A stretch of DNA of 64,000 nucleotides, from the NCBI GenBank assembly GCA_040371205.1, contig AP031382.1:434001-498000 (forward strand). Direction: 5' to 3'. The stretch is from Rhodanobacter sp. (GTDB taxonomy: Bacteria > Pseudomonadota > Gammaproteobacteria > Xanthomonadales > Rhodanobacteraceae). The translations under genes were made by a program, and so were the position numbers. The notes beneath the pieces are model-generated. The model was not told the origin of the DNA and made no database searches. It worked only from the letters and a program-made list of their open reading frames with translations. Shown in pieces: positions 1 through 64,000 of this stretch (the first letter of the stretch is position 1; each line of letters opens with the position of its first letter).

Positions 1-623
1 ACTACTACATCACCGTGATGAACGAGAACTACAGCCATCCCGACCTGCCGCAAGGCGTCGAGGAAGGCATCATCAAGGGCATGTACCTGTTCAAGGACGC
101 CGGCAAGCCGAAGAAGGGCGAGCCGCGCGTGCAACTGCTGGGCTCGGGCACCATCCTGCGCGAGGTCATCGCCGCCGCCGAGCTGCTGGAGAAGGATTTC
201 GGCGTCAGCGCCGACATCTGGTCCTGCCCCAGCTTCATCGAGCTGCGCCGCGACGGCTTCGACGCCGAGCGCTGGAACCGCCTGCATCCCGAGGCCGAGC
301 AGCGCGTGCCCTACGTCACCGGCCTGCTCGATGGGCGCGCCGGCCCGGCGATCGCCGCCACCGACTACGTGCGCGAATACGCCGACCAGATCCGCGCCTT
401 CATGCCGGACGGCATGCGCTACACCGTGCTCGGCACCGACGGCTTCGGCCGCTCGGACACGCGCGAGCACCTGCGCGGTTTCTTCGAGGTGGACCGCTAC
501 TGGATCGCCCACGCCGCGCTGGCCGCGCTGGCGAAGGACGGCAAGGTCAACGCCAAGGACGTGGCCCGCGCGATCAAGGAATACAAGCTCGACCCCGAGA
601 AGCCCAATCCGCTCACCGTGTGA
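1..623 (+). CDS. aceE: Pyruvate dehydrogenase E1 component, C-terminal part (partial)
   Basis: About 206 codons of the C-terminus of the homodimeric, thiamine-diphosphate-dependent E1 subunit, which decarboxylates pyruvate and passes the acetyl group to lipoyl-E2. The reading frame is open from base 3, so the gene starts left of the window. Visible family signatures are VMNENYSHP at the left edge, the transketolase C-terminal segment with LLGSGTILREV, and DGFGRSDTREHLRGFFEVD, which matches the end of E. coli-type AceE. The E2 and E3 genes lie about 16 kb downstream rather than next door. A strong terminator follows 13 bases after the stop codon. Confidence 0.95.
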   Translation, partial: YYITVMNENYSHPDLPQGVEEGIIKGMYLFKDAGKPKKGEPRVQLLGSGTILREVIAAAELLEKDFGVSADIWSCPSFIELRRDGFDAERWNRLHPEAEQRVPYVTGLLDGRAGPAIAATDYVREYADQIRAFMPDGMRYTVLGTDGFGRSDTREHLRGFFEVDRYWIAHAALAALAKDGKVNAKDVARAIKEYKLDPEKPNPLTV

Positions 624-636
624 GCGGAGCGCGACG

Positions 637-673
637 CCAACAAAAAGCCCGCCATCGGCGGGCTTTTTGTTGG
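637..673. terminator. Bidirectional intrinsic terminator between aceE and the GST gene
   Basis: A perfect 17-bp inverted repeat (637-653 and 657-673) with a 3-nt loop. The GC-rich core is flanked by an A-run on the left and a T-run on the right, so a U-tract is made on either strand. It separates aceE (+) from the convergent GST operon (-), and probably ends both transcripts. Confidence 0.92.
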
Positions 674-698
674 CCGCGGCACGCAGCGGCGGAAGATC

Positions 699-1370
699 TC
701 AACCGGCCAGTGCGTAGGCGCCGCCGCGTTCCAGCGCGCGCCGGTAGGCGTCGCGCGCATGGATGCGCTCGAGGAAGGCCATCAGCCGCGGCCGGCCGGC
801 GTCGAGGCCGGCGCGCGCGACCGCCGCTTCCAGCGGAAAGCTCATCGCGATGTCGGCGACGCCGAAAGCCTCGCCGCCGAACCATGCGCTCTTGCCCAGC
901 TCGGCTTCGAGGTAGTCCAGGTGCAGTGCGATCTGCGGATCGACGAACGCATGCTGCACCTTGCCGGCGACGCCTTTCGCCACCCGCCGCACCAGGAACG
1001 GCGCGCGCGTGGCCTCGACGCGATGGAACACCAGCTTCAGCAGCAGCAAGGGCATCAGCGAGCCTTCCGCGTAATGCAGCCAGTAGTCGCAGCGCAGGCG
1101 TGCGGGCGTGCCGTGCGGCGGCATCAGCGTGCCGCTGCCGTGGCGGTCGCCGAGATAGCCGAGGATCGCGCCGGACTCGGCCAGCACCAGGCCGTCGTCC
1201 TCGATCACCGGCGACTTGCCGAGCGGATGCACCGCGCGCAATTCCGCCGGCGCCAGCATGGTCCTGGGGTCGCGCTGGTAGCGCCTGACCTCGTAGGGCA
1301 GGCCGAGCTCTTCCAGCAGCCACAGCACGCGCTGCGAGCGCGAATGGTTCAGGTGGTGGACGACGATCAT
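699..1370 (-). CDS. Glutathione S-transferase family protein
   Basis: A 223-aa cytosolic GST. The thioredoxin-fold N-terminal domain (about residues 1-80) carries the SRSQRVLWLLEELGLPYEV start and the glutathione-binding GKSPVIEDDGLVLAESGAIL segment with its cis-Pro and ESG residues. The rest is the all-helical C-terminal domain. It may conjugate glutathione to electrophiles or act as a peroxidase; the substrate cannot be told. The start ATG overlaps the stop of the upstream membrane-protein gene (ATGA), so the two are probably translationally coupled. Confidence 0.88.
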   Translation of the reverse strand: MIVVHHLNHSRSQRVLWLLEELGLPYEVRRYQRDPRTMLAPAELRAVHPLGKSPVIEDDGLVLAESGAILGYLGDRHGSGTLMPPHGTPARLRCDYWLHYAEGSLMPLLLLKLVFHRVEATRAPFLVRRVAKGVAGKVQHAFVDPQIALHLDYLEAELGKSAWFGGEAFGVADIAMSFPLEAAVARAGLDAGRPRLMAFLERIHARDAYRRALERGGAYALAG

Positions 1371-1930
1371 GGCAAGGCTTTCCAGGGGCGGAATTCGTCG
1401 CGCACCTGCGCGCTGCACAGGCGGCGGATGATCCAGCCGGACAGCGCGCAAAGCAACAGGGCCATCAGTGTGCCGAATACTTGGGCGGCGCGCATGAAGT
1501 CGTGCATGACCGACGACATGTCCGCGGGCATGCCCGGCGCGTGCAGGAAGGCGTCCATCGACCCCGCGAACCACCATTGCCAGGCCAGGCCGAGCACCTG
1601 GTACGCGATGTTGAGCCCCATCAGCCCGATGAACAGGCGACGCGCCCACTCGTGCCGGCGCAGCAGGCCGATGGCGGCGGCCAGGGTGACGGCCGCCACC
1701 AGCAGGAAGGCGCGAAAGAACCACACCATGTGCCCGAACATCCATTGCGTCGGCGCCGGCAGGCCGGGCGGCAGCGGCGGCGCGGGTTGCATCTGCATGG
1801 CCGGCAGCCACAACCACTGCAGCATCAGGTTCCGCAGCAGGGCGATCAGCGCGGCGAACCCCGCCATGCCGATGAACAGCCAGGCCAACACGGTGACGAA
1901 GGTGGAGCGCAGGGGCGGCGGCGTGGGCAT
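1367..1930 (-). CDS. Four-helix membrane protein, function unknown
   Basis: A 187-aa protein with about four hydrophobic segments (near residues 10-30, 60-80, 90-115 and 150-175), so a small inner-membrane protein. No catalytic motif is visible and I do not recognise a family. It overlaps the GST gene by 4 bases, and transcription is away from the MFS gene region. Probably co-transcribed with the GST. Confidence 0.75.
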   Translation of the reverse strand: MPTPPPLRSTFVTVLAWLFIGMAGFAALIALLRNLMLQWLWLPAMQMQPAPPLPPGLPAPTQWMFGHMVWFFRAFLLVAAVTLAAAIGLLRRHEWARRLFIGLMGLNIAYQVLGLAWQWWFAGSMDAFLHAPGMPADMSSVMHDFMRAAQVFGTLMALLLCALSGWIIRRLCSAQVRDEFRPWKALP

Positions 1931-1993
1931 GCGCGGCTCTCCATGGCGAGCGATGTGCGCAAGCTTCGCCGGCCGGCGCGTTGCTTACAACCG

Positions 1994-3268
1994 CTAAAGC
2001 GTCGCTCCTGCGGCCTGCGTGTCCTCCGCGGCGGTCTCCATGTGCAGTTTCTGCCGCCGCCGCAGGCCGGGGAACATGCCCATCCACAAGCCCACCACCA
2101 CCAGCGTGCCGATGCCGCCCAGCACCGTCGCGTTCACCGCGCCCAGCCATGCCGCGAGCATGCCCGACTCGAACTCGCCGAGCTGGTTGGAGGTGTTGAT
2201 GAAGATCGAGTTGACCGCGTTGACCCGGCCGCGCATCGCATCTGGCGTGTCCAGCTGCACCAGCGAGCCGCGGATCACCATGCTCACCATGTCGAACGCG
2301 CCCAGCGCGAACAGCGCCGCCAGCGACAGCCACAGCGCGGTGGACACGGCGAACACCAGCGTGGCCACACCGAAGCCGGCCACCGAGGCGAACATGATCA
2401 TGCCGACGCGGCGCTGCATGTCGTGCCGGGCCAGCCATACGGACATCAGCAGTGCGCCCACCGCCGGCGCCGCGCGCAGCAGGCCCAGGCCCCACGGGCC
2501 GGTGTGCAGGATGTCGCGCGCGAAGATCGGCAACAGCGCGGTGGCGCCGCCCAGCAGCACCGCGAACAGGTCCAGCGAGATCACGCCCAGCACGTCCTTG
2601 CGCTCGCGGATGAAGTGCACGCCGGCGAACAGCGTCTTCAGCGTGGCCGGCTCGCGCTTCGGCGGCGCCTGCTCGTAGCGCAGCAGCGCCATCATGCCCG
2701 CCGCGACCATGTACAGCACGGCCGCCGCGATGTAGACCACGCCAGGGCCCGCCACGTACAGCAGGCCGCCCACCGCGGGGCCGAGGATCATCGCCATCTG
2801 GAACGCCGAGCCGCTCACCGCCACCGCGCGCGGCAGGATGGCGGTAGGCACCAATGCCGGCAGCAGCGACTGCATCGAGGGTGCCTCGAAGGTCTTGGCC
2901 ACGCCGATCACGAGCACCAGCAGCAGGATGCCGATCTCGTGGATGCGGCCGAGCAGGGTGAGTGCGGCGAGCAGCACGATGGCCGTCCATTCCACCACCT
3001 GCCCGAGCAGCACCACGCGCCGCCGCTCGAACTGGTCGGCCACGTGCCCCGCCGGCAGCGCCAGCAGCACGGACGGGATGAATTGCGCCAGGCCGATCAG
3101 GCCGAGGTCGAAGGCACGGCCGGTGATCGCGTAGACCTGCCAGCCCACCGCCACCGACAGCATCTGGAAGCCGAAGCCGGAGGCGATGCGCGAGCACCAG
3201 AACTGCACGAAGGCGGGATGGCGCAGCAACGAGTCCGCCGGGGCGGACGGGGACGTGAGCTTCGACAT
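1994..3268 (-). CDS. MFS transporter, EntS/MFS_3 type
   Basis: A 424-aa major facilitator superfamily protein with about 12 transmembrane helices. The N-terminus (LLRHPAFVQFWCSRIASGFG) and the first cytoplasmic loop (HVADQFERRRVV) match the MFS_3 branch that includes the enterobactin exporter EntS and many macrolide or unknown-drug efflux proteins. No siderophore synthesis genes are nearby, so the substrate is unknown. The start chosen is the ATG at 3268, just before the conserved N-terminal helix. A TACAAT hexamer on the minus strand (3294-3299) is a plausible -10 element 25 bases upstream. Confidence 0.88.
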   Translation of the reverse strand: MSKLTSPSAPADSLLRHPAFVQFWCSRIASGFGFQMLSVAVGWQVYAITGRAFDLGLIGLAQFIPSVLLALPAGHVADQFERRRVVLLGQVVEWTAIVLLAALTLLGRIHEIGILLLVLVIGVAKTFEAPSMQSLLPALVPTAILPRAVAVSGSAFQMAMILGPAVGGLLYVAGPGVVYIAAAVLYMVAAGMMALLRYEQAPPKREPATLKTLFAGVHFIRERKDVLGVISLDLFAVLLGGATALLPIFARDILHTGPWGLGLLRAAPAVGALLMSVWLARHDMQRRVGMIMFASVAGFGVATLVFAVSTALWLSLAALFALGAFDMVSMVIRGSLVQLDTPDAMRGRVNAVNSIFINTSNQLGEFESGMLAAWLGAVNATVLGGIGTLVVVGLWMGMFPGLRRRQKLHMETAAEDTQAAGATL

Positions 3269-3293
3269 GGGAATCCTTGCCGGGGGAACGCGC

Positions 3294-3299
3294 ATTGTA
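3294..3299 (-). promoter_or_regulatory. Candidate -10 element for the MFS gene
   Basis: TACAAT on the minus strand, 25 bases before the ATG of the MFS transporter gene. The same GCTACAATGCG-like context occurs before purC (24879-24884). No convincing -35 hexamer is seen, so this is only a sequence match. Confidence 0.4.
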
Positions 3300-3338
3300 G
3301 TCGCGCATGCAGGTGCCGGCAGCGGTGTGGCCCGTGTC

Positions 3339-5141
3339 CTAGGCCTGCAGGCGCGTGAAGCCGTCCGCGCTCCAGTCCTCGCTGCCGACGCCGTGGTGGA
3401 CGAAGAACAGGCCGTCCGGATCGTACTTGCGCTTGGCCGCGGCGAGCCGCGGATAGTTGTCGCCCCAGAATCCCTGCTGCCAGTCGCGCAGGAAGTAGTC
3501 GCTCTCCGAGACGTAGCAGCCGGCGCCGGGCGCCGCGGCGCGGATCGCGTCCATCGCCTGGTCGATGGACGCCGCCTCCTGCCGCGCCTTGGCCAGATCG
3601 GGCCTGGCACCCGGCATGCCGGGGTAGGCGGGATCGCCACCGGTGGCGCAGATCAGCAGGGCGAACGCATCGAGCACCTGCGGATGGGTGGCAGTGTCGC
3701 GGGCGCGGGCGATCGCGTCGGCCGGTGCGCCGGCCAGTCCCTTGTTGAAGTGCAGGGCGAAACCCCAGTGCCGCGAAGCGGCGAACAAGGCCTCCACCAG
3801 TTGCGCCTGCCGACCCGGTTCCAGCAGCGAGGCCGGTAGCCAGGCCGACTGGTAGCCGTGGATGAACCCGCCGACCTGCTCACGGTCGCCGGCCCACACG
3901 AAGCGATAGCGCGGCGCGTCCGGGCGGTCGTCCGCGACAATGGCGCCCGGCAGGTACTTGTGCAGGAATTCGGCGTCCCAGAGATGCTGGGCCGGCGCCG
4001 CCATCACCCCGAACGGTTTGCTGATGTGGCAATCCTTGCGGGCATGTATCCAGGCAAGGAAGGGTGCCCAGGTCTGTTCCGCCTGCTGTTTGGTTAGGCC
4101 CTGGAACATCATGGAAACTTCGAAGGTGTCACCATCGTAGAACTTCATCTGCTCGCCCCAGTGCGGGTTGAACAGCGCGCGCCGGTAAAAGTCCGTCGCC
4201 TCGGCGATCAGGGCACGATAGGCCGCATCCGAATCGGCCTTGACGGTGAGATTGACGCCGCCGAAGAACTCGGGCAATGCGTGGGTGCGCAGGGTCAGCC
4301 GGGTGACCACGCCGAGGCTGCCGCCACCGCCCCCCTTGAGGCCCCAGAACAGCTCCGGGTTCGTGCGGGCATTGGCGATGCGCACCTGGCCGTCGGCGGT
4401 GACCACTTCCGCCTCCAGCAGGTTGGACGCCGCCGTGCCCCAGCGCTTGGAGAAGCTGCCGAAGCCGCCGCTCTGCACCAGCCCGGCCACGCCCACCGTG
4501 GTGCAGCCGCCGCCTTGAACGTAACGGCCACCATCGGTGGTCACGGCGTGGTAGGCATCGATCCACATCGCGCCAGCCTGCACGCTCACCGCCGGCAGCG
4601 GTGCCACGTGGCCGGCGCAGCCTTGCGGCACGAAGGCGTCGTGCAGCGCGATCCGGTTCATGTGGCGCGTCCACACCAGCAGCGAGTCCGGCGCGTCCGA
4701 GGTGCCCTGGTAGCTGTGGCCGCCGCCTTTCACCACCAGCCGCAGGCGATGCCGGCGCGCGAAGTCGACGGCCGCTACCACGTCGGCGGCGCTCTCGGCC
4801 GCCACCGCGTAGGCGCTGGGTTGCGATGCCCAGGCATCCGCCCAGCCGCTGCTCTGGGTCAGCGCGGGGTTGTCGCCCACCGCGAACGGGTTGTCCAGTT
4901 GCTTCAGCGCCTGCGAGGCATTGCCATGGGCGAACGGCGGCTCCAGCTTCTGCAGCCGTCCCCCGACCTGGCGATTCAACCCTTCCCATTCCGCCGCTGC
5001 GGGCCAGCCCGGCTGGCCCGGGCGTGGACGAAGGGTGGTCGCGAGCGTGCCGGCACCGCGCGCCAGGGCCGTGCCGCCGCGCATCAGCAGGGGCAGCAAG
5101 GGCAGGGTGGCGGCCGCCTTCAGCAAATCGCGCCTTTTCAT
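3339..5141 (-). CDS. Tat-exported FAD-linked oxidoreductase, berberine-bridge type
   Basis: A 600-aa flavoprotein. The N-terminus MKRRDLLKAAATLPLLPLL has a twin-arginine signal, so it is probably folded with FAD in the cytoplasm and then exported. A PCMH-type FAD-binding domain follows (about 110-290), with GGGHSYQ (His142) and GGGCTTVGVAG (Cys213). These are the two positions that carry the bicovalent flavin in berberine-bridge-type enzymes. The C-terminal BBE motif is NYPRLAAAKRKYDPDGLF. Such enzymes oxidise sugars or aromatic and alkaloid substrates; the substrate here is unknown. The start at 5141 is chosen because it begins the Tat signal and has a GGAG upstream. Confidence 0.88.
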   Translation of the reverse strand: MKRRDLLKAAATLPLLPLLMRGGTALARGAGTLATTLRPRPGQPGWPAAAEWEGLNRQVGGRLQKLEPPFAHGNASQALKQLDNPFAVGDNPALTQSSGWADAWASQPSAYAVAAESAADVVAAVDFARRHRLRLVVKGGGHSYQGTSDAPDSLLVWTRHMNRIALHDAFVPQGCAGHVAPLPAVSVQAGAMWIDAYHAVTTDGGRYVQGGGCTTVGVAGLVQSGGFGSFSKRWGTAASNLLEAEVVTADGQVRIANARTNPELFWGLKGGGGGSLGVVTRLTLRTHALPEFFGGVNLTVKADSDAAYRALIAEATDFYRRALFNPHWGEQMKFYDGDTFEVSMMFQGLTKQQAEQTWAPFLAWIHARKDCHISKPFGVMAAPAQHLWDAEFLHKYLPGAIVADDRPDAPRYRFVWAGDREQVGGFIHGYQSAWLPASLLEPGRQAQLVEALFAASRHWGFALHFNKGLAGAPADAIARARDTATHPQVLDAFALLICATGGDPAYPGMPGARPDLAKARQEAASIDQAMDAIRAAAPGAGCYVSESDYFLRDWQQGFWGDNYPRLAAAKRKYDPDGLFFVHHGVGSEDWSADGFTRLQA

Positions 5142-5286
5142 CGTGGGTGGCTCCGGCTGGATGGAAAGCGGCCAGCATGGTGCGGTGTGCCCGTCCTTCC
5201 CAGCGTGGAGTGACGGATCGCCGGTGGTCAGGGACAGGCCGACCCTGGCGTGGGACGGGGCGCGCGGGGATTCCGCCGCAGCCACG

Positions 5287-5292
5287 TACAAT
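5287..5292 (+). promoter_or_regulatory. Candidate -10 element immediately before the LytTR gene
   Basis: TACAAT ends only 7 bases before the ATG at 5300. If this hexamer is used, transcription would begin at or next to the start codon, giving a leaderless or nearly leaderless mRNA. No good -35 is visible. Confidence 0.4.
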
Positions 5293-5299
5293 CGACAGG

Positions 5300-6178
5300 A
5301 TGAACGAGCAGGCGGATGCCGGATACAAGGACTTTCAGCGCTGGCCGCGGCCGGTCGAGGTGGCTTTCTGGGTGGCGTTGTACGCGCTCAACACGGTCTT
5401 CAACGGCCTTGTCGCGCAGATCGACCATGCCCGCACGGCGGCCTGGGAGCCGTGGGTGTGGGAATCGAGCAGCGCGCTGCTGATCCTGCTGCTGATCCCC
5501 TTCGTGAAGATGGTGGAGCGGCGCTGGCCCTTCCGCTTCGACACCTGGCGCTACAGCCTGCCGTGGCACCTGCTGGCCAGCGTGGCGTTCAGCCTGGTGC
5601 ACGTGGCCGGCATGGTCGGGCTGCGCAAGCTGGCCTACCTGGCGGTCGGCCAGCATTACCGCTTCGGCGCCTGGTGGCCGAACTTCGGCTACGAGTACCT
5701 TAAAGACATCCGCAGCTATTTCCTCATCGTCGCGCTGATCTGCCTGTCGCGGTTGTGGCTGCTGCGCCAACAGGGCGAGGCGAGGTTGCTGGCCGAGCCG
5801 GACGACGGCCCGCCGGTGGAGCCGTTGGAACGCCCCGAGCGTTTCCTGGTACGCAAGCTGGGCAAGGAATTCCTGCTCTCCGCCAGCGAGATCGAATGGC
5901 TGCAGGCCGCGGGCAACTACGTGAACCTGCACGTGCGCGGGCGCGACTATCCGATGCGCAGCACGATGGCCGGCATCGAGGCGCGGCTGGACCCGGCGCG
6001 TTTCCTGCGCGTGCATCGCGGCTATTGCGTCAACCTGGACTACCTCGCGGAGATCGAGCCGCTGGATACCGGTGACGCGCGCCTGCGCCTGCGCGACGGC
6101 ACCATGATTCCGTGCAGCCGCCGTTACCGCGCCGCACTGCGCGAGCGCTTCGGCGGGCAGCCTGTCACGGACGAATGA
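5300..6178 (+). CDS. Membrane-anchored LytTR-domain transcriptional regulator
   Basis: A 292-aa protein with about four membrane helices in the first 160 residues (near 18-38, 50-70, 88-110 and 135-155). A LytTR DNA-binding domain follows (about 188-290: FLVRKLGKEFLLSASEIEWL, then RFLRVHRGYCVNLDYL). There is no receiver domain, so it is not a classical response regulator. The membrane part probably senses a signal or anchors the DNA-binding domain, as in other membrane LytTR proteins. It is divergent from the Tat-exported oxidoreductase, a possible target. Confidence 0.88.
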   Translation: MNEQADAGYKDFQRWPRPVEVAFWVALYALNTVFNGLVAQIDHARTAAWEPWVWESSSALLILLLIPFVKMVERRWPFRFDTWRYSLPWHLLASVAFSLVHVAGMVGLRKLAYLAVGQHYRFGAWWPNFGYEYLKDIRSYFLIVALICLSRLWLLRQQGEARLLAEPDDGPPVEPLERPERFLVRKLGKEFLLSASEIEWLQAAGNYVNLHVRGRDYPMRSTMAGIEARLDPARFLRVHRGYCVNLDYLAEIEPLDTGDARLRLRDGTMIPCSRRYRAALRERFGGQPVTDE

Positions 6179-6240
6179 GCTTGCGCCGCGGCGCGCGATC
6201 GTTCCAAGCTAACCGTTGCTCCCGCCCTGGATGATTCGCG

Positions 6241-6978
6241 ATGACGACCGCGCCGCTACGTTTCCGCTTCGCCCCAGCCGCCCTTGCCGGCGCGCTGATA
6301 CTGGCCGGCTGTTCGCAGGGAGGCGCCCCCGCGCCGGACGCCGCGCAACAGCAGGCGCAGGCGCAGGCCGCCGAGGCGGCGCGCGATCTCGACACCTATC
6401 GCCAGCTGCTGCGCATCCACAACGACCAGATGGCGTCGTCGATGGGCGAGGACATCGTGCGGCGTTTCCCCGGCAGCGCCGCGGCGAAAGAGGTGCAGCA
6501 GACCTTGCCCGAGGTCGAGAAGCGCTGGAAGGAGAACAGCGAGAAGGCGCGCCTTGCCGCGTTGTGGCAATACCAGGTGGCGCCGATGGCGGGCGGCACG
6601 CAGTCCACCGCGGCGATCTACGACAGCCGGCCCGCCGACGTGCGCGTGCGGCTGGTGCTGCGCCGGCACACCAGTTGGGGCCAGAGCGCGTTCCTGTACA
6701 GCGACACCCACGGTTTCGTCTGCAGGGGCGACTGCACCATCGCGGCGAAGTTCGACGACAAGCTCCATCCGATCAAGGCCTATGCGCCGCCCACCGGCGA
6801 GCCGGCGCTGATGATCCGCGACGACAAGGGCTTCATTGCGCTGCTGGAGAAGTCGAAGACGGTCAGCCTGCCCGTCACCATGCAGGACGGCGAGAAGAAG
6901 GTGGAGCTGGTCTACGAAGTGGGCGGCTTCGTGCCCGGCCAGTGGCAGGCTTTGCCCAAGAAAGGCGGCAAGAAGTAG
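6241..6978 (+). CDS. Putative lipoprotein, function unknown
   Basis: A 245-aa protein with a lipoprotein signal peptide ending in LILAGC (Cys24). An Ala/Gln-rich helical stretch (about 30-50) follows, then a mixed domain containing the motif CRGDCTIAAKFDD. The cysteine pair in that motif could form a disulfide in the periplasm. I do not recognise a named family. It lies 63 bases after the LytTR gene and is followed by a second small lipoprotein gene on the same strand. Confidence 0.8.
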   Translation: MTTAPLRFRFAPAALAGALILAGCSQGGAPAPDAAQQQAQAQAAEAARDLDTYRQLLRIHNDQMASSMGEDIVRRFPGSAAAKEVQQTLPEVEKRWKENSEKARLAALWQYQVAPMAGGTQSTAAIYDSRPADVRVRLVLRRHTSWGQSAFLYSDTHGFVCRGDCTIAAKFDDKLHPIKAYAPPTGEPALMIRDDKGFIALLEKSKTVSLPVTMQDGEKKVELVYEVGGFVPGQWQALPKKGGKK

Positions 6979-7040
6979 CGCGGTGCACCGGCCGCCAGCC
7001 GGTGCGTTTCATCAAGCATCGCCCCGGAGGAGTGGCAGCC

Positions 7041-7493
7041 ATGTTCCGCAAGATCCCTTGGATGACCGTGGTGCTTTCGCTGTCGCTGGGCGCGTGCTCC
7101 AGCGTGCCCTACGCGCAGCGGATGGCCGAGCGCCAGGCGGCCTATGCGGCCGCGGCTGGCGCGCCCGTGCGCAGCTTCCATTTCTACGACCTGTACTCGT
7201 GGGAGCCGCTGGGCGACAGCCAACTGGCCGTCTATACGCAGGTCAACCGCGCCTGGCTGCTGGACGTGGGACCGTGTCCGAACCTGGAGTACGCCAACGC
7301 GATCGGGCTCACCTCGTTCACCGGCGACGTGTCGGTAAACTTCGACAAGGTGCTCACTGGACGCGGCTTCCCGCCGTGCTTCATCTCGAAGATCCGCCCG
7401 GTCGACGTGGCCAGGCTGAAGCTGGCGCAACAGGCGCAGCGCAAGATCGATGCCGAATCGCGCGAACAGGATTCGGCCCCGGCCGGCCACTGA
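7041..7493 (+). CDS. Small lipoprotein, DUF6491-like
   Basis: A 150-aa protein with a lipobox (SLGAC, Cys19). The sequence SFHFYDLYSWEPLGDSQLAV followed by cysteine-containing VGPCPNLEYANAIGLTS resembles the DUF6491 family common in Xanthomonadales (family name recalled, not searched). Role unknown. The ATG at 7041 follows a clear GGAGGAGT ribosome site. The stop lies 10 bases from the convergent universal stress protein gene. Confidence 0.8.
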   Translation: MFRKIPWMTVVLSLSLGACSSVPYAQRMAERQAAYAAAAGAPVRSFHFYDLYSWEPLGDSQLAVYTQVNRAWLLDVGPCPNLEYANAIGLTSFTGDVSVNFDKVLTGRGFPPCFISKIRPVDVARLKLAQQAQRKIDAESREQDSAPAGH

Positions 7494-7503
7494 GCCGCGC
7501 CGG

Positions 7504-7917
7504 CTAGCGCACCACCGTCACCGGCACGTGCGCGCGCGCCAGCACGTTGTCGGAAACCGAACCGATCAGCCAGCGCGCCAGCGCGCCGCGTTCGGTATGT
7601 CCGATCACGATGTGGTCGATGCCGTGCTGCTCGACCTGGCTCAGCAGCACGTCGCCCGGCGCGCCGTGGGTCAGCTCGACGTCGACGAGGCGCGCGGCGT
7701 CGGCGTCCAGCGCGGCCAGTTCGTCCTTCAGCTCCTGCACGCGCTGGATGCCAGGATCGGTCATCATCAAGGCGCAGGTGTCGCCGCCTTCGGCCACCTG
7801 CAGCACCGACACCACGCGCACCCGTCCGCCGCAACCCCGCGCCAGCTCCATCGCGAAGGCGAAGGCGCGGCGCGCGGCGTCCGAACCGTCGTAACCGACC
7901 AGCGAATGCTTGGGCAT
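7504..7917 (-). CDS. Universal stress protein (UspA family)
   Basis: A 137-aa single-domain Usp. It opens with HSLVGYDGSDAARRAFAFA and ends with the nucleotide-binding glycine motif IVIGHTERGALARWLIGSVS, followed by VPVTVVR. The GHxxxG-type motif suggests an ATP-binding member. The ATG at 7917 is preferred over one 15 bases upstream because AGGAG lies at the right distance. Expression is probably stress-induced in general; nothing in the sequence shows how. Confidence 0.88.
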   Translation of the reverse strand: MPKHSLVGYDGSDAARRAFAFAMELARGCGGRVRVVSVLQVAEGGDTCALMMTDPGIQRVQELKDELAALDADAARLVDVELTHGAPGDVLLSQVEQHGIDHIVIGHTERGALARWLIGSVSDNVLARAHVPVTVVR

Positions 7918-8108
7918 GCTTGCTCCTGTCATGGCGAGACCGTGTCGGATGCAGTGTGGCTGCGGCCGCGTTAGCGAAACATCAAGCTAGATGAACGGAA
8001 GCGCGCGGGACTCACACCGTCGTCACGATGCTCCGTCGAGGCTGGATCGCGTGTCCGGCCGGCAAGTCCGGCGGAACGCGATGACCCCGCAAACCGTAGG
8101 AGACGACA

Positions 8109-8567
8109 ATGAACAAGCGCACCCTCGCCCTGACTGCCGCCCTGCTGCTCGGCACGGGCACCCTGGCTGTCCTGCCTGTCGCGCCCGTCCATGCCGCCGA
8201 GGCCAACGTGAAGTGCCACCTCGATTTCAACCTGTCGGGTTGGTCGATCCTCTACAAGCACGCCGAAGGCAGCGGCACCGTGCGTTGCGACAACGGCCAG
8301 CAGGCCGCCGTGAAGATTGCGGTGGTGGGCGGCGGGCTCACCGCCGGCAAGTACCGCATCGACCATGGCACCGGCGACATCACGCATGTGCGCAACATCG
8401 ACGATGTGTTCGGCGACTACGCGCAGGCGAGCGCCGAGGCCGGCGTGGTGAAGAGCGGCACCGTGCAGGTGCTGACCAAGGGCACCACCTCGCTGGCGCT
8501 GGCCGGCCATGGCGAAGGCGTCAACCTCGGCGTGTCGGTGGGGCGTTTCACCATCAGTCCCCGTTGA
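8109..8567 (+). CDS. Secreted protein of unknown function
   Basis: A 152-aa protein with a Sec signal peptide (cleavage after PVHAAEA, about residue 33) and no further membrane segment, so probably periplasmic. The mature part is a Gly/Val-rich beta-type sequence with one cysteine pair (KCHLDF and VRCDNG). I do not recognise the family with confidence. A good ribosome site (GGAGACGAC) precedes the ATG. A hairpin terminator follows. Confidence 0.78.
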   Translation: MNKRTLALTAALLLGTGTLAVLPVAPVHAAEANVKCHLDFNLSGWSILYKHAEGSGTVRCDNGQQAAVKIAVVGGGLTAGKYRIDHGTGDITHVRNIDDVFGDYAQASAEAGVVKSGTVQVLTKGTTSLALAGHGEGVNLGVSVGRFTISPR

Positions 8568-8589
8568 ACGACGCGGCCGCGTCACGGAC

Positions 8590-8617
8590 GGAGGGCGCCG
8601 CAAGGCGCCCTTCGTTT
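8590..8617 (+). terminator. Intrinsic terminator with GCAA tetraloop
   Basis: An 8-bp stem (8592-8599 with 8604-8611), a GNRA-type GCAA loop and a short T-rich tail. It lies 25 bases after the secreted-protein gene and before the peroxiredoxin promoter region. Confidence 0.7.
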
Positions 8618-8662
8618 GCGCGGCGGCGTACACTGGGCACTGCCATTCCATGGAGTGCCGCC

Positions 8663-9208
8663 ATGCGCCGCCTTTCGCTGTTGTTTGCCCTGACCTTGCT
8701 CTGCGGCCTGCTCGCCGCGCCCGCATTCGCCGCCGATGCCGCCATGCCGCAGGCCGGCACGGTCGCCCCGACCTTCCGCCTGCAGGACCAGAACGGCCAT
8801 TGGCGCAGTCCCGCCGATTACCGCGGCCATTGGCTGGTGCTGTATTTCTATCCCAAGGACTTCACGCCCGGCTGCACCACGGAGGTCTGCACGTTCCGCG
8901 ACGACATCGCCAAGCTGCGCCAGGCCGGCGCTTCCGTGGTGGGCGTGAGCCTGGACGACATGAAGTCGCATGCGGACTTCGCCGCCAAGTACCACGTGCC
9001 GTTCCCGCTGCTGGCCGACACGGACCGCAAGACGGCCACCGAATACGGCGTGCTCAGCAGCATGGTGGGCATGCACTACGCCAAGCGCACCACCTTCCTG
9101 ATCGATCCACAGGGCCGGATCGCCAAGGTCTACGTGGACGTCGATCCCAAGGCGAACTCCAGCCAGGTGCTGGCCGACCTGGCCGCGCTGAAGAAGACGG
9201 CGCACTGA
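8663..9208 (+). CDS. Exported thioredoxin-dependent peroxiredoxin, BCP/PrxQ type
   Basis: A 181-aa peroxiredoxin with a Sec signal peptide (cleavage near PAFAAD), so it should reduce hydroperoxides in the periplasm. The catalytic motif FTPGCTTEVCTF holds the peroxidatic cysteine and, five residues later, the resolving cysteine of the atypical 2-Cys PrxQ class. VLYFYPKDFTPG and the TTFLIDPQGRI strand are also typical. Its stop overlaps the next start (TGATG). The reductant partner is not in view. Confidence 0.92.
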   Translation: MRRLSLLFALTLLCGLLAAPAFAADAAMPQAGTVAPTFRLQDQNGHWRSPADYRGHWLVLYFYPKDFTPGCTTEVCTFRDDIAKLRQAGASVVGVSLDDMKSHADFAAKYHVPFPLLADTDRKTATEYGVLSSMVGMHYAKRTTFLIDPQGRIAKVYVDVDPKANSSQVLADLAALKKTAH

Positions 9209-9753
9209 TGCCGGTGCGGGCGCCGGTCGGATCGGGCGACGCGACGCACGGCTTCGCGGCGTGGCGCGTGGTGGCGTGGCTGCTGTTGCTGCTGGCCGGA
9301 TTCGGCTGCGTGCAGTACCTCTCCCATGCGCAGCTGCTGTGGGCGCAGCGCGCGAATGTGTCGCCCGCCGACGGTGCCGCGCTGCGGCGCATGCTGGCCT
9401 GGGACGTCGGCTATTTCGCGGCCGCCTTTGCGGTCATCGTGCTGTGCGCCGCATGCATTCTGCGCCAGGCGTGGGCGCGCGTGCCCTTGCGCGTGGCATG
9501 CGGTGCGCTGGCGTTGTGGGCGCTGGCCGGCGGCGGCGTGATGTTGGCGCACTGGCCGCAGTTCGACCGCGCCAGTGCCGATGCGCTGGCCCAGGTGGGC
9601 AAGGACGAGATCCTGCGCAATGCCTTGCTGCATGCGCGGCGCGTCTATCGCATCACGCTGGGGCTGAAGGCCGTCGCGATCCCCGTGTTGTTGTGGCTTG
9701 CCTGGCAGTTGGGTGCGCCGTCCGTGCGCATGCAATTCCGGCATCGTCGTTGA
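9208..9753 (+). CDS. Integral membrane protein, function unknown
   Basis: A 181-aa protein with about four transmembrane helices (near 20-40, 68-92, 97-117 and 150-172). No enzymatic motif. Its ATG overlaps the peroxiredoxin stop codon, so the two are translationally coupled. A 27-base gap with a strong ribosome site leads to the next gene. Role unknown. Confidence 0.75.
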   Translation: MPVRAPVGSGDATHGFAAWRVVAWLLLLLAGFGCVQYLSHAQLLWAQRANVSPADGAALRRMLAWDVGYFAAAFAVIVLCAACILRQAWARVPLRVACGALALWALAGGGVMLAHWPQFDRASADALAQVGKDEILRNALLHARRVYRITLGLKAVAIPVLLWLAWQLGAPSVRMQFRHRR

Positions 9754-9779
9754 TTTGCTCTAACCAAGGAGGATGTGCA

Positions 9780-10619
9780 ATGAAACGTTGGTTGATCGGT
9801 TTTTCGTGCCTGTGGCTTTCGGGCGTGGCGCTGGCCGCCGCGGCGGACGACGCGCACAAGTTCACGCAGGCCAGCATGCTGGTCAGCGGCAGCATCGAGG
9901 TGGCGCCGGACGGCAGCGTGATGCAGTACGCGCTCGACCATCCCGATGAGCTCCCGGCGCAGGTGAAGGACCTGCTGGCCAAGGCCATTCCCACATGGAA
10001 GTTCAAACCCGTCGCGGTGGACGGCAAACCGGCGATCGCCAAGGCTTCGATGAGCGTGCGCGTGCTCGCCATGCCGATGGCCAACGACATGTTCCGCCTC
10101 GACGTCGCCGCCGCACATTTCTTCGAGCGCAACGGCAAGCCCGCGATCAAGGCCGTGCAGGAGCGGAACCCGGTCTACCCGAGCGAGGCCCTGCGCGAAC
10201 GCGTCACCGGCACGGTGTACCTGGTTGCGCGCCTGGATGCGGCCGGCAAGGTGGTCGATGCCGCCGCCCAGCAGGTCGACCTTGGCAAGTTCGGCAGCGC
10301 CGTTGAGATGGAACGCTGGCGCGACCAGTTGGCGCGGGTTTCGGTACGTGCGGCGCAAAGCTGGCTGTTCAGCCCGGCAACGGACGGCGCCACGGCGTAC
10401 CGCGTGATCCGGTTGCCGGTGACCTTCGCCATGCGCATCAACGGCTATTCCACCCGCGCCCATTACGGCCAGTGGGACGTTTACATACCCGGCCCGATGC
10501 AGTGGATTCCCTGGCTGGACAAGCGGCAGATCACCGGCGGAGTCGATGCCGTGCCCGACGGCGCCATCGACCAGGTGGGCCGCGGCCTGCGCCTGCTGAC
10601 GCCGCTCAAGGGCGCATGA
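9780..10619 (+). CDS. Secreted TonB C-terminal-domain-like protein
   Basis: A 279-aa protein with a Sec signal peptide (cleavage after GVALA, about residue 18). The segment NPVYPSEALRERVTGTVYLV plus RLDAAGKVVDAA has the shape of a TonB C-terminal domain, but there is no N-terminal membrane anchor or proline-rich spacer. It is therefore probably a periplasmic TonB-C-like protein, not an energy transducer. The ATG follows AAGGAGGA. Confidence 0.72.
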   Translation: MKRWLIGFSCLWLSGVALAAAADDAHKFTQASMLVSGSIEVAPDGSVMQYALDHPDELPAQVKDLLAKAIPTWKFKPVAVDGKPAIAKASMSVRVLAMPMANDMFRLDVAAAHFFERNGKPAIKAVQERNPVYPSEALRERVTGTVYLVARLDAAGKVVDAAAQQVDLGKFGSAVEMERWRDQLARVSVRAAQSWLFSPATDGATAYRVIRLPVTFAMRINGYSTRAHYGQWDVYIPGPMQWIPWLDKRQITGGVDAVPDGAIDQVGRGLRLLTPLKGA

Positions 10620-10692
10620 CGCGACGGGCGTTCAGCACGGGTTGATTCGCCGGAGGGTATCGGTGCGTGATCCCGTCTGCGGAATCCGCCCG

Positions 10693-11445
10693 ATGCGTCT
10701 TCGCCACCTGTCCGTTTGCCTTTTGCCGCTGTTCGCGGCCTTGCCGCTGCATGCGCAGGATCTTGCCGCCACCTGTCGCGCCAGCAGCAGCTACGACGTG
10801 ACGCTGCGGCCGGACAGCCTGCTGTTCGACCGCGCTTCGCCCGACCCCACGCGGGTGGAGCTGAGCCAGGGCACGTTGCGCGTCGACGGCGTGCCGGTGG
10901 CGCTGAACGCGGAGGACCAGGACCGGCTCTCGTTGTTCGAGCGCGACCTGCGTGCGCTGGCGCCGCGCGTGCGCACGGTGGCGCAGCATGGCGTGGACAT
11001 GGCGGCGCAAGGCTTGCGCCAGGAGGCGGCGGGCATGGGGCTGGACGCCGATACGCGCGCCGAGCTGGATCAGCGGCTGGCGGCGGATGCGGCCAGCCTC
11101 AAGCGGCGCATCGCCGCCAGCAACAGCACGCACGACTGGCAGGGCGCCGCGATGAACCAGTACGTCAGCCAGGTCGAGGGCGACCTGTTTCCCCTGATCG
11201 TCGGCGACCTCGGCCAGCAGGCGCTGAACGCCGCGATGAACGGCGACCTGCAGACCGCCGCCGACCTGCGCGACCGCGCGGCGAACCTCGCCACGCAACT
11301 GGAGCCGCGCATGCGTCAACGCATGCAGGCGCTGCAGCCGCAGATCGCCGAGCTGTGCCCGTCGATCCGGCAACTGGCATCCTTGCAGCAAGGCGTGCGC
11401 GACGGCCAAGGCCGTCCGCTGAACCTGTTGCAGATCGGTCCATGA
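10693..11445 (+). CDS. Secreted DUF2884 (YggN-like) protein
   Basis: A 250-aa periplasmic protein with signal peptide MRLRHLSVCLLPLFAALPLH and cleavage after HAQ. The N-terminal part (CRASSSYDVTLRPDSLLFDR and SQGTLRVDGVPVALNAEDQDR) matches the DUF2884/YggN family; the C-terminal half is helical. The function of the family is unknown. I chose the ATG at 10693 because it begins the signal peptide; an upstream TTG would add 17 charged residues. Confidence 0.8.
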   Translation: MRLRHLSVCLLPLFAALPLHAQDLAATCRASSSYDVTLRPDSLLFDRASPDPTRVELSQGTLRVDGVPVALNAEDQDRLSLFERDLRALAPRVRTVAQHGVDMAAQGLRQEAAGMGLDADTRAELDQRLAADAASLKRRIAASNSTHDWQGAAMNQYVSQVEGDLFPLIVGDLGQQALNAAMNGDLQTAADLRDRAANLATQLEPRMRQRMQALQPQIAELCPSIRQLASLQQGVRDGQGRPLNLLQIGP

Positions 11446-11529
11446 ACGCGGGCGCTGCGGGTTAATCTCCGGCTAAGTGGCCATGGTCGAGGATGGTGCC
11501 ACCCATTCCCGCGCCCTCCCCATGGCATC

Positions 11530-11973
11530 GTGGTCACGAAATCCGTACACAACACGCGCAACCGGCTGATCCGCCGCTGCATCGATCTCTGCCGCCTGTA
11601 TCGCTATGCCGCGCAGGCGGTGAACGAACTGGGCCTGCGCGCCGTGCTGGGCGAAGACGCGCAGGCGCTGGCTTCGGTGGCGGCCGAGCTGCAGCGCGAT
11701 GCGGAGCGGGCCGGCGACCAGGTACGCAGCCGCGGCAGTTGGCGGGCCGCCTTGCGTTGCCGGCTGGTGGGCAGCACGGCGCGCGCCTCCGCGCGGCACG
11801 ACCAGGCATGGATACAGGCGTTGGCGCAGGATGAAAGCGCGCTGCTGCGCGCCTTCGAAAAAGCCATCGCCGACCTGCCGGAAGAGGCCGCCCGCAGCCT
11901 GCACAAGCAGCTGCCGCGCCTGCGCAGCATCCATCTGGACATGCACAGCCTGGCGGGCGCCGCGCATTCCTGA
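11530..11973 (+). CDS. DUF2383-like helical-bundle protein
   Basis: A 147-aa all-helical, charged, soluble protein without signal or membrane segment. The pattern (LIRRCIDLCRLYRYAAQAVN, then DQAWIQALAQDESALLRAFEKA) fits the ferritin-like DUF2383/PA2169 group, though metal ligands are not obvious. It starts with GTG; no in-frame ATG offers a better start. Function unknown. Confidence 0.6.
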   Translation: MVTKSVHNTRNRLIRRCIDLCRLYRYAAQAVNELGLRAVLGEDAQALASVAAELQRDAERAGDQVRSRGSWRAALRCRLVGSTARASARHDQAWIQALAQDESALLRAFEKAIADLPEEAARSLHKQLPRLRSIHLDMHSLAGAAHS

Positions 11974-12069
11974 CGGCACGCGACTACACGGCGTTGCGCG
12001 GCAGGCTCACCTAATCGTCAGCCGGTTGCGGTATGCCGCGCGGGCGAGCATGGGCGAACCTGCCTTGCC

Positions 12070-12088
12070 GGGCGCGAGGCGCCCTTCG
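12070..12088 (+). terminator. Short hairpin, weak terminator candidate
   Basis: A 6-bp GC stem with a 3-nt GAG loop and only two T bases after it, between the DUF2383-like gene and the next small secreted-protein gene. It could also sit in the 5' leader of the latter. Confidence 0.3.
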
Positions 12089-12103
12089 CACGGGGAGTGC
12101 ACC

Positions 12104-12427
12104 ATGCATCGATACCTGCGGGCCAGCCTGCTGGCGGCGGCCTTGTCCGCCTGCGCGGGCATGGCCGTCGCCACCGACAGCCTGCGCGTGGGCAGCCGCG
12201 TGCTGGTGGTGGGCGACAGCGCGGCCACGGTGCTCGACCTGCTCGGCAAGCCGTCGCACAAGTCGCATCGTGGCGCGCGCAGCGGCGGGCGTCGCGGCCG
12301 GCACGTGCGCGCGGCCTCCGGCGGCACGGCATCCAGCGAAACCTGGCAGTACCGCCGCGACGGGCGGGTGATCGTGATCACCCTGGCCGACGGCCGCGTC
12401 AGCGACATCGACGAGCGCAGCCGCTGA
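12104..12427 (+). CDS. Small secreted protein, DUF2845-like
   Basis: A 107-aa protein with a Sec signal peptide (cleavage near GMAVATD). The mature part binds a typical DUF2845/SmpA-like pattern: DSLRVGSRVLVVGDSAATVLD, a Lys/Arg/Gly-rich loop, then ETWQYRRDGRVIVITLADGR. This fold is seen in small periplasmic proteins. Role unknown. GGGGAG precedes the ATG. The gene is convergent with the ABC permease/peptidase gene. Confidence 0.7.
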   Translation: MHRYLRASLLAAALSACAGMAVATDSLRVGSRVLVVGDSAATVLDLLGKPSHKSHRGARSGGRRGRHVRAASGGTASSETWQYRRDGRVIVITLADGRVSDIDERSR

Positions 12428-12457
12428 ACTTGCTCTGCGGCCGCGCCCGCGACGGGT

Positions 12458-15400
12458 CTACTGCAACGTCACCGTTTTGCGGTTGTCGTCCGGCACCTTG
12501 TCGATCAGTTCGTTGTACGGGTCGATGCCGGCCGTCGCGGGCACGCCGTCCACGGTCACCGTGATCGTGCTGTCGCCCTCCGGCAGCCGGCGCTTGGCGA
12601 GGTACAGCGGCTTGCCGTCCTTGCCGCCGCCGGGCGCGGCGGCGAACACGCCGATGTCGATGGGAATGTTCGGCGCCACCGGCGTCTCCTTGCCCTTGCC
12701 GTCGGCATAGGCCATGGCGGCGTGCACCTTCAGGGTCACCGCGTACTTGCCGCCGGGCAGTTTCTTCGCGGTGGCGTCCAGCATGCGGTCGTCGAACAAG
12801 GTGATCCGCCAGAAGAAGTCGTCCAGCATCGGTTGCCACTGCGGCCCCAGCGCTTTGCCCAGCGCATCGACGAACTCCTTCGAGGTGGTGTAGGGCGGCT
12901 GCTGGAAACCCTTGCCGAGCAGGAACTGCTTGAGGAAGGCATCCAGCCAGTCCTCGCCCACGTAGTCCTGCAGCGCGTAGAACACCAGCGAGCCCTTGCG
13001 GTAATGGATGTAGGGCTGGTTCTCGACCTTGCCCAACGGTTCCTCGGCGACCTTCTCGGCGGCGCGGCCGGCGAGGTACATGTCCAGTTCGTACCTGAGG
13101 AACTTGCGCATCTGGTCGGCGCCGTACTTGTGCTTCATCACCATCAGCGAGCTGTATTGCGCCAGCGATTCGCTGAGCAGGGTGGAGCCCTGCATGTCCG
13201 CGCCGATCACGCGGTGCGCCCACCACTGGTGCGCCACTTCGTGCGCGGTGACGTCGTAGACGTAGTCGATGTGGCTGGCGTCGCGCAGGTCGGCGATGAA
13301 GCCGATGGACTCGGAGAACGGGATGGTGTTGGCGAAGCTCTGCGCGAGCGTCATGTAGTCGGGGAACTCGACGATGCGCAGCTGCTTGAACTGGTAGGGC
13401 GTGTAGTGGCTGTCGTAGTACGCGAGCGAGTCCTGCGCGCTCTCCAGCATGCGGTCCACGTTCCACGCGTGCGCCGGGTTGTAGTACACGGTGACCTTCA
13501 CGCCGTTGGCGTCGATGCTCCTGGTGGCGTAGCGCGCGGACAGGTACGCGAAGAAGTTCAGCATCGGCCGCTGCATCGTGTAATGGAAGTAGCGGCGGCC
13601 GCCTTGCGTCCATGCCTTCACCAGCGTGCCGGGCGCCAGCGCGATCTGGTCGGCGGCGGTGGAGACGGTGGTGTCGAAGCTGATCCAGTCGGCGTCGTTG
13701 CTGATGTAGGTGTTGGCGCGCGCCTTTTCGTCGCCCAGTGGCGGCATGCGCGGCACGTCAAGTTTAAGGCCGTACTTCCTGCGCTCGTTGCGGTCGCTGA
13801 GCTGGACCCTGGACTGGTAGCCGAACTGCGGCAGCAGCGCGTTGTTGAAGAACGTGCCGTTGTGCACCAGGAAGGTTTCTCCGGTGCCGTTGGTGAAGCC
13901 CTTCGGCGCGTAATCGATGTCGAATTCGAACGGCATCGAGGCGCCCGGCGCCAGCGGCGTCTTCAGCCTGTAGATCGCCACGCCGAGGCGCTTGTCGAAG
14001 CTGGCGGTGTCGTGCGGCGCGAAGCTTAGCGTCCTGGGCACGAAGCCGTCGGCGTAGTTCACCAGCAGCTCGGTCACCGGCACGTCGCGCTTGTTGACCA
14101 GGGTGTAGCGCGCGTGGATGTGCAGCTGGCGATGGTAAGGGTGGATGTCCACGTCGGCTTGCACCGCGGTGATGCGCGGCTGCGGCAGGTCGGCGTACTT
14201 CGCGTATTCCTTTTCGTAATCGGCGCGTTCGCGCTGCTGCTCGGTGCTGCTTTCGAAGTGGTTGAGCACGTGGGTGTTGTAGTAGACGAAGCCGCCCAGG
14301 CCGGCGAAGCCCAGCAGCGCGGCGGCCAGCATGGCCGCGAGGCCGGGGTGCAGCCGCGCGCGCGCTTCGCGCAGGCGGCCGCGCCAGTCTGCGCCGGTGC
14401 CGCGCGGCCACAGCAGGGCGGCCGCCGCCAGCATCGCCAGCGCCAGGCAGGTCCAGTAGGCATCGAACCACAGGGCGCCCACGACGAAGTGGCCGAAACC
14501 GTTCAAGTCCGAGTACGGCACGTCGGGCGCGCTGCCGTAGTTGTAGAGCCTGTCTTCCCAGTGCAGCAGGTCGAAGGCCAGCGAGCTGGCCAGCCACAGG
14601 ATGCCGGCGAGATAGCCGAGGAACTTGTTGTTGCACGCCACCTGCAGGAACAGCGCCAGCGCCGCCGCCAGCACGAACGGGATCGCCTGCAGCCCCAGCA
14701 TGGACAGGTACAGGCCGGGCTGCAGGCGGGTATAGCCGTGCGCGAGCTGCCAACCCATGCCCACCACGGCACCGCTGGCGAGCATGACGGCGATGACCGC
14801 CAGCAGCGCGCCGAACTTGGCCAGCAGCGGTACCCAGTCGGGCACGGGGAAGGCGTCGCTGACTTCGGCGGAGCGGCACTGGCGCTCGCGCCAGACCAGT
14901 TCGCCGGCGTAGAACAGCAGCACGATCATCAACGGCAGGTTGAAGCTGCCGGTGATCGCCGTAAGCACTTGGTGAGTGACCGGCCAGGTCGGCGTGCCGT
15001 AGATCAGCCCGCCCATGGCCAGCGTCACCAGCATCAACACCACGGCCAGCACCAGCAGCACCAGGAAAGCCGCACCTTGCAGCACGCCGCGCAGGTCGAA
15101 CAGGAATTGCGCGCGCAGCTGGGCCAGCCGCGCGCGCGCGTCGTGCGCCAGCGCCGCCTTCGGCAGTGCCAGTGCCGTTGCGCCGGCCTGCGGGCGCAGC
15201 AGCGGCGGCTCGGCGCGCGGCTTGCGGCGCGGCAGCCGTAGTCCCTCGCGGTCGGTGCGGAACAGCGCAAAGCTGGCCGCCAGCAGCAGTGCCGAGACCG
15301 CCAGCCACAGCAGGCGGTTGAACAGCAGCACACCGTCGAGCGCGGGCAGCAGGTGGTTGGTCTGGTCGGCGGTCCAGTAGCGGGTGACCAGTTGCAGCGT

Positions 15401-16042
15401 ATGGCCGCCGAACGGATCGATCATCGCCGCCAGCCAGCGGTTGTCGAGGCTGCGGCTGAGGGAGCCGGCCACGCCCTGCAGCACGAAGTAGGCGATCACG
15501 CCCACGTAGCTGGCCAGCAGCGAGCGGGTGACCGTGGCCAGCAGGAACAGCAGGGCGGCGACGAAGAACAGGTTGGGCAGCACCAGCACGCCGAAGCCCC
15601 AGAGATAGCCGCGCCAGTCGGCCGCGCCCAGCCGTCCGGCATCCACCCACGGCATGGCGCCGCCGGCCGCCAGCGCCAGCGCGCACAGCGCGAGGATGAC
15701 CACCAGCACCAGGTAGCCGGCGGCGAAGCGGCCGCCCAGGTACGCGCCGCGCCGCATCGGCGTGGCGAACAGGAGTTCCGCCGTGCCTTGCTCGAAGTCG
15801 CGCGTGGCGGCATTCGCGATGAAGGCCACCACCAGCAGGATGCTCAATACGGCGAACACGTTGAGCAGGCGCGCGATCACCAGCGGCGCGTTGCGCAGCA
15901 CGTTGCCGCTGGCGCCGCCCAGCACGATGGCGTCGGTGCTGGCCAGCGTGAAGGCCAGCCCCGCGAACGCCACGGCGATGATCCAGAACAGCGGCGCCTT
16001 CAGTTGCTGGCGCAGTTCGAAGCGGAGGATCTCGAAGAACAT
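12458..16042 (-). CDS. ABC-2 type permease fused to an M1-family metallopeptidase
   Basis: A 1194-aa two-part protein. Residues 1 to about 600 contain some 12 hydrophobic segments arranged as two ABC-2 permease halves. After a last membrane helix near 570-590 comes an exported M1 aminopeptidase domain. The zinc motif HEVAHQWWAHR lies near residue 933, and the downstream zinc-ligand Glu is in STLLSESLAQY. Both motifs look intact, so the peptidase is probably active. The ATPase gene lies 13 bases upstream on the same strand and should power the permease half. Similar fusions occur in Xanthomonadales and Bacteroidetes; substrate unknown. Confidence 0.9.
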   Translation of the reverse strand: MFFEILRFELRQQLKAPLFWIIAVAFAGLAFTLASTDAIVLGGASGNVLRNAPLVIARLLNVFAVLSILLVVAFIANAATRDFEQGTAELLFATPMRRGAYLGGRFAAGYLVLVVILALCALALAAGGAMPWVDAGRLGAADWRGYLWGFGVLVLPNLFFVAALLFLLATVTRSLLASYVGVIAYFVLQGVAGSLSRSLDNRWLAAMIDPFGGHTLQLVTRYWTADQTNHLLPALDGVLLFNRLLWLAVSALLLAASFALFRTDREGLRLPRRKPRAEPPLLRPQAGATALALPKAALAHDARARLAQLRAQFLFDLRGVLQGAAFLVLLVLAVVLMLVTLAMGGLIYGTPTWPVTHQVLTAITGSFNLPLMIVLLFYAGELVWRERQCRSAEVSDAFPVPDWVPLLAKFGALLAVIAVMLASGAVVGMGWQLAHGYTRLQPGLYLSMLGLQAIPFVLAAALALFLQVACNNKFLGYLAGILWLASSLAFDLLHWEDRLYNYGSAPDVPYSDLNGFGHFVVGALWFDAYWTCLALAMLAAAALLWPRGTGADWRGRLREARARLHPGLAAMLAAALLGFAGLGGFVYYNTHVLNHFESSTEQQRERADYEKEYAKYADLPQPRITAVQADVDIHPYHRQLHIHARYTLVNKRDVPVTELLVNYADGFVPRTLSFAPHDTASFDKRLGVAIYRLKTPLAPGASMPFEFDIDYAPKGFTNGTGETFLVHNGTFFNNALLPQFGYQSRVQLSDRNERRKYGLKLDVPRMPPLGDEKARANTYISNDADWISFDTTVSTAADQIALAPGTLVKAWTQGGRRYFHYTMQRPMLNFFAYLSARYATRSIDANGVKVTVYYNPAHAWNVDRMLESAQDSLAYYDSHYTPYQFKQLRIVEFPDYMTLAQSFANTIPFSESIGFIADLRDASHIDYVYDVTAHEVAHQWWAHRVIGADMQGSTLLSESLAQYSSLMVMKHKYGADQMRKFLRYELDMYLAGRAAEKVAEEPLGKVENQPYIHYRKGSLVFYALQDYVGEDWLDAFLKQFLLGKGFQQPPYTTSKEFVDALGKALGPQWQPMLDDFFWRITLFDDRMLDATAKKLPGGKYAVTLKVHAAMAYADGKGKETPVAPNIPIDIGVFAAAPGGGKDGKPLYLAKRRLPEGDSTITVTVDGVPATAGIDPYNELIDKVPDDNRKTVTLQ

Positions 16043-16055
16043 GGCGGGCCGTCCG

Positions 16056-16940
16056 TCAGGCGGCGCGCGCGGTGGCCTGCGCGCGCAAGCGGCCGAAATA
16101 GACGTCCTCCAGGTCCGGCGCCACCGGCTCGAAGCCCGCCTCCGGCCGCTCGTCGGCCAGCACGTGCAGCAGGGTGCGGCCGCCGGCGAGGCGGGTGGAG
16201 AGGATGTTCATCCGTGCCCGGTAGCCGTCCAGCTCGGCCTTGTCGATGCTGCGCCGCCAGACCTTGCCCTCCAGCGCGCGGATCGCCTCGTAAGGCTCGC
16301 CGGCAAGCAGCACCTGGCCCTGGCCCACGATGGCCATGCGCTGGCAGAGGTCGGTGACGTCCGCCACGATATGGGTGGAAAGGATCACCACCACGCGCTC
16401 GCCGATCTCGGCGAGCAGGTTGAGGAAGCGGTTGCGTTCCTCCGGGTCCAGGCCCGCGGTGGGCTCGTCCACGATCACCAGCCGCGGATCGCCGATCAGC
16501 GCCTGCGCGATGCCGAAGCGCTGGCGCATGCCGCCGGAATAGGTGCCGAGCTTGCGCCTCCGCACGTCCCACAGGTTCACCTGGCGCAGCAGCGATTCCA
16601 CCAGGTCGCGCCGTTCGCCCTTGGCGGTGACGCCCTTGAGCACGGCGAAATGGTCCAGCATCGCCTCCGCGGAGACCTTCGGATACACCCCGAACTCCTG
16701 CGGCAGGTAGCCGAGCAGGCGGCGGGTGGCCTGCTTGTCGGCCAGCAGATCCCGGTCGTCCAGGTGGACGCTGCCCGCGTCCGGGGCCTGCAGGGTCGCG
16801 ATGGTGCGCATCAGCGAGGACTTGCCCGCGCCGTTCGGCCCCAGCAGGCCGAACATGCCGTTCGGGATGTCCAGCGAAACGTCGCGCAGCGCACGCACGC
16901 CGTTGGCATAGGTCTTGGACAAGTGACGGATGCTGAGCAT
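16056..16940 (-). CDS. ABC transporter ATP-binding protein
   Basis: A 294-aa ATPase with Walker A GPNGAGKSS, Q-loop in LPQEFG, signature YSGGMRQR, Walker B LVIVDEP and the H-loop in STHIV. A C-terminal extension of about 80 residues follows, as in CcmA/NatA-like exporters. It is immediately upstream of the permease/M1 peptidase fusion and forms its transporter pair. Transcription is divergent from aceF. Confidence 0.92.
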   Translation of the reverse strand: MLSIRHLSKTYANGVRALRDVSLDIPNGMFGLLGPNGAGKSSLMRTIATLQAPDAGSVHLDDRDLLADKQATRRLLGYLPQEFGVYPKVSAEAMLDHFAVLKGVTAKGERRDLVESLLRQVNLWDVRRRKLGTYSGGMRQRFGIAQALIGDPRLVIVDEPTAGLDPEERNRFLNLLAEIGERVVVILSTHIVADVTDLCQRMAIVGQGQVLLAGEPYEAIRALEGKVWRRSIDKAELDGYRARMNILSTRLAGGRTLLHVLADERPEAGFEPVAPDLEDVYFGRLRAQATARAA

Positions 16941-17087
16941 GGCGGTTCGCGCTCTGGACGATGGCGGCAGTGTGAGGCAAGCGGGCGGAACGGCACATGG
17001 GCCTCCCGTCATGGCCATCGCTGCCGTGCATACGTATGCGCATGCAAATCCGCGGGCCGTGAAACCTGCCGCTGGCTGGCCCCGTTC

Positions 17088-17093
17088 GATATG
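17088..17093 (+). promoter_or_regulatory. Candidate -10 element of the aceF operon
   Basis: TATGAT within the 221-base divergent region between the ABC ATPase gene and aceF, 68 bases before the aceF ATG. A match by eye only; no clear -35. Confidence 0.35.
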
Positions 17094-17161
17094 ATGCAAG
17101 TCTTGCGACCGCTCCTCCGTCCCCATCGCGCGGTCTGCCCTCGCCATTCGCAGGAGACACC

Positions 17162-18832
17162 ATGGCCATTCAAGAAGCCCGCGTACCCGACATCGGCGGC
17201 CACGACAACGTGCCGGTGATCGAGGTGATGATCAAGCCCGGCGACCGCGTCGAGAAAGAGCAGAGCCTGATCACGCTGGAATCGGACAAGGCCACCATGG
17301 AAGTGCCTGCACCGTTCGCGGGCATCGTGAAGGAAGTGAAGGTGAAGCTGGGCCAGGAGGTCTCGGAGGGCGCGCTGATCGCGCTGATCGAGGCCGAAGG
17401 CGCCGCCGCGGCTCCGGCATCCACCCCCGCCCCTGCCCCCGCGGCGGCTGCGCCGGCGCCGGCCCCGGTGGCTGCCGCGCCCCAGGCTGCGGCCGCCAGC
17501 GGCGGCGTGCGCGAGGCGCGCGTGCCCGACATCGGCGGCCACAGCGACGTGCCGGTGATCGAGGTGCTGGTGAAGGTGGGCGACCGCGTCGCCAAGGACC
17601 AGGGCCTGATCACGCTGGAATCGGACAAGGCCACCATGGAAGTGCCCGCGCCGTTCGCCGGTGTGGTGAAGGAATTGAAGCTCAAGCTCGGCGACGAGGT
17701 CTCCGAGGGCGCGGTGATCGCGCTGATCGAGGCCGAAGGCGGCGCCGCGCCGGCTCCCGCGGCGCCGGCTCCCGCGCCTGCCCCGGCGGCGAAGGCGGAA
17801 GAGAAGCCTGCGCCGAAGGGCGGCCGCAGCGTGCTGCCCGGCAATGTGCCGGAGGGCGACGTGCCGCCGCAGGTGCGCCCGCCGTTCGACGCCAACATCG
17901 TGATGCCGGGCGACGCGCCCTACGCCAGCCCCGCGGTGCGCGCTTTCGCGCGCGAGCTGGGTGTGGACATCCAGCAGGTGAAGGGCAGCGCGCGCGGCGG
18001 TCGCATCGTGCGCGAGGACGTCAGCGCCTACGTCAAGCACGCGCTGGCCTCGGGCGCACGGCCGGTGCAGGGCGGCGCGGCCGTCGCTGCCGGCGGCGGC
18101 CTCAACCTGCTGCCGTGGCCGAAGGTGGACTTCAGCAAGTTCGGCCCGGTGGAAGAGAAGCCGCTCTCGCGCATCCAGAAGATTTCTGGCGCCAACCTCG
18201 CGCGCAACTGGGCGATGATCCCACACGTCACCCAGCACGAAGACGCCGACATCACCGAGCTGGAGGCCTTCCGCAAGAACCTCGGGGCCGAGAACAAGGA
18301 CCTCAAGATCACCCCGCTGGTGTTCCAGATGAAGGCGGTGGTGGCGGCGCTGAAGCAGTTCCCGCAGTTCAACGCCTCGCTGGACGAGACCGGCGAGAAG
18401 CTGGTCCTCAAGAAGTACTTCCACGTCGGCATCGCGGTCGATACCCCCGATGGCCTGGTGGTGCCGGTGATCCGCGACGTCGACAAGAAGGGCCTGCTCG
18501 ACCTCGCCCGCGAACTGGGCGAGATCTCGAAGAAGGCGCGCGACAAGAAGCTGGGGCCGAACGACATGTCCGGCGGCTGCTTCTCGATCAGTTCGCTGGG
18601 CGGCATCGGCGGCACGTCGTTCACGCCCATCGTCAACGCGCCGGAAGTGGCCATCCTCGGTGTCTCCAAGTCGGCGATCAAGCCGGTGTGGAATGGCAAG
18701 GAGTTCGCGCCGCGGCTGATCCTGCCGCTGTCGCTGTCCTACGACCACCGGGTGATCGACGGCGCCCTGGCGGCGCGCTTCGCCGCCTTCCTCGCCCAGC
18801 AGCTGGGCGACATCCGCCGCCTGCTGCTCTGA
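17162..18832 (+). CDS. aceF: Dihydrolipoyllysine acetyltransferase (pyruvate dehydrogenase E2)
   Basis: A 556-aa E2 core subunit that transfers acetyl groups to CoA. Two lipoyl domains (about 1-78 and 117-193) carry ESDKATMEV with the lipoylated lysines at 43 and 156. Each is followed by a flexible Ala/Pro linker. A peripheral-subunit-binding domain lies near 254-292 ([17 protein letters not shown]). The catalytic domain ends in [17 protein letters not shown] with the active-site His. The ATG follows CAGGAGACACC. It heads an operon with an MscS channel gene and lpd. Confidence 0.97.
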
Positions 18833-18845
18833 CCGGGAGCGCCGG

Positions 18846-19934
18846 GTGACCGCCCTCCGCTCGGGCGATCCGCTGACCCAGGTGCGCGCCGCCGTGCCGC
18901 ACACCTGGGAAGACGGCGTGCGCCAGTTCAACGAGTGGATGAACGTCAAGCTGCTGGACATGAGCGGGGTGAGGGTCACCGTCGGCTCGGTGCTGGCGGC
19001 GGTGCTGGTGCTGGTGGTGTTCCTGCTGCTGTCCTCGTTCTTCCGCCGCCTGCTGCGGCGCTACGTGGAGCGGCACGACAACCTCGATTTGTCCTCGGTC
19101 TACACGGTGGAGCGGCTGACCCACTACCTGCTGCTGCTGGTCGGCGTGCTGATGGCGCTGAACGCGTCCGGCATCCCGATCGCCAAGTTCACCGTGTTCG
19201 CCGGTGCGCTGGGCGTAGGCCTGGGCTTCGGCCTGCAGGCGATCTTCAACAACTTCGTCTCCGGCCTGATCCTGCTGTTCGACCGCAGCCTCAAGGTGGG
19301 CGATTTCGTCGAGCTGGCTTCGGGCGTGCACGGCAACGTGCGCGAGATCCGCATCCGCGCCACGCTGATCACCACCAACGACGACATCGACATCCTGGTG
19401 CCCAACTCCGAGTTCGTCACCGGCCGGGTGGTGAACTGGACGCTGCGCGAGGCCGCGCGCCGGCTCAAGGTGCCGTTCGGCGTGGCCTACGGCACCGACA
19501 AGGAACTGGTGAAGAAGGCCGCGCTCGAAGCCGCGGCGGCCGTGCCGTTCACGCTGGCCATGGACGGTCCGCGCGGACCGCAGGTATGGCTGTGCGGCTT
19601 CGGCGACTCCTCGCTCGATTTCCAGCTGGTGGTCTGGCTCGATGCCGAAGCGACCCGGCGACCGGGCTCGGTCACCGCCGCATACTACTGGGCGCTGCAC
19701 ACCGCGCTGGAGAAATACGGCATCGAGATTCCGTTCCCGCAGCGCGACCTGCACGTGCGCAGCTGGGCCCGCCGGCCAGCTCCGGAGCCGGTGGCCGCAG
19801 ACCCGCAAGCAGGGGGCGCCGGTCCCGATCCCGACAAGGGCAACGACGCCGCGCGCGACGTCACCAGTCACATGAAGCCGTCCAGCGAGACGGCGCCCCG
19901 TTCCCCCGAACCCGACCCGGGCGTCGCTCGCTGA
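18846..19934 (+). CDS. MscS-family mechanosensitive ion channel
   Basis: A 362-aa protein. Two to three membrane helices (about 40-62, 85-105 and 112-140) end in the pore-lining pattern GALGVGLGFGLQAIFNNFVSG. The MscS beta domain follows (FDRSLKVGDFVEL, then NDDIDILVPNSEFVTGRVVNW) and a mixed C-terminal domain. The tail after residue 310 is Pro/Asp-rich and low complexity. It should release solutes on osmotic downshock. It starts with GTG after CGGGAGC, 13 bases from aceF, and precedes lpd by 27 bases. Its place between E2 and E3 genes is unusual. Confidence 0.9.
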   Translation: MTALRSGDPLTQVRAAVPHTWEDGVRQFNEWMNVKLLDMSGVRVTVGSVLAAVLVLVVFLLLSSFFRRLLRRYVERHDNLDLSSVYTVERLTHYLLLLVGVLMALNASGIPIAKFTVFAGALGVGLGFGLQAIFNNFVSGLILLFDRSLKVGDFVELASGVHGNVREIRIRATLITTNDDIDILVPNSEFVTGRVVNWTLREAARRLKVPFGVAYGTDKELVKKAALEAAAAVPFTLAMDGPRGPQVWLCGFGDSSLDFQLVVWLDAEATRRPGSVTAAYYWALHTALEKYGIEIPFPQRDLHVRSWARRPAPEPVAADPQAGGAGPDPDKGNDAARDVTSHMKPSSETAPRSPEPDPGVAR

Positions 19935-19961
19935 CGCCTCGCAACGCAAAGGAAACACACC

Positions 19962-21731
19962 ATGGCCAACACGCTCGAGATCAAGGTTCCCGACATCGGC
20001 GGTCACGACAACGTGCCGGTGATCGAGGTGCTGGTGAAGCCCGGCGACACCGTGGCGAAAGAGCAGAGCCTCATCACGCTGGAGTCGGACAAGGCCACGA
20101 TGGAGGTGCCGTCCAGCGCCGCCGGCACGGTGAAGGAACTCAAGGTGAAGCTGGGCGACGAGGTGTCCGAGGGCACGGTGATCCTGCTGCTCGAGACCGA
20201 CGGTGCCGCCGCGGCGCCGGCCGCGCCCGCTGCTGCGCCGGCGCAGGCTCCCGCACCGGCCCCTGCGCCGAAGGCGGAATCGAAGGCGCCGCAGGCCGCC
20301 AGCGCCTCCGGCCGCACCGCGGACATCACCTGCCAGCTCGTCGTGCTCGGCTCCGGTCCCGGCGGCTACTCCGGCGCGTTCCGCGCCGCCGACCTCGGCC
20401 TCGACACCGTGCTGGTGGAGCGCTACGACACGCTGGGCGGCGTCTGCCTCAACGTGGGCTGCATCCCGTCCAAGGCGCTCTTGCACGCCGCCGCGGTGAT
20501 CGACGAGGCCGAGGCGATGGCCGCGCACGGCGTCAGCTTCGGCAAGCCCAAGCTCGACATCGACAAGCTGCGCGACTTCAAGGCCGGCGTGGTCGGCCAG
20601 CTCACCAAGGGGCTGGCCGGCATGGCCAAGCAGCGCAAGGTGCGCACCGTGACCGGCACGGGCACGTTCGTGTCGCCGCACGAGATGGAAGTCCAGACGG
20701 CCGAAGGCACCAAGCTCATCCGCTTCGAGCAGGCGATCATCGCTGCTGGCTCGCAGTCGGTGAAGCTGCCCGCGTTCCCGTGGGACGACCCGCGCGTGGT
20801 GGATTCCACCGGTGCGCTGGAGCTGAAGGACGTGCCCGGCAAGCTGCTGGTGGTCGGCGGCGGCATCATCGGCCTGGAGATGGCCACGGTGTACGCCGCG
20901 CTGGGCAGCGAAGTGACCGTGGTCGAGTTCATGGACCAGATCATCCCCGGCGCCGACGCCGACCTGATTAAGCCGCTGGCCAAGCGCCTGGGCGGCAAGC
21001 TCAAGGGTATCCACCTCAAGACCAAGGTGACCGAGGCCAAGGCCGGCAAGAAGGGCATCGAGGTCAAGTACGAGGGCGAGAGCATCCCCGACACCAGCGT
21101 GTTCGACCGTGTGCTGGTGGCGGTGGGCCGCTCGCCCAACGGCCACAAGATCGGCGCCGACAAGGCCGGCGTGGCGGTGACCGAGCGCGGCTTCATCAAT
21201 GTCGACACGCAGCTGCGCACCAACGTGCCGCACATCTTCGCCATCGGCGACATCGTCGGCCAGCCGATGCTGGCGCACAAGGCGGTGCATGAGGCGCACG
21301 TGGCGGCGGAGGTCGCGGCGGGCCACAAGGCGCACTTCGACGCACGCGTGATCCCGTCGGTGGCCTACACCAACCCGGAGGTGGCCTGGGTCGGCGTCAC
21401 CGAACGCGAGGCGAAGGAGAAGGGCCTCAAGGTCGGCGTGGGCAAGTTCCCGTGGGCGGCGTCCGGCCGCGCCATCGGCATCGCGCGCACCGAGGGCTTC
21501 ACCAAGCTGATCTTCGACGAGGCTACCCACCGCATCGTCGGCGGCGCCGTGGTCGGCGTGAACGCGGGCGAGCTGATCTCCGAGCTGGCGCTGGCGGTGG
21601 AGATGGGCGCCGAGGCGGCCGACATCGCGCTCACCGTGCACCCGCACCCCACGCTGGGCGAATCGGTGGGCATGGCGGCCGAGGTCTACGAAGGCACCAT
21701 CACCGACCTGTACATTCCGAAGAAGAAGTAA
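19962..21731 (+). CDS. lpd: Dihydrolipoyl dehydrogenase with N-terminal lipoyl domain (E3)
   Basis: A 589-aa E3 flavoprotein that reoxidises the dihydrolipoyl groups of E2 with NAD+. The first 80 residues form a lipoyl domain (ESDKATMEV, Lys44), nearly the same as those in aceF. An Ala/Pro linker (about 83-115) joins it to the enzyme. Key motifs are the FAD-binding [11 protein letters not shown], the redox-active disulfide CLNVGCIP near 162-167, the NAD-binding [10 protein letters not shown], and the catalytic HPHPTLGE near the C-terminus. Lipoyl-bearing E3 is known in several Proteobacteria. Confidence 0.97.
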
Positions 21732-21746
21732 GCGCGCATCGCTCCG

Positions 21747-21778
21747 CAAAAGGCCCGGCTTGTGCCGGGCCTTTTGCA
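21747..21778. terminator. Intrinsic terminator after lpd
   Basis: A perfect 14-bp stem (21747-21760 with 21765-21778) around a TTGT loop, with A-run on the left and T-run on the right. It can serve both lpd (+) and the convergent ohr (-). Confidence 0.92.
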
Positions 21779-21807
21779 TGCGGTTGCCGCGGGTCGCAAT
21801 CGCCGGA

Positions 21808-22233
21808 TCAGACTACGGTGAGCTTCACGTCGATGTTGCCGCGGGTGGCGTTGGAGTAGGGGCACACGATGTGGGCCTTCTGCACCAGCGTTTCCACTTC
21901 CTCGCGCGGCAGGCCGGGGACGTGGATCTTCAGCTCGACCTCGATGCCGAAGCCGGTGGGGATCTGGCCGATGCCGACCGCGCCTTCGATGGTGGTGTCG
22001 GCGGGGAGTGCGCGCTTGTCCTGGCCGGCGACGAACTTCAGTGCGCCCAGGAAGCAGGCCGAATAGCCGGCCGCGAACAACTGCTCGGGATTGGTGCCGG
22101 TGGCGCCGTTGCCGCCGAGTTCCTTCGGCACGGTCAGTTTGACGTCGAGCACGCCGTCGGAGGAGGTGGCGTGGCCGTCGCGGCCGCCGGTGGCCTTGGC
22201 GTGGGCGCGGTACAGGACTTTTTCGATGGACAT
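21808..22233 (-). CDS. ohr: Organic hydroperoxide resistance protein (Ohr)
   Basis: A 141-aa OsmC/Ohr-family thiol peroxidase that detoxifies organic and fatty-acid hydroperoxides. Both catalytic cysteines are present, in [10 protein letters not shown] and [14 protein letters not shown]. The conserved Arg is probably the one in the RALPADTT loop. The start is the ATG at 22233 ([17 protein letters not shown]), the normal Ohr N-terminus. It lies downstream of ohrR on the same strand, with an OhrR-type palindrome in its promoter region. Confidence 0.95.
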
Positions 22234-22312
22234 GATGGTTGCCTCGTAATGGCCGGACTGCGGGGGAGTCGATCGGGGTGGTCCGGCAAACCTCGTCGAT
22301 AATGGACTATTG

Positions 22313-22326
22313 AATAGCGTGCTATT
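22313..22326. promoter_or_regulatory. OhrR-type operator upstream of ohr
   Basis: AATAGCGTGCTATT, a 14-bp near-perfect palindrome about 80 bases upstream of the ohr start. The complementary strand reads AATAGCACGCTATT and shares 12 bases (TAGCACGCTATT) with the site in front of ohrR, so both are probably bound by the same repressor. Confidence 0.75.
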
Positions 22327-22360
22327 TATGTGGAGGAGAGAGGCGCCCGGCGCTGCCGGA

Positions 22361-22816
22361 TCAATCCGCATCGGCCAGGTGTCCGCGCAACCGCTCCAGG
22401 TCGCGCTTCAGCGCGCGCAGTTCGTTTGGCGTGCAGCCGGCGGCACAGAACAATCCCGCCGGCACGGCGGCCGCACGCTTCTTCAGCGAGTGGCCCTTGG
22501 CGGTCAGGCTGATCACCACCTGGCGTTCGTCCTCGGCCGAACGCTCGCGGACGAGCAGGCCGGTGGCCGCCAGCCGCTTGAGCAACGGCGTAAGGGTGGC
22601 CGAGTCGAGGTACAGGCGGGCGCCGATCTCGGACACGGTCAACCCGTCGCGCTCCCACAACACCAGCATCACCAGGTACTGCGGATAGGTGAGATCGAGT
22701 TCGGTCAGCAGCTTGCGGTACACCTTGCCCATCGCCAGGTTCGCCGAGTAGAGGGCGAAGCACAGCTGCTGGTCCAGCAGCAAAGGCGGGGTGGTGGCGG
22801 CGCGCTGTGTAGTCAT
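22361..22816 (-). CDS. ohrR: MarR-family organic peroxide sensor OhrR
   Basis: A 151-aa winged-helix repressor. The N-terminal [19 protein letters not shown] contains the single reactive cysteine (Cys19) at the conserved OhrR position. The recognition helix and wing are [19 protein letters not shown] and [14 protein letters not shown]. Two more cysteines near the C-terminus (LFCAAGC) could resolve the oxidised one, as in 2-Cys OhrR proteins. A promoter with an overlapping operator lies just upstream, so it should repress itself and ohr until organic peroxide oxidises it. Confidence 0.93.
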
Positions 22817-22823
22817 GGACTAC

Positions 22824-22852
22824 TATATAGCACGCTATTTAATCTTGAGCAA
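22824..22852 (-). promoter_or_regulatory. ohrR promoter with overlapping OhrR operator
   Basis: Read on the minus strand: -35 TTGCTC (22847-22852), a 17-base spacer, then -10 TATATA (22824-22829), only 7 bases before the ATG. The operator palindrome (22826-22839) covers the spacer and -10, which is a layout for direct repression. The transcript leader would be very short. Confidence 0.7.
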
Positions 22853-22986
22853 ACTTTATGACCTTGCCGCGATGCCGGGGTCAAGTGCGCCACCCGGCCA
22901 TGCAACGCACCGGCAGCGTTTCGGTTTGCGCCAATGGCGTGCCCGTGTTCCGACGGGATATTTTGGGTGCGGACGGTTCGGCGGCC

Positions 22987-23394
22987 TCACATCACGCAAG
23001 TCGCCACCCCGAAACCCACGCCCATCACTACCGCCACCGCAACGCACGCGCTTGCCATCCGCACCCGCCGCGCATCCACCCGCGGCGTGAGTCTCCAGAT
23101 CAGCGCCGCTCCCGCCAGCATGTCCGCCACCAGCACCCAGCGCAGCAGTCCCGAAGCCAGCAGCGGCCGGAACGGCGGATGCAGGTGGCCCTCGTAGGCC
23201 GCCACGCCGACCACCAGCAACATCCCGAGCAGGGTCCACAGCAGGCAGGCGAGGTAGATGCGGTTGAACACCACGTTGCAGCGTTCGGTCCAGCGCAGCA
23301 CCACCCAGGCGATCAGTGCGCAGAACAGTGCGGCGATGCTGCCGTAGAGCACCCACCACACCAGGCTGCTGACGACGGTAAGCAGGGCATTCAT
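22987..23394 (-). CDS. Small integral membrane protein, function unknown
   Basis: A 135-aa protein with about four hydrophobic helices (near 5-30, 42-65, 80-100 and 110-132). No known motif. It overlaps the upstream DUF962 gene by 4 bases (ATGA), so it is translated in the same operon. Role unknown. Confidence 0.7.
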   Translation of the reverse strand: MNALLTVVSSLVWWVLYGSIAALFCALIAWVVLRWTERCNVVFNRIYLACLLWTLLGMLLVVGVAAYEGHLHPPFRPLLASGLLRWVLVADMLAGAALIWRLTPRVDARRVRMASACVAVAVVMGVGFGVATCVM

Positions 23395-23882
23395 GCGACG
23401 TGCTTGAAGCCGAGCCGGCGCAGCAGCTTGGCCATCAGCCATGCGGGACCGATCAGCAAATAGGCGAGGTCGGTGAGGAAGCTGGGCTTGCGTCCCTCGA
23501 ACTGGTGGCCGATGAACTGGCCGATCCACGCCACCACGAACACGCCGACGGCGAGCCAGCGGAGATCGGCCGCACCGAGCTGCGCGTAGAGGACGTTGGT
23601 GAGCAGGCCGAGTGCGGCGAACGCGACCAGCAGCGCCAGCGCCAGTACGCGCGCGCGCTTCCAGTACCAGTAGAACGCCAGCACCATCGCCGCCACCGCC
23701 CAGGCGCCGGGGCGCAGCCAGTCGCGCGGCACGGGCAGGGTCCACAGGAGCGCGATCACCGACCAGACGATGGGCGGCACGCAGCACCAGTGGAAAACCT
23801 GATTGACCGGGTTGCGGTGGTCGCTGCTGTAGCTGTCCAGCCAGTCCTGCATGCTGCGCGGGTTTGCGGCTTGCGTGGTCAT
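23391..23882 (-). CDS. DUF962 / Mpo1-like membrane protein
   Basis: A 163-aa protein with four membrane segments. The N-terminal WLDSYSSDHRNPVNQVFHWC and the C-terminal WIGQFIGHQFEGRKPSFL are hallmarks of the DUF962/YGL010w family. The yeast member Mpo1 is an Fe2+-dependent dioxygenase acting in 2-hydroxy fatty acid alpha-oxidation, and the conserved His residues are present here. The bacterial role is not established. The start at 23882 (MTTQAANPRSM) is chosen over an upstream in-frame ATG. Confidence 0.85.
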   Translation of the reverse strand: MTTQAANPRSMQDWLDSYSSDHRNPVNQVFHWCCVPPIVWSVIALLWTLPVPRDWLRPGAWAVAAMVLAFYWYWKRARVLALALLVAFAALGLLTNVLYAQLGAADLRWLAVGVFVVAWIGQFIGHQFEGRKPSFLTDLAYLLIGPAWLMAKLLRRLGFKHVA

Positions 23883-23949
23883 GATGCGTTCCCCGGGGGA
23901 TTCAGGGTGCAATAGCAGCACGCCAGCGACGGCCATCGCAAGCCGGGGC

Positions 23950-24846
23950 TCAGGCCAGCCGGATATCCGCCAGCCGCTCCAGCGCTTCGGCGTACTTCGC
24001 GGCGGTACGCGCGATCACCTCGTCGGGGATCGTCGGGCCGGGCGGGGTCTTGTCCCAGCCCTGCGCCTCCAGCCAGTCGCGCACGAACTGCTTGTCATAG
24101 CTGGGCGGGCTGATGCCGACCTGGTAGCTGTCGGCAGGCCAGTAGCGCGTGGAGTCCGGCGTGAGCATCTCGTCCATCACGTAGAGCTTGCCGTCGGCGT
24201 CGGTGCCGAACTCGAACTTGGTGTCGGCGAGGATGATGCCGCGTTCGGCCGCATACGCGGCGGCCCAGCGATAGATGGCCAGCGTGGCGTCGCGCACCTG
24301 TTCGGCCAGCTCGCGGCCCACCTTGTCGACCATCACGTCGAAGCTCACATTCTCGTCGTGGTCGCCCACCGCGGCCTTGGTCGACGGCGTGAAGATCGGT
24401 TCGGGCAGCTGCTGCGCCTGCTTGAGGCCGGCGGGCAGGGCGATGCCGCATACCGCGCCGGTCTTCTGGTAGTCCTTCCAGCCCGAGCCGATGAGGTAGC
24501 CGCGCGCGATGGCTTCCACCGGCACCGGCTTCAGGCGGCGCGTGACCACGGCGCGCTTTTCGTAGAGCGCGAGGTCGGTGCCGGGCGGCAGCACGTCGGC
24601 CAGCGGTACGTCGAGCAGGTGGTTGGGGATCAGGTGCGCGGTCTTGCCGAACCAGAAGTTGGAGATCTGCGTGAGCATCTCGCCCTTGCCGGGAATCGGG
24701 TTGGGCAGCACCACGTCGAACGCGGAAAGCCGGTCGGTGGCCACCATCAGCAGGCGCTGGTCGTCCAGCGCGTAGACGTCGCGCACCTTGCCGCGATGGA
24801 TCAGTTCCAGGCCGGGCAGGTTCGATTGCGGCAGGGTGGTGGGCAC
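23950..24846 (-). CDS. purC: Phosphoribosylaminoimidazole-succinocarboxamide synthase
   Basis: A 298-aa SAICAR synthetase, step 8 of IMP synthesis, joining aspartate to CAIR with ATP. Visible motifs are the N-terminal [11 protein letters not shown], the ATP-site segment [19 protein letters not shown], the signature [12 protein letters not shown], and [15 protein letters not shown]. The length matches the longer SAICAR synthetases found in fungi and many Gram-negatives. A single-gene unit with a TACAAT element upstream. Confidence 0.97.
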
Positions 24847-24878
24847 GACGGCAGTTCCGGGGCGAAGGGGGAATGCGC

Positions 24879-24884
24879 ATTGTA
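24879..24884 (-). promoter_or_regulatory. Candidate -10 element of purC
   Basis: TACAAT on the minus strand, 33 bases before the purC ATG, in the same GCTACAATGCG context as the MFS promoter. No PurR-like box was recognised. Confidence 0.4.
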
Positions 24885-24962
24885 GCGGCTGGCGCCGGCG
24901 TCGCCGCGGTGGATCGCGGGTGGCGCTGCTAGAATTCGCGGCTTTGAAGCCGGCGTTCGTCG

Positions 24963-25280
24963 ATGCGCATCCTGCTGACCATGGCCCTTGGCCTTTTCGC
25001 CGCCCTTCCGGGATGGGCGCAGACGGCGCCGCCCAGGCCGTCGCGGCTGGGGCTGTGCGCGGCGTGTCACGGCGAGACCGGGACGGCCGTCATGCCCGGT
25101 GCGCCCAATCTGGCCGGGCAGCGGCTGGATTACCTGCGTGAGGCCTTGAAGCATTACCGCGACGGCAGCCGCGACGTGCCGGTGATGCGCGCGGCCATCG
25201 GTCCGCTCAGCGACGCCGAGCTGGATGCCGTGTTGCGCTGGTACAGCGCGCAGACTCCGACGCCGGCGGGCAAACCATGA
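24963..25280 (+). CDS. Small periplasmic class I cytochrome c
   Basis: A 105-aa protein with a Sec signal peptide (cleavage after GWAQ, about residue 20). One haem c motif CAACH is followed by [17 protein letters not shown], typical of the small c4/c5-like electron carriers. The likely distal ligand is the Met in DVPVMRAAI. It probably moves electrons to a terminal oxidase or peroxidase. Its stop overlaps the next ATG by 4 bases. Confidence 0.88.
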
Positions 25281-26077
25281 GTTTCACCTACACGCTTTGG
25301 TTCGGCTTCTTCGGCCTGCTGATCGGCCACCTGCCCGGCGCCATCACCGGCGCGGTGATCGGCTTCGTGTTCGACAACCTGCGCCACAGCCAGCGCATGC
25401 AGGCCACGCCGGAGGCGGGCGGCTTCGTCGGGCCGCTGTTCGCCCTGCTCGGCGCGGTGGCCAAATCGGACGGCCGCGTGTCCGAGGCGGAAATCGCCAT
25501 CGCCGAGCGCATGATGACGCGCATGGGCCTGGACGCCGCGCAGCGCCAGCAGGCGATCGCCAGCTTCAACGCCGGCAAGCAAGCGGAATTCGACGTCACG
25601 CCCACCATCGACGGCCTGCGCCGTTGGGTCGGCCTGCGCCGCGACCATGCCTTTCCGGTGCTGGACGTGGTGATCGACACCGTGCTCGCGGAAGGCAATC
25701 CCGCGCCGGAGAAGATGGCGATACTGCGCCAACTTGCCTTCGCCCTGCGGGTCAGCGACATGGAGCTGATGGCGCTGATGGCGATGAAGGGCTATGCGTG
25801 GAACGCCGGCGGCGCGCACGGCCGCGGCGGCCAGAGCTATGGCGGCTACGTGCCGCCGCAGCGCAATACCCAGGGGCCCGATCCCTACGCTGTGCTCGGC
25901 ATCGACCGCAGCGCCGACGACCGCGCGGTGAAGCGCGCCTACCGCAAGCTGATTTCCGAACACCACCCCGACCGCCTCGGCGACCTGCCCGAGGCGATGC
26001 GCAAGCAGGCTGAGGCGCGCGCCAGCGAGATCAACGCGGCCTACGAGCGCATCAAGGCGGAACGCGGCTTCAAATAA
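25277..26077 (+). CDS. DjlA-like membrane-anchored TerB/J-domain protein
   Basis: A 266-aa protein. An N-terminal membrane helix (about 6-35, glycine-rich) is followed by a TerB-like helical domain (about 50-175, AVAKSDGRVSEAEIAIAERM). A Gly/Tyr-rich linker leads to a C-terminal J domain (about 205-262) with the HPD motif in ISEHHPDRLG. This is the DjlA order. It should recruit and stimulate DnaK at the membrane. Translationally coupled to the cytochrome c gene. Confidence 0.9.
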   Translation: MSFTYTLWFGFFGLLIGHLPGAITGAVIGFVFDNLRHSQRMQATPEAGGFVGPLFALLGAVAKSDGRVSEAEIAIAERMMTRMGLDAAQRQQAIASFNAGKQAEFDVTPTIDGLRRWVGLRRDHAFPVLDVVIDTVLAEGNPAPEKMAILRQLAFALRVSDMELMALMAMKGYAWNAGGAHGRGGQSYGGYVPPQRNTQGPDPYAVLGIDRSADDRAVKRAYRKLISEHHPDRLGDLPEAMRKQAEARASEINAAYERIKAERGFK

Positions 26078-26092
26078 CCGGGAAGCACGAGC

Positions 26093-26761
26093 ATGAGCAA
26101 GCAATCCCCCATCATTGCCCCCTCCATCCTCGCCGCCGACTTCGCGCGGCTGGGCGAGGACACCGCCGCGGCCTTGGCCGCCGGCGCGGACTGGGTGCAT
26201 TTCGACGTGATGGACAACCATTACGTGCCCAACCTCACCATCGGCCCGATGGTGCTGCAGTCGCTGCGCAAGTACGGCATCGCCGCGCCCATCGACGTGC
26301 ACCTGATGGTGAAGCCGGTGGACCGCATCGTGCCCGATTTCGCCAAGGCCGGCGCCAGCCTGATCAGCTTCCACCCCGAAGCCAGCGAGCACGTCGACCG
26401 CACCATCGGCCTGATCAAGGACTCCGGCTGCAAGGCCGGCCTGGTGTTCAACCCCGCCACCTCGCTGGATTGCCTGGACTACGTGCTGGGCAAGCTCGAC
26501 CTGGTGCTGATCATGTCGGTGAACCCCGGTTTCGGCGGGCAGAAGTTCATCCCGATGGCGCTGGAGAAGCTGCGCCGCGTGCGCCGCATGATCGACGAGC
26601 GCGGCCTGCCGGTGCGGCTGGAGGTGGACGGCGGCGTCACCGCGGAGAACATCGGTGCCATCGCCGCCGCGGGCGCAGACACCTTCGTCGCCGGTTCGGC
26701 GATCTTCCACGCCAAGGACTACCGTGCCGAGATTGCCGCGATGCGCGAAGCCATCGGCTGA
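26093..26761 (+). CDS. rpe: Ribulose-phosphate 3-epimerase
   Basis: A 222-aa TIM-barrel enzyme interconverting ribulose-5-phosphate and xylulose-5-phosphate. All signatures are present: [16 protein letters not shown], the metal/catalytic site [37 protein letters not shown], and [11 protein letters not shown] with the second catalytic Asp. It starts 15 bases after the djlA-like gene and is probably in the same transcript. Confidence 0.97.
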
Positions 26762-26777
26762 AGCTTCCTGCGGACGG

Positions 26778-26812
26778 CAAAAAGCCCCGGCGCGGAGAGA
26801 CCGCGCCGGGGC
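26778..26812 (-). terminator. Strong minus-strand intrinsic terminator
   Basis: A 12-bp perfect GC-rich stem (26784-26795 with 26801-26812) and a 5-nt loop. The A-run 26779-26783 becomes a U-tract only when read on the minus strand. It therefore cannot end rpe, but could end a minus-strand transcript coming from the right. Confidence 0.75.
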
Positions 26813-26979
26813 AAACGTCGTGGTATGACGTGCGAGGAGACACCATCGACCGACGCCTTGGCGCGGATGCGTCCGCTGGGGAGGGATGCGCCGCATCCGC
26901 GCCATCCACGGCAATGGAAGGGCGTCAGTCGATGATTGAGACAAGCCGTCGCCGGAATGGTTCCCGAAAAAGCGCGGCG

Positions 26980-27006
26980 AAAAAAATCCCCTCGCGGAGA
27001 GGGGAT
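26980..27006 (-). terminator. Minus-strand intrinsic terminator after the 39-aa gene
   Basis: An 8-bp stem (26986-26993 with 26999-27006), a 5-nt loop and a run of seven A bases that gives a U-tract on the minus strand. It lies about 120 bases downstream of the small minus-strand gene at 27129-27248. Confidence 0.72.
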
Positions 27007-27128
27007 CGAAGGAACCACCAGCAGGAGGAAAAGCCTTGGCAGGTTGGCCGTCGCGAGGAGCGTCCTTGCCCCGCGGCCGGCGTGCGTCCCTGCGCGCCGG
27101 CCGCTTGCCGGCCTTCCACGGGAAACGG

Positions 27129-27248
27129 TCAGTGCAACCCCATCAGCAAGCCGAGCAGCAGCGCGCCCAGCGCCAGCGTCACCCGCAGCGGCTCGAAACC
27201 GCGCAATTCGGCGTTGGGGTCGCGGTCGGCGGCATCGTTGCGGGGCAT
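27129..27248 (-). CDS. Possible 39-aa single-helix membrane miniprotein
   Basis: A short frame starting MPRNDAADRDPNAELRGFEP and ending in one hydrophobic helix (VTLALGALLLGLLMGL) before the stop. The charged N-terminus and single C-terminal helix fit a small tail-anchored membrane protein. GGAA lies 9 bases before the ATG, and a terminator with a minus-strand U-tract lies downstream. It is divergent from the response-regulator gene. Coding is plausible but unproven. Confidence 0.5.
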   Translation of the reverse strand: MPRNDAADRDPNAELRGFEPLRVTLALGALLLGLLMGLH

Positions 27249-27453
27249 GGCGGCATTCCGGTGGGGATGGATGCATTGCACGCCCAAGCGCGGCCGCGCG
27301 AGCGGCGGTGCCGGGGCCATCTGCCGCCGATTTGTGGCAAAACGCGGGCAGCGGCACCGCGCGGCTTGCGCCATCGCGGCGCACATAGCACGCTGCATAC
27401 GCTTGCACCGCACCGCTGAATCGAATCGCGCCATCGCACACAGGGAGCCGCCC

Positions 27454-28143
27454 ATGGGCCGCAGCATTGCCATCGTCGAGGACGAACCGCTGATCCGCGC
27501 CAACTACGTCGAGGCGCTCAACCGCTTCGGCTACGACACCCGCGGCTACGGCTCGCGGCAGGACGCGTCCAACGCGTTCGCGATCAAGCTGCCGGAGCTG
27601 GTGATCATCGACATCGGCCTCGGCGACGAGCCGGAAGGCGGCTTCGACCTGTGCCGCGAGCTGCGTGCGAAATCCGCCACGCTGCCGATCATCTTCCTCA
27701 CCGCGCGCGATTCGGACTTCGACGTGATCTCCGGCCTGCGCCTGGGCGCCGACGACTACCTCAGCAAGGACACCAGTCTGCACCAGCTGGCCGCGCGCAT
27801 CGCCGCGCTGTTCCGCCGCATCGAATCGCTGAAGGCGCCGGCGACCAGCGAGACGGTGATCGAGCACGGCCCGCTGAAGATGGAATCCGAGCGCATGCGC
27901 ATCACCTGGAACGGCGCGGAGGTGCCGCTCACCGTCACCGAGTTCTGGATGGTGCACACGCTGATCCGCTTCCCCGGCCACGTGAAGAACCGCGACCAGC
28001 TGATGCGCGAGGCGGAGCTGGTGGTGGACGACGCCACCATCACCTCGCACATCAAGCGCATCCGCAAGAAGTTCATCGCAGTGGCGCCGGAGTTCGATGC
28101 CATCGAGACGGTGCACGGCGTGGGTTACCGGTGGAGGCCGTGA
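27454..28143 (+). CDS. OmpR-type response regulator (PdsR-like)
   Basis: A 229-aa two-domain regulator. The receiver has the acidic pair in IVEDEPLI, phospho-acceptor Asp53 in VIIDIGLGDEPEG, and Lys near 105 in YLSKDTS. A winged-helix DNA-binding domain follows (about 130-229, ending VHGVGYRWRP). The sequence and the neighbouring kinase resemble the response regulator of the proteobacterial dedicated sortase system (TIGR03787, by recall), but no sortase gene is here. It probably controls its own operon. Confidence 0.85.
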   Translation: MGRSIAIVEDEPLIRANYVEALNRFGYDTRGYGSRQDASNAFAIKLPELVIIDIGLGDEPEGGFDLCRELRAKSATLPIIFLTARDSDFDVISGLRLGADDYLSKDTSLHQLAARIAALFRRIESLKAPATSETVIEHGPLKMESERMRITWNGAEVPLTVTEFWMVHTLIRFPGHVKNRDQLMREAELVVDDATITSHIKRIRKKFIAVAPEFDAIETVHGVGYRWRP

Positions 28144-28145
28144 AC

Positions 28146-28712
28146 ATGCGCCGCCTGCTGATGCTGATGCTGTTCGTGTTCTGCGCGTCCGCCGCGGCGG
28201 CGCAGGCCGGCGACGACGTGCTGGCCCACGGCGTGCGCGATGGCGACGCGCCGGCCTGGGCTATCGCGGTGGCCAGTCCGCCGGGCTGGACCCGCGACTG
28301 CTGCACCTATGCCAAGGCCATCGGCGTCGATGCCGTGCTCTACCAGGGCGAGTGGACCGGCAAGCCCGAGCGCGTGATGGTGCTCAACACCTGGTCGCGC
28401 AAACTCGCCACGTTGGCCGACGAAGTCGCGGCCGACCGCAAGCAGTACCTGCAGCGCGACCCCAAGGGCAAGGCCACCGACATCCGGATCGGCAATCGGC
28501 ACATGTCCTGCGCCGGCGTGCTGTACCAGGGCAGCGACCGCATCGACGACGCGGTGGTGTTCTGCGATCCGGGCCGGGCCAGCGGCATCCGCCTGAGCTG
28601 GTCGATGAGCTTTGCCGACGGCGACCCCGCGCAACGCGCCTTGCTCGACGCCTTCATGCAGGTGGCGACCGACGCGCGCTACGAGCGTTACGTCGAACCC
28701 GCGAAGCCTTGA
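28146..28712 (+). CDS. Secreted protein within the two-component operon
   Basis: A 188-aa protein with a Sec signal peptide (MRRLLMLMLFVFCASAAAA, cleavage near AQA). The mature part has a cysteine pair early (DCCTYAKAIG) and two later cysteines (HMSCAGVL and VFCDPGR), suggesting disulfides and a periplasmic location. No named family recognised. It starts 2 bases after the response-regulator stop and ends 7 bases before the kinase ATG. It may be an accessory signal protein or the system's output. Confidence 0.8.
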   Translation: MRRLLMLMLFVFCASAAAAQAGDDVLAHGVRDGDAPAWAIAVASPPGWTRDCCTYAKAIGVDAVLYQGEWTGKPERVMVLNTWSRKLATLADEVAADRKQYLQRDPKGKATDIRIGNRHMSCAGVLYQGSDRIDDAVVFCDPGRASGIRLSWSMSFADGDPAQRALLDAFMQVATDARYERYVEPAKP

Positions 28713-28719
28713 TGTCCCG

Positions 28720-30732
28720 ATGAACCTCCGCCGCAAGCTGCTGCTCGTCGCGCTGTGCACGCTGGCGTTGCCGGTGGCCGGCTGGCTGTATGTGCGGCAG
28801 ATGGAGGCGCTGCTGCGCGAAGGGCAGGCGCAGGCGCTGATCGCCTCGGCGCGCGCGGTGGCGCGCAGCCTGGTGGTGACGCATGCGGTGCAGCCGCAGG
28901 GCGACGCCGCCTGGTACGTGGAGCAGGCGGTCGATCCGATCACCGTGGACGGCTACGGCGACGACTGGGCGCCGTTGACGCCATGGAGCCAGCCGTTCGG
29001 TCCGCGCGGCAAGCTGCTGCTGGCCGAGGACGCGAGCAGCCTGTACCTCTACGCCGAAGTGCGCGACACCCGGCGCACCCGCGCCGACGCGATGGACGGC
29101 TCGAACGCGCTGGCGGCGGATCACTTGAACCTGGTGCTGGCCAACGGAGCGGGCACGCAGCATTACCTGCTGGAAAGCGACGCGCCCGGCGCGGTCACGG
29201 CCAAGGCGCTGGATGCGCCCGTGGCCGGTCTGCCCGCGGAGTTTCCCGCGCAGTGGCAGGAGGACGGCAGCGGTTTCCGCGTCGAGCTGCGCCTGCCGCG
29301 TAGCCTGTCCCTGCAGGCGCTTGGCATCGGCGCCTACGTGGCGGTGGACGGCGGCGACCGCCTGACGGCGGAAATGCGGCCGCTGCGGGATTACTCGCCC
29401 GCGCTGTCCGCCGAACTCGCCAGCCTTGCGCCGGACCGCACGCAGGCGCGCGTGCTGTCGCCGCAGGGCTGGCTGCTCGCGCGCAGCGGCAGGCTCGACA
29501 CGGCGCCCGGTGCGCAGGGTCAGCCGGGCTGGTTCGCTTCGCTGGTCTATCGTTCCCTGCTGTCGCCGCGGCTGGAGGACGCCAACCTGTGGGCGCAGGA
29601 CGTGCCGCGGCTGGAGACGCCCGAGGTGCTGCACGCGCGCGCCGGCCAGCCGGTCAGCGTGTGGCGCAGCGGCGAGGAGCGCGGCAGCGTGGTGCTCTCC
29701 GCGGCGGTGCCCATCGAGCAGGGTGGCAAGCTGGCTGGCGTGCTGTTGCTGGAGCAGGCCAGCCGCGCGGTGCCGCTGCTGGCGAACCGCGCGTTGTTCG
29801 GCCTGCTGCTCACCAGCTTCGGCGTGCTGCTGTTGGCGGGCGCGATCCTGCTGTTGTTCGCCACGCGTCTCAGCCTGCGCCTCGGCCGTCTGCGCAATGC
29901 GGCCGAACGCGCGCAATGGTCGGATGGCCGTCTGGATGGCCTGTTCGAGCGGGGGCGCTTTCCGATGACCGACGCGCCGGACGAGATCGGCGACCTCGCG
30001 CGCAGCTTCGAGAAACTCTTCGAGGCGGTGGGCGGCTACACCGACTACCTGCGCACGCTGGCCTCCAAGCTGTCGCACGAACTCAACACGCCGCTGGCCA
30101 TCGTGAAGTCCTCGCTGGACAACCTGGAGCACGCCGAGCTGCCGCCGGATGCCCAACCCTACCTTGCGCGCGCCCGTGACGGCGTGGCGCGGCTGGGTGC
30201 GCTGGTGCGGGCGATGAGCGAGGCCAGCCGCATGGAACGCGCCATCGCCGCCGCCGAGCCGGAGGACGTGGACCTGCGCGAGGTGGTGCGCGGCTGCGCC
30301 GCAGCCTACCGTCCGCTGGCCGGGGCGCGCCGGCTGGACTGCGTGTTGCCGGACGAACCGCTGCACCTGCACTGCGCGCCCGAACCCATCGCGCAGGCGC
30401 TGGACAAGCTGTTCGACAACGCGCTCTCGTTCACCCCGCCCGACGGCTGGCTGCAATTGAGCCTGCGGGCCATCGACGGCGGCGCCGAGATCGAGCTGTC
30501 CAACCAGGGGCCGCTGCTGCCGGCGGCGATGCAGGGCCGGCTGTTCGATTCGCTGGTCAGCCTGCGCGACAAGGCCACCCCTGGCGACGCGCCCCACCTC
30601 GGCCTCGGCCTCTACGTAGTGCGCCTGGTGGCCGAGCGCCACGGCGGCATCGCCAGCGCACGCAACCTCGACGACGGCAACGGCGTAGCCTTCAGCCTGC
30701 GCCTGCACGGGATGCCGCGGCAGCGGCTGTGA
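28720..30732 (+). CDS. Sensor histidine kinase with CBM9-like periplasmic domain (PdsS-like)
   Basis: A 670-aa kinase. An N-terminal membrane helix (about 5-25) is followed by a large periplasmic part. Residues 65-210 look like a family-9 carbohydrate-binding fold (ITVDGYGDDWAPLTPWSQPF, LYLYAEVRDTRR). After a second helix (about 360-385) come HAMP-like residues, the H-box SHELNTPLAIVKSSL (His near 452), the N-box KLFDNALSF and the G-box HLGLGLYVVR. The layout resembles the dedicated-sortase-system kinase (TIGR03785, recalled). It may sense a cell-surface glycan. Confidence 0.87.
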   Translation: MNLRRKLLLVALCTLALPVAGWLYVRQMEALLREGQAQALIASARAVARSLVVTHAVQPQGDAAWYVEQAVDPITVDGYGDDWAPLTPWSQPFGPRGKLLLAEDASSLYLYAEVRDTRRTRADAMDGSNALAADHLNLVLANGAGTQHYLLESDAPGAVTAKALDAPVAGLPAEFPAQWQEDGSGFRVELRLPRSLSLQALGIGAYVAVDGGDRLTAEMRPLRDYSPALSAELASLAPDRTQARVLSPQGWLLARSGRLDTAPGAQGQPGWFASLVYRSLLSPRLEDANLWAQDVPRLETPEVLHARAGQPVSVWRSGEERGSVVLSAAVPIEQGGKLAGVLLLEQASRAVPLLANRALFGLLLTSFGVLLLAGAILLLFATRLSLRLGRLRNAAERAQWSDGRLDGLFERGRFPMTDAPDEIGDLARSFEKLFEAVGGYTDYLRTLASKLSHELNTPLAIVKSSLDNLEHAELPPDAQPYLARARDGVARLGALVRAMSEASRMERAIAAAEPEDVDLREVVRGCAAAYRPLAGARRLDCVLPDEPLHLHCAPEPIAQALDKLFDNALSFTPPDGWLQLSLRAIDGGAEIELSNQGPLLPAAMQGRLFDSLVSLRDKATPGDAPHLGLGLYVVRLVAERHGGIASARNLDDGNGVAFSLRLHGMPRQRL

Positions 30733-30794
30733 CTCGTCTCTCCCGGATGCAACATGCATGCGGCAAAGAGGTGTGCCATCGGTAGTGGTTACTT

Positions 30795-30829
30795 CAAAAA
30801 GAGAGGGAGCGGCACGATACCGCTCCCTC
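30795..30829 (-). terminator. Intrinsic terminator of the TonB-dependent receptor gene
   Basis: A 10-bp stem (30803-30812 with 30820-30829) with a 7-nt loop. The A-run 30796-30800 gives a U-tract on the minus strand. It lies 26 bases past the receptor stop codon. Confidence 0.85.
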
Positions 30830-30855
30830 GCCATGCTCCAGCGATTAGTTCGACG

Positions 30856-33768
30856 TCAGAACTTGTAGTTCAAGCGCGCAAAGAACGTGCGGCCGTACCA
30901 GTCGTACTGCGAGGCATACAGCGGCGTATTGCCGACGGTGGTGCCTGCGCTGGGCGAGATCAGGTCAGGCTGCTTGTCGAACAGGTTGCGGATGCCGAGC
31001 ATCACGCCCCAGTCGCCCTTTTCCCAAGTCGCGGATACGTTGTGCAGGAACTGCCAGCCGGCTCTGATGTCGCGTGTTGCGCCCTGATAGCCCGAGTAGG
31101 TGAAAGTCCGGCTGTAGTCGTTCTGCGTGCTGCTGACGTAACGCCCCTGCCAGGCAAAGGTCCAGTCTCCGCGCTGCAAGCTGAGGTCGGCGAGGCCTAC
31201 CGTCTTGGGGCGGCCGATATAACCTACTTGGTTCTCCTTGGTGAAGCCGCTGGCCTCCGCACTGCTGAAAAGCACGGTGGTGTCCTCGATCGTGTAGGTC
31301 ACTTGGGCATCTGCCGACAGTTTGCCGAACGAAAGATCCTTGTCGTAGTTGACCTGCAGGTCGTAACCGCGGGTACGCTCGCGGTTGATGTTGATATAGG
31401 AGCCGTAGACGTCCGTGATCATGTAGGGGTTACCCGGATCGTTGCCTGGCTTGCGCACGATCTGGTTGCAGAAGGCATTCGGGAATACTGCGCTTCCGTA
31501 ACAACCGGCGATCACGTCGCTTGCACTAAGTTGTTCGATCTCACCGCGCACGTTGTAGTCGAAGTAGTCAAGCGCGATGTTGAGGTTGGCAAAGCTCGGC
31601 GCCCATACGAAGCCGAGGCTCTTGGCCCTGGAAGTCTCAGGTTTCAGGTGGCCCTTGCCACCACCGGAATGGATCAGGGCGGACGAGCCGGCACCGTTGT
31701 AGTCGGCTGGAATGCCGGCGGCCGCACAGTTTGTACGGATACGGTCATTGGTACTGTCGCCCCACAATATGCAGGGATCGATTGTCGTCTGCGACTGGAA
31801 GCCGGTCTGGTCGCCGAGGTACAACTCGTACAGGCCGGGCGCGCGATACGAAGTACCCAGTGTGCCGCGTAGGCGGAATGTCGGAGTGATCTGCCAGTTG
31901 AGGCCGGCCTTCCACACTTCGTCGTGGCCGTCCACGGTGCCGTATTTGAAGATACGGCCAGACACGTCGGCCGTCAGTGACTCGATCGCAGGGATGCCCT
32001 TCAGCAAAGGTACGCTGATTTCGGCGAAGGCTTCCTTGACGTTGTCCGTACCGTAGGTGCGATCCGCCGAGGTATAGCCCCACTGCATCTTGTCCAGCGC
32101 GAGCTGGCTCGGTCGATCGTCGATCTTATAGTGACGGTATTCGGCGCCGAATGCGGATGCCACATCGCCGGCAGGCATGGTGAACAGGTTGCCGGTAAAC
32201 ACGGCGTTGACTGTGGCCTCCGTATAGACCGTGTTGCCGGTGTCCCAGACGCCGATAGCATTGACCAGGTCCTTCATGCGAGCGCCGCTCAGGAAACCCG
32301 GGTCGAAGTAGTTGACCAGGGCGTCTCCGGAGTTGTCGAGGCTCAGGTCTCCTGTCTTTGCGGTGTCGATATCCAAGTGGCGGTAGTCGCCGTCGGAACG
32401 GCTGAAGCCCGCATTGACTTCCCATGCCCAGCTGTCTGTTGAGGAAAACAGGCCCTCAAGCTTGGTGGTGCCGTATAGGTAGTTCACGGATTCCGTACCA
32501 TTATCCGGGAACGGCATGATGGGTTCGTAGATGTTCGAGAGGTCGGGTGCGATCGGACCATCGGAGACCAGCGGAAAGAACTGGCGGTACGAGTGTGTCT
32601 TGGTGGTGCGATGGTTCAACAGCCACTGGGTCTTCCAGTTCACGCTGCCAAAGCTGAAGTCGGTGGCCAGATAGGCGGTAGCGCGTTGGCGTGCGCTGAT
32701 GGCGTCACTGTCGCCATAGAACGGATAGTTCAGCACGTCTTCGTAATAGGCTTGGCCGCCGTTCGCGTAACTTGGCGTGGGATACGGCCGCGGGTGGTAG
32801 CCCGGAAACGGGCCAACGGTGCTTCCGTCCTTGGATGGGACGTAACGTATCCTGGAGTTGGTGTACTTGATGATCGAATCCGCATACAGGTTGTTGCAGC
32901 CGGCCAAGCTGCTGCCCTCCAGGATCGAGTGATCGGCGCGGTCGATGCGCTGGCCATTGCTGCCCCATACCATGTCATGGGTACAACCCAGGAAGTCGCG
33001 GTCGCCTACTTGCAGCGCTTTCAACTTGTCGAATTGCACAGCAGCCAAGATGCTGCCGCGATCAAAGCTCCAACCGTTACCGAAAGAGAACGTGTACTGC
33101 TCGCCGCCGCCATGTTCCGGCAGGCTGGTGGCGAGGGTCAGCTCCGGGCGATCCATGCTCTTTTTGGTGATCAAGTTGACCGCACCAGCCAGCGCGTCCG
33201 ATCCGTAGATCGAAGAGGAGCCGTCCTTCACGATTTCAATGCGGGAGAGGATGACCTGCGGAATGACGTTGAGATCGAATGCGCCTACCTGGCCACGCGT
33301 GCCCGCCGGGCCGGGGCGCTGGCCGTCGAGCAACACCAAGGTGCGATTCGCGCCGAGGCCACGCAGATTGACCGTCTGCACGCCGGTGCCACCTTCCACC
33401 ACGTAGCCGCCGAACTGGCCATTGATCTGCGTGGAGCCCGCTGCGGCCGACGTGGTCTGCAGGATGTCGGCAGTGTCGAACTGGCCGGCGGCGACGCTGG
33501 TCTTGATGTCGATCACCTGCACCGGCGAAGTGGTCTCGTATTCCGGGCGCTTCAGCAGAGAGCCCGTCACGGTGACTGCTTCCAGTTGCTTGACCTTGTC
33601 GCTGCTCTTGTCGGTCGACTTCGAGGCGTTAGTGCTGCTGTTCGTCTGACTGCTTGGTGTGGTGTCGGGCGCTTGATCCTGCGCGAAGACCGGTGTGGCT
33701 TGCAGTACGGCAATGACTGCAACCGCGAGAGGCAGACGACGGATTCCCTTATGTGCAAACGTGGACAT
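30856..33768 (-). CDS. TonB-dependent outer-membrane receptor
   Basis: A 970-aa outer-membrane active transporter. A signal peptide (cleavage after ATPVFAQ) is followed by a Ser/Thr/Lys-rich segment that replaces a long N-terminal extension. The TonB box is probably LEAVTVTGS. The plug domain follows (about 75-200: VNLRGLGANRTLVLLDGQR, GSDALAGAVNLIT), then the beta-barrel, ending in the C-terminal Phe of FFARLNYKF. It is of the large Xanthomonadales type without an iron-siderophore signature, and lies downstream of an S9 peptidase on the same strand. The pair may import peptides or peptide-like ligands. Confidence 0.92.
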   Translation of the reverse strand: MSTFAHKGIRRLPLAVAVIAVLQATPVFAQDQAPDTTPSSQTNSSTNASKSTDKSSDKVKQLEAVTVTGSLLKRPEYETTSPVQVIDIKTSVAAGQFDTADILQTTSAAAGSTQINGQFGGYVVEGGTGVQTVNLRGLGANRTLVLLDGQRPGPAGTRGQVGAFDLNVIPQVILSRIEIVKDGSSSIYGSDALAGAVNLITKKSMDRPELTLATSLPEHGGGEQYTFSFGNGWSFDRGSILAAVQFDKLKALQVGDRDFLGCTHDMVWGSNGQRIDRADHSILEGSSLAGCNNLYADSIIKYTNSRIRYVPSKDGSTVGPFPGYHPRPYPTPSYANGGQAYYEDVLNYPFYGDSDAISARQRATAYLATDFSFGSVNWKTQWLLNHRTTKTHSYRQFFPLVSDGPIAPDLSNIYEPIMPFPDNGTESVNYLYGTTKLEGLFSSTDSWAWEVNAGFSRSDGDYRHLDIDTAKTGDLSLDNSGDALVNYFDPGFLSGARMKDLVNAIGVWDTGNTVYTEATVNAVFTGNLFTMPAGDVASAFGAEYRHYKIDDRPSQLALDKMQWGYTSADRTYGTDNVKEAFAEISVPLLKGIPAIESLTADVSGRIFKYGTVDGHDEVWKAGLNWQITPTFRLRGTLGTSYRAPGLYELYLGDQTGFQSQTTIDPCILWGDSTNDRIRTNCAAAGIPADYNGAGSSALIHSGGGKGHLKPETSRAKSLGFVWAPSFANLNIALDYFDYNVRGEIEQLSASDVIAGCYGSAVFPNAFCNQIVRKPGNDPGNPYMITDVYGSYININRERTRGYDLQVNYDKDLSFGKLSADAQVTYTIEDTTVLFSSAEASGFTKENQVGYIGRPKTVGLADLSLQRGDWTFAWQGRYVSSTQNDYSRTFTYSGYQGATRDIRAGWQFLHNVSATWEKGDWGVMLGIRNLFDKQPDLISPSAGTTVGNTPLYASQYDWYGRTFFARLNYKF

Positions 33769-33811
33769 GCTGGATTCACTCCCCCTTGAATGCGATGCGT
33801 AAAGTGTTGCG

Positions 33812-33829
33812 ACCGCATTATCATGCGGT
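33812..33829. promoter_or_regulatory. Dyad operator candidate upstream of the TonB receptor
   Basis: ACCGCAT and ATGCGGT form a perfect 7-bp inverted repeat with a 4-bp TATC spacer, 44 bases upstream of the receptor ATG in an AT-richer region. It could bind a dimeric regulator; no regulator gene is adjacent. Confidence 0.4.
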
Positions 33830-33979
33830 TAAGCGAATGTAACTTAGCGAAATATATTGCGCAAGCGCGCTGCTAGTGCGCGAAATATCACGGAACCTGC
33901 CCGTGCAGTCGGGAGACGCGGATTGGCAGTGGCGTTATCGCTACAGGCGAGAAATGCGAACGTGCGCTGCGTGGCACTC

Positions 33980-34017
33980 GCAAGCCCGGAGCCGTGAGCG
34001 GGCGGCTCCGGGCTTGC
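33980..34017 (-). terminator. Strong hairpin directly after the S9 peptidase gene
   Basis: A perfect 15-bp GC-rich stem (33980-33994 with 34003-34017) with an 8-nt loop, two bases beyond the peptidase stop. No U-tract follows, so it may be a Rho-assisted terminator or an RNA-stabilising 3' end that reduces read-through into the receptor gene. Confidence 0.6.
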
Positions 34018-34019
34018 CG

Positions 34020-36062
34020 TCAGGAGCTGAGCGAGCCGCAATCTTTGTCGAGATAGTTCACGATCAGATTGAGGGTTTCGCGCTGCTGGCGCGGGTACCA
34101 CGGCATGCTGTGAGGCATGTCGGGTATCACGTGGTACTGCGCTGGCACCTTGCCCTTGACGGCTTCGTAGTAGTCGTGCGGATGGAAGGGCGGGACACGC
34201 ACATCGCGGTCGCCGCCGAACAGCATGATGGGCAAGTGCGCCTTATCCGTGTTCAGCATGGGATCCATGCCTTTCACCGTGCGCCCCTGCATGATGCGCT
34301 GCAGGCGGTTGTCGCTCCACGAGGTGCCGAGTCGGCCCAGGTTGGCCACGGGGGCGCCGGCGATGGCGCACTGGAAGGGCGATGGCGAGCGTACGTCGGC
34401 GGCGATGGCTGCGAACCCGCCGTAGGAGTAACCGAAGATCGCGATGCGGTCCTTGGCAGCGATGCCTTGGGACACCAGCCACGCGGCGCCGTCGTCGAGG
34501 TCGTCGGACATCTTCAGGCCCCACTGGGCATCGCCGGCCAGCCACAGGCTGCGGCCAAGACCCTCGGAGCCGCGGTATTGCGGGCGCAACACGGCGTAGC
34601 CGCGCGAAGTGAGCAGAGGTACCCAGCCCGAGGCATCCCAGCCCATGTAGTCGCGCGCCCAAGGGCCGCCGTGCGGCAGCACGATGGCAGGGGCGGCGGC
34701 ATCGCCCTGCTTCCATCCGGCCGGCAGGTCCAGGATGGCAGGGATTTCACGGCCATCGCGTGCCTTGTAGCCCACCCAGCGCTCGGTGCCGGTCTGATCG
34801 GGGCTGATGCCGCTGCGCGTGCTGCCCAGGTTCATCACTTGCTTCTTGTCCAGAAGCAGGTGGTAGGCCGGCGCCACGTTGGCGCTCTCGGTGACGAACA
34901 GCACCTTGGAGAAATCGTCGGTGTAGTCGACCAGGCTCACCTGCTGGCCGGGGAAGGCTTGCTTGATGCTGGCCTGGATGGACTTGAGCGCCGGATCGAC
35001 GTAAACCGTTTCACGTTGCGGGCCATCGATCACGAAGCCCGTCACCTGATTGAAGTTCGCCGGGCGTGTGCTGAACAGCAGGCGGGCAATGGAATAGTTC
35101 GCATCGGCAACCACGGGCTCGGGGTCGTACTGGTGCTTGACCGCGTCGTACAGGCGCACCTGCACCATGTCGGAGAACTGGTCGGTGAGCACGTAGTACT
35201 TGCCGGTGGCGTCGTCGATACCCACCGGTTCCACGGTGTAGCGATCGGACAGCTTGGTGGACAGCGCCGGTTGCGCTTCAAACTGGCCGGACTTGGGATC
35301 GAGGAAGAGGACTCTTCGCTCGTAGTCCCCGTCCTTGGGTTCGACTTCGGCTCGGGCCAGCACCTTGCCGGTGCGCGAATCGAACAGCGACGGCGAGGCG
35401 CGCGTGTTGTCGCGGAACAGCAGCTCGGATTCCCCGGTCTTCAGGTTGTAGAGGTAGTAGTTTGAGGTGAGGCTGACGCCGCTGAGTTGCCTGATGATGA
35501 CTTTGTCCGGATCAAGCGGCAGCATGTCGACGAGGGATGCGGTACCGGCGAGCTCCAGGCACTCCTGGGTTTGCTTGCTGACGCCGGTCGTGTGGGTATC
35601 CTTCGCGAAAGCCTCCTCGAAACTCTTTTGGTCGTCGCCTGTCATGTAGGCCTTGGTGATAAAGGTCTTGGTGGCGCCTGTGACCTTGCCTTCGCCGCAG
35701 CCGCCAAGCTGGCCGGTCCACTCTTGCCGCGCAATGGCGAGAATCTTGCCGGCCTTGAGCGCGGAAGCTGCGATGAACTTCATGTGATCGCCCGATGGCG
35801 TGACCACCGTTGGCCCTTTGGCCAGCGCACGGGTGTCCCAGGTCGCCAACGCGGTCTCGTCCGGGCTCTTGGGTGAAGGGATGAGAGCGACAAGATGCTT
35901 GCCGTCAGGGCTCATGGATACCGACTGCAAGGCCGGCAAGCGCGCCAGCGCCTCGATGGAGATGGGCTGGATTGCCGCGGGCTGGGCCGCCAAGGCCAAG
36001 CCTGGCGTCAAGCCTGCCGCCAGCGTGACGGCCAGAAGAGACCGATGGAGTGTGTCGCGCAT
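34020..36062 (-). CDS. Exported S9-family peptidase (prolyl oligopeptidase/dipeptidyl peptidase type)
   Basis: A 680-aa serine peptidase with a Sec signal peptide (cleavage near GLALAAQ). An N-terminal beta-propeller-like region (about 30-410) covers the C-terminal alpha/beta hydrolase domain. The nucleophile is in IFGYSYGGFAAIA; the Asp is probably in MLFGGDRDVRVPP, and the His in DMPHSMPWYP. It should cut short peptides in the periplasm. The ATG at 36062 has GGGGAGGA upstream. Four cysteines in the propeller part may form disulfides. Confidence 0.9.
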   Translation of the reverse strand: MRDTLHRSLLAVTLAAGLTPGLALAAQPAAIQPISIEALARLPALQSVSMSPDGKHLVALIPSPKSPDETALATWDTRALAKGPTVVTPSGDHMKFIAASALKAGKILAIARQEWTGQLGGCGEGKVTGATKTFITKAYMTGDDQKSFEEAFAKDTHTTGVSKQTQECLELAGTASLVDMLPLDPDKVIIRQLSGVSLTSNYYLYNLKTGESELLFRDNTRASPSLFDSRTGKVLARAEVEPKDGDYERRVLFLDPKSGQFEAQPALSTKLSDRYTVEPVGIDDATGKYYVLTDQFSDMVQVRLYDAVKHQYDPEPVVADANYSIARLLFSTRPANFNQVTGFVIDGPQRETVYVDPALKSIQASIKQAFPGQQVSLVDYTDDFSKVLFVTESANVAPAYHLLLDKKQVMNLGSTRSGISPDQTGTERWVGYKARDGREIPAILDLPAGWKQGDAAAPAIVLPHGGPWARDYMGWDASGWVPLLTSRGYAVLRPQYRGSEGLGRSLWLAGDAQWGLKMSDDLDDGAAWLVSQGIAAKDRIAIFGYSYGGFAAIAADVRSPSPFQCAIAGAPVANLGRLGTSWSDNRLQRIMQGRTVKGMDPMLNTDKAHLPIMLFGGDRDVRVPPFHPHDYYEAVKGKVPAQYHVIPDMPHSMPWYPRQQRETLNLIVNYLDKDCGSLSS

Positions 36063-36133
36063 GTGTCCGTTTCCTCCCCTTGAGTCCATGACCTGGCTTG
36101 CTCCATGCGTCGTGCAAGTCCGTCAGGTCGAAT

Positions 36134-36164
36134 GCAATAATTTGCGAATCTAGCAGATTATTGC
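36134..36164. promoter_or_regulatory. AT-rich inverted repeat, operator candidate
   Basis: GCAATAAT (36134-36141) and ATTATTGC (36157-36164) are perfect arms 15 bases apart, 72 bases upstream of the S9 peptidase ATG. The right arm runs into TTGCGACC, an 8-mer also found next to the dyad before the TonB receptor (33807-33814). Confidence 0.4.
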
Positions 36165-36223
36165 GACCAATGAGAAGCCTGGTGTGCCGTGGTCCTTCGT
36201 CAAGACATGCGGGCACGAATGGG

Positions 36224-36249
36224 CTGCCTGCGGGCAGGCGTTTTTATTT
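36224..36249 (+). terminator. Terminator-like hairpin in the trpE leader
   Basis: GCCTG and CAGGC (36226-36230 and 36235-36239) around a CGGG loop, followed by GTTTTTATTT. It sits about 175 bases upstream of trpE on the coding strand with no plus-strand gene before it, so it may act as an attenuator or end a short leader RNA. Confidence 0.45.
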
Positions 36250-36422
36250 CAGCGCCGGCTTGCTATGCCAGAAGAAAGTGAAGCTTCCGTGCCCGCCGGA
36301 ACTTGGGAGCGTTCAAACTTGCTCAAACATGCATGGCTGCGTGTTGAGGTTTTGGACGTCCATCCGGAAATCCGCGCCGGCCTGCTATCGTGTGCAGCCC
36401 GTTCCCCGTGAGTGGTTCATCC

Positions 36423-37898
36423 GTGATCTCCCGTAGCGACTTCGACGCGCTGGCCGCGCAGGGCCACACCCGCATTCCGCTGGTGCGCGAGGTGTTCTCC
36501 GACCTCGACACCCCGCTGTCGGTGTACCTGAAGCTGGCCGACGGCCCGTACACCTTCCTGTTCGAATCGGTCGAGGGCGGCGCCACCTGGGGTCGCTACT
36601 CCATCATCGGCCTGCCGGCGAAGCGCGTGTACCGCCTGCGCGGGCACGAGCTGGAAGTGGAGGATTCCGGCGAAGTGGTCGAGCGCCGCCATCTCGACGA
36701 CCCGCTGGGCGAGATCGAAAAGCTGCGCCAGCAGTACGATGTGCCGCGCCTGCCGCAGCTGCCTGCGTTCAGCGGCGGCCTGGTCGGCTACTTCGGCTTC
36801 GAGACCATCGGCTACATCGAGCCGCGCCTCGCGCAGTGGGACCGCGCCGACGAGCTGGGCACGCCCGACGTGCTGCTGATGCTGGCCGAGGAAGTCGCGG
36901 TGTTCGACAACCTCAAGGGTCGGCTGTACCTGATCGTGCACGCCGATCCGTCGCAGCCCCAGGCCTACGCCGCCGCGCAGCGCCGGCTGGACGCGCTGGT
37001 GCACCGCCTGCGCCAGGGCGGTGCGGCGTATCCGCAGCTCACGCAATCCGTCGCGCTGGACGAGAGCGACTTCACTTCCTCCTTCACCAAGGAGGAATTC
37101 GAGGCGATGGTGGAGCGCGCCAAGGAATACATCCGCGCCGGCGACATCTTCCAGGTGGTGCCCTCGCAGCGGCTGAGCGTGGGCTTCAACGCGCGGCCGG
37201 TGGACGTATACCGCGCGCTGCGTGCGCTGAATCCGTCGCCCTACATGTACTTCGTCGACCTCGGCGGCACGCAGATCGTCGGTTCCTCGCCCGAGATCCT
37301 CGCGCGGCTGAAGGACGGCAAGGTGCTGGTGCGCCCGCTGGCCGGCACGCGCAAGCGCGGCGCCACGGAGGAAGAAGACCGGGCGCTGGAGGCCGAGCTG
37401 CTGGCCGACCCCAAGGAGCGCGCCGAGCACGTGATGCTGATCGACCTCGGCCGCAACGACATCGGCCGCATCAGCGAGACGGGCACGGTGGAGGTGAGAG
37501 AGTCCTTCGTGGTCGAGCGCTACTCGCACGTGATGCACATCGTCTCGCAGGTGCAGGGCAGCGCGAAGCCGGGCCTCAGCTACATGGATGTGCTCAAGGC
37601 CACCTTCCCGGCCGGCACGCTGAGCGGCGCGCCGAAGATCCGCGCGCTGGAGATCATCCAGGAACTGGAGCCCTGCAAGCGCAACATCTACGCCGGCGCG
37701 ATCGGCTGGATCGGCTGGTGGGGCGACGCCGACACCGCCATCGCCATCCGCACCGCGGTGATCCAGGACGGCCGCCTTTACGTGCAGGCCGGCGCCGGCA
37801 TCGTCTACGACTCCGATCCCGCTTCCGAGTGGGAGGAGACGATGAACAAGGGCCGCGCGCTGTTCCGCGCGGTGGCGCAGGCGGCGAAGGGCTTGTAG
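36423..37898 (+). CDS. trpE: Anthranilate synthase component I
   Basis: A 491-aa chorismate-using subunit that makes anthranilate with ammonia from TrpG. The N-terminal regulatory region has LFESVEGGATWGRYSIIG, the ES-containing segment involved in tryptophan feedback. The catalytic domain has DIFQVVPSQRLSV, YMYFVDLGGTQIVGSSPEIL, RPLAGTRKRG, LIDLGRNDIGRI and FPAGTLSGAPKIRA, all intact. I chose the GTG at 36423 (MISRSDFDALAAQGHTRIPL), which matches usual TrpE starts; another GTG lies 11 codons upstream. Confidence 0.96.
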   Translation: MISRSDFDALAAQGHTRIPLVREVFSDLDTPLSVYLKLADGPYTFLFESVEGGATWGRYSIIGLPAKRVYRLRGHELEVEDSGEVVERRHLDDPLGEIEKLRQQYDVPRLPQLPAFSGGLVGYFGFETIGYIEPRLAQWDRADELGTPDVLLMLAEEVAVFDNLKGRLYLIVHADPSQPQAYAAAQRRLDALVHRLRQGGAAYPQLTQSVALDESDFTSSFTKEEFEAMVERAKEYIRAGDIFQVVPSQRLSVGFNARPVDVYRALRALNPSPYMYFVDLGGTQIVGSSPEILARLKDGKVLVRPLAGTRKRGATEEEDRALEAELLADPKERAEHVMLIDLGRNDIGRISETGTVEVRESFVVERYSHVMHIVSQVQGSAKPGLSYMDVLKATFPAGTLSGAPKIRALEIIQELEPCKRNIYAGAIGWIGWWGDADTAIAIRTAVIQDGRLYVQAGAGIVYDSDPASEWEETMNKGRALFRAVAQAAKGL

Positions 37899-37903
37899 GC
37901 GCC

Positions 37904-38560
37904 ATGCACCTGCGGAATCTCGCGGCATGGCTTGTGCTGACGTCGGCCGTCGCAGCCACCGTTTCCGCGCGCGACGTCTGGCCGGACACGCCGCTCGCGC
38001 GCACGCAGGCGCTGGCCGAACTGCAGACGATCAATGCCGACCTTCTGAGCCATCCCAGCGCCACGCTGACGCTGGAGCGCTGGTGCGGCGCGCATCATCT
38101 GGCAGTGCAGGCGAAGATCCTGGCGCATCGCGTGCAGGGCGAGGGCAAACCGTTGCCAAGCGATGGGCGGGTGCTGCTCGGCATCGGTCCCGACGAGCCG
38201 GTGCGCTACCGCCGCGTGCAGCTGGCCTGCGGCGGCACGGTGCTTTCCGATGCCGACAATTGGTACGTGCCGTCGCGGCTGACGGCGGTGATGAACCGGG
38301 CGCTGGACACTACCGACGAACCCTTTGGCAAGGTAGTGCAGCCGTTGCATTTCCATCGCCGGACGCTCTCCGCCGAGCTGCTGTGGTCGCCGCTTCCGCC
38401 GGGCTGGGACAGCGGCGCGGCGCTGCCGCCGGCCAGCCATCGGCCGCTGGCAATTCCGCGTCACGTGCTGCAGCACCGCGCCCTGCTGTACACACAGGAC
38501 GACCGGCCTTTCAGCCTGGTGGTGGAAAGCTATACCGCCGACGTGCTGGTCCGTCCCTGA
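37904..38560 (+). CDS. Secreted chorismate-lyase-like protein between trpE and trpG
   Basis: A 218-aa protein with a Sec signal peptide (cleavage after TVSA, about residue 22). The mature part resembles the UbiC/UTRA chorismate-lyase fold: [20 protein letters not shown], then [12 protein letters not shown], then [20 protein letters not shown] recall this fold but cannot confirm it here. An exported location would be odd for a chorismate enzyme, so it may only share the fold and bind another ligand. It starts 6 bases after trpE, so it is co-transcribed. Confidence 0.6.
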
Positions 38561-38623
38561 GCAGCGGCGGCAACATGGCCGTCCATATGCGGTGCATGCG
38601 GCGCAGGGCGCGCAGCGTGCCGG

Positions 38624-38629
38624 TATGAT
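38624..38629 (+). promoter_or_regulatory. Candidate -10 element before trpG
   Basis: TATGAT about 36 bases before the trpG ATG, in the 104-base gap after the secreted-protein gene. This could be a secondary promoter for trpG-trpD-trpC. No -35 recognised. Confidence 0.3.
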
Positions 38630-38664
38630 GTGGCCTCCCACGCCTTTTGCGAAGTCGCCGCGCC

Positions 38665-39264
38665 ATGCTGCTGATGATCGACAACTACGACAGCTTCACC
38701 TTCAACCTCGTGCAGTACCTCGGCGAGCTGGGGCAGGAGGTGAGGGTGGTGCGCAACGACGCGCTGGACGTCGCCGGCATCCGCGCGCTGAAGCCGTCGC
38801 ACATCATGATTTCGCCGGGGCCGGGCACGCCGGACGATGCGGGCGTGTCGCTGGATGTGCTGCGCGAGCTGTCGGGCGAGGTGCCGGTATTCGGCGTGTG
38901 CCTGGGCCACCAGGCGATCGGCCAGGCCTTCGGCGGCAAGGTGATCCGCGCCAAGCAGATCATGCACGGCAAGACCTCGCCGGTGCGCCATCGCGGGCAG
39001 GGCGTGTTCGCGGGCTTGCCCGATCCGTTCGAGGCCACGCGCTACCACTCGCTGGTGGTGGAACAGGGCTCGCTGCCGGATTGCCTCGAAGTGACGGCGT
39101 GGACCGAGAACGCCGACGGCAGCCTCGACGAGATCATGGGACTGCGCCACAAGACCCTGCCGGTCGAGGGCGTGCAGTTCCATCCCGAATCCATTCTCAC
39201 CCAGCACGGTCACGACATGCTGGCCAACTTCCTCGGCCTGCCGCGGCGGAAGCTGGCGGCATGA
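38665..39264 (+). CDS. trpG: Anthranilate synthase component II (glutamine amidotransferase)
   Basis: A 199-aa class I glutamine amidotransferase supplying ammonia to TrpE. The first residues are [19 protein letters not shown]. The catalytic triad is in [15 protein letters not shown] (Cys) and [10 protein letters not shown] (His and Glu). The oxyanion segment [11 protein letters not shown] is intact. It may also serve PabB for 4-amino-4-deoxychorismate. Its stop overlaps the trpD start (ATGA). Confidence 0.97.
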
Positions 39265-40316
39265 GCGAGCGCGCGATCACCATCACGCCGCAGGAGGCCC
39301 TGCAGCGCACGATCGAGCACCGCGAGATCTTCCACGACGAGATGATCGCGCTGATGCGCCAGATCATGGCCGGCGAGGTGAGCCCGCTGATGACCGCGGC
39401 CATTGTCACCGGCCTGCGCGTGAAGAAGGAGACCATCGGCGAGATCACCGGCGCGGCGCGCGTGATGCGCGAGCTGGCGCACAAGGTGGACGTGCCGGGC
39501 GACACTAGCCGCCTGCTCGACATCGTCGGTACCGGCGGCGACGGCGCTTCCAGCTTCAACATCTCCACGGCCTCGATGTTCGTGGCGGCGGCGGCCGGCG
39601 CGCGCATCGCCAAGCACGGCGGACGCAGCGTGTCGTCGAAATCCGGTAGCGCCGACGTGCTGGAGGCGCTGGGTGCGCGCATCGACCTGCAGCCGGCCCA
39701 GGTGGCGCAATGCCTGGACGAGACCGGCATCGGCTTCATGTTCGCGCCCAACCATCATCCGGCGATGAAGGTGGTGGCGCCGGTGCGCAAGGAAATGGGC
39801 GTGCGCACGCTGTTCAACATCCTCGGGCCGCTGACCAACCCGGCCGGCGCGCCGAACATCCTGATGGGCGTGTTCCACCCCGACCTGGTCGGCATCCAGG
39901 TACGCGTGCTGCAGCAGCTCGGTGCGCGGCGCGCGCTGGTGGTGTGGGGTCGCGACGGCATGGACGAGATTTCGCTGGGCGCGGCCACCCTGGTCGGCGA
40001 GCTGCGCGACGGCGTGGTGCGCGAGTACGAGGTGGAGCCGGAGGACTTCGGTCTGGCGATGGCCTCCAGCCGCAACCTGCGCGTGGCCGACGTGGCCGAA
40101 TCGAAGGCGATGCTGGAGCAGGTGCTGGCCGGCGAACGCGGCGTGCCGCACGACATCGTCTGCCTCAACGCCGGCGCGGCGCTGTATGCGGCGAACGCGG
40201 CCGGTTCGATCGCCGAAGGCATCGAGCGCGCGCGCGCGACGATTGCCAGCGGCGCTGCGCATGCGAAAATGCGCGACTTCGTGGCAACGACGCAGCGGTT
40301 GTCCGGCAGGGTGTGA
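39261..40316 (+). CDS. trpD: Anthranilate phosphoribosyltransferase
   Basis: A 351-aa enzyme that couples anthranilate to PRPP. The PRPP-binding motif [18 protein letters not shown] and the [21 protein letters not shown] segment are intact, as is [13 protein letters not shown] stand-alone TrpD, not fused to TrpG as in enterics. Translationally coupled to trpG; trpC follows after 82 bases. Confidence 0.97.
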
Positions 40317-40398
40317 TAGCGTGATGACGCAGCGCCCCCGCGACGCTGCGATGTTCCGGCCCTCCGCATCCCCAAGAGCACAGACAGGCTCTCGCGCC

Positions 40399-41193
40399 AT
40401 GACCGACATCCTCAACCGCATTCTCGCCCGCAAGGCGGAAGAAGTCGCCGAACGCCAGTCGCGGCTGCCGCTGGCCGAACTCGTCGCGCGCATCCCCGAC
40501 CTGCCCGACACGCGCGGTTTCGCCGCGGCAATGGAGGCGAAGATCGCCGCCGGCGAGCCCGCAGTGATCGCCGAGGTAAAGAAAGCCAGCCCGAGCAAGG
40601 GCGTGATCCGCGCCGATTTCGACCCGGCGGCCATCGCCCGCAGCTACGAGAAAGGCGGCGCGGCCTGCCTTTCCGTGCTCACCGACAGCGACTTCTTCCA
40701 GGGCAGCGAGGCCTTCCTGCAGCAGGCGCGTGCGGCGTGTTCGCTGCCGGTGCTGCGCAAGGACTTCATCATCGACCCGTACCAGGTGCACGAGGCGCGT
40801 GCGATCGGCGCCGACTGCGTGCTGCTGATCGTCGCCGCGCTGGACGACGACGTGCTGTTGCAGCTTGCGTTGCAAGCCGCCGAGCTCGACCTCGACGTGC
40901 TGTGCGAAGTGCACGACGAGGACGAACTCGAACGCGCGCTGGCGTTGCCGGTGCCGCTGATCGGCGTCAACAACCGCAACCTGCGCAGCTTCGAGACCTC
41001 GCTGGAAACCTCGCTGCGGCTGCAGGAGCTGATGGAGTACGACCGCATCCTGGTCGCCGAATCCGGCATCCGCACGCCCGACGACGTGGCGCAACTGCGC
41101 GAGGGCGGCATCAACGCCTTCCTGGTCGGCGAGGCGTTCATGCGCGCCGAGGATCCCGGTGCGGAACTGAAGCGACTGTTCGGCACGAAGTGA
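40399..41193 (+). CDS. trpC: Indole-3-glycerol phosphate synthase
   Basis: A 264-aa TIM-barrel enzyme closing the indole ring. Key residues are in [15 protein letters not shown] (catalytic Lys), [22 protein letters not shown] (second Lys), LCEVHDEDE (Glu), [10 protein letters not shown] and LVAESGI. It is stand-alone, not fused to TrpF. The ATG at 40399 ([16 protein letters not shown]) is the usual TrpC start. trpF, trpB and trpA are not in this window. Confidence 0.97.
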
Positions 41194-41198
41194 CATCC

Positions 41199-41897
41199 AT
41201 GCCACTTGAAAGCATCGAGCCGTCCGCGAACGAGGGCGGCGACGCGGCCCTGCCGCGCGTTGTCCTGTTCGATTTCGACGGCGTGCTGCTGCACGGCGAC
41301 GCGTTCGCGCTGTTCGTGCGCAGCCGCTATCGGCGCGCGTGGCTGCGCACGCTGCTGGTGCTGCCCTGCCTGCCGTGGCTGCTGCTGGTGCTGCCGTTTT
41401 CGCGCCGGCGCGCCTTGCGCACGCTGGTGCATGTCGCTCTGTTTGGCATGGGCGAGGCGCGCTACCGCATGCAGGCACAGGCCTTCGCCACCGAGCTGGT
41501 GCGGCATTCGCGCCGCTTCAACCGCGATGCGCTACGCCAGCTGCGCCGTCATCAACAGGCGGGCGACCGCGTGATCGTGGTGACCGGCTGCGAACACGCA
41601 TTGGTCGGCAGCATCCTGGAGCAGCTGGGCCTGGGCGACGTGGAGCTGCTCCCCTCGCGGCTGCGCACCAGCGGGCTCGGCATGCGCACCGGTTTCCACA
41701 ACGTCGGCGCGAACAAGCTCAAGGCGCTCGCCGGGCACGGCGTGCGTGCGTGGCAGGTTGCCTATTCTGACTCGCTGATGGACGTGCCGATGCTCAAGCC
41801 CGCTGCCGAGCCGGTGCTGGTCAACGGCACGCCCAAGCTGTGCAAGAAGATGGACGCCGCGCTGGGGCGCGTGGTCGGGCGGGTGGAGTGGCAGTGA
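41199..41897 (+). CDS. HAD-superfamily phosphatase, PgpC-like
   Basis: A 232-aa HAD-IB hydrolase. Motif I is VVLFDFDGVLLHGD, with both Asp residues. A hydrophobic stretch LLVLPCLPWLLLVLP (about 52-68) suggests membrane association. Motif II is VIVVTGC and motif III/IV is YSDSLMDVPML. The order and the membrane stretch match PgpC phosphatidylglycerophosphatase of enterics, so it may dephosphorylate phosphatidylglycerophosphate. It lies 5 bases after trpC but is probably only an operon passenger. Confidence 0.75.
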   Translation: MPLESIEPSANEGGDAALPRVVLFDFDGVLLHGDAFALFVRSRYRRAWLRTLLVLPCLPWLLLVLPFSRRRALRTLVHVALFGMGEARYRMQAQAFATELVRHSRRFNRDALRQLRRHQQAGDRVIVVTGCEHALVGSILEQLGLGDVELLPSRLRTSGLGMRTGFHNVGANKLKALAGHGVRAWQVAYSDSLMDVPMLKPAAEPVLVNGTPKLCKKMDAALGRVVGRVEWQ

Positions 41898-41995
41898 TGT
41901 ACCCGTGAGGTGAATGGCTGCACGCTCACATTCTGAGACACATACGTGGTTTGATGCGTCGTCAAGCATGACAACAGTCGAAACCGTTCCAGGGA

Positions 41996-42001
41996 TACAA
42001 T
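41996..42001 (+). promoter_or_regulatory. Candidate -10 element just before the PIN-partner gene
   Basis: TACAAT ends 9 bases before the ATG at 42011, again implying a very short leader. It is in a 113-base AT-richer gap. Confidence 0.35.
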
Positions 42002-42010
42002 CCTTCCATC

Positions 42011-42781
42011 ATGGATACGACCGACACTCTCCGCTTTGCCCTGAGCGATTGCATCAACGATGCGCCGATCGGGCCATCGCGTGTTCCGCTGCACTTGCTG
42101 GGGCAGTTTCAGCGGGAAGTCGAGGAGTTCCTGAAAGGTTCCAATAAGGATGTGGATCCAAGTCAGGTGTTTGTTTCCATTGAGGAAGGCTCACTGGCCA
42201 TCGTCGCTGGCGGTTTGCTGGCAGCCACCGGTCTATGGGCTGACATGGGGCATCTGCAAAATCCTTCCGCACTGGGCTTGCTCGATCCCAAGCGCGCCAA
42301 CGTGGTGGAGCGCTGGCAGGCGGACGCCCGCAAAAATCCGCATCGTAACTATGTGCTGGCCGACATGGACGGCAAGCTGACCATCCGGGTAGATACCCGA
42401 AGCGATTTTCACAATCAGGTCGAGGCGATCTGGATGCCGGTGGAAAAATTCCTGCAAGGCATCGTTATGGACATGGGCGGCACGACAAAGCCGAACATCC
42501 ACTTGAAGTTGGCTGACGGCAAGACTCTCACCATTATTGCTACACAACAGCTTATTGCCGGCGAAGAAAAGAATCGGCTATATCGTCCGGCGCTGTTGCG
42601 CGTGTCCGCCGAGGAGAGTCTGAAAACCGGTGAACTGCGCAACCCAACCTTGTTGGCTTTCGATGCCAGCCGGCCACACTGGGATGAAGCCGAATTCAAT
42701 AAGCTCGTCCAGAAGGGGACGGAGGCATGGGCCGGCGTTCCTGCTGACTGGCTGGAAGAGTTGCGAGGCAGGCAGGGATGA
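42011..42781 (+). CDS. Uncharacterised partner of a PIN-domain protein
   Basis: A 256-aa soluble protein without signal or membrane segments, with lower GC than its neighbours. An N-terminal helical part (about 1-130) is followed by a beta-rich segment near 150-200: IVMDMGGTTKPNIHLKLADG, then TIIATQQLI, then YRPALLRVSAEESL. That pattern, a small barrel-like module with repeated Gly and hydrophobic positions, is one I recall beside PIN proteins, but I cannot name the family. Its stop overlaps the PIN gene start (ATGA). It may be the antitoxin or a regulator of the PIN nuclease. Confidence 0.7.
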   Translation: MDTTDTLRFALSDCINDAPIGPSRVPLHLLGQFQREVEEFLKGSNKDVDPSQVFVSIEEGSLAIVAGGLLAATGLWADMGHLQNPSALGLLDPKRANVVERWQADARKNPHRNYVLADMDGKLTIRVDTRSDFHNQVEAIWMPVEKFLQGIVMDMGGTTKPNIHLKLADGKTLTIIATQQLIAGEEKNRLYRPALLRVSAEESLKTGELRNPTLLAFDASRPHWDEAEFNKLVQKGTEAWAGVPADWLEELRGRQG

Positions 42782-43290
42782 GTATTTCGGTGCTGCTGGA
42801 CACCAGCTTTCTGATTACGCTGGTCAATGCCAACCGACCGCACCATGCCGTGGCGATGCAGTACTACCGTCACATGCTCCAGAATGACGTAACGATGTAT
42901 TTTTCGGCCATTGTCGCCTCGGAGTTCGGTATCAAGCAGCACATCACTGAGTTGCCGCTCGGCAATTTCCGTCCGCTGAACTTCAACATACCTCACGGCC
43001 AGAAAGCAGCTTTCATCTGGAACCAGCTTGGTAGGCGCGATCCAGGTGATTTGCGCCACGCCGTACGCGATGACGTGAAGCTGATTGCGCAGGCTGATCA
43101 CGAAGCCATCGCCTTCATCCTCACCGAGGATGAGAGCACGTTGTACAAGTACTGTGAACGCCTGCGGAATGCGGGGCATATCCAGACTCGCGCCATCAAA
43201 CTGGCGGATGGCTTCAATGCCTACGCTCTTAATGAAGATGGGCAAGCGAGTATCGCTTTTCCGGAGTTACCGCCCGAATCCAAGACATGA
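42778..43290 (+). CDS. PIN-domain ribonuclease-like protein
   Basis: A 170-aa protein. The N-terminal VLLDTSFLITLVNANRPHH gives the first PIN acidic residue (Asp8); further candidates are the Glu in VASEFGIKQH, an Asp in DDVKLIAQADHEA and the Asp in ILTEDESTLYKY. All four carboxylates needed for Mg2+-dependent RNA cleavage may therefore be present. PIN proteins of this size are often toxins. It is translationally coupled to the unusual 256-aa upstream partner. The pair interrupts otherwise conserved chromosome. Confidence 0.72.
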   Translation: MSISVLLDTSFLITLVNANRPHHAVAMQYYRHMLQNDVTMYFSAIVASEFGIKQHITELPLGNFRPLNFNIPHGQKAAFIWNQLGRRDPGDLRHAVRDDVKLIAQADHEAIAFILTEDESTLYKYCERLRNAGHIQTRAIKLADGFNAYALNEDGQASIAFPELPPESKT

Positions 43291-43424
43291 ATCTCGCTTC
43301 TGGCGAACCAAGGAGATAAGGGGATACTCCGGCGTGAATGACATCGTCAAGCCTGATCGCGTCACGTAGCGCCGCGTGATCGCGTTGATCGAGCAACAGC
43401 TTGGCTGGTTCATGGAGCATGCTC

Positions 43425-45056
43425 TCATCGCGACGCGGTGATCGACAGCGCCACCGCTTCCGCCACGCGGATGCCGTCCACCGCGGCGGAGAGGATGCCG
43501 CCCGCGTAGCCCGCGCCTTCGCCGGCCGGATACAGGCCGCGCGTGTTGAGGCTCTGCAGGTCGTCGTCGTTGCGGCGCAGGCGCACGGGCGACGAGGTGC
43601 GTGTCTCCACGCCGGTGAGCATGGCGTCGGGCAGCGCATAGCCGCGGATCTGGCGGTCGAACGCGGGGATCGCGGCGCGGATCGCCGCCACCGCGTAGTC
43701 GGGCAGCGCGGTGGAAAGATCGGTGAGATGCACGCCCGGCTTGTACGAGGGCAGCACGTCGCCGAGCGCGCGCGAAGGCTTGCCCGCGAGGAAATCGCCC
43801 ACGCGCTGGCCCGGCGCGCTGTAGTCGCCGCCGCCCATGCGGAACGCGTTGGACTCCCAGTGCCGCTGCAGCGCGATGCCGGCCAGCGGGCCTTCGCCGT
43901 AGGGCGCGTAGTCGGCGGGCGTGATGTCGCAGACGATGGCCGCGTTCGCGTTGCGTTCGTTGCGCGAGTACTGGCTCATGCCGTTGGTGACCACGCGCTC
44001 CGGCTCGCTGGTGGCGGCCACCACGGTGCCGCCGGGGCACATGCAGAAGCTGTACACCGAGCGGCTGTCGTTGCCGTGGTGTACCAGCTTATAGTCCGCC
44101 GCGCCGAGGATGGGGTGGCCGGCCTGCGGCCCGAAACGCGCCTGGTCGATCAGCGACTGCGGATGCTCGATGCGAAAGCCGATCGAGAACGGCTTGGCCT
44201 CCATGTACACGCCGCGCGTGTGCAGCATGGCGAAGGTGTCGCGCGCGCTGTGGCCCAGCGCCAGCACTACGTGGTCGCTGCGCAGCTCGCCGCCGTCGGC
44301 CAGCCGCACGCCGCGCACGTGGCGCCCGCCTTGCGCGTCGGTGTCCACCAGCAGGTCGTCCACGCGCTGGCCGAAGCGGATCTCGCCGCCCAGCGCCCCG
44401 ATGGTGCCGCGCATGTTCTCCACCATCGTCACCAGCCGGAAGGTGCCGATGTGCGGCTTGCTGACGTAGAGGATTTCCTCCGGCGCGCCGGCCTTGACGA
44501 ACTCGGCCAGCACCTTGCGGCCATGGTGTTTCGGGTCGCGGATCTGGCTGTACAGTTTGCCGTCGGAGAAGGTGCCCGCGCCGCCTTCGCCGAACTGCAC
44601 GTTGGAGTCGGGATGCAGGTTGCGCTTGCGCCACAGGTCCCAGGTGTCCTGGGTGCGCTCGCGCACCGCCTTGCCGCGCTCCAGCACGATGGGGCGGAAG
44701 CCCGACTGCGCAAGGATCAGCGCCGCGAAGAGGCCGCAGGGACCGAAGCCGATCACGATGGGCCGGTGTTCCAGCTTCGCCGGCGCCTGCGCCACGAAGT
44801 GGTAGCCGGTGTCCGGCGTGGGCTGCACGTGGCGGTCGTCGGCGTGGCGCGCCAGCAGCGCGGCCTCGTCGGTCACGTCCACGTCCACGGTGTAGATCAG
44901 CGCGATGGCGCCGCGCTTGCGCGCGTCGTAGCCGCGGCGGAACACGGTGAAGCCGCGCAGGGCTCCGGCAGCGATGCCGAGCTTGGCGCGGATCGCGGCG
45001 GGCAGGGCTTCCGCCGGGTGGTCCAGCGGCAGCTTGAGGTCGGTGAGGCGCAGCAT
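43425..45056 (-). CDS. FAD-dependent dehydrogenase, COG2509 family
   Basis: A 543-aa flavoprotein. The first 90 residues form a small alpha/beta domain typical of the family. A Rossmann motif follows in VIGFGPCGLFAALILAQSG, then VLERGKAVRERT. Further motifs are FGEGGAGTFSDGKL, VLALGHSARDTF and the C-terminal LYPAGEGAGYAGGILSAAVD. Members are predicted NAD(FAD)-utilising dehydrogenases with no agreed substrate. The start at 45056 (MLRLTDLKLPLDHP) is the usual family start. Confidence 0.88.
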   Translation of the reverse strand: MLRLTDLKLPLDHPAEALPAAIRAKLGIAAGALRGFTVFRRGYDARKRGAIALIYTVDVDVTDEAALLARHADDRHVQPTPDTGYHFVAQAPAKLEHRPIVIGFGPCGLFAALILAQSGFRPIVLERGKAVRERTQDTWDLWRKRNLHPDSNVQFGEGGAGTFSDGKLYSQIRDPKHHGRKVLAEFVKAGAPEEILYVSKPHIGTFRLVTMVENMRGTIGALGGEIRFGQRVDDLLVDTDAQGGRHVRGVRLADGGELRSDHVVLALGHSARDTFAMLHTRGVYMEAKPFSIGFRIEHPQSLIDQARFGPQAGHPILGAADYKLVHHGNDSRSVYSFCMCPGGTVVAATSEPERVVTNGMSQYSRNERNANAAIVCDITPADYAPYGEGPLAGIALQRHWESNAFRMGGGDYSAPGQRVGDFLAGKPSRALGDVLPSYKPGVHLTDLSTALPDYAVAAIRAAIPAFDRQIRGYALPDAMLTGVETRTSSPVRLRRNDDDLQSLNTRGLYPAGEGAGYAGGILSAAVDGIRVAEAVALSITASR

Positions 45057-45148
45057 CGGCAAGGCTTGGCAGGGCGAGACGGCGGATTTTCGCAGATTCG
45101 CGCCCGCCGTCCGCGATCCGCCGCCGGGACGGCGGGGCGGCCGGCCGA

Positions 45149-45640
45149 TCAGCCCGTTGGGCGATGCGCCGGCCGCAGGCCGAGTAGCCAGGTCGCGCCG
45201 ACGCAGGCGCCCAGCGCCAGCAGCCAGTGCATGGCCGGCGCGCCGGGCGGCGGCAGCAGCTGGCGGAAGGCCGGCAGCCAGGCGTTGCCGTAGAGCAGGG
45301 TCACCACGGCGGCCGATACGGCGAGCAGCGCGATCAGGGTGGCCGTGAGCGCCCATTCGAGGCGCGATTCCGCCGCCGGTTGCCGCGCTGGCGCGGCGCC
45401 GACCCGCACCGCCATCTGCCGTGCGAAGTCGGCCGGCAAGGCATCCGGCATGGGTTCGCGCAACACGCGCGTCAGCGCGCGATAGCGGCGCAGGCGTGCG
45501 TCGCCGCTCGACGGATCGAGGCCGAGCCGCTCCGCCTGCAGCGCCCGCTCCTGCGCCTGCCACTCGCGCTCGTGCGCGGGGTTGTCGAAGGGCGCGTGGT
45601 CGAGCGGGGTGTCGTCGAAGGGAGGGATGTCGTGGTTCAT
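45149..45640 (-). CDS. Putative anti-sigma factor, single-gene membrane protein
   Basis: A 163-aa protein with a cytosolic N-terminal half rich in acidic and His residues and two membrane helices (about 98-120 and 137-155). It overlaps the sigma factor stop by 4 bases, which is the usual arrangement for a sigma/anti-sigma pair. There is no zinc-binding HxxxCxxC motif, so it is not a classical ZAS anti-sigma factor. Function inferred mainly from context. Confidence 0.65.
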   Translation of the reverse strand: MNHDIPPFDDTPLDHAPFDNPAHEREWQAQERALQAERLGLDPSSGDARLRRYRALTRVLREPMPDALPADFARQMAVRVGAAPARQPAAESRLEWALTATLIALLAVSAAVVTLLYGNAWLPAFRQLLPPPGAPAMHWLLALGACVGATWLLGLRPAHRPTG

Positions 45641-46212
45641 GCCGCAACTCCAGTCCTGCTGTCCAGCACTTCCCGCAGGCGCAGGCGCGAGCGGAACAAG
45701 TGGCTCTTGATGGTACCTCCCGCGAGGCCGGTGATGCGGGCGATCTCGGGGATGGGCGTTTCGTCGAGGTAGTACAGGGTCAGCACGGTGCGCTGCACCG
45801 GCGGCAGCGCCTCGATGGCCTCGTGCAGGTGGCGCCGGGTTTCCTCGTCCATGCAGGCGGCTTCGAGGTCGAAACCGTCGCCGAGGTTTTCCAGCAGCGA
45901 CGTGCCGTCGTCGTCGCAGGATTCGACCAGCGGGATGCGTTTGTGCTGCAGGTGGCGCAGCGCGATGGTGTAGGCCACGCGGCCGATCCAGGATTTCAGC
46001 GCGCTCTCGCCGCGGTACTGGTGCAGGCATTGGTGCACGCGCAGGAAGGTGTCCTGGCACAGCTCGCGGGCGTCCTCGGGGTTGCGCACCATGCGCTGGA
46101 TGATGTGCCAGCACAGGCCCTGGTATTCGCGCACGAGGCGTTCGAACGCGCCGGGCCGGTTGGCCAGCACGGCTTCCGCCAGGGCGCGGTCGTTGGGGTG
46201 GGCGTCATCCAT
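45637..46212 (-). CDS. ECF sigma factor (RpoE-like)
   Basis: A 191-aa sigma-70 family member with regions 2 and 4 only. Region 2 is FERLVREYQGLCWHIIQRMV, then DARELCQDTFLRVHQCL. Region 4 has LPPVQRTVLTLYYLDETP and the helix-turn-helix IARITGLAGGTIKSHLFRSR. The start at 46212 (MDDAHPNDRALAEAV) is preferred over an upstream frame extension. It directs a stress regulon; its target promoter is not evident here. The linked membrane protein probably restrains it. Confidence 0.92.
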   Translation of the reverse strand: MDDAHPNDRALAEAVLANRPGAFERLVREYQGLCWHIIQRMVRNPEDARELCQDTFLRVHQCLHQYRGESALKSWIGRVAYTIALRHLQHKRIPLVESCDDDGTSLLENLGDGFDLEAACMDEETRRHLHEAIEALPPVQRTVLTLYYLDETPIPEIARITGLAGGTIKSHLFRSRLRLREVLDSRTGVAA

Positions 46213-46334
46213 GGCGCAAGGGATACGCGCATCGCCAGAACGGTTGCAAGCGGACCGCTGCAACCGTTGCGCAGGCGACCGTATCCATGCTCCCGACAGC
46301 CGGGCATTCCGCCAGCGCTTCCAAGGAGAGCTCC

Positions 46335-46661
46335 ATGAATTTCGGTGACCTCATCCCAATCAGCCTGTTCATCTGCATCGCTTACACCATCAAGGTCTGT
46401 GTGGACGCGATGGTTCGCAAACGCATGGTGGCCACGGGCGGCTCGGCCGACCTGGTCGCCTCGGTGCTGCGCGACGAGGAGCTGCGCCGCCGCCATTCCT
46501 CGCTGCGCTGGGGCATCGTACTGCTGTCGGTGGCGCTGGGCTTCGGCCTGATCCAGTGGTTCGGCTGGCAGGAAGTCACGCCCGGCATGGTCGCCGTGCT
46601 GGCCGGCGCCACCGGTCTCGGCAACCTGGTGTTCTTCGCGCTCTCGCGCAGGCTGAGCTGA
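46335..46661 (+). CDS. Small membrane protein divergent from the ECF sigma gene
   Basis: A 108-aa protein with three hydrophobic stretches (about 5-22, 60-78 and 84-103) and a charged loop LRDEELRRRHSS between them. It resembles DUF6249-type proteins often placed beside ECF sigma genes in Xanthomonadales (recalled, not checked). AAGGAGAG precedes the ATG. A hairpin follows the stop. Confidence 0.75.
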   Translation: MNFGDLIPISLFICIAYTIKVCVDAMVRKRMVATGGSADLVASVLRDEELRRRHSSLRWGIVLLSVALGFGLIQWFGWQEVTPGMVAVLAGATGLGNLVFFALSRRLS

Positions 46662-46667
46662 GGCCGC

Positions 46668-46705
46668 GCCTTGCGGGCGTCGCCGCGGCGGCGCGCCCGC
46701 AAGGC
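46668..46705 (+). terminator. Large hairpin after the small membrane-protein gene
   Basis: A 12-bp perfect stem (46668-46679 with 46694-46705) enclosing a 14-base GC-rich loop, 6 bases after the stop. No U-tract, so if it terminates it does so with Rho, or it protects the mRNA 3' end. Confidence 0.5.
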
Positions 46706-46834
46706 ATTCCATATGCGCCGAGCCGGGCCGGGATGCCGGGCATGGATGACCAAGGGCAGGGTGGTTCGTCATCGACGGCATGCTAAGTTGGGCGGCGACG
46801 GGTCGGGGAGGCCCGCGTACAGGGAGCAGCACAC

Positions 46835-47797
46835 GTGTCCACGCCCAGCGTCAGCGTCGAATCGGTGACCAAACGGTTTGCCGGCCATACCGCCGTGAAT
46901 GACTTGTCGTTGCAGGTGCCGTCCGGCGGCATCTGCGGCCTGCTCGGCCCCAACGGTGCCGGCAAGTCCACCACCATCCGCCTCATCATGAGCATCCTGC
47001 AGCCGGACGAGGGGCGCATCGCGCTGTTCGGCGACGGCCGCAACAGCCGCGACCTGTCGGCACGCATCGGCTACCTGCCCGAGGAGCGCGGCCTGTACAA
47101 GAAGATGAAAGTGCTCGACCACCTGGTCTTCCTGGGCGAGGTGAAGGGCATTGCGCGCAACGATGCGCGGCAGCGCGCGCAGGCGTGGCTGGAGCGTTTG
47201 GAGATCGCCCACTGGGCGCAGAAGAAGGTCGAAGACCTCTCCAAGGGCATGCAGCAGAAGGTGCAGTTTGCCGGTGCGCTGCTGCACGAGCCGGAGCTGG
47301 TGATCCTGGACGAGCCGTTCTCCGGCCTCGATCCGATCAACGCGCAGGTGATGAAGGACATCGTGGTGGAGATCGCCGCCGGCGGCCGCACCGTGCTGTT
47401 CTCCACCCACGCCATGGAGCAGGCCGAGCGCATGTGCGACCGCGTGGCGATCATCGCCCGCGGCAAGCTGGTGGCCAACGGCACCGTGGCGCAGGTCAAG
47501 GCCGACTTCGGCGGCCGCCACGTGGCGCTGGGCTTCGCCGGCGACCGCCACCGGGCCGACGCGGTGCTCGCCGATCCGCGCCTGATCGCGCGGCTGGACG
47601 ACTACGGCGCCAGCGCCGAGCTGAAGATGGCCGAGGGCGCCGATCCGCAGCAACTGCTTGCCGCACTGCTCGCGGCCGGCGTGGGCCTGCGCCGCTTCGA
47701 GGTGGTGGAGCCTTCGCTGCACGCCATCTTCGTCGCCAAGGTTGGCGCCGATCCCGATGCCGCCCCCCTGCCTGTCGCCGATGGAGCCGCCGCATGA
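46835..47797 (+). CDS. ABC exporter ATP-binding protein, NatA-like
   Basis: A 320-aa ATPase: Walker A GPNGAGKSTT, Q-loop LPEERG, signature LSKGMQQK, Walker B LVILDEPFSGLDP and H-loop STHAMEQ. The LSKGM signature (Lys where most have Gly) is usual in the NatA group. A C-terminal DUF4162-like domain of about 100 residues follows. It begins with GTG after AGGGAG. Its stop overlaps the permease start. Together they should pump out a small molecule or ion. Confidence 0.92.
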   Translation: MSTPSVSVESVTKRFAGHTAVNDLSLQVPSGGICGLLGPNGAGKSTTIRLIMSILQPDEGRIALFGDGRNSRDLSARIGYLPEERGLYKKMKVLDHLVFLGEVKGIARNDARQRAQAWLERLEIAHWAQKKVEDLSKGMQQKVQFAGALLHEPELVILDEPFSGLDPINAQVMKDIVVEIAAGGRTVLFSTHAMEQAERMCDRVAIIARGKLVANGTVAQVKADFGGRHVALGFAGDRHRADAVLADPRLIARLDDYGASAELKMAEGADPQQLLAALLAAGVGLRRFEVVEPSLHAIFVAKVGADPDAAPLPVADGAAA

Positions 47798-49110
47798 ACA
47801 AGACGCTTGCCGTGATCCGCCGCGAGTACGTGGAGCGCGTGCGCACCAAGGCCTTCCTGATCTCCACCCTGCTGCTGCCAGTGTTCATGCTGGCGATGGC
47901 GGTGCTGCCGGCGCTGCTGATGAGCGGCGGCAACCACACCAGCCGCGTGGCGGTGGTGGACGCCTCCGGCAGCGGGCTGGGCCAGCCGGTGATGGCCGCG
48001 CTGCAGGCCGTCACCGTCGGCGACAGCCGGGCCGCCAGGCCGCGCTACGAGCTGACCTTGTTTCCCGCCGATGCGGCGAACCTCGCGCAGGTGCGCGACG
48101 GCCTGATCGCCTCGACGGGTTTTGCCGGCAAGACCCGCAAGGACGGCTGGGACGGCGTGCTGGTGCTCGATGCCGACACCCTGGCCAGCGGCAAGCTGCA
48201 CTACTACGGCGACAACGTCAGCTCGCCCGAGGGCATGAGCCGGCTGCAGCGCGACCTCTCCAAGGCGCTGGCTGGCGTGCGGCTGGCGCATGCCGGCGTG
48301 GACACGGCGCTGGTCGCCAAGGCGATGGCGTCGGCGGACGTGGACACCGCCAAGGTCACCGACGGCAAGCTCACCGGGCAAAGCGGCGAGGCCTCGTTCG
48401 CGCTCGCCTACGCGATGGGCTTCATCCTCTACATCGCGATCATCTCCTACGGCAGCCGCACGCTCACCTCGGTGATCGAGGAAAAGAACTCGCGCATCAT
48501 GGAGGTGCTCACCTCCTCGCTGACCCCGTTCCAGATGCTGATGGGCAAGGTGCTGGGCGTGGGCCTGGCCGGCCTGACCCAGATGGCGATCTGGGTGGGC
48601 ACGGCCTTCGTGCTCGGCGGGCAGGGCCCGCACCTGGCCGGCGCGTTCGGCATGGGCGCCGAGGCCGCGGGCAAGTTCGCCATCCCCAGCGTGCCGCCGA
48701 TGCTGCTGGTGGTGTTCCTGCTGTATTTCACGCTGGGCTTCCTGATCTACGGCTCGCTGTACGCGGCGATCGGCGCCATGTGCAACACCATCCAGGAGGC
48801 GCAGCAGTACGCCGTGTTCGTCACCATGAGCATCCTGGTCGGCTTCATGTCGATGTTCGGCCTCATCAACGACCCCTCGGGCGCGCTGGGCACCACGATG
48901 TCCTTCATCCCCTTGTTCGCCCCGTTCACCATGCCGGTGCGCTGGTCGATGACCGCGGTGCCGCCGCTGCAGCTCGCGCTGTCGCTGGGCCTGATGGTGC
49001 TGGGCCTGCTCGCCTGCGTGTGGCTGGCCGGCCGCATCTACCGCACCGGCATCCTGATGTACGGCAAGAAGCCCACGTGGGGCGAGCTGTGGCGGTGGAT
49101 TCGGGCGTGA
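47794..49110 (+). CDS. ABC-2 type exporter permease, NatB-like
   Basis: A 438-aa permease. Helix 1 (about 20-45) is followed by a large periplasmic domain (about 50-200), then five helices. The motif EEKNSRIMEVLTSSLTPFQML after helix 2 is characteristic of NatB/YhaP-type ABC-2 permeases. It pairs with the preceding ATPase (ATGA overlap). NatAB relatives export Na+ or unknown substrates, so the cargo cannot be fixed. Confidence 0.92.
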   Translation: MNKTLAVIRREYVERVRTKAFLISTLLLPVFMLAMAVLPALLMSGGNHTSRVAVVDASGSGLGQPVMAALQAVTVGDSRAARPRYELTLFPADAANLAQVRDGLIASTGFAGKTRKDGWDGVLVLDADTLASGKLHYYGDNVSSPEGMSRLQRDLSKALAGVRLAHAGVDTALVAKAMASADVDTAKVTDGKLTGQSGEASFALAYAMGFILYIAIISYGSRTLTSVIEEKNSRIMEVLTSSLTPFQMLMGKVLGVGLAGLTQMAIWVGTAFVLGGQGPHLAGAFGMGAEAAGKFAIPSVPPMLLVVFLLYFTLGFLIYGSLYAAIGAMCNTIQEAQQYAVFVTMSILVGFMSMFGLINDPSGALGTTMSFIPLFAPFTMPVRWSMTAVPPLQLALSLGLMVLGLLACVWLAGRIYRTGILMYGKKPTWGELWRWIRA

Positions 49111-49154
49111 GGCGGGAGAAGCCTTGATTGCGGGGCGTACCACGGAGAACCCCC

Positions 49155-49664
49155 ATGCTCGATCTCAACAGTCCGCGGTGGGGTGACCTGACGCATGCCT
49201 ACGGCAAGGCGTCGGACGTCCCTGCGCTGCTTCTTCAACTGGCTACATTGCCGCCGTGCGACCTGGAACAAGAGCCCTGGGCATCACTCTGGGGCGCGCT
49301 TGCCCATCACGGTGATGTCTACCCTGCTTCGTTTGCCGCGGTTCCACACGTAGTCGCAGCTCTCGCAACGAATCCGTTAAAGGCCGATTCCGCTTATTTC
49401 CAGTTTCCGGCATGGGTCGAGTGCTGCCGTGCCCGCAACAACGTCGTCATACCAGACGATCTCGTCGCGCCCTATCGGCAGGCGTTGACCCGGCTTCCGC
49501 AGTTGGTTGCCGATGCAAGCAAGCGCCCTTGGGATGAGGAGTTCATGCAATGTGCCCTCGCTGCCATCGCTGCTGCAAAAGGCGCAACCGTCGTTGCGGA
49601 AGCCGCCATGGAACTCGATTCTGTAACCGCAGGACAGTTTCTGGAATGGTTTCACGGCCGTTAG
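49155..49664 (+). CDS. Orphan protein, possible stand-alone immunity-type family
   Basis: A 169-aa soluble protein starting MLDLNSPRWGDLTHAYGKAS and continuing with PWASLWGALAHHGDVYPASF, then AAVPHVVAALA. This WxxLWxxLxHxGDVYxASxAAVPH pattern is one I recall from scattered hypothetical proteins, sometimes beside toxin loci, but I cannot assign a function. No signal peptide. It begins a run of small, lower-GC, same-strand genes after the conserved ABC operon. GGAG lies near the ATG. Confidence 0.65.
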   Translation: MLDLNSPRWGDLTHAYGKASDVPALLLQLATLPPCDLEQEPWASLWGALAHHGDVYPASFAAVPHVVAALATNPLKADSAYFQFPAWVECCRARNNVVIPDDLVAPYRQALTRLPQLVADASKRPWDEEFMQCALAAIAAAKGATVVAEAAMELDSVTAGQFLEWFHGR

Positions 49665-49734
49665 GCTAAGACCTGCTTCTGATCCGAAACGATCAGTTTG
49701 TATGTGAACTCCACCAGGGTCCTAAGGACACGAA

Positions 49735-49953
49735 ATGTTGGAAGCCATACCCGTCGACTTCAACAATGCGGATGCGGACGGTGCGGTGCGTCTTGAGACA
49801 AAAGGCGTGCTCAATTTCTTACGGTTGCGCTCGATCGAGTTGGCCGAAGGCATGATAGTCATCATTGCAGATGATGGGTTGATTGCACGTGCACTTGTGA
49901 CTATGCGCGATGGCATATGGGTGGCCAGAATCGAAGGGTGGCTCGACAACTGA
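49735..49953 (+). CDS. 72-aa small protein, unknown
   Basis: A short acidic, soluble protein (MLEAIPVDFNNADADGAVRL at the start, ending ARIEGWLDN). AAGGA lies at proper distance before the ATG, supporting translation. No motif recognised. It sits between two intergenic spaces in the cassette-like region; a small perfect hairpin (49680-49697) lies upstream. Base use is lower in GC than the neighbouring core genes. Confidence 0.6.
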   Translation: MLEAIPVDFNNADADGAVRLETKGVLNFLRLRSIELAEGMIVIIADDGLIARALVTMRDGIWVARIEGWLDN

Positions 49954-49992
49954 TAATGTGTGTCAGGCGCGTGTTCGGAGGCAGTGGCGGAA

Positions 49993-50019
49993 TTCGACCC
50001 AAAGCGGACACTGATGCAA
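49993..50019 (+). repeat. 27-nt intergenic motif, copy A
   Basis: Begins TTCGACCCAAAGCGGAC and ends TGATGCAA. It matches copy B (50468-50494) at 23 of 27 positions, and both lie in gaps between small orphan genes. Key core is CGACCCnAAGCGGAC. Confidence 0.65.
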
Positions 50020-50084
50020 CGCGTGCCTTCACGCCCTGCCTGCGGATTGGGGGCTGGCTGGAATAAGTCCTGAGGTGAGTACGA

Positions 50085-50420
50085 ATGGTCAGGAAGCTTG
50101 GATTGATTACTGGGCTATTGGCTCTGGTATTTGGGCAAGTAAGCGTGGCCGGAGCCGAGGAACGCCCCAAGTTAAGTGCGTCCGGCCTTGAGCGGATTTA
50201 CACCTGCGCCGAGGTCGCGCATCGTCTTGCGGCGGACGATGCGTCCGCTCAGGACATCGTGATCAAGGCGTTGGAACAGGCCTATCCGGAAGTTCGATCG
50301 AAGAGTGGAGAACTTCACTTGCAGGCCAAGCAAAAGGTTGACGCCATGCTGACGGACTCGGAGTTGCGTCAGTTCGATAGAGAACAGTGCACGAGGGCCG
50401 TTGTCAAACGGATCATCTGA
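50085..50420 (+). CDS. Small secreted protein, unknown
   Basis: A 111-aa protein with a Sec signal peptide (cleavage near SVAGAEE, about residue 24). The mature 85 residues are charged and helical, with two cysteines (YTCAEV and REQCTR) near its two ends that could pair. No family recognised. A member of the cassette-like gene run, with lower GC than the chromosome around it. Confidence 0.62.
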   Translation: MVRKLGLITGLLALVFGQVSVAGAEERPKLSASGLERIYTCAEVAHRLAADDASAQDIVIKALEQAYPEVRSKSGELHLQAKQKVDAMLTDSELRQFDREQCTRAVVKRII

Positions 50421-50467
50421 TGTCGGACATTCTTTGTGTCCGCCACAACAACTCGGCAATACCCGCT

Positions 50468-50494
50468 TTCGACCCGAAGCGGACCTTGAAGCAA
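50468..50494 (+). repeat. 27-nt intergenic motif, copy B
   Basis: Begins TTCGACCCGAAGCGGAC and ends TGAAGCAA. With the bases just before it, CCGCTT pairs with AAGCGG, so the copy can form a hairpin. It is 23/27 identical to copy A. Confidence 0.65.
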
Positions 50495-50521
50495 TGAGCC
50501 AACAATGCGCTGAGGAAGGCT

Positions 50522-50926
50522 ATGAACTATCCGCGAATCTTGGCTTTTTCGCTGCTTGTGCTCCTTGCGTTGCTTCTTCCCGGACTGACACTAGCCATGA
50601 TGCTGGGATGGGAGCCGCTCCTTTTTGGCCATACCCCGGAAGAGGCTGGTATGAGCTTTCAGCTGATCGAGCAAGTAGCCACCAATACGGCCGTGATCCT
50701 TACCTACGTATGGCTTCTTTGGCCGATAACCGCGAAGCTCTTGGCGCATGCCGCAATCGTTTTCTTTGCCGTAGAAGCATTCCAATCAGTGCTTGGTCTA
50801 ATCTTTTGCGGTGCACTCGCGGACGCCCTCGCCTGGCAGGCATTTCTCGCCGATGCACTCTATGCAGCGATTGGAGTACTACTTGTGATCGTGTGGCGTT
50901 CGATACGTCCAAGGCTGGCTAGGTAA
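50522..50926 (+). CDS. Small membrane protein, unknown
   Basis: A 134-aa protein with about four hydrophobic helices (near 5-28, 52-72, 74-95 and 105-125). A strong AGGAAGG site precedes the ATG. No family recognised. It lies directly before the clearest attC-like site, so it is the likely content of an integron cassette ending at that site. Confidence 0.65.
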   Translation: MNYPRILAFSLLVLLALLLPGLTLAMMLGWEPLLFGHTPEEAGMSFQLIEQVATNTAVILTYVWLLWPITAKLLAHAAIVFFAVEAFQSVLGLIFCGALADALAWQAFLADALYAAIGVLLVIVWRSIRPRLAR

Positions 50927-50946
50927 TGCCCGTGATCGGTGTGAGC

Positions 50947-51002
50947 GGCTAACAGTTCATCCGCGCGGATAGCTTCGCCGCCGCTTAACTCAAGCGTTAG
51001 GT
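50947..51002 (+). repeat. attC-like integron recombination site 1
   Basis: A 56-bp element starting GGCTAACAGTTCATCC and ending CTTAACTCAAGCGTTAGGT. The right end carries the core GTTAGGT (50996-51002, consensus GTTRRRY). The left end GGCTAAC is close to the inverse core (RYYYAAC). The CTTAACTCAAGCGTTAG segment is identical to that in well-known aadA-type attC sites. Recombination would occur between G50996 and T50997. It sits 21 bases after a gene stop, as expected for a cassette. Confidence 0.78.
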
Positions 51003-51018
51003 TTACAGGGAGATGACC

Positions 51019-51291
51019 ATGAGCCTTACTGGTATAGCGTCGACCGCAGGTACAACCACATCCAGCATTGAGAGGCTAATCAACGATGGCACAGGCAGCG
51101 CTGGTCTCGCGTCGTCAATCGGCACGACCAGTTCATCCATTACAAATTTCGTCAATGGGCAGGCCTCTGCCGGCATTGCATCAGCGCTTGGCACTACGAC
51201 CAATAGTGCTCAAGAGCTTCGGGACCTCATCGGCCGAGACGGAGCTATTGGGCTAATTATTGGCCTTGCGTGTGGGCGCGGCGGCAAGTAA
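51019..51291 (+). CDS. Cassette-encoded 90-aa protein with three internal repeats
   Basis: A Ser/Thr/Gly/Ala-rich small protein with three tandem units of about 23-25 residues: GIASTAGTTTSSIERLINDG, GLASSIGTTSSSITNFVNGQ and GIASALGTTTNSAQELRDLI. A hydrophobic Gly-rich end follows (GAIGLIIGLACG). The ATG at 51019 is preferred over 51013 because AGGGAG is 6 bases away. It fills a cassette of about 309 bp between attC-like sites 1 and 2. It might insert in membranes or self-assemble; no known function. Confidence 0.65.
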   Translation: MSLTGIASTAGTTTSSIERLINDGTGSAGLASSIGTTSSSITNFVNGQASAGIASALGTTTNSAQELRDLIGRDGAIGLIIGLACGRGGK

Positions 51292-51311
51292 ACCTAACTC
51301 CAGCGTTGGGC
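51251..51311 (+). repeat. attC-like site 2, degenerate left half
   Basis: The right end CCTAACTCCAGCGTTGGGC (to 51311) matches site 1 in the pattern TAACTCnAGCGTTRGGY and has a valid core GTTGGGC (51305-51311). The left half, within the gene end, is poor: GGGCTAAT instead of RYYYAAC. A central CTTGC/GCAAG pairing is possible. The right end is the well-supported part. Confidence 0.55.
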
Positions 51312-51320
51312 TGCAATCAG

Positions 51321-51803
51321 ATGAGCAACCGAGTATTTCTCGGATTCATTGCACTTCTCCTCTTGCTTGGAATCTACCTCGGGTGGCTTCTAGCGAATCG
51401 CCCGTCGTTTTCGATTCCGGCCTTGCTGAACGTTGCTGGCATCGGATACAGCATCCTTGCCATCATCGTGCTTTACGAAACGGTCGCGCAGGACGAAAAC
51501 CTCAAAGCAGTGATCGTCTCGTACGTAGCACCGTTTCTGCTCTGGGCGCAAACGATGGTTCCGTTAGGCGTCACCGCATCATGGTTCTTGATCCGAAATC
51601 TCCATCACGGAAATGAAGTGGCCGCGCTCAGCCTCTCGCTCTTCGCTTACTCTATTTTGCCGCTGTCGTTTGTCGATGCTACGGTCACCTTTCCGAGAAT
51701 CGCAAGATTCAAACCGCTTGATGGTCGCTATCGGAGATTCGGCCTCTTTCTGTTGCTGAGTGGCTTGGTAATGCAGTTAATCGCGGCGTTGGCGGCGCTG
51801 TGA
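51321..51803 (+). CDS. Small membrane protein in a cassette, unknown
   Basis: A 160-aa protein with about five hydrophobic helices (near 6-24, 33-52, 62-85, 95-115 and 135-157). It starts 10 bases after the core of attC-like site 2, a spacing typical of cassette genes that lack their own promoter. No family recognised. Confidence 0.62.
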   Translation: MSNRVFLGFIALLLLLGIYLGWLLANRPSFSIPALLNVAGIGYSILAIIVLYETVAQDENLKAVIVSYVAPFLLWAQTMVPLGVTASWFLIRNLHHGNEVAALSLSLFAYSILPLSFVDATVTFPRIARFKPLDGRYRRFGLFLLLSGLVMQLIAALAAL

Positions 51804-51848
51804 CATTGCAGCCCAGCCCGGCAAAAAGCCTCGCAGGACGGTTAGTTC

Positions 51849-51875
51849 TACGTTGAACGTCCGCTTCTGGCCGGT
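51849..51875. repeat. Related intergenic motif, inverted copy C
   Basis: Contains GTCCGCTTCTGGCCGG, whose complement (CCGGCCAGAAGCGGAC) resembles the core of copies A and B. Just upstream, GTTGAAC at 51853-51859 also fits the GTTRRRY pattern, so this may overlap a decayed attC site. Weaker than A and B. Confidence 0.4.
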
Positions 51876-51924
51876 TCCTGCCGGTGGCTCACACTGATCT
51901 GCATGAGCGTCGTCGCCGAACAAC

Positions 51925-53007
51925 TCACCCAAACAACTCATACTGCGCCGCATAACTGTCGGCATCGATGAAGCCAGCCAGCCCCACGCCGACGAGGCGG
52001 TAGAGCGCGTCGGCGGGGCGTTCCACTCGTTCGCGCAGGGCGCAGGCGATCTCGGCCAGTTCGTGTTCGGAGGCCGGGCGCTGCGAGGGCGTGAGGCTGC
52101 GCGTCAGCGTGTGGAAGTCGGCGGTCTTGAGCTTCAGCACCACGGTGCGTGCGATGCGGCCTTCGTCGGCCTCGCGCTGGTGCGCGGCCCAGGCCTTGGC
52201 GGCGAGCCGGCGGATGTGCGGCTCCAGTTCGTCCAGCGTGAGGTCGTGTTCGAAGGTGTCCTCGGCGGAGACCTGCAGCGTGGGGCGGTCGGGCGTCACC
52301 GGGTGGTCGTCGATGCCCAGCGACAGCTCGTGCAGGCGCCGGCCCCAGCGCCCGAAGCGCTGTTCGAGTTCCGCCGCCGCGAACGCGCGCAGCTCGCCCA
52401 CGGTGGCCAGGCCCAGCGCGGCGAGCTTGCCTTCCATCACCTTGCCCACGCCGGGCAGGCGGCCGATCGGCAGTGGCGCGAGGAAATCCAGCACCTCGCG
52501 CGGACGCACCACGAACAGGCCGTCGGGCTTGCGGAAATCCGAGGCGATCTTGGCGAGGAACTTGTTCGGCGCCACGCCGGCGGAGGCGGTGAGCTGGGTT
52601 TCCTCGCGGATCGCGGCGCGGATCGCCTCGGCGGTGGCGGTGGCCGAGGGCAGGCCGGTTTTCGTCTCGGTGACGTCGAGGTAGGCCTCGTCCAGCGACA
52701 GCGGTTCGATCAGCTCGGTGTGCCGCGCGAAGATCTCGCGCACCTGCCGCGACACCGCCTTGTAGCGCGCGAAATCCGGTGGCACGAAGATCGCCTGCGG
52801 GCACAGGCGTTCCGCGCGTACCGCCGGCATCGCGGAGCGCACGCCGAACTTGCGCGCCTCGTAGCTGGCCGCGCACACCACCGAGCGCGCGCCGCGCCAC
52901 GCGACCACCACGGGCTGGCCGCGCAGCGAGGGATCGTCGCGCTGCTCCACCGACGCGTAGAACGCGTCCATGTCGACGTGGAGGATTTTGCGGGGAGGCG
53001 TGGGCAC
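51925..53007 (-). CDS. dinB: DNA polymerase IV (Y-family)
   Basis: A 360-aa translesion polymerase. Catalytic carboxylates lie in HVDMDAFYASVEQRDD and PLSLDEAYLDVT. Also present are the SYEARKFGVRSAMP finger segment, the GVAPNKFLAKIASDFRKPDG palm and the PIGRLPGVGKVMEGKL helix-hairpin-helix. The C-terminus lacks an obvious beta-clamp QLxLF motif; it ends AQYELFG. SOS control is usual for dinB, but no LexA box was recognised upstream. Confidence 0.96.
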   Translation of the reverse strand: MPTPPRKILHVDMDAFYASVEQRDDPSLRGQPVVVAWRGARSVVCAASYEARKFGVRSAMPAVRAERLCPQAIFVPPDFARYKAVSRQVREIFARHTELIEPLSLDEAYLDVTETKTGLPSATATAEAIRAAIREETQLTASAGVAPNKFLAKIASDFRKPDGLFVVRPREVLDFLAPLPIGRLPGVGKVMEGKLAALGLATVGELRAFAAAELEQRFGRWGRRLHELSLGIDDHPVTPDRPTLQVSAEDTFEHDLTLDELEPHIRRLAAKAWAAHQREADEGRIARTVVLKLKTADFHTLTRSLTPSQRPASEHELAEIACALRERVERPADALYRLVGVGLAGFIDADSYAAQYELFG

Positions 53008-53043
53008 GGTGCAGGCGATTCTAGAGCCTGCCCGTGGCGTGGC

Positions 53044-53913
53044 CTACGGTCGCCGCACGCGGGCGGCGAGACGCTCCGCATAGCGTTCGGCGGCGTCGGG
53101 CCGGGCCGCGAGATGCAGGAACGGCTCGATCAGTTCCGCCTCCATCAGCAGGAAGCGTCCGTCCTGCATCACGCCGTCGATGCGCGCATAGGCGGGCATG
53201 GCGTGGCCGGCGCGCTGCACCGCGGCCAGCACGCTGCGCGCGCCGGCCAGGGCCGCCGTGGGTGCGTTGGCCAGTTCCGCGCTGCCGCCGTGTTCGCCCT
53301 GCACGCGGTAGTCGCCGGCCTTCGGCCGCTTGCGCACGGCATGGCTGTAGTCGTTGTCGAAGAACAGCAGCGACCATTCGCCGTCGCGCTGGATCTCCGC
53401 CACGAACGGCTGCACCAGCCAGTCGCTGTCGGGCAGCGCGGCGACGGCCTGCGCGAAGGCCGGGTCGTCCGCGCTGCCGCGCAGCGTGCGCCAGGCGCCG
53501 CCGCTCACCGCGGGCTTCACCACCGCGTCCTGCCCGCGCATGGCCTGCAGCGCCGACGGCAGTTGCGCCGTGTGCGCCAGCCGCGTGGGGATGATTTCCA
53601 CGCCGTGCCGGGCCAGTTCCAGCAGGTAGCGCTTGTCGCTGTTCCAGCGCAGCAGGCGGCTGTCGTTGACGGTGGGCACGCCCAGCGCATCGAGCGTGTC
53701 GAGCCACTGCAGGAACTGCGGATAGCGCTGGAAGTAGTCCCACACGGTGCGGATCAGCACGGCGTCGAAGCGCGTCCAGTCCACGTCCGGGTCGTTCCAG
53801 ATGCAGGGCACGGAATGCACGCCGAGGCGGGCGAGCGTGGCGACGAAGTGCGCGTCGTCGGGATACACGCCGGGGTGGGCGGCGTCGGTGGCAAGCGCGA
53901 GTTGGATGGACAT
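53044..53913 (-). CDS. ATP-grasp domain protein, RimK/glutathione-synthetase-like
   Basis: A 289-aa enzyme of the ATP-grasp group. The N-terminal domain (IQLALATDAAHPGVYPDDA, then LIRTVWDYF) is followed by ATP-binding elements: VVKPAVSGGAWRT, DWLVQPFVAEIQRDGEWSLLFF, and the Mg-binding FLLMEAELIEPFLHL. Similar proteins join amino acids or peptides, but the substrate is unknown. The start is the ATG at 53913. It lies 36 bases upstream of dinB on the same strand. Confidence 0.85.
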   Translation of the reverse strand: MSIQLALATDAAHPGVYPDDAHFVATLARLGVHSVPCIWNDPDVDWTRFDAVLIRTVWDYFQRYPQFLQWLDTLDALGVPTVNDSRLLRWNSDKRYLLELARHGVEIIPTRLAHTAQLPSALQAMRGQDAVVKPAVSGGAWRTLRGSADDPAFAQAVAALPDSDWLVQPFVAEIQRDGEWSLLFFDNDYSHAVRKRPKAGDYRVQGEHGGSAELANAPTAALAGARSVLAAVQRAGHAMPAYARIDGVMQDGRFLLMEAELIEPFLHLAARPDAAERYAERLAARVRRP

Positions 53914-54140
53914 GCGAACCCTCTCGGTGTCGAGGGCGCCCTTGTCGACGAGGATCGCGCGCCGAGCGTGGCGGATGACTCCGTCGCAGCACCCCTCGGC
54001 ACGGACTGCGCGGCGCGTGTGCCGACGCAACAGGGAGCATCGCCGGGCGATGCATGGCGCGCATTCTTCGGCGACGCAGGGCGGCTGTCAATCGGACGTA
54101 TGCTGTCTGCCTGCATCCCTAAATGCCTTGCGGGGTCTTC

Positions 54141-54893
54141 ATGTTGCTCGACGCGATCCATGCCGGGTCTTCGATGCTCGCCGCCTTTCTTGCTTCGCTG
54201 GTGGAATGCGTGGAGGCGTTGACCGTGGTGCTGGCGGTGGGTGCGGTGCGCGGCTGGCGCAGCGCGCTGGCCGGCAGTGCGGCGGGATTGTCGGTGCTGC
54301 TCCTGCTGGTGGCGGCGCTGGGGCGTGCGCTGGCCCATGTCCCGCTGCACGCGCTGCAACTGGTCGTGGGGGCGCTGTTGCTGCTGTTCGGCATGCGCTG
54401 GCTGCGCAAGGCCGTGTTGCGCGCGGCGGGGGTGCTGCCGCTGCATGACGAGGCGGCGATCTACGCGCGCGAGACGCAGGCTTTGCGCGGGCAGGCCGCG
54501 GCATCGCAGTGGGACAAGCTGGCCTTCGCGACTGCGTTCAAGATCACCATGCTCGAAGGCGTCGAGGTGGTGTTCATCGTGCTCGCCATCGGCGCCGGCC
54601 GCCCCGGCCTGTTGTGGCCCGCCAGCCTTGGCGCCGTGGCGGCGCTGGCCGTGGTGTCGGCCTTGGGCGTCGCGCTGCATCGCCCGCTGTCGCGCGTGCC
54701 CGAGAACACGCTGAAGTTCGTGGTGGGCGTGCTGCTCTGCGCCTTCGGCACGTTCTGGGCTGGCGAAGGCATGGGCTACGCGTGGCCGGGCGGGGACGGT
54801 GCGCTGGCCGGCCTGGTCGGCGGCTTCCTGGCGACGTCCCTGCTGTGCATCCCGTGGTGCCGTCGCGTGGCGGCACAAGGAGGCGTCCGATGA
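54141..54893 (+). CDS. Polytopic membrane protein with duplicated acidic motif (COG4280-like)
   Basis: A 250-aa protein with about seven membrane helices. Two equivalent motifs, LVECVEALTVVLAVG (about 14-28) and MLEGVEVVFIVLAIG (about 134-148), each have two Glu residues four apart within a helix. This suggests an internal duplication with a cation-transport role, as in FTR1, LysE or UPF0016 families. I recall the group as COG4280. I chose the ATG at 54141; one 6 codons upstream is also possible. Overlaps the next gene by 4 bases. Confidence 0.75.
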   Translation: MLLDAIHAGSSMLAAFLASLVECVEALTVVLAVGAVRGWRSALAGSAAGLSVLLLLVAALGRALAHVPLHALQLVVGALLLLFGMRWLRKAVLRAAGVLPLHDEAAIYARETQALRGQAAASQWDKLAFATAFKITMLEGVEVVFIVLAIGAGRPGLLWPASLGAVAALAVVSALGVALHRPLSRVPENTLKFVVGVLLCAFGTFWAGEGMGYAWPGGDGALAGLVGGFLATSLLCIPWCRRVAAQGGVR

Positions 54894-55096
54894 ACGGGCT
54901 GCGCGCGTTGCTGGCGGAACTCTGGGGCCTGTTCGTCGACGACGGGCGCGACGCGCTGGCCGTCGTCGCCTGGCTGCTGCTGGCATGGCTGGCGCTGCCG
55001 CTGCTGGACCTCGGCGGCGGTTGGAACGCATCCGTCTTCGCGGCAGGCCTGCTCGCGATCCTGGCCGTGAGCGTGCTGCGCCGCGCGCGGCGCTGA
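54890..55096 (+). CDS. Small two-helix membrane protein
   Basis: A 68-aa protein with two hydrophobic helices (about 22-40 and 45-63) and a basic C-terminus. Its ATG overlaps the stop of the COG4280-like gene and is preceded by AAGGAGG, so the two are translated together. It may be an accessory subunit. Convergent with the anti-sigma-like gene. Confidence 0.65.
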   Translation: MNGLRALLAELWGLFVDDGRDALAVVAWLLLAWLALPLLDLGGGWNASVFAAGLLAILAVSVLRRARR

Positions 55097-55098
55097 TT

Positions 55099-55452
55099 TC
55101 AATGGCTGGCCAATGACGTCGAAGCAATCAGGTAGACACGCGTATCGGCTTGCCCATTCGTCAGCAGCAGGGCGGCACCGTGCTCGACCTGGATGCCGTT
55201 CGGCAACGTTGGTGGCGTTGCCGCCTGCAGCAGGGTTCGGGTCAGTGCCTGGGTGGTGCGTTCGCGGCTGACGGCGCCGGGTAGCCAGATCAGTGTCAGC
55301 AGCATCAGCGCACCGGCGCCTGCCGTTGCGGGCAACCAGCGAGCGAAGCGCTGGCGGGTCGGTTCGCGCTGTTCGCGCAGGCTGTGGCGCAGGTGTGCGA
55401 GGCCGCCAGGTGGCGGGGAGAGTTCGGGTAGCAGGTTCGCCAGTTCACGCAT
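55099..55452 (-). CDS. Putative anti-sigma factor with one membrane helix
   Basis: A 117-aa protein with a cytosolic N-terminus (MRELANLLPELSPPPGGLAH), one membrane helix (about 41-60) and a small periplasmic C-terminus. It overlaps the ECF sigma gene by 8 bases and is transcribed after it, so it is probably the cognate anti-sigma factor. No zinc motif. Assignment rests on context. Confidence 0.62.
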   Translation of the reverse strand: MRELANLLPELSPPPGGLAHLRHSLREQREPTRQRFARWLPATAGAGALMLLTLIWLPGAVSRERTTQALTRTLLQAATPPTLPNGIQVEHGAALLLTNGQADTRVYLIASTSLASH

Positions 55453-55939
55453 CGTCGGATTCTCCCAGTAGGGCTTTCAGTCGCTGTAGGGCGTGGTGCT
55501 TGCGCGAGGCCACGGTACCGGCGGGGATGCCGAGCACGATGGCGATCTCGGCGCCGGCAAGGCCGCTGAATTCGGCCAGCAGCAGTACATCGCGCGAGCT
55601 TGCCGGCAGTTGGCGCAAGGCCTGGCGCAGGCGGCGCGTGGCGAGAAAATCGCTCTCGCCGCTTTCGTGCGCCAATCCGTCCGCCTCGTCCAGCGACGCG
55701 AAGCGCCGCAAGCGATGCCACCGCAGACGGTTCTTCGCCAGGTTGAGCGCAGTGGTCCACAGCAAGGCATCAAGAGTGGCTTCGTCCACCCGTGCGCGTT
55801 GCGCCCATACCCGCATGCAGGCGTCGTGGATCACGTCCTGGCAGTCCTGTGTCTGCCAAAGCTGGCGGTACAGCACGTTGTACAGCGGCCGCTCCAGTCG
55901 CCGGTAGCAATCCTCAAGCGCCTCCTCGCGCAGCGTCAT
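55445..55939 (-). CDS. ECF sigma factor
   Basis: A 164-aa sigma-70 family protein. Region 2 is LYRQLWQTQDCQDVIHDACM then LWTTALNLAKNRLRWHRL. Region 4 is LRQLPASSRDVLLLAEFSGL and the helix-turn-helix IAIVLGIPAGTVASRKHHAL. It lies 9 bases after a lipoprotein gene and overlaps a membrane protein gene, giving a lipoprotein - sigma - anti-sigma operon. The lipoprotein may feed an envelope signal to the anti-sigma factor. Confidence 0.9.
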   Translation of the reverse strand: MTLREEALEDCYRRLERPLYNVLYRQLWQTQDCQDVIHDACMRVWAQRARVDEATLDALLWTTALNLAKNRLRWHRLRRFASLDEADGLAHESGESDFLATRRLRQALRQLPASSRDVLLLAEFSGLAGAEIAIVLGIPAGTVASRKHHALQRLKALLGESDDA

Positions 55940-55948
55940 GCGGGGCGC

Positions 55949-56722
55949 TCAGGCTTTGGCAGGCAGACGATCCACGCGCACGACGAGCAGGCGCAAGGCG
56001 GGTTTGTCTTGGCAGGTCGTATTGGTAGGCATGACGCCGCTCGACCCGGTCGGGCATGCGCCGGGCGCCATGGCCAGCACGAGGTATTGGCCGAAGGTGG
56101 CGTCGACCTCTGTGTTGAGCTTGCCCAGGCCGCGGTTGCTGGAGTCCTGGTAGCCGAGTTGCAACCGTGCCGTGTCGCCGTTGACCGCTCCAACGCGGAA
56201 GTCAAAGTCGCGCAGGTGGGGGCCGTCGGCGGTGATCAGGTTACCGGTCTGGCCGCTGACGCCGACCAGGGTCGCGGCCTGGTCGAGATGGAAATGCAGC
56301 GGCCCCATCGATTGTTGCAGCGAGGCCAGGCTGCCGGCGAGGTTCTTCAGCGCGGGATCGTCCGCGCCGGCACCGGGCTGTCCGTCGATGACCCAGAAGT
56401 GCACGCCCACTTGCATTGCCGGGGCCTGCTTCGGCACGGCCTTGCCCAGCGCTTCGATCGCCTCGCCGATCGAGGCTTGCGCGTCGCGCGGCGCATAGAC
56501 CAGCAATTGGCCAGGCGCGGCCTGGCTCACGCTGGCCTTGCTAGCCATGGCTTGGGTCAAGGCGTTGCGCAGCTCTTCCGACTGCGCAACCGGCACGTGA
56601 TACATCTTCAATTCCATCGCCTGGGCGGCCTGGCCGGACGAGTCGGATGTATGGCAGCCACCCAGCGTGGTACCCAGCACCAGCAGCGCGGTGCCGGCAA
56701 CAAGTCGAAATGCGTGCTTCAT
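55949..56722 (-). CDS. Lipoprotein in an ECF sigma operon
   Basis: A 257-aa protein with a lipobox (LGGC, about Cys23). Residues 35-95 (MELKMYHVPVAQSEELRNAL, then VYAPRDAQASIGEAIEAL) look like a secretin N-type or BON-like alpha/beta module. A beta-rich second half contains a cysteine pair (GACPTGSS and NTTCQDK). Probably periplasmic or inner-face outer membrane. First gene of the operon with the sigma and anti-sigma genes; its own role is unknown. Confidence 0.75.
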   Translation of the reverse strand: MKHAFRLVAGTALLVLGTTLGGCHTSDSSGQAAQAMELKMYHVPVAQSEELRNALTQAMASKASVSQAAPGQLLVYAPRDAQASIGEAIEALGKAVPKQAPAMQVGVHFWVIDGQPGAGADDPALKNLAGSLASLQQSMGPLHFHLDQAATLVGVSGQTGNLITADGPHLRDFDFRVGAVNGDTARLQLGYQDSSNRGLGKLNTEVDATFGQYLVLAMAPGACPTGSSGVMPTNTTCQDKPALRLLVVRVDRLPAKA

Positions 56723-56812
56723 GCGATTCCCTCGCGGCGGGCCGGATGGCCGCCTTCCCGACTGTATACACGCGAGCGTGGATTTTCTTCACCGCCGCCG
56801 GAAGGACGGATT

Positions 56813-57136
56813 TCAGCCGGCGTCGTCCCAGAACACCTCGACCGCATCGGGATTCATGAAGCCCCAGATCGGCGTGCCCAGCCGTACCAGGCCGTTGCGG
56901 ATGCGGTGGGTGGTCTCGTCGTAGGCGGAGATGCGGTAGACCAGCTGGTACTTCGAGGTGGTGAACCACATCGACAGCGGCATGAAGCCCCAGTTTTGCC
57001 TGGCGTGCAGGATGCGCAGGCCGCTGGCCTGGGCCCAGTCCTGCAGGAGTGCCCTGGCATTCCTGTAATGGCGCCAGCTCAGCCAGATGCCCAGGGCGAT
57101 CAGCAGCAGGAACAGCAACGGTGGGATTCGCGCCAT
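56813..57136 (-). CDS. Small membrane-anchored protein, unknown
   Basis: A 107-aa protein with one N-terminal membrane helix (about 5-20) and a soluble domain containing WGFMPLSMWFTTSKYQLVYR, probably cytoplasmic or periplasmic beta structure. No family recognised with confidence. It is divergent from the amino-acid permease gene, with 114 bases between the two starts. Confidence 0.7.
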   Translation of the reverse strand: MARIPPLLFLLLIALGIWLSWRHYRNARALLQDWAQASGLRILHARQNWGFMPLSMWFTTSKYQLVYRISAYDETTHRIRNGLVRLGTPIWGFMNPDAVEVFWDDAG

Positions 57137-57250
57137 TGCCGCGTCTCTCCATGGATTCCCATGCGCAGCGTGAGCCGTGCCGTGCGCCGACGCAAGCGCT
57201 CGTGCCGACGGGGACTGGCCGAAGCCCGCGCGCCATGCCAAGGTTGCCGG

Positions 57251-58582
57251 ATGACGAACGAAACCAGCTCCCCCGCCTACCTGCGCCGGCTCGGCGTGTG
57301 GGACGGCGCGATGATCGTGGTCGGCGGCGTGATCGGCGCCGGCATCTTCCGCACCCCGGCCACGGTAGCCGAGCGCACGGCTTCCGGCCTGCCGCTGCTG
57401 GCGCTGTGGGTGCTGGGCGGCCTGCTCACGTTCACCGGCGTGCTGTGCTACGCGGAGCTTGGCTCGCGGCGGCCGCAGGCGGGCGGCATCTACCTCTACC
57501 TGCGCGAAGCCTTCGGCATGCTGCCGGCCTTCCTGTTCGGCTGGACGATGGCGCTGATCAACTACCCGGGCAGCGTGGCGGCGGTGGCGATCACCTTCGC
57601 GGACTACCTGTGCAAGGCGCTGGGGCTGTCCACGGCGTGGGTGACGCCGGTGGGCGTGTCGGCCATCGTGTTCATCGTGGGGGTGAACTTCACCGGCATC
57701 CGTGCCGGTGCGATGCTGCAGAACATCTTCGCGGTGCTGAAGCTGGCGGCGGTGGCCCTGCTGGTGGCGGTGGGCCTGGTGCTGGCGCACGGGCACCTGG
57801 GCGGTGTGCTGGCGGCGGACACCACGCATACGGTGTCCAACGGCGCGTTCGTGGGCGCGCTGCTGCCGGTGCTGTTCACCTATGGCGGCTTTCACTACCT
57901 CAACGATCTGGCGGGCGAGGTGCGCGAACCGCAGCGCGTGCTGCCGCGCGCCCTGCTGCTGGGCATGCTGGGCGTGGTGACGGCCTACGTGCTGGCCAAC
58001 GTCGCCTATCTCACCGGCATGGGACATGCGGGCCTGGCCGCCAGCACCGCGCCGGCGGCCGACCTGATGCACCGCCTGTTCGGCACCGCCGGCGAGAAGG
58101 TGATGGCCGTCGGCATCGCCTGCTCCACCTTCGGCTACTGCAGCATCGCCATCGCCGGCGGCGCGCGCGTGCTGCAGACCATGGGCGCGGACGGCGCGCT
58201 GTTCCGCGCGGTGGGCCGCATCGACCCGGTGAGCCGCGCGCCGCGCGTGGCGCTGGCCTTGCTGGGCGGCTGGACCATCGTGCTGATGCTGTGGGGCAAC
58301 TTCGGCCAGCTGGTGGACTACACCACGGTGGGCGAGTGGCTGGGCCATGCCTTCGGCATCGGTACGCTGTTCTGGTACCGCTGGAAGTTCGTGGACGAGC
58401 CGGCGCCGTTCCGCGTGCCGCTGTTTCCGTGGATGCCGCTGGTGTTCGTGGTCACCGTGCTGGGCGTGATCGCGGCCACGGCGATCTCGTCGCCGCACGA
58501 TGCGGGCATGAGCCTTCTCATCATCGCGCTCGGCGCGCCGGTGTACTGGTTGTGGCAAGGCTTGCGGAGGAGAACGACATGA
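57251..58582 (+). CDS. APC-superfamily amino acid permease
   Basis: A 443-aa transporter with about 12 helices. Helix 1 has the unwound substrate-site motif VVGGVIGAGIF, then CYAELGSRRPQAGG after helix 2, and FTYGGFHYLNDLAGEVREPQ near helix 6-7. These place it in the amino acid/polyamine/organocation family. The substrate is unclear. Its stop overlaps the start of an exported glycoside hydrolase gene. Confidence 0.9.
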   Translation: MTNETSSPAYLRRLGVWDGAMIVVGGVIGAGIFRTPATVAERTASGLPLLALWVLGGLLTFTGVLCYAELGSRRPQAGGIYLYLREAFGMLPAFLFGWTMALINYPGSVAAVAITFADYLCKALGLSTAWVTPVGVSAIVFIVGVNFTGIRAGAMLQNIFAVLKLAAVALLVAVGLVLAHGHLGGVLAADTTHTVSNGAFVGALLPVLFTYGGFHYLNDLAGEVREPQRVLPRALLLGMLGVVTAYVLANVAYLTGMGHAGLAASTAPAADLMHRLFGTAGEKVMAVGIACSTFGYCSIAIAGGARVLQTMGADGALFRAVGRIDPVSRAPRVALALLGGWTIVLMLWGNFGQLVDYTTVGEWLGHAFGIGTLFWYRWKFVDEPAPFRVPLFPWMPLVFVVTVLGVIAATAISSPHDAGMSLLIIALGAPVYWLWQGLRRRTT

Positions 58583-60696
58583 AACGCATCGGACTGGCGG
58601 CCGCGCTTGCGCTGTTCGCCGTGCAGGCGACGGCGGCCGAAGTGGCCGACCTCGCGGCGGCATCGGCGCACGTCGACCTGCGGCAGGTGGCGCGCGCCGC
58701 GTCGATCGAAACCGCGCAGGACGGCGTGAAGCAGCAGCGCTACACCTTCCAGCCGTCCGCGCTGCCGCAGATCGTGGTGATGCCCGCGCGGGGCGCTTGG
58801 AACTGGCAGGGGCAGGGCGCATTGCAGCTGCGCGTGCAGAACGCGATGCCGTGGGCGGTGACCCTGGTGGTCGACATCGACGGCAGGGACACGAAATCGC
58901 ACCTGCATGCGGTGGTGGGCCTGCCGGCCGGCCCGGCGCAGACCCTGGTGGTGCCGTTGCATGCCGTGTCGCCGCTGACGTTCGGCATGCAGGTCGGGCC
59001 GACCCGGCCGTTCGACGACGCTGGCCGCCGCGTGCTGGTGGCGACCACGGTGCAGGGCGCGCTCGATCTTGCCAATGTGCGCGACGTGCGGCTCGCTGTG
59101 CCGGCGCCGCAGGCGGCGCAATCCCTGCTGTTCGGCCGCATGGACACGGTGGCGGGCGAGGCTGCGTTGCACGACGCCTACACCGGCATCGTGGACCGTT
59201 ACGGCCAGTACACCCGCGAGGACTGGCCCGAGAAGATCGTCGACGATGCCGCGCTGCGCGCCGCCGTGAAGCAGCCGCCGGCTGCGGGGGCGATGCCCGC
59301 CGTTGACCGCTACGGCGGACGTCTGGACGTCCATCTGCAAGCCACCGGCTGGTTCCACACGCAGAAGGCCGGCGGCCGCTGGTGGCTGGTCACGCCGGAT
59401 GGCCACGGTTTCTTCTCGCTGGGCGTGAATACGGTGAAGGCCGACGACACCCGCACCTACGTGCAGGATCGCGCGTACATGTTCCGCGACCTGCCGCCGG
59501 ACCGCGGCGCGTGGGCGGCGTTCTACGGTACGGGCGACAACCGCAACGCGCAACAGGGCGCTGGCGCGGGCCGCTGCTGCGACCACGGCCAGTGGTTCGA
59601 CTTCTACGCCGCCAACCTTTACCGCGTGGACGGCAAGGACTGGCTCGCCGCCTGGCGCACGCGCACGCTGGCGCGCCTGCAGGCGTGGGGCTTCAACACC
59701 ATCGCCAACTGGAGCGATCCCGCACTGGGCGCGATGCACAAGCTGCCGTACACGCGCGAGCTGGACATCCACGGCGACTTCGGCACCGTCGCCACCGGCT
59801 ACGACTGGTGGGGCCGCATGCCCGATCCGTTCGACCCGCGCTTCGCGCAGGCGGCGGACAGCGCGGCGGCACGGGCCGCGCAGGGCGTGCGAAACGATCC
59901 GTGGCTGCTGGGCTACTTCGCCGACAACGAACTGTCGTGGTCCGCCTATGGCCCCGAAGGCCGCTGGGCGCTGGCCATGGGCACGCTGCACGGCGAGGCG
60001 CGCAGCGCGGCCAAGCAGGCGTTCATCGCCGAGCTGAAGGCAAAGTACGGCACGCCGCAGAAACTGGCGGCGGCCTGGGGCATCGCGCTGGCCTCGTGGG
60101 ATGCGTTGGACGCCACCGATTTCCCCGCGCCTGCGCCAAGCGACGCGCATCCCGCCGTCGCCGCCGACTACAGCGCGTGGCTGACCCGCTACGCCGAACA
60201 GTTCTTCCGCACCGTCGCCGCAGCGATCCACCGCCACGATCCGCACCACCTCTACCTCGGCAGCCGCTTCGCGGTGAAGACGCCCGAGGCCGTTGCGGTC
60301 TGCGCCAGGTATTGCGACGTGGTGAGCTTCAACATCTACGCCGACGTGCCGCAGCACGGCTTCGACGCGGCGGCGATGCGCAAGCTCGACAAGCCGGTGC
60401 TGATCTCCGAATTCCATTTCGGCTCCGACGACCGCGGCCCGTTCGGCAAGGGCGTGGTGTCGGTGGAGAACGAGGCGCAGCGCGGCCCCGCCTACGCGCA
60501 CTACCTGCAGGCCGCGCTGGACGATCCCGACATCGTCGGCACGCACTGGTTCGAGTACGTGGACGAACCGGTAACCGGGCGGCTGCTCGACGGCGAGAAC
60601 GGGCACTTCAGCCTGGTCGGCATCACCGACATTCCGTTCAAGGGTTTCGTCGAGGCGGTACGCAAGGCGAATGCGCAAGCGCAGCAGGGGCACTGA
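58579..60696 (+). CDS. Exported clan GH-A glycoside hydrolase (GH42/GH50-like)
   Basis: A 705-aa protein with a Sec signal peptide (cleavage after VQATAA). An N-terminal beta-sandwich-like domain (about 25-215) precedes the TIM barrel. The acid/base is probably Glu451 in YFADNELSW, and the nucleophile Glu611 in VLISEFHFG, the order expected for retaining clan-A enzymes. GRWWLVTPDGHGFFSLGVN is typical of beta-agarase-like proteins. The substrate may be a galactan or another plant or algal glycan. Coupled to the permease gene by a 4-base overlap, an odd partnership. Confidence 0.85.
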   Translation: MKRIGLAAALALFAVQATAAEVADLAAASAHVDLRQVARAASIETAQDGVKQQRYTFQPSALPQIVVMPARGAWNWQGQGALQLRVQNAMPWAVTLVVDIDGRDTKSHLHAVVGLPAGPAQTLVVPLHAVSPLTFGMQVGPTRPFDDAGRRVLVATTVQGALDLANVRDVRLAVPAPQAAQSLLFGRMDTVAGEAALHDAYTGIVDRYGQYTREDWPEKIVDDAALRAAVKQPPAAGAMPAVDRYGGRLDVHLQATGWFHTQKAGGRWWLVTPDGHGFFSLGVNTVKADDTRTYVQDRAYMFRDLPPDRGAWAAFYGTGDNRNAQQGAGAGRCCDHGQWFDFYAANLYRVDGKDWLAAWRTRTLARLQAWGFNTIANWSDPALGAMHKLPYTRELDIHGDFGTVATGYDWWGRMPDPFDPRFAQAADSAAARAAQGVRNDPWLLGYFADNELSWSAYGPEGRWALAMGTLHGEARSAAKQAFIAELKAKYGTPQKLAAAWGIALASWDALDATDFPAPAPSDAHPAVAADYSAWLTRYAEQFFRTVAAAIHRHDPHHLYLGSRFAVKTPEAVAVCARYCDVVSFNIYADVPQHGFDAAAMRKLDKPVLISEFHFGSDDRGPFGKGVVSVENEAQRGPAYAHYLQAALDDPDIVGTHWFEYVDEPVTGRLLDGENGHFSLVGITDIPFKGFVEAVRKANAQAQQGH

Positions 60697-60729
60697 CGAC
60701 GTGACGATCCGGCGTCGACGGAGCCGCCC

Positions 60730-61491
60730 ATGTGCCTGATCGCCTTCGCCTGGCAGGCCCACCCGCGCTGGCGGCTGGTGCTGGCGGGCAACCGCGACGA
60801 GTTCCATGCGCGGCCCAGCGCCGCGCTGGCGCGCTGGGCCGACCTGCCCATCGTCGGCGGGCGCGATCTCGAAGCCGGCGGCACCTGGCTGGGCGCGACC
60901 GACGCGGGACGCTGCTGCGTGGTCACCAACGTGCGCGATCCGCGCGACCCGCAACTCGGCGCATCGCGCGGCCTGCTGGCCACCGACTTTCTGGCCGGCG
61001 AGGCGGACGCGGCCGTGCACGCGCAGGCCCTGCTCGCCGCAGCGGCGGACTACCGTCCGTTCAACCTGCTCACCTTCGATGCGAATTCGGCGTTCTATCT
61101 CGGCAACCGCCCCGAGCCGCGCGCCGAGGCGGTGGCTCCCGGTGTGCATGGCCTGTCCAACGCCGACTTCAACACGCCATGGCCGAAGACGCGTGCGCTG
61201 ATGGCGTGCCTCGAAGCCTGGCTGGCCGCTGGCGCGGAGGAGGACTTCGCGCCGCTGTTCGCCGCGCTGGCCGACGATCGGCAGGCACCCGACGCCGAGC
61301 TGCCCGATACCGGCATCGGCCTGGAACGCGAACGCTGGCTGTCCAGCGCCTTCATCCGCGGCGAAAGCTACGGCACGCGCGCCAGCACGGTGGTGGCGAT
61401 CGGCCACGACGGGCGGGGCGCGATCGTCGAGCGGCGCTTCGGGCCGGAAGGCCGCTTGCTCGGCGAAAGCCGGTTGCCGATCGGCGCGTAG
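60730..61491 (+). CDS. TANGO2/NRDE-family protein
   Basis: A 253-aa protein starting MCLIAFAWQAHPRWRLVLAGNRDEFHARP. The N-terminal Cys2 and the NRDE motif are the family hallmarks and place it near Ntn-hydrolases. VVTNVRDP and HGLSNADFNTPWPKT are also family motifs. Bacterial TANGO2 homologues are linked to haem handling or lipid metabolism, without a settled reaction. It lies 33 bases after the glycoside hydrolase gene. Confidence 0.88.
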   Translation: MCLIAFAWQAHPRWRLVLAGNRDEFHARPSAALARWADLPIVGGRDLEAGGTWLGATDAGRCCVVTNVRDPRDPQLGASRGLLATDFLAGEADAAVHAQALLAAAADYRPFNLLTFDANSAFYLGNRPEPRAEAVAPGVHGLSNADFNTPWPKTRALMACLEAWLAAGAEEDFAPLFAALADDRQAPDAELPDTGIGLERERWLSSAFIRGESYGTRASTVVAIGHDGRGAIVERRFGPEGRLLGESRLPIGA

Positions 61492-61495
61492 GCGC

Positions 61496-61897
61496 CTACA
61501 GCAGTTCGCCGTCCACGTAATACCAGCGGCCCGCCTCGCGCACGAAGCGGCTGAGCTCGTGCTGGCGTTGCGCGCGCCCACCGCCGAGGCGGTAGCGCGC
61601 CACGAATTCCACCGTGGCGTGGTCCGCATCGACGAGTTGTTCGCCGCGCACGTCCAGCCCCAGCCAGCTGGGCGCGGGCTGTTGCGCGGCGAGCCGCAAC
61701 GACGCGGGGCGCGTTTCGGCATGCCAGGTGGCGAGCAGGTAGTCCTCGCGCTTGAGCACGTAGGCGCTGTAGCGCGAACGCATCAGCTGCGCGGGGCCGG
61801 CGGCGGCCGCGGCGGCCTCGTGCAAGGGGCCGCAGCAGCTGGCGTAGCCGGCGGGGTTGCCGCAAGGGCAGGGCGTGAGCGTGTCGACCGCCTTCAA
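61496..61897 (-). CDS. YchJ/UPF0225 family SEC-C protein
   Basis: A 133-aa cytosolic protein. The N-terminal zinc motif CPCGNPAGYASCCGPLH is a SEC-C finger; RSRYSAYVLKREDYLLATWH and the end RWYYVDGELL complete the UPF0225 pattern. Function unknown. The best in-frame start is the TTG at 61897, 6 bases after the stop of the gene upstream; no ATG lies in a suitable place. The non-standard start is an inference. Confidence 0.82.
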   Translation of the reverse strand: MKAVDTLTPCPCGNPAGYASCCGPLHEAAAAAAGPAQLMRSRYSAYVLKREDYLLATWHAETRPASLRLAAQQPAPSWLGLDVRGEQLVDADHATVEFVARYRLGGGRAQRQHELSRFVREAGRWYYVDGELL

Positions 61898-61902
61898 GGC
61901 GG

Positions 61903-62100
61903 TCAGACGGGGCGGCCGCGCAGCACGCGGGCCGGCAGCATCAGCAGCGCGCCGAGGAAAGCGAACACCGCACTCACCGTGATCCCCACCAGCCGGAACG
62001 GCAGGCAGATCAGCCACACGATGGGATAAAGCACCAGCGCCAGCAGCGCCAGCGGCCAGCAGAACACCAGCAGCAACAACCAGAGCAGGAAGGCGCCCAT
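61903..62100 (-). CDS. 65-aa two-helix membrane protein
   Basis: A very hydrophobic small protein with two or three helices (about 3-25, 27-45 and 44-58) and a basic end RVLRGRPV. GAGG lies 7 bases before the ATG. No family recognised. Coupled with the downstream ychJ-like gene. Confidence 0.65.
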   Translation of the reverse strand: MGAFLLWLLLLVFCWPLALLALVLYPIVWLICLPFRLVGITVSAVFAFLGALLMLPARVLRGRPV

Positions 62101-62187
62101 GACAAAACCTCGCGGGATGGATATGCGCACTCTAGCGCGATCCGCCGTGGCCGCGCAGATGGCTTCCGGCATGGTGCCCGCGGGCGC

Positions 62188-62766
62188 CTACATCACCGGC
62201 GTCACGCCGATCAGCAGCGCGTGCAGCCAGAACGCGAAGACCGCCCATGCCGCGACGCCGGCGACGATGGCGATGCACGTGCCCTTGAGGGTGCCGGGGG
62301 GATACGCGGTGCCTTCGCGGCGGTCGCGCCGGCGCGAAGCGGCGAACAGCACCACGGCCCACAGCAGGAAGGCGCCGAACAGCACCACGTCGTGCAGCAT
62401 GCCGGTGGCGAGCAGGTGGCCGAACGCCCAGGTCTTCACCGCCAGCACCTGCGGATGGTGCAGCCGCGATTTGATGCCGTTGCGCGGCACGCGCGCGGCG
62501 GCCAGCAACACAAAGGCCACCAGGGTGAACAGCGCGTTGAGGCGCATCAGCCATGCCGGCGGCGAGTACAGCAACACGGGGTGCTGCCGGGCCAGGCCGA
62601 AGCCCCAGCAGATCAGCGCGAAGCCGAGCAGCGACAGCAGCGAATACAGCGCCTTCCAGCGCATCGCGCCCAGGCGCGCGACCTGCCGCGTGCGCCAGCC
62701 GTCGGCGAAGATGCGCAGCGAATGCAGGCCGAGGAACAGCGCAAGGCCAAGGATCAGCACGGGCAT
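62188..62766 (-). CDS. NnrU-family membrane protein
   Basis: A 192-aa protein with about six membrane helices. GLALFLGLHSLRIFADGWR at the start, then MRWKALYSLLSLLGFALICWG, and the conserved His-containing RLHHPQVLAVKTWAFGHLLA match the NnrU family. The first described member is tied to nitrite/NO respiration in Rhodobacter, and relatives act in carotenoid isomerisation (Z-ISO). No denitrification genes are here, so the role is open. Confidence 0.85.
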   Translation of the reverse strand: MPVLILGLALFLGLHSLRIFADGWRTRQVARLGAMRWKALYSLLSLLGFALICWGFGLARQHPVLLYSPPAWLMRLNALFTLVAFVLLAAARVPRNGIKSRLHHPQVLAVKTWAFGHLLATGMLHDVVLFGAFLLWAVVLFAASRRRDRREGTAYPPGTLKGTCIAIVAGVAAWAVFAFWLHALLIGVTPVM

Positions 62767-62818
62767 GGCGGCTACCTCGTAGGACGGCGGCCAGCCGAGT
62801 GTAGGCGGCTGGCCGCCA

Positions 62819-63379
62819 TTACGCACGCGGCGGCAGTGCCTCCGCGCGCACGGCGAGCGCAACGCAGTCTTCGGCCAGGACGAGACGGCCGCCGTCCGGC
62901 AGCCAGCCTGCGCCCGCATGCAGCGGGCCGGCCGCGCAGTCGAAGGAGCCGCGTGCGCAATACACCAGCACCACGTCCGAACCGACTTCGTGTGCGCCGG
63001 CCGTGCGCCACACCTCGATGCCGCCGCGTGCATGGTTTCGGCGCAGCATCAGGTTGAAGTCGCGGCAGGGGCCGCCGGCGAGCGTCACGTCGACGCCGGC
63101 TTCGCCGGGGAACGCAAACGGCGCGCAGGGCGTGGTGAGCGCGTGGCGGCGGCCGTCGTCCAGCGCCATCGTGAAGCCGTCGCCGGCCAGCAGGGCGATC
63201 ACGCGGTCGACGCCGGGGAAGGCGGAGAACGGCGCGGCGCTCTCCACCTCGGCGATGCTCACGCGCCACAGGAAATCGTCCATGCCCGCGCCGGGCGGGT
63301 GGACGAGCAGTTCGCGCGTGCGGCCTTGGCCGTTCTTCCACGGCCTGACGGTGCAGTCCGCGGGGTTCACGATGGGCAT
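62819..63379 (-). CDS. HutD/Ves family cupin protein
   Basis: A 186-aa cupin. VRPWKNGQGRTRELLVHP near the start, DFLWRVSIAEVESAAPFSAF, and DFNLMLRRNHARGG are the family signatures. HutD is linked to histidine utilisation and may bind formyl-glutamate-like compounds; Ves is cold-induced in E. coli. No hut genes are in view, so which one it is cannot be said. Confidence 0.87.
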   Translation of the reverse strand: MPIVNPADCTVRPWKNGQGRTRELLVHPPGAGMDDFLWRVSIAEVESAAPFSAFPGVDRVIALLAGDGFTMALDDGRRHALTTPCAPFAFPGEAGVDVTLAGGPCRDFNLMLRRNHARGGIEVWRTAGAHEVGSDVVLVYCARGSFDCAAGPLHAGAGWLPDGGRLVLAEDCVALAVRAEALPPRA

Positions 63380-63495
63380 GGGCGCCTCGGGGTCGTCGGG
63401 TGCCGCATGGTAGCGGCGCAGGCGCCCGCATTCGAAGGCGCCCGGCGCATGAGGCCTGTGCGGGCGGGATCGTCGACGGCGATCACACCGCGCGG

Positions 63496-64000
63496 TCAGC
63501 CGGACGTGCCTGTCTGCAATTCCGCGATGGTGCGGCTGGCCTGCGTCAGCCCGTTGGCCTGCATGCGGGCGTCGTCGGCGATCTGCCGGATCAGTTGCCC
63601 GACCTGGGTCGACGAGTCGGTGATGGCCTGCATCGCCTGGCCGGCGCGTTCGGCGTGTGCGGCGCAACTGGCCACGGCGTCGGTGGTGTTCTGCACCAAG
63701 GTGTAGATGTCCTTGGCGGATGCGGCGCTGCGCAGGGCCAGCGCGCGCACCTCCTGCGCCACCACGGCAAAGCCCTTGCCCAGTTCGCCGGCATGCGCGG
63801 CTTCCACCGCGGCGTTGAGCGAGAGAATGTTGGTCTGGAAGGCAATCGAGTTCATCACCGAGATGATCTCGCCCATGTCCTTGGAGTGCTGGTTGATGTC
63901 GGCGATGTCGGCCACCAGCCGCTCCACCAGCGTATTGCCGGCGTTGGCGCTCTGCGTGGCCTCGGCGGCGAGCCGGTTGGCGGTCTGCGCTTCGCCGGCA
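63496..64000 (-). CDS. Methyl-accepting chemotaxis protein, C-terminal part (partial)
   Basis: The conserved signalling tip and C-terminal helices of a chemoreceptor; the gene continues past the right edge. Visible are [20 protein letters not shown] and [20 protein letters not shown], the hairpin tip that binds CheA and CheW. Then comes [20 protein letters not shown]. The end lacks a CheR/CheB-binding pentapeptide (it ends AELQTGTSG). The sensing domain and ligand are not in the window. Confidence 0.95.

Follow-up and report, generated by a model that had tools for sequence, protein, structure and literature searches.

The low-GC DNA between the convergent ABC-type permease and dinB genes of this Rhodanobacter genome is read here, with a probability somewhat above one half (about 0.56), as a decayed mixed array at a permease-dinB hot spot, one part of it derived from an integron and the other belonging to a second cassette system whose genes are bounded by a different element. 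In relatives, single small genes punctuated by that element form long co-oriented arrays. The features of the insert and its borders are listed below; "the window" denotes the whole stretch of DNA analysed, which is 64 kb long.

ends 49110, + strand: ABC-type permease gene, left neighbour of the insert
49111..51924, no strand: low-GC insert, between the convergent ABC-type permease gene and dinB
49155..49664, + strand: ORF of 169 aa that opens the insert, of undecided origin and no family (nothing in Pfam at E<=1)
49735..49953, + strand: cassette-like ORF of 72 aa without a family; element copy 1 follows it
49986..50009, + strand: GACCC element copy 1, with a decayed left arm (4 mismatches of 24)
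50085..50420, + strand: ORF of 111 aa, no family above cut-off, cassette-like; flanked by element copies 1 and 2
50461..50484, + strand: GACCC element copy 2, 2 mismatches of 24
50522..50926, + strand: ORF of 134 aa, hydrophobic, no family; followed by the attC
50947-51002, + strand: complete attC, 5' side diverged (covariance model, 38.7 bits)
51019..51291, + strand: ORF of 90 aa, repetitive, no family above cut-off; flanked by the attC and the half-attC
51291-51311, + strand: attC remnant, 3' half, hairpin missing; directly 3' of the stop codon of ORF 51019-51291
51321..51803, + strand: ORF of 160 aa, hydrophobic, no family above cut-off; 3' of the half-attC
51855..51865, + strand: weak candidate for the left half of a GACCC element (AACGTCCGCTT); the element as a whole has 7 mismatches here
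51925-53007, - strand: dinB, right neighbour of the insert

Composition and location of the insert

The GC content of 49111-51924 is 0.560, compared with 0.678 for the whole window, and among 306 sliding windows of the size of the insert the minimum (0.5597) starts at 49201 and overlaps nearly all of it, which bears out the lower GC content described in an earlier note on this DNA. The same-strand small ORFs of no recognised family reported there are likewise all present: none of the five that start at 49735, 50085, 50522, 51019 and 51321 reaches a Pfam cut-off, and NCBIfam gave no match to any of them at E<=1. An Rfam search of the window gave no matches at gathering scores. Three relatives have about 20-60 bp between the permease gene and dinB, and four have about 490-3140 bp there, filled with other content; the gap is probably an insertion hot spot between convergent genes. 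The earlier note had named two findings that would speak against its integron reading, the absence of any attC above threshold and the presence of the same genes in conserved order in all relatives; one attC is real, and none of the insert's six ORFs was found at dinB in the 22 other loci compared.

The attC sites and the host integron

The attC at 50947-51002, which had been described as a clear site, is genuine. A covariance model built from six of the host genome's own ten array sites detects it with an E value of 5.7e-8 in the search of the window and 3.1e-6 in the search of the whole genome, and the runner-up match in the window reaches 12.9 bits (E 0.55). The partial site that had also been proposed is upheld at the level of letters, with 51291-51311 matching the attC 3' end at 17/21 positions and a search for that 3' end at <=4 mismatches finding only this site and the complete attC in the window, but the covariance model run on the window did not detect it.

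The supposition that the integrase was lost or lies elsewhere is correct in its second part, because an intact integron integrase (TIGR02249, 482 bits against a cut-off of 265; C1:376887-377828) is found ~106 kb from the insert, adjoined by ten attC-like sites (378563-384871), so that this locus is classed as an integron. The window itself has no integrase gene, as had been stated: none of the 11 matches to PF00589 in the genome fall inside it. The same genome also has a row of three attC sites with no integron integrase nearby.

A second, non-attC repeat in the insert

The repeat at 49986-50009 and 50461-50484, which the earlier note does not mention, is an inverted repeat of ~30 bp that is not an attC by sequence. 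Its consensus, AAtGTCCGCTTy-CGACCC-raAGCGGACaTT, consists of two arms and an asymmetric centre, and in 348 copies the information is near background beyond about -3 and +26. The copies in the window are decayed, and a reversed-pattern control for them gave no matches at <=5 mismatches. Further decayed elements at 49672, 50924 and 51855 are not claimed, because equally good matches occur at 108, 293 and 69, respectively, of 4000 random places in the insert.

A survey at <=3 mismatches found the element in 64 of 117 genomes of the family, with up to 80 matches in a genome (the reversed-pattern control gave 7 matches in total, and a few places were counted twice, on both strands). The arms are also present in plasmids, at 318 places in 224 records, as isolated copies (three inspected). 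The two arms mutate independently, unlike those of a hairpin: in 191 copies covariation between the arms is absent, the pair counts being equal to those expected under independence, and a hairpin mechanism was rejected for this element.

Relatives of the insert genes

The three genes starting at 50522, 51019 and 51321 had been put forward as integron cassettes, and this can be retained for 51019-51291, the only insert gene best read in this way. Among 398 genomes sampled from the order, this ORF was found in no genome but its own. At 4 of the 7 places that hold relatives of 50522 and 51321, in contrast, a GACCC element lies beside them, and a search for attC around the relatives found none in the 7 loci. 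ORF 50522-50926 is followed by an attC in the window but by a GACCC element in its relatives in two other genomes, where it is flanked by two elements (G112, 30% identity) or by a half-decayed and an intact element (G304, 68%). The single relative of ORF 51321-51803 (G078, 32%) is also flanked by two elements. Plasmid protein searches with ORFs 51019 and 51321 gave no match, and near-identical copies of the window cassettes were looked for in other genomes and none were found.

These observations bear on the claim that the entire insert is an integron cassette array without its integrase, that is, a CALIN. The real attC and the half-attC, together with the intact integron and the integrase-less row of three attC sites in the same genome, speak for this reading. 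The usual threshold for a CALIN, however, is two attC sites (the default given in PMC12444791), and it is not reached, because the insert as a whole has one full attC by the model, accompanied by one half-site by letters, and no cluster. Since a different repeat occupies two other gaps, and the relatives of 50522 and 51321 have elements beside them at 4 of the 7 places and attC sites, as far as found, at none, an integron origin for the whole insert was rejected as the explanation and is regarded as very improbable.

Element arrays in the Rhodanobacteraceae

The preferred reading, a mixed array, draws on the organization of the element in related genomes. The sample comprises 41 element-rich loci from 12 genomes, containing 348 copies at <=4 mismatches; the counts leave out a locus that is the same DNA as part of another (L190, within L226) and both-strand duplicates. 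Adjacent elements within 3 kb of each other have the same orientation in 287 of 288 pairs, and the opposite orientation in one. Among the 247 units of <=1.1 kb, the longest ORF of at least 60 aa lies on the strand of the element in 194 and on the opposite strand in 31, and is absent in 22; the median distance from stop codon to element is 19 bp (211 ORFs).

The cassettes in these arrays are not bounded by attC sites, as those of an integron would be: 40 array stretches (624 kb) contain six attC sites at E<0.01, five of them at E<1e-6, beside more than 300 elements. Four of the six (in G304 and G002) lie between or beside same-strand elements, three of these being situated 0, 45 and 61 bp before an element, and one weak attC match in a G001 array is placed likewise. 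Among the genomes surveyed both for the integron integrase and for the element, an integron integrase over the cut-off is absent from five of the six with at least 10 elements; these assemblies are 99-100% complete, some of them in many contigs.

A Pfam search with 145 representatives of the 189 cassette-protein families yielded a scatter of families, none of them in more than two members, and PADLOC applied to the same 145 representatives yielded five models, each in at most two members. No description of such element-separated arrays was found in the literature searched: searches with 15-mers of the element and with its peptide forms found no mention, searches with 11-mers gave no title on a bacterial repeat among the matches listed, and topic searches of titles and the starts of abstracts gave nothing on such cassette arrays among the matches listed.

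The arrays also bear on the view that foreign DNA came together here by chance, as a patchwork in a gap between convergent genes that tolerates insertions, with the attC and the elements as incidental passengers. In favour of it is the unrelated content found at this position in other species, such as the gap of ~3.1 kb in G007, which was searched for attC sites and the element with neither found; at the same locus in G008 and G013 the traces of both are weak. A patchwork would nevertheless have to account for an attC and two elements whose genes follow the expected order and strand, for relatives of two insert genes that are array cassettes elsewhere, and for arrays with both types of site in other genomes, and it is considered unlikely.

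Cassette mobility and the position of exchange

Evidence that the cassettes of the element-bounded system move as units comes from their recurrence in different contexts. Among 39 matches between the first 20 loci, six (82-99% identity) begin and end at elements in each of the two sequences, so that the homology is bounded by the element on each side. Of 51 homologous unit pairs, four were set aside as the same DNA, and in 46 of the remaining 47 both outer flanks differ at 21 or more of 36 letters; the one remaining pair, a tandem repeat, has 16 differences on one side. The left and right arms of the element travel with different neighbours. At 20 junctions with at least 88% identity, the outer halves differ at 81/260 and the inner halves at 22/260, against an unrelated baseline of about 0.34; at 13 junctions below 88%, the corresponding figures are 62/169 and 25/169.

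A single fixed crossover point fits best at 9-11, but separate fits place it at 17 for the upstream junctions and at -1 for the downstream ones (for which position 9 is worse by 2.7 ln units), and a model with spread crossovers is better than the fixed point by 11.5 ln units. Allowing for extra mutation, the advantage of the spread model ranges from 8.2 ln units down to a disadvantage of 1.8.

The same arms appear in E. coli, where six different left contexts are joined to one backbone at the arms in nine prophage or phage loci. Their presence at this point of gene replacement suggests a common exchange site for phage accessory genes.

Recombinase candidates

The first 20 array loci contain 190 ORFs of at least 170 aa; 143 of these were scanned, and among the 25 commonest of the 130 Pfam families matched, Phage_integrase accounts for three ORFs. 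Two of the three, which are 49% identical, lie beside the G304 and G316 arrays and have relatives in G002 outside the fetched arrays; the array-bearing genome G003 has no relative at E<=1e-8. For the ORFs scanned, a recombinase gene beside the arrays was rejected as the source of the enzyme. A second family, of 361 aa, occurs in G002, G003, G325, G000 and the element-poor G031, and is unmatched by any recombinase of G304 or G316. A comparison of the tyrosine recombinases of five element-rich and five element-poor genomes identified two that are common to all the rich ones, both Xer-like as judged by score and length, and both also present in the five poor ones. IntI was rejected as well, a full one being missing in 5/6 element-rich genomes.

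These results must be weighed against the possibility that the GACCC sequence belongs to the ordinary dispersed repeats, REP- or terminator-like, that follow genes, and that the cassettes are shuffled between its copies by RecA-dependent or phage-encoded recombination at short homologies, with no dedicated recombinase. Because no single position of exchange within the element is clearly favoured, this explanation retains an appreciable probability, though one clearly short of even. Crossovers spread along the element describe the junctions at least as well as a central point does, the upstream and the downstream junctions have different best points, the tyrosine recombinases that the five rich genomes have in common are all Xer-like, and the arms also occur in plasmids as isolated copies. 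Recombination at short homologies is known from lambdoid phages. On the other side, the explanation does not readily cover co-orientation of 287 to 1, an element right after the stop codon in gene upon gene, or the different neighbours kept by left and right arms; a terminator hairpin, moreover, should give compensatory changes, and none are seen in the GACCC elements.

Comparison with known systems

The arrays resemble integrons and CALINs in that their cassettes, most of which hold one gene and whose functions are unknown, follow one another in tandem and in one orientation, with a site close after the stop codon, and the window itself holds one genuine attC. The arrays differ in that the GACCC element is ~30 bp long, has a non-attC sequence and has arms without hairpin-type covariation, and in the lack of a full IntI noted above. 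Recombination at attC occurs at the R' GTT end, whereas the change of neighbour takes place inside the GACCC element.

The pdif (dif) modules of Acinetobacter plasmids, which are described as XerCD-dependent (PMC12907356, PMC7399989), provide a second comparison. Like pdif, the GACCC element is a site of about 28-30 bp that delimits mobile genes and has two ~11-bp arms around a short centre, and it may likewise use host recombinases in trans, but its arms have no visible likeness to the dif sequence. In pdif modules the sites alternate in orientation, while GACCC arrays consist of co-oriented single-gene cassettes.

REP/REPIN sequences, which are associated with RAYT transposases, are short palindromic intergenic repeats in many copies, and the GACCC element is also short, palindromic, intergenic and multicopy. 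Its asymmetric centre, however, gives it one orientation, which 287/288 adjacent copies share, its cassettes recur with both ends at elements, and its arms do not covary. The boundary or linker sequences of lambdoid phages are short conserved joints between unrelated modules, much as the same arms join modules in the nine E. coli loci, but in the Rhodanobacteraceae the element forms long chromosomal gene arrays rather than single module borders.

Discussion

According to the mixed-array reading, the attC at 50947-51002, the ORF at 51019-51291 and the half-attC at 51291-51311 would have arrived by integron recombination, probably through the action in trans of the host integron, which lies 106 kb away. 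The ORFs starting at 49735, 50085 and 50522, and probably 51321, would be cassettes of the second system, with the ~30-bp GACCC element as their boundary. A putative trans-acting recombinase is envisaged to bind both arms of the double-stranded element and to exchange strands within it. Because the exchange would fall within the element, a cassette would consist of a right arm, a gene and a left arm; when free, it would form a circle that carries a single element.

More broadly, it is tentatively proposed, at a confidence that remains below one half, that the element belongs to a putative new site-specific system of the Rhodanobacteraceae, with a single-copy form in enterobacterial prophages. 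Its core site would be ~30 bp of double-stranded DNA with conserved arms and a variable centre, at which a trans-acting recombinase would capture, store and swap single-gene cassettes in integron-like arrays, and would swap variable phage genes, including AbiH-type defence genes.

Integrons are the textbook platform for gene cassettes. In bacteria related to this Rhodanobacter the 30-letter repeat separates hundreds of small exchangeable genes, and if the proposal is true, there is a second, widespread type of cassette array with a different site, and much of the orphan-gene diversity of these bacteria would be stored and shuffled by machinery that is invisible to attC-based integron finders.

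The insert between the permease gene and dinB

The window lies within a single-contig genome of 3.48 Mb (C1:434001-498000), and its dinB has its nearest relatives among named genomes in Dyella and Rhodanobacter. The earlier note had interpreted the insert beside dinB as an integron-cassette remnant of low GC holding orphan genes. The composition and the orphan status are borne out: GC is 0.560 in the insert and 0.678 in the window, the minimum among 306 sliding windows coincides with the insert, none of its six ORFs reaches a Pfam cut-off, and none is matched in NCBIfam at E<=1. In a sample of 397 further genomes of the order (E<=0.001), homologues were found in five for ORF 50522 (ORFs are named by start coordinate), in one for ORF 51321 and in none for ORF 51019. 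The features discussed below are as follows.

Features of the insert (window coordinates)
49111-51924: insert, flanked by an ABC-type permease gene (forward strand) and dinB (reverse strand)
49986-50009 and 50461-50484: copies of the GACCC element, a repeat of about 30 bp with two arms and an asymmetric CGACCC centre
50947-51002: attC site
51291-51311: 3' half of an attC site alone, abutting a stop codon, with 17/21 letters matching

None of the six insert ORFs was found in 22 other dinB loci (three from named genomes, 19 from other relatives), each taken to about 6-8 kb beyond dinB. The permease still adjoins dinB in seven of the 22. In Rhodanobacter sp. C05, G006 and G014 the two genes are about 20-60 bp apart, and in the other four the gaps, of about 490 (G010), 690 (G013), 1330 (G008) and 3140 bp (G007), have unrelated contents; the locus is a hot spot. 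Weak traces of attC-like 3' ends occur after an ORF in G013 (16/21 letters) and, by eye only, in G008 (15/21), both negative with the covariance model described below, and G008 also shows, between its ORFs, a weak trace of an element's right part. Neither attC nor element was found in the G007 gap. In G001, where the permease is absent, a GACCC array stands about 2 kb beyond dinB and includes a decayed attC (19.5 bits, E 0.039) immediately 5' of an element.

attC sites and the host integron

The integrase, which the earlier note placed elsewhere or held to be lost, does lie outside the window, in a complete chromosomal integron (positions 888-8872 of the locus C1:376000-395999).

Integron features elsewhere in the chromosome
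C1:376887-377828: IntI (TIGR02249, 482 bits, cut-off 265), the sole copy above the cut-off in the host genome
C1:378563-384871: ten attC-like sites of the same integron
5041-6129 of the integron locus, reverse strand: ORF of 362 aa inside one attC, resembling an IS110/IS1111-type transposase
C1:3290750-3291613: three consecutive attC sites (76.7-80.7 bits)

With a covariance model built from six attC sites of this array, the window site being excluded, the site at 50947-51002 scores 38.7 bits (E 5.7e-8 for the window, 3.1e-6 for the genome) and is almost certainly real. Of the second site, which the earlier note called partial, only the 3' half is present, and the model does not detect it; the hairpin may have been lost between TAAC words at its two ends. 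Genome-wide, with 150 of 4,273 candidates scored, the model finds at least 17 sites at E<1e-4, distributed as the array of ten, the trio, three singles and the window site. The trio is a better candidate than the insert for a cluster lacking an integrase. The singles, at C1:863059, 1562419 and 3048251 (reverse strand), are possible single-cassette insertions at secondary sites.

The GACCC element as a probable cassette boundary

The two element copies in the insert are beyond chance, a control giving none at up to 5 mismatches. At up to 3 mismatches, 64 of 117 genomes of the family contain the element (maximum 80 matches), the reversed pattern giving 7 matches in total. Homologues of 50522 or 51321 were located at seven places, none with attC around it: elements flank both sides in G112, G078 and G304 (the upstream copy in G304 reduced to its right part) and one side in G024, and are absent at the broken G316 copy, at the G238 copy close to a contig end and at a second, partial copy in G304.

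The wider array set comprises 41 loci from 12 genomes (40 stretches chosen for element richness, and L175) with 348 copies at up to 4 mismatches. Element edges are sharp, information being near background outside -3 to +26. Of neighbouring elements up to 3 kb apart, 287 pairs are co-oriented and one is opposite (L225 of G304, 3134 reverse and 3867 forward). The longest ORF of at least 60 aa lies on the element strand in 194 of 247 units of up to 1.1 kb and on the opposite strand in 31, with 22 having none; the stop codon precedes the next element by a median of 19 bp (211 ORFs; 10th-90th percentile 2-136 bp), and the median length of all 285 units is 521 bp. The 211 proteins group into 189 families, of which 170 are singletons. 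In these features they look like integron cassette arrays. Mechanical ORFs across the element or a variant (L231, 546-1049 reverse and 2161-3969 forward) encode FDPKRT or IGQKRT, peptides which may flag the element within misannotated proteins.

In the 40 stretches (624 kb) the covariance model finds six attC sites at E<0.01, and five of these also pass E<1e-6. Of the six, L239 contributes three, L238 two (both loci of G002) and L245 (G304) one. Four lie among elements, always on the same strand, and three of these four end 0, 45 and 61 bp 5' of an element; no element lies within 1.5 kb of the other two, L239:330-387 and 700-757. Most array cassettes are bounded by the element only.

Cassette mobility and the position of exchange

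Among the first 20 loci blastn gave 39 matches, of which six begin and end at elements in both sequences and several others have one end at an element, the remainder being ordinary gene matches away from elements. One G316 cassette occurs in three copies of 95-99% identity with different neighbours each time, and another is common to G281 and G304 (82% identity). When units were compared one with another, 51 homologous pairs emerged, of which four were dropped as the same DNA; both outer flanks are unrelated in 46 of the remaining 47. A cassette tends to keep the inner arm of each flanking element (the right arm upstream, the left arm downstream); the outer arms follow the neighbours. At identities of 88% or more (20 junctions) differences number 81/260 in the outer halves and 22/260 in the inner, unrelated elements differing at about 0.34; below 88% (13 junctions) they number 62/169 and 25/169.

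Exchange takes place at the element. Its confinement to the centre is a weaker claim: over 34 junctions, a model with a single fixed point does best with the switch at positions 9-11, which belong to the CGACCC centre, but separate fits place it at 17 for upstream and -1 for downstream junctions. A model in which each crossover may fall at any point of the element improves the fit by 11.5 ln units, or in a second version by +8.2 to -1.8 as the allowed mutation rises.

Candidate mechanisms

The arms mutate independently. Across 191 copies, positions 3/20 carry C-A 39, T-G 24 and T-A 3 times, and Watson-Crick pairs at these positions number 115 against 120.8 expected under independence, by which a hairpin-type element is rejected. 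Any recombinase of the element is probably not IntI, which is absent above the cut-off from five of the six genomes that have at least 10 elements and were covered by both the IntI and the element survey (G002, G003, G016, G027, G033 and G034). Only two tyrosine recombinases (E<=1e-8), both putatively Xer-like, are common to five element-rich genomes, and both are also present in five element-poor ones. Related integrases, 49% identical, occur in G304 and G316, in each case near a single array, and none of this type was found in G003 (E<=1e-8). Phage-type integrase genes, one a fragment, stand at both ends of the L225 array (3134-3806 and 12417-13750), their ends about 25 and 50 bp away from a GACCC element. 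Between a dedicated site-specific mechanism and short-homology recombination, the balance tips slightly towards the former, in which a dedicated recombinase would act on the double-stranded arms of the element.

The same arms in plasmids and prophages

The arms of the GACCC element, combined with other centres, are found at 318 places in 224 of 72,556 plasmid records (E<=10; Pantoea 84, Klebsiella 56), three of which were inspected individually. Among E. coli genomes, 518 of 5,426 have them. In nine E. coli prophage or phage loci inspected (including phages Tritos and Evi), one phage backbone is joined at the site by six different left contexts.

Left contexts of the phage backbone
1-2: DUF4209 gene; hypothetical gene
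3: regulator, its annotated end overlapping the site, beside a putative acetyltransferase
4: gene labelled chaperonin in one of three strains
5-6: oppositely read hypothetical gene; AbiH with one or two neighbours

The bases of the left arm differ by context, and the site is invariant to the right of position 7; the 40 bases 3' of it are identical at 37-40 positions among eight loci and at 25-28 against the ninth. The variable spot adjoins a DUF977 gene, with hokD neighbouring in several loci.

Interpretation of the insert

The GACCC element is taken to be a cassette boundary with a probability of roughly 0.93. No published account of such arrays was found in the literature searched, which consisted of journal papers mostly from outside subscription titles. 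We read the insert as probably a decayed mixed array. Its integron part is small, made up of the attC at 50947-51002, ORF 51019 and the half-site; the remaining cassettes would belong to another type, with the GACCC element as their boundary. This boundary and its recurrence are observed in relatives, a dedicated recombinase working on double-stranded arms is inferred, and the attC sites among same-strand elements indicate that integron cassettes do enter element arrays, as in the window.
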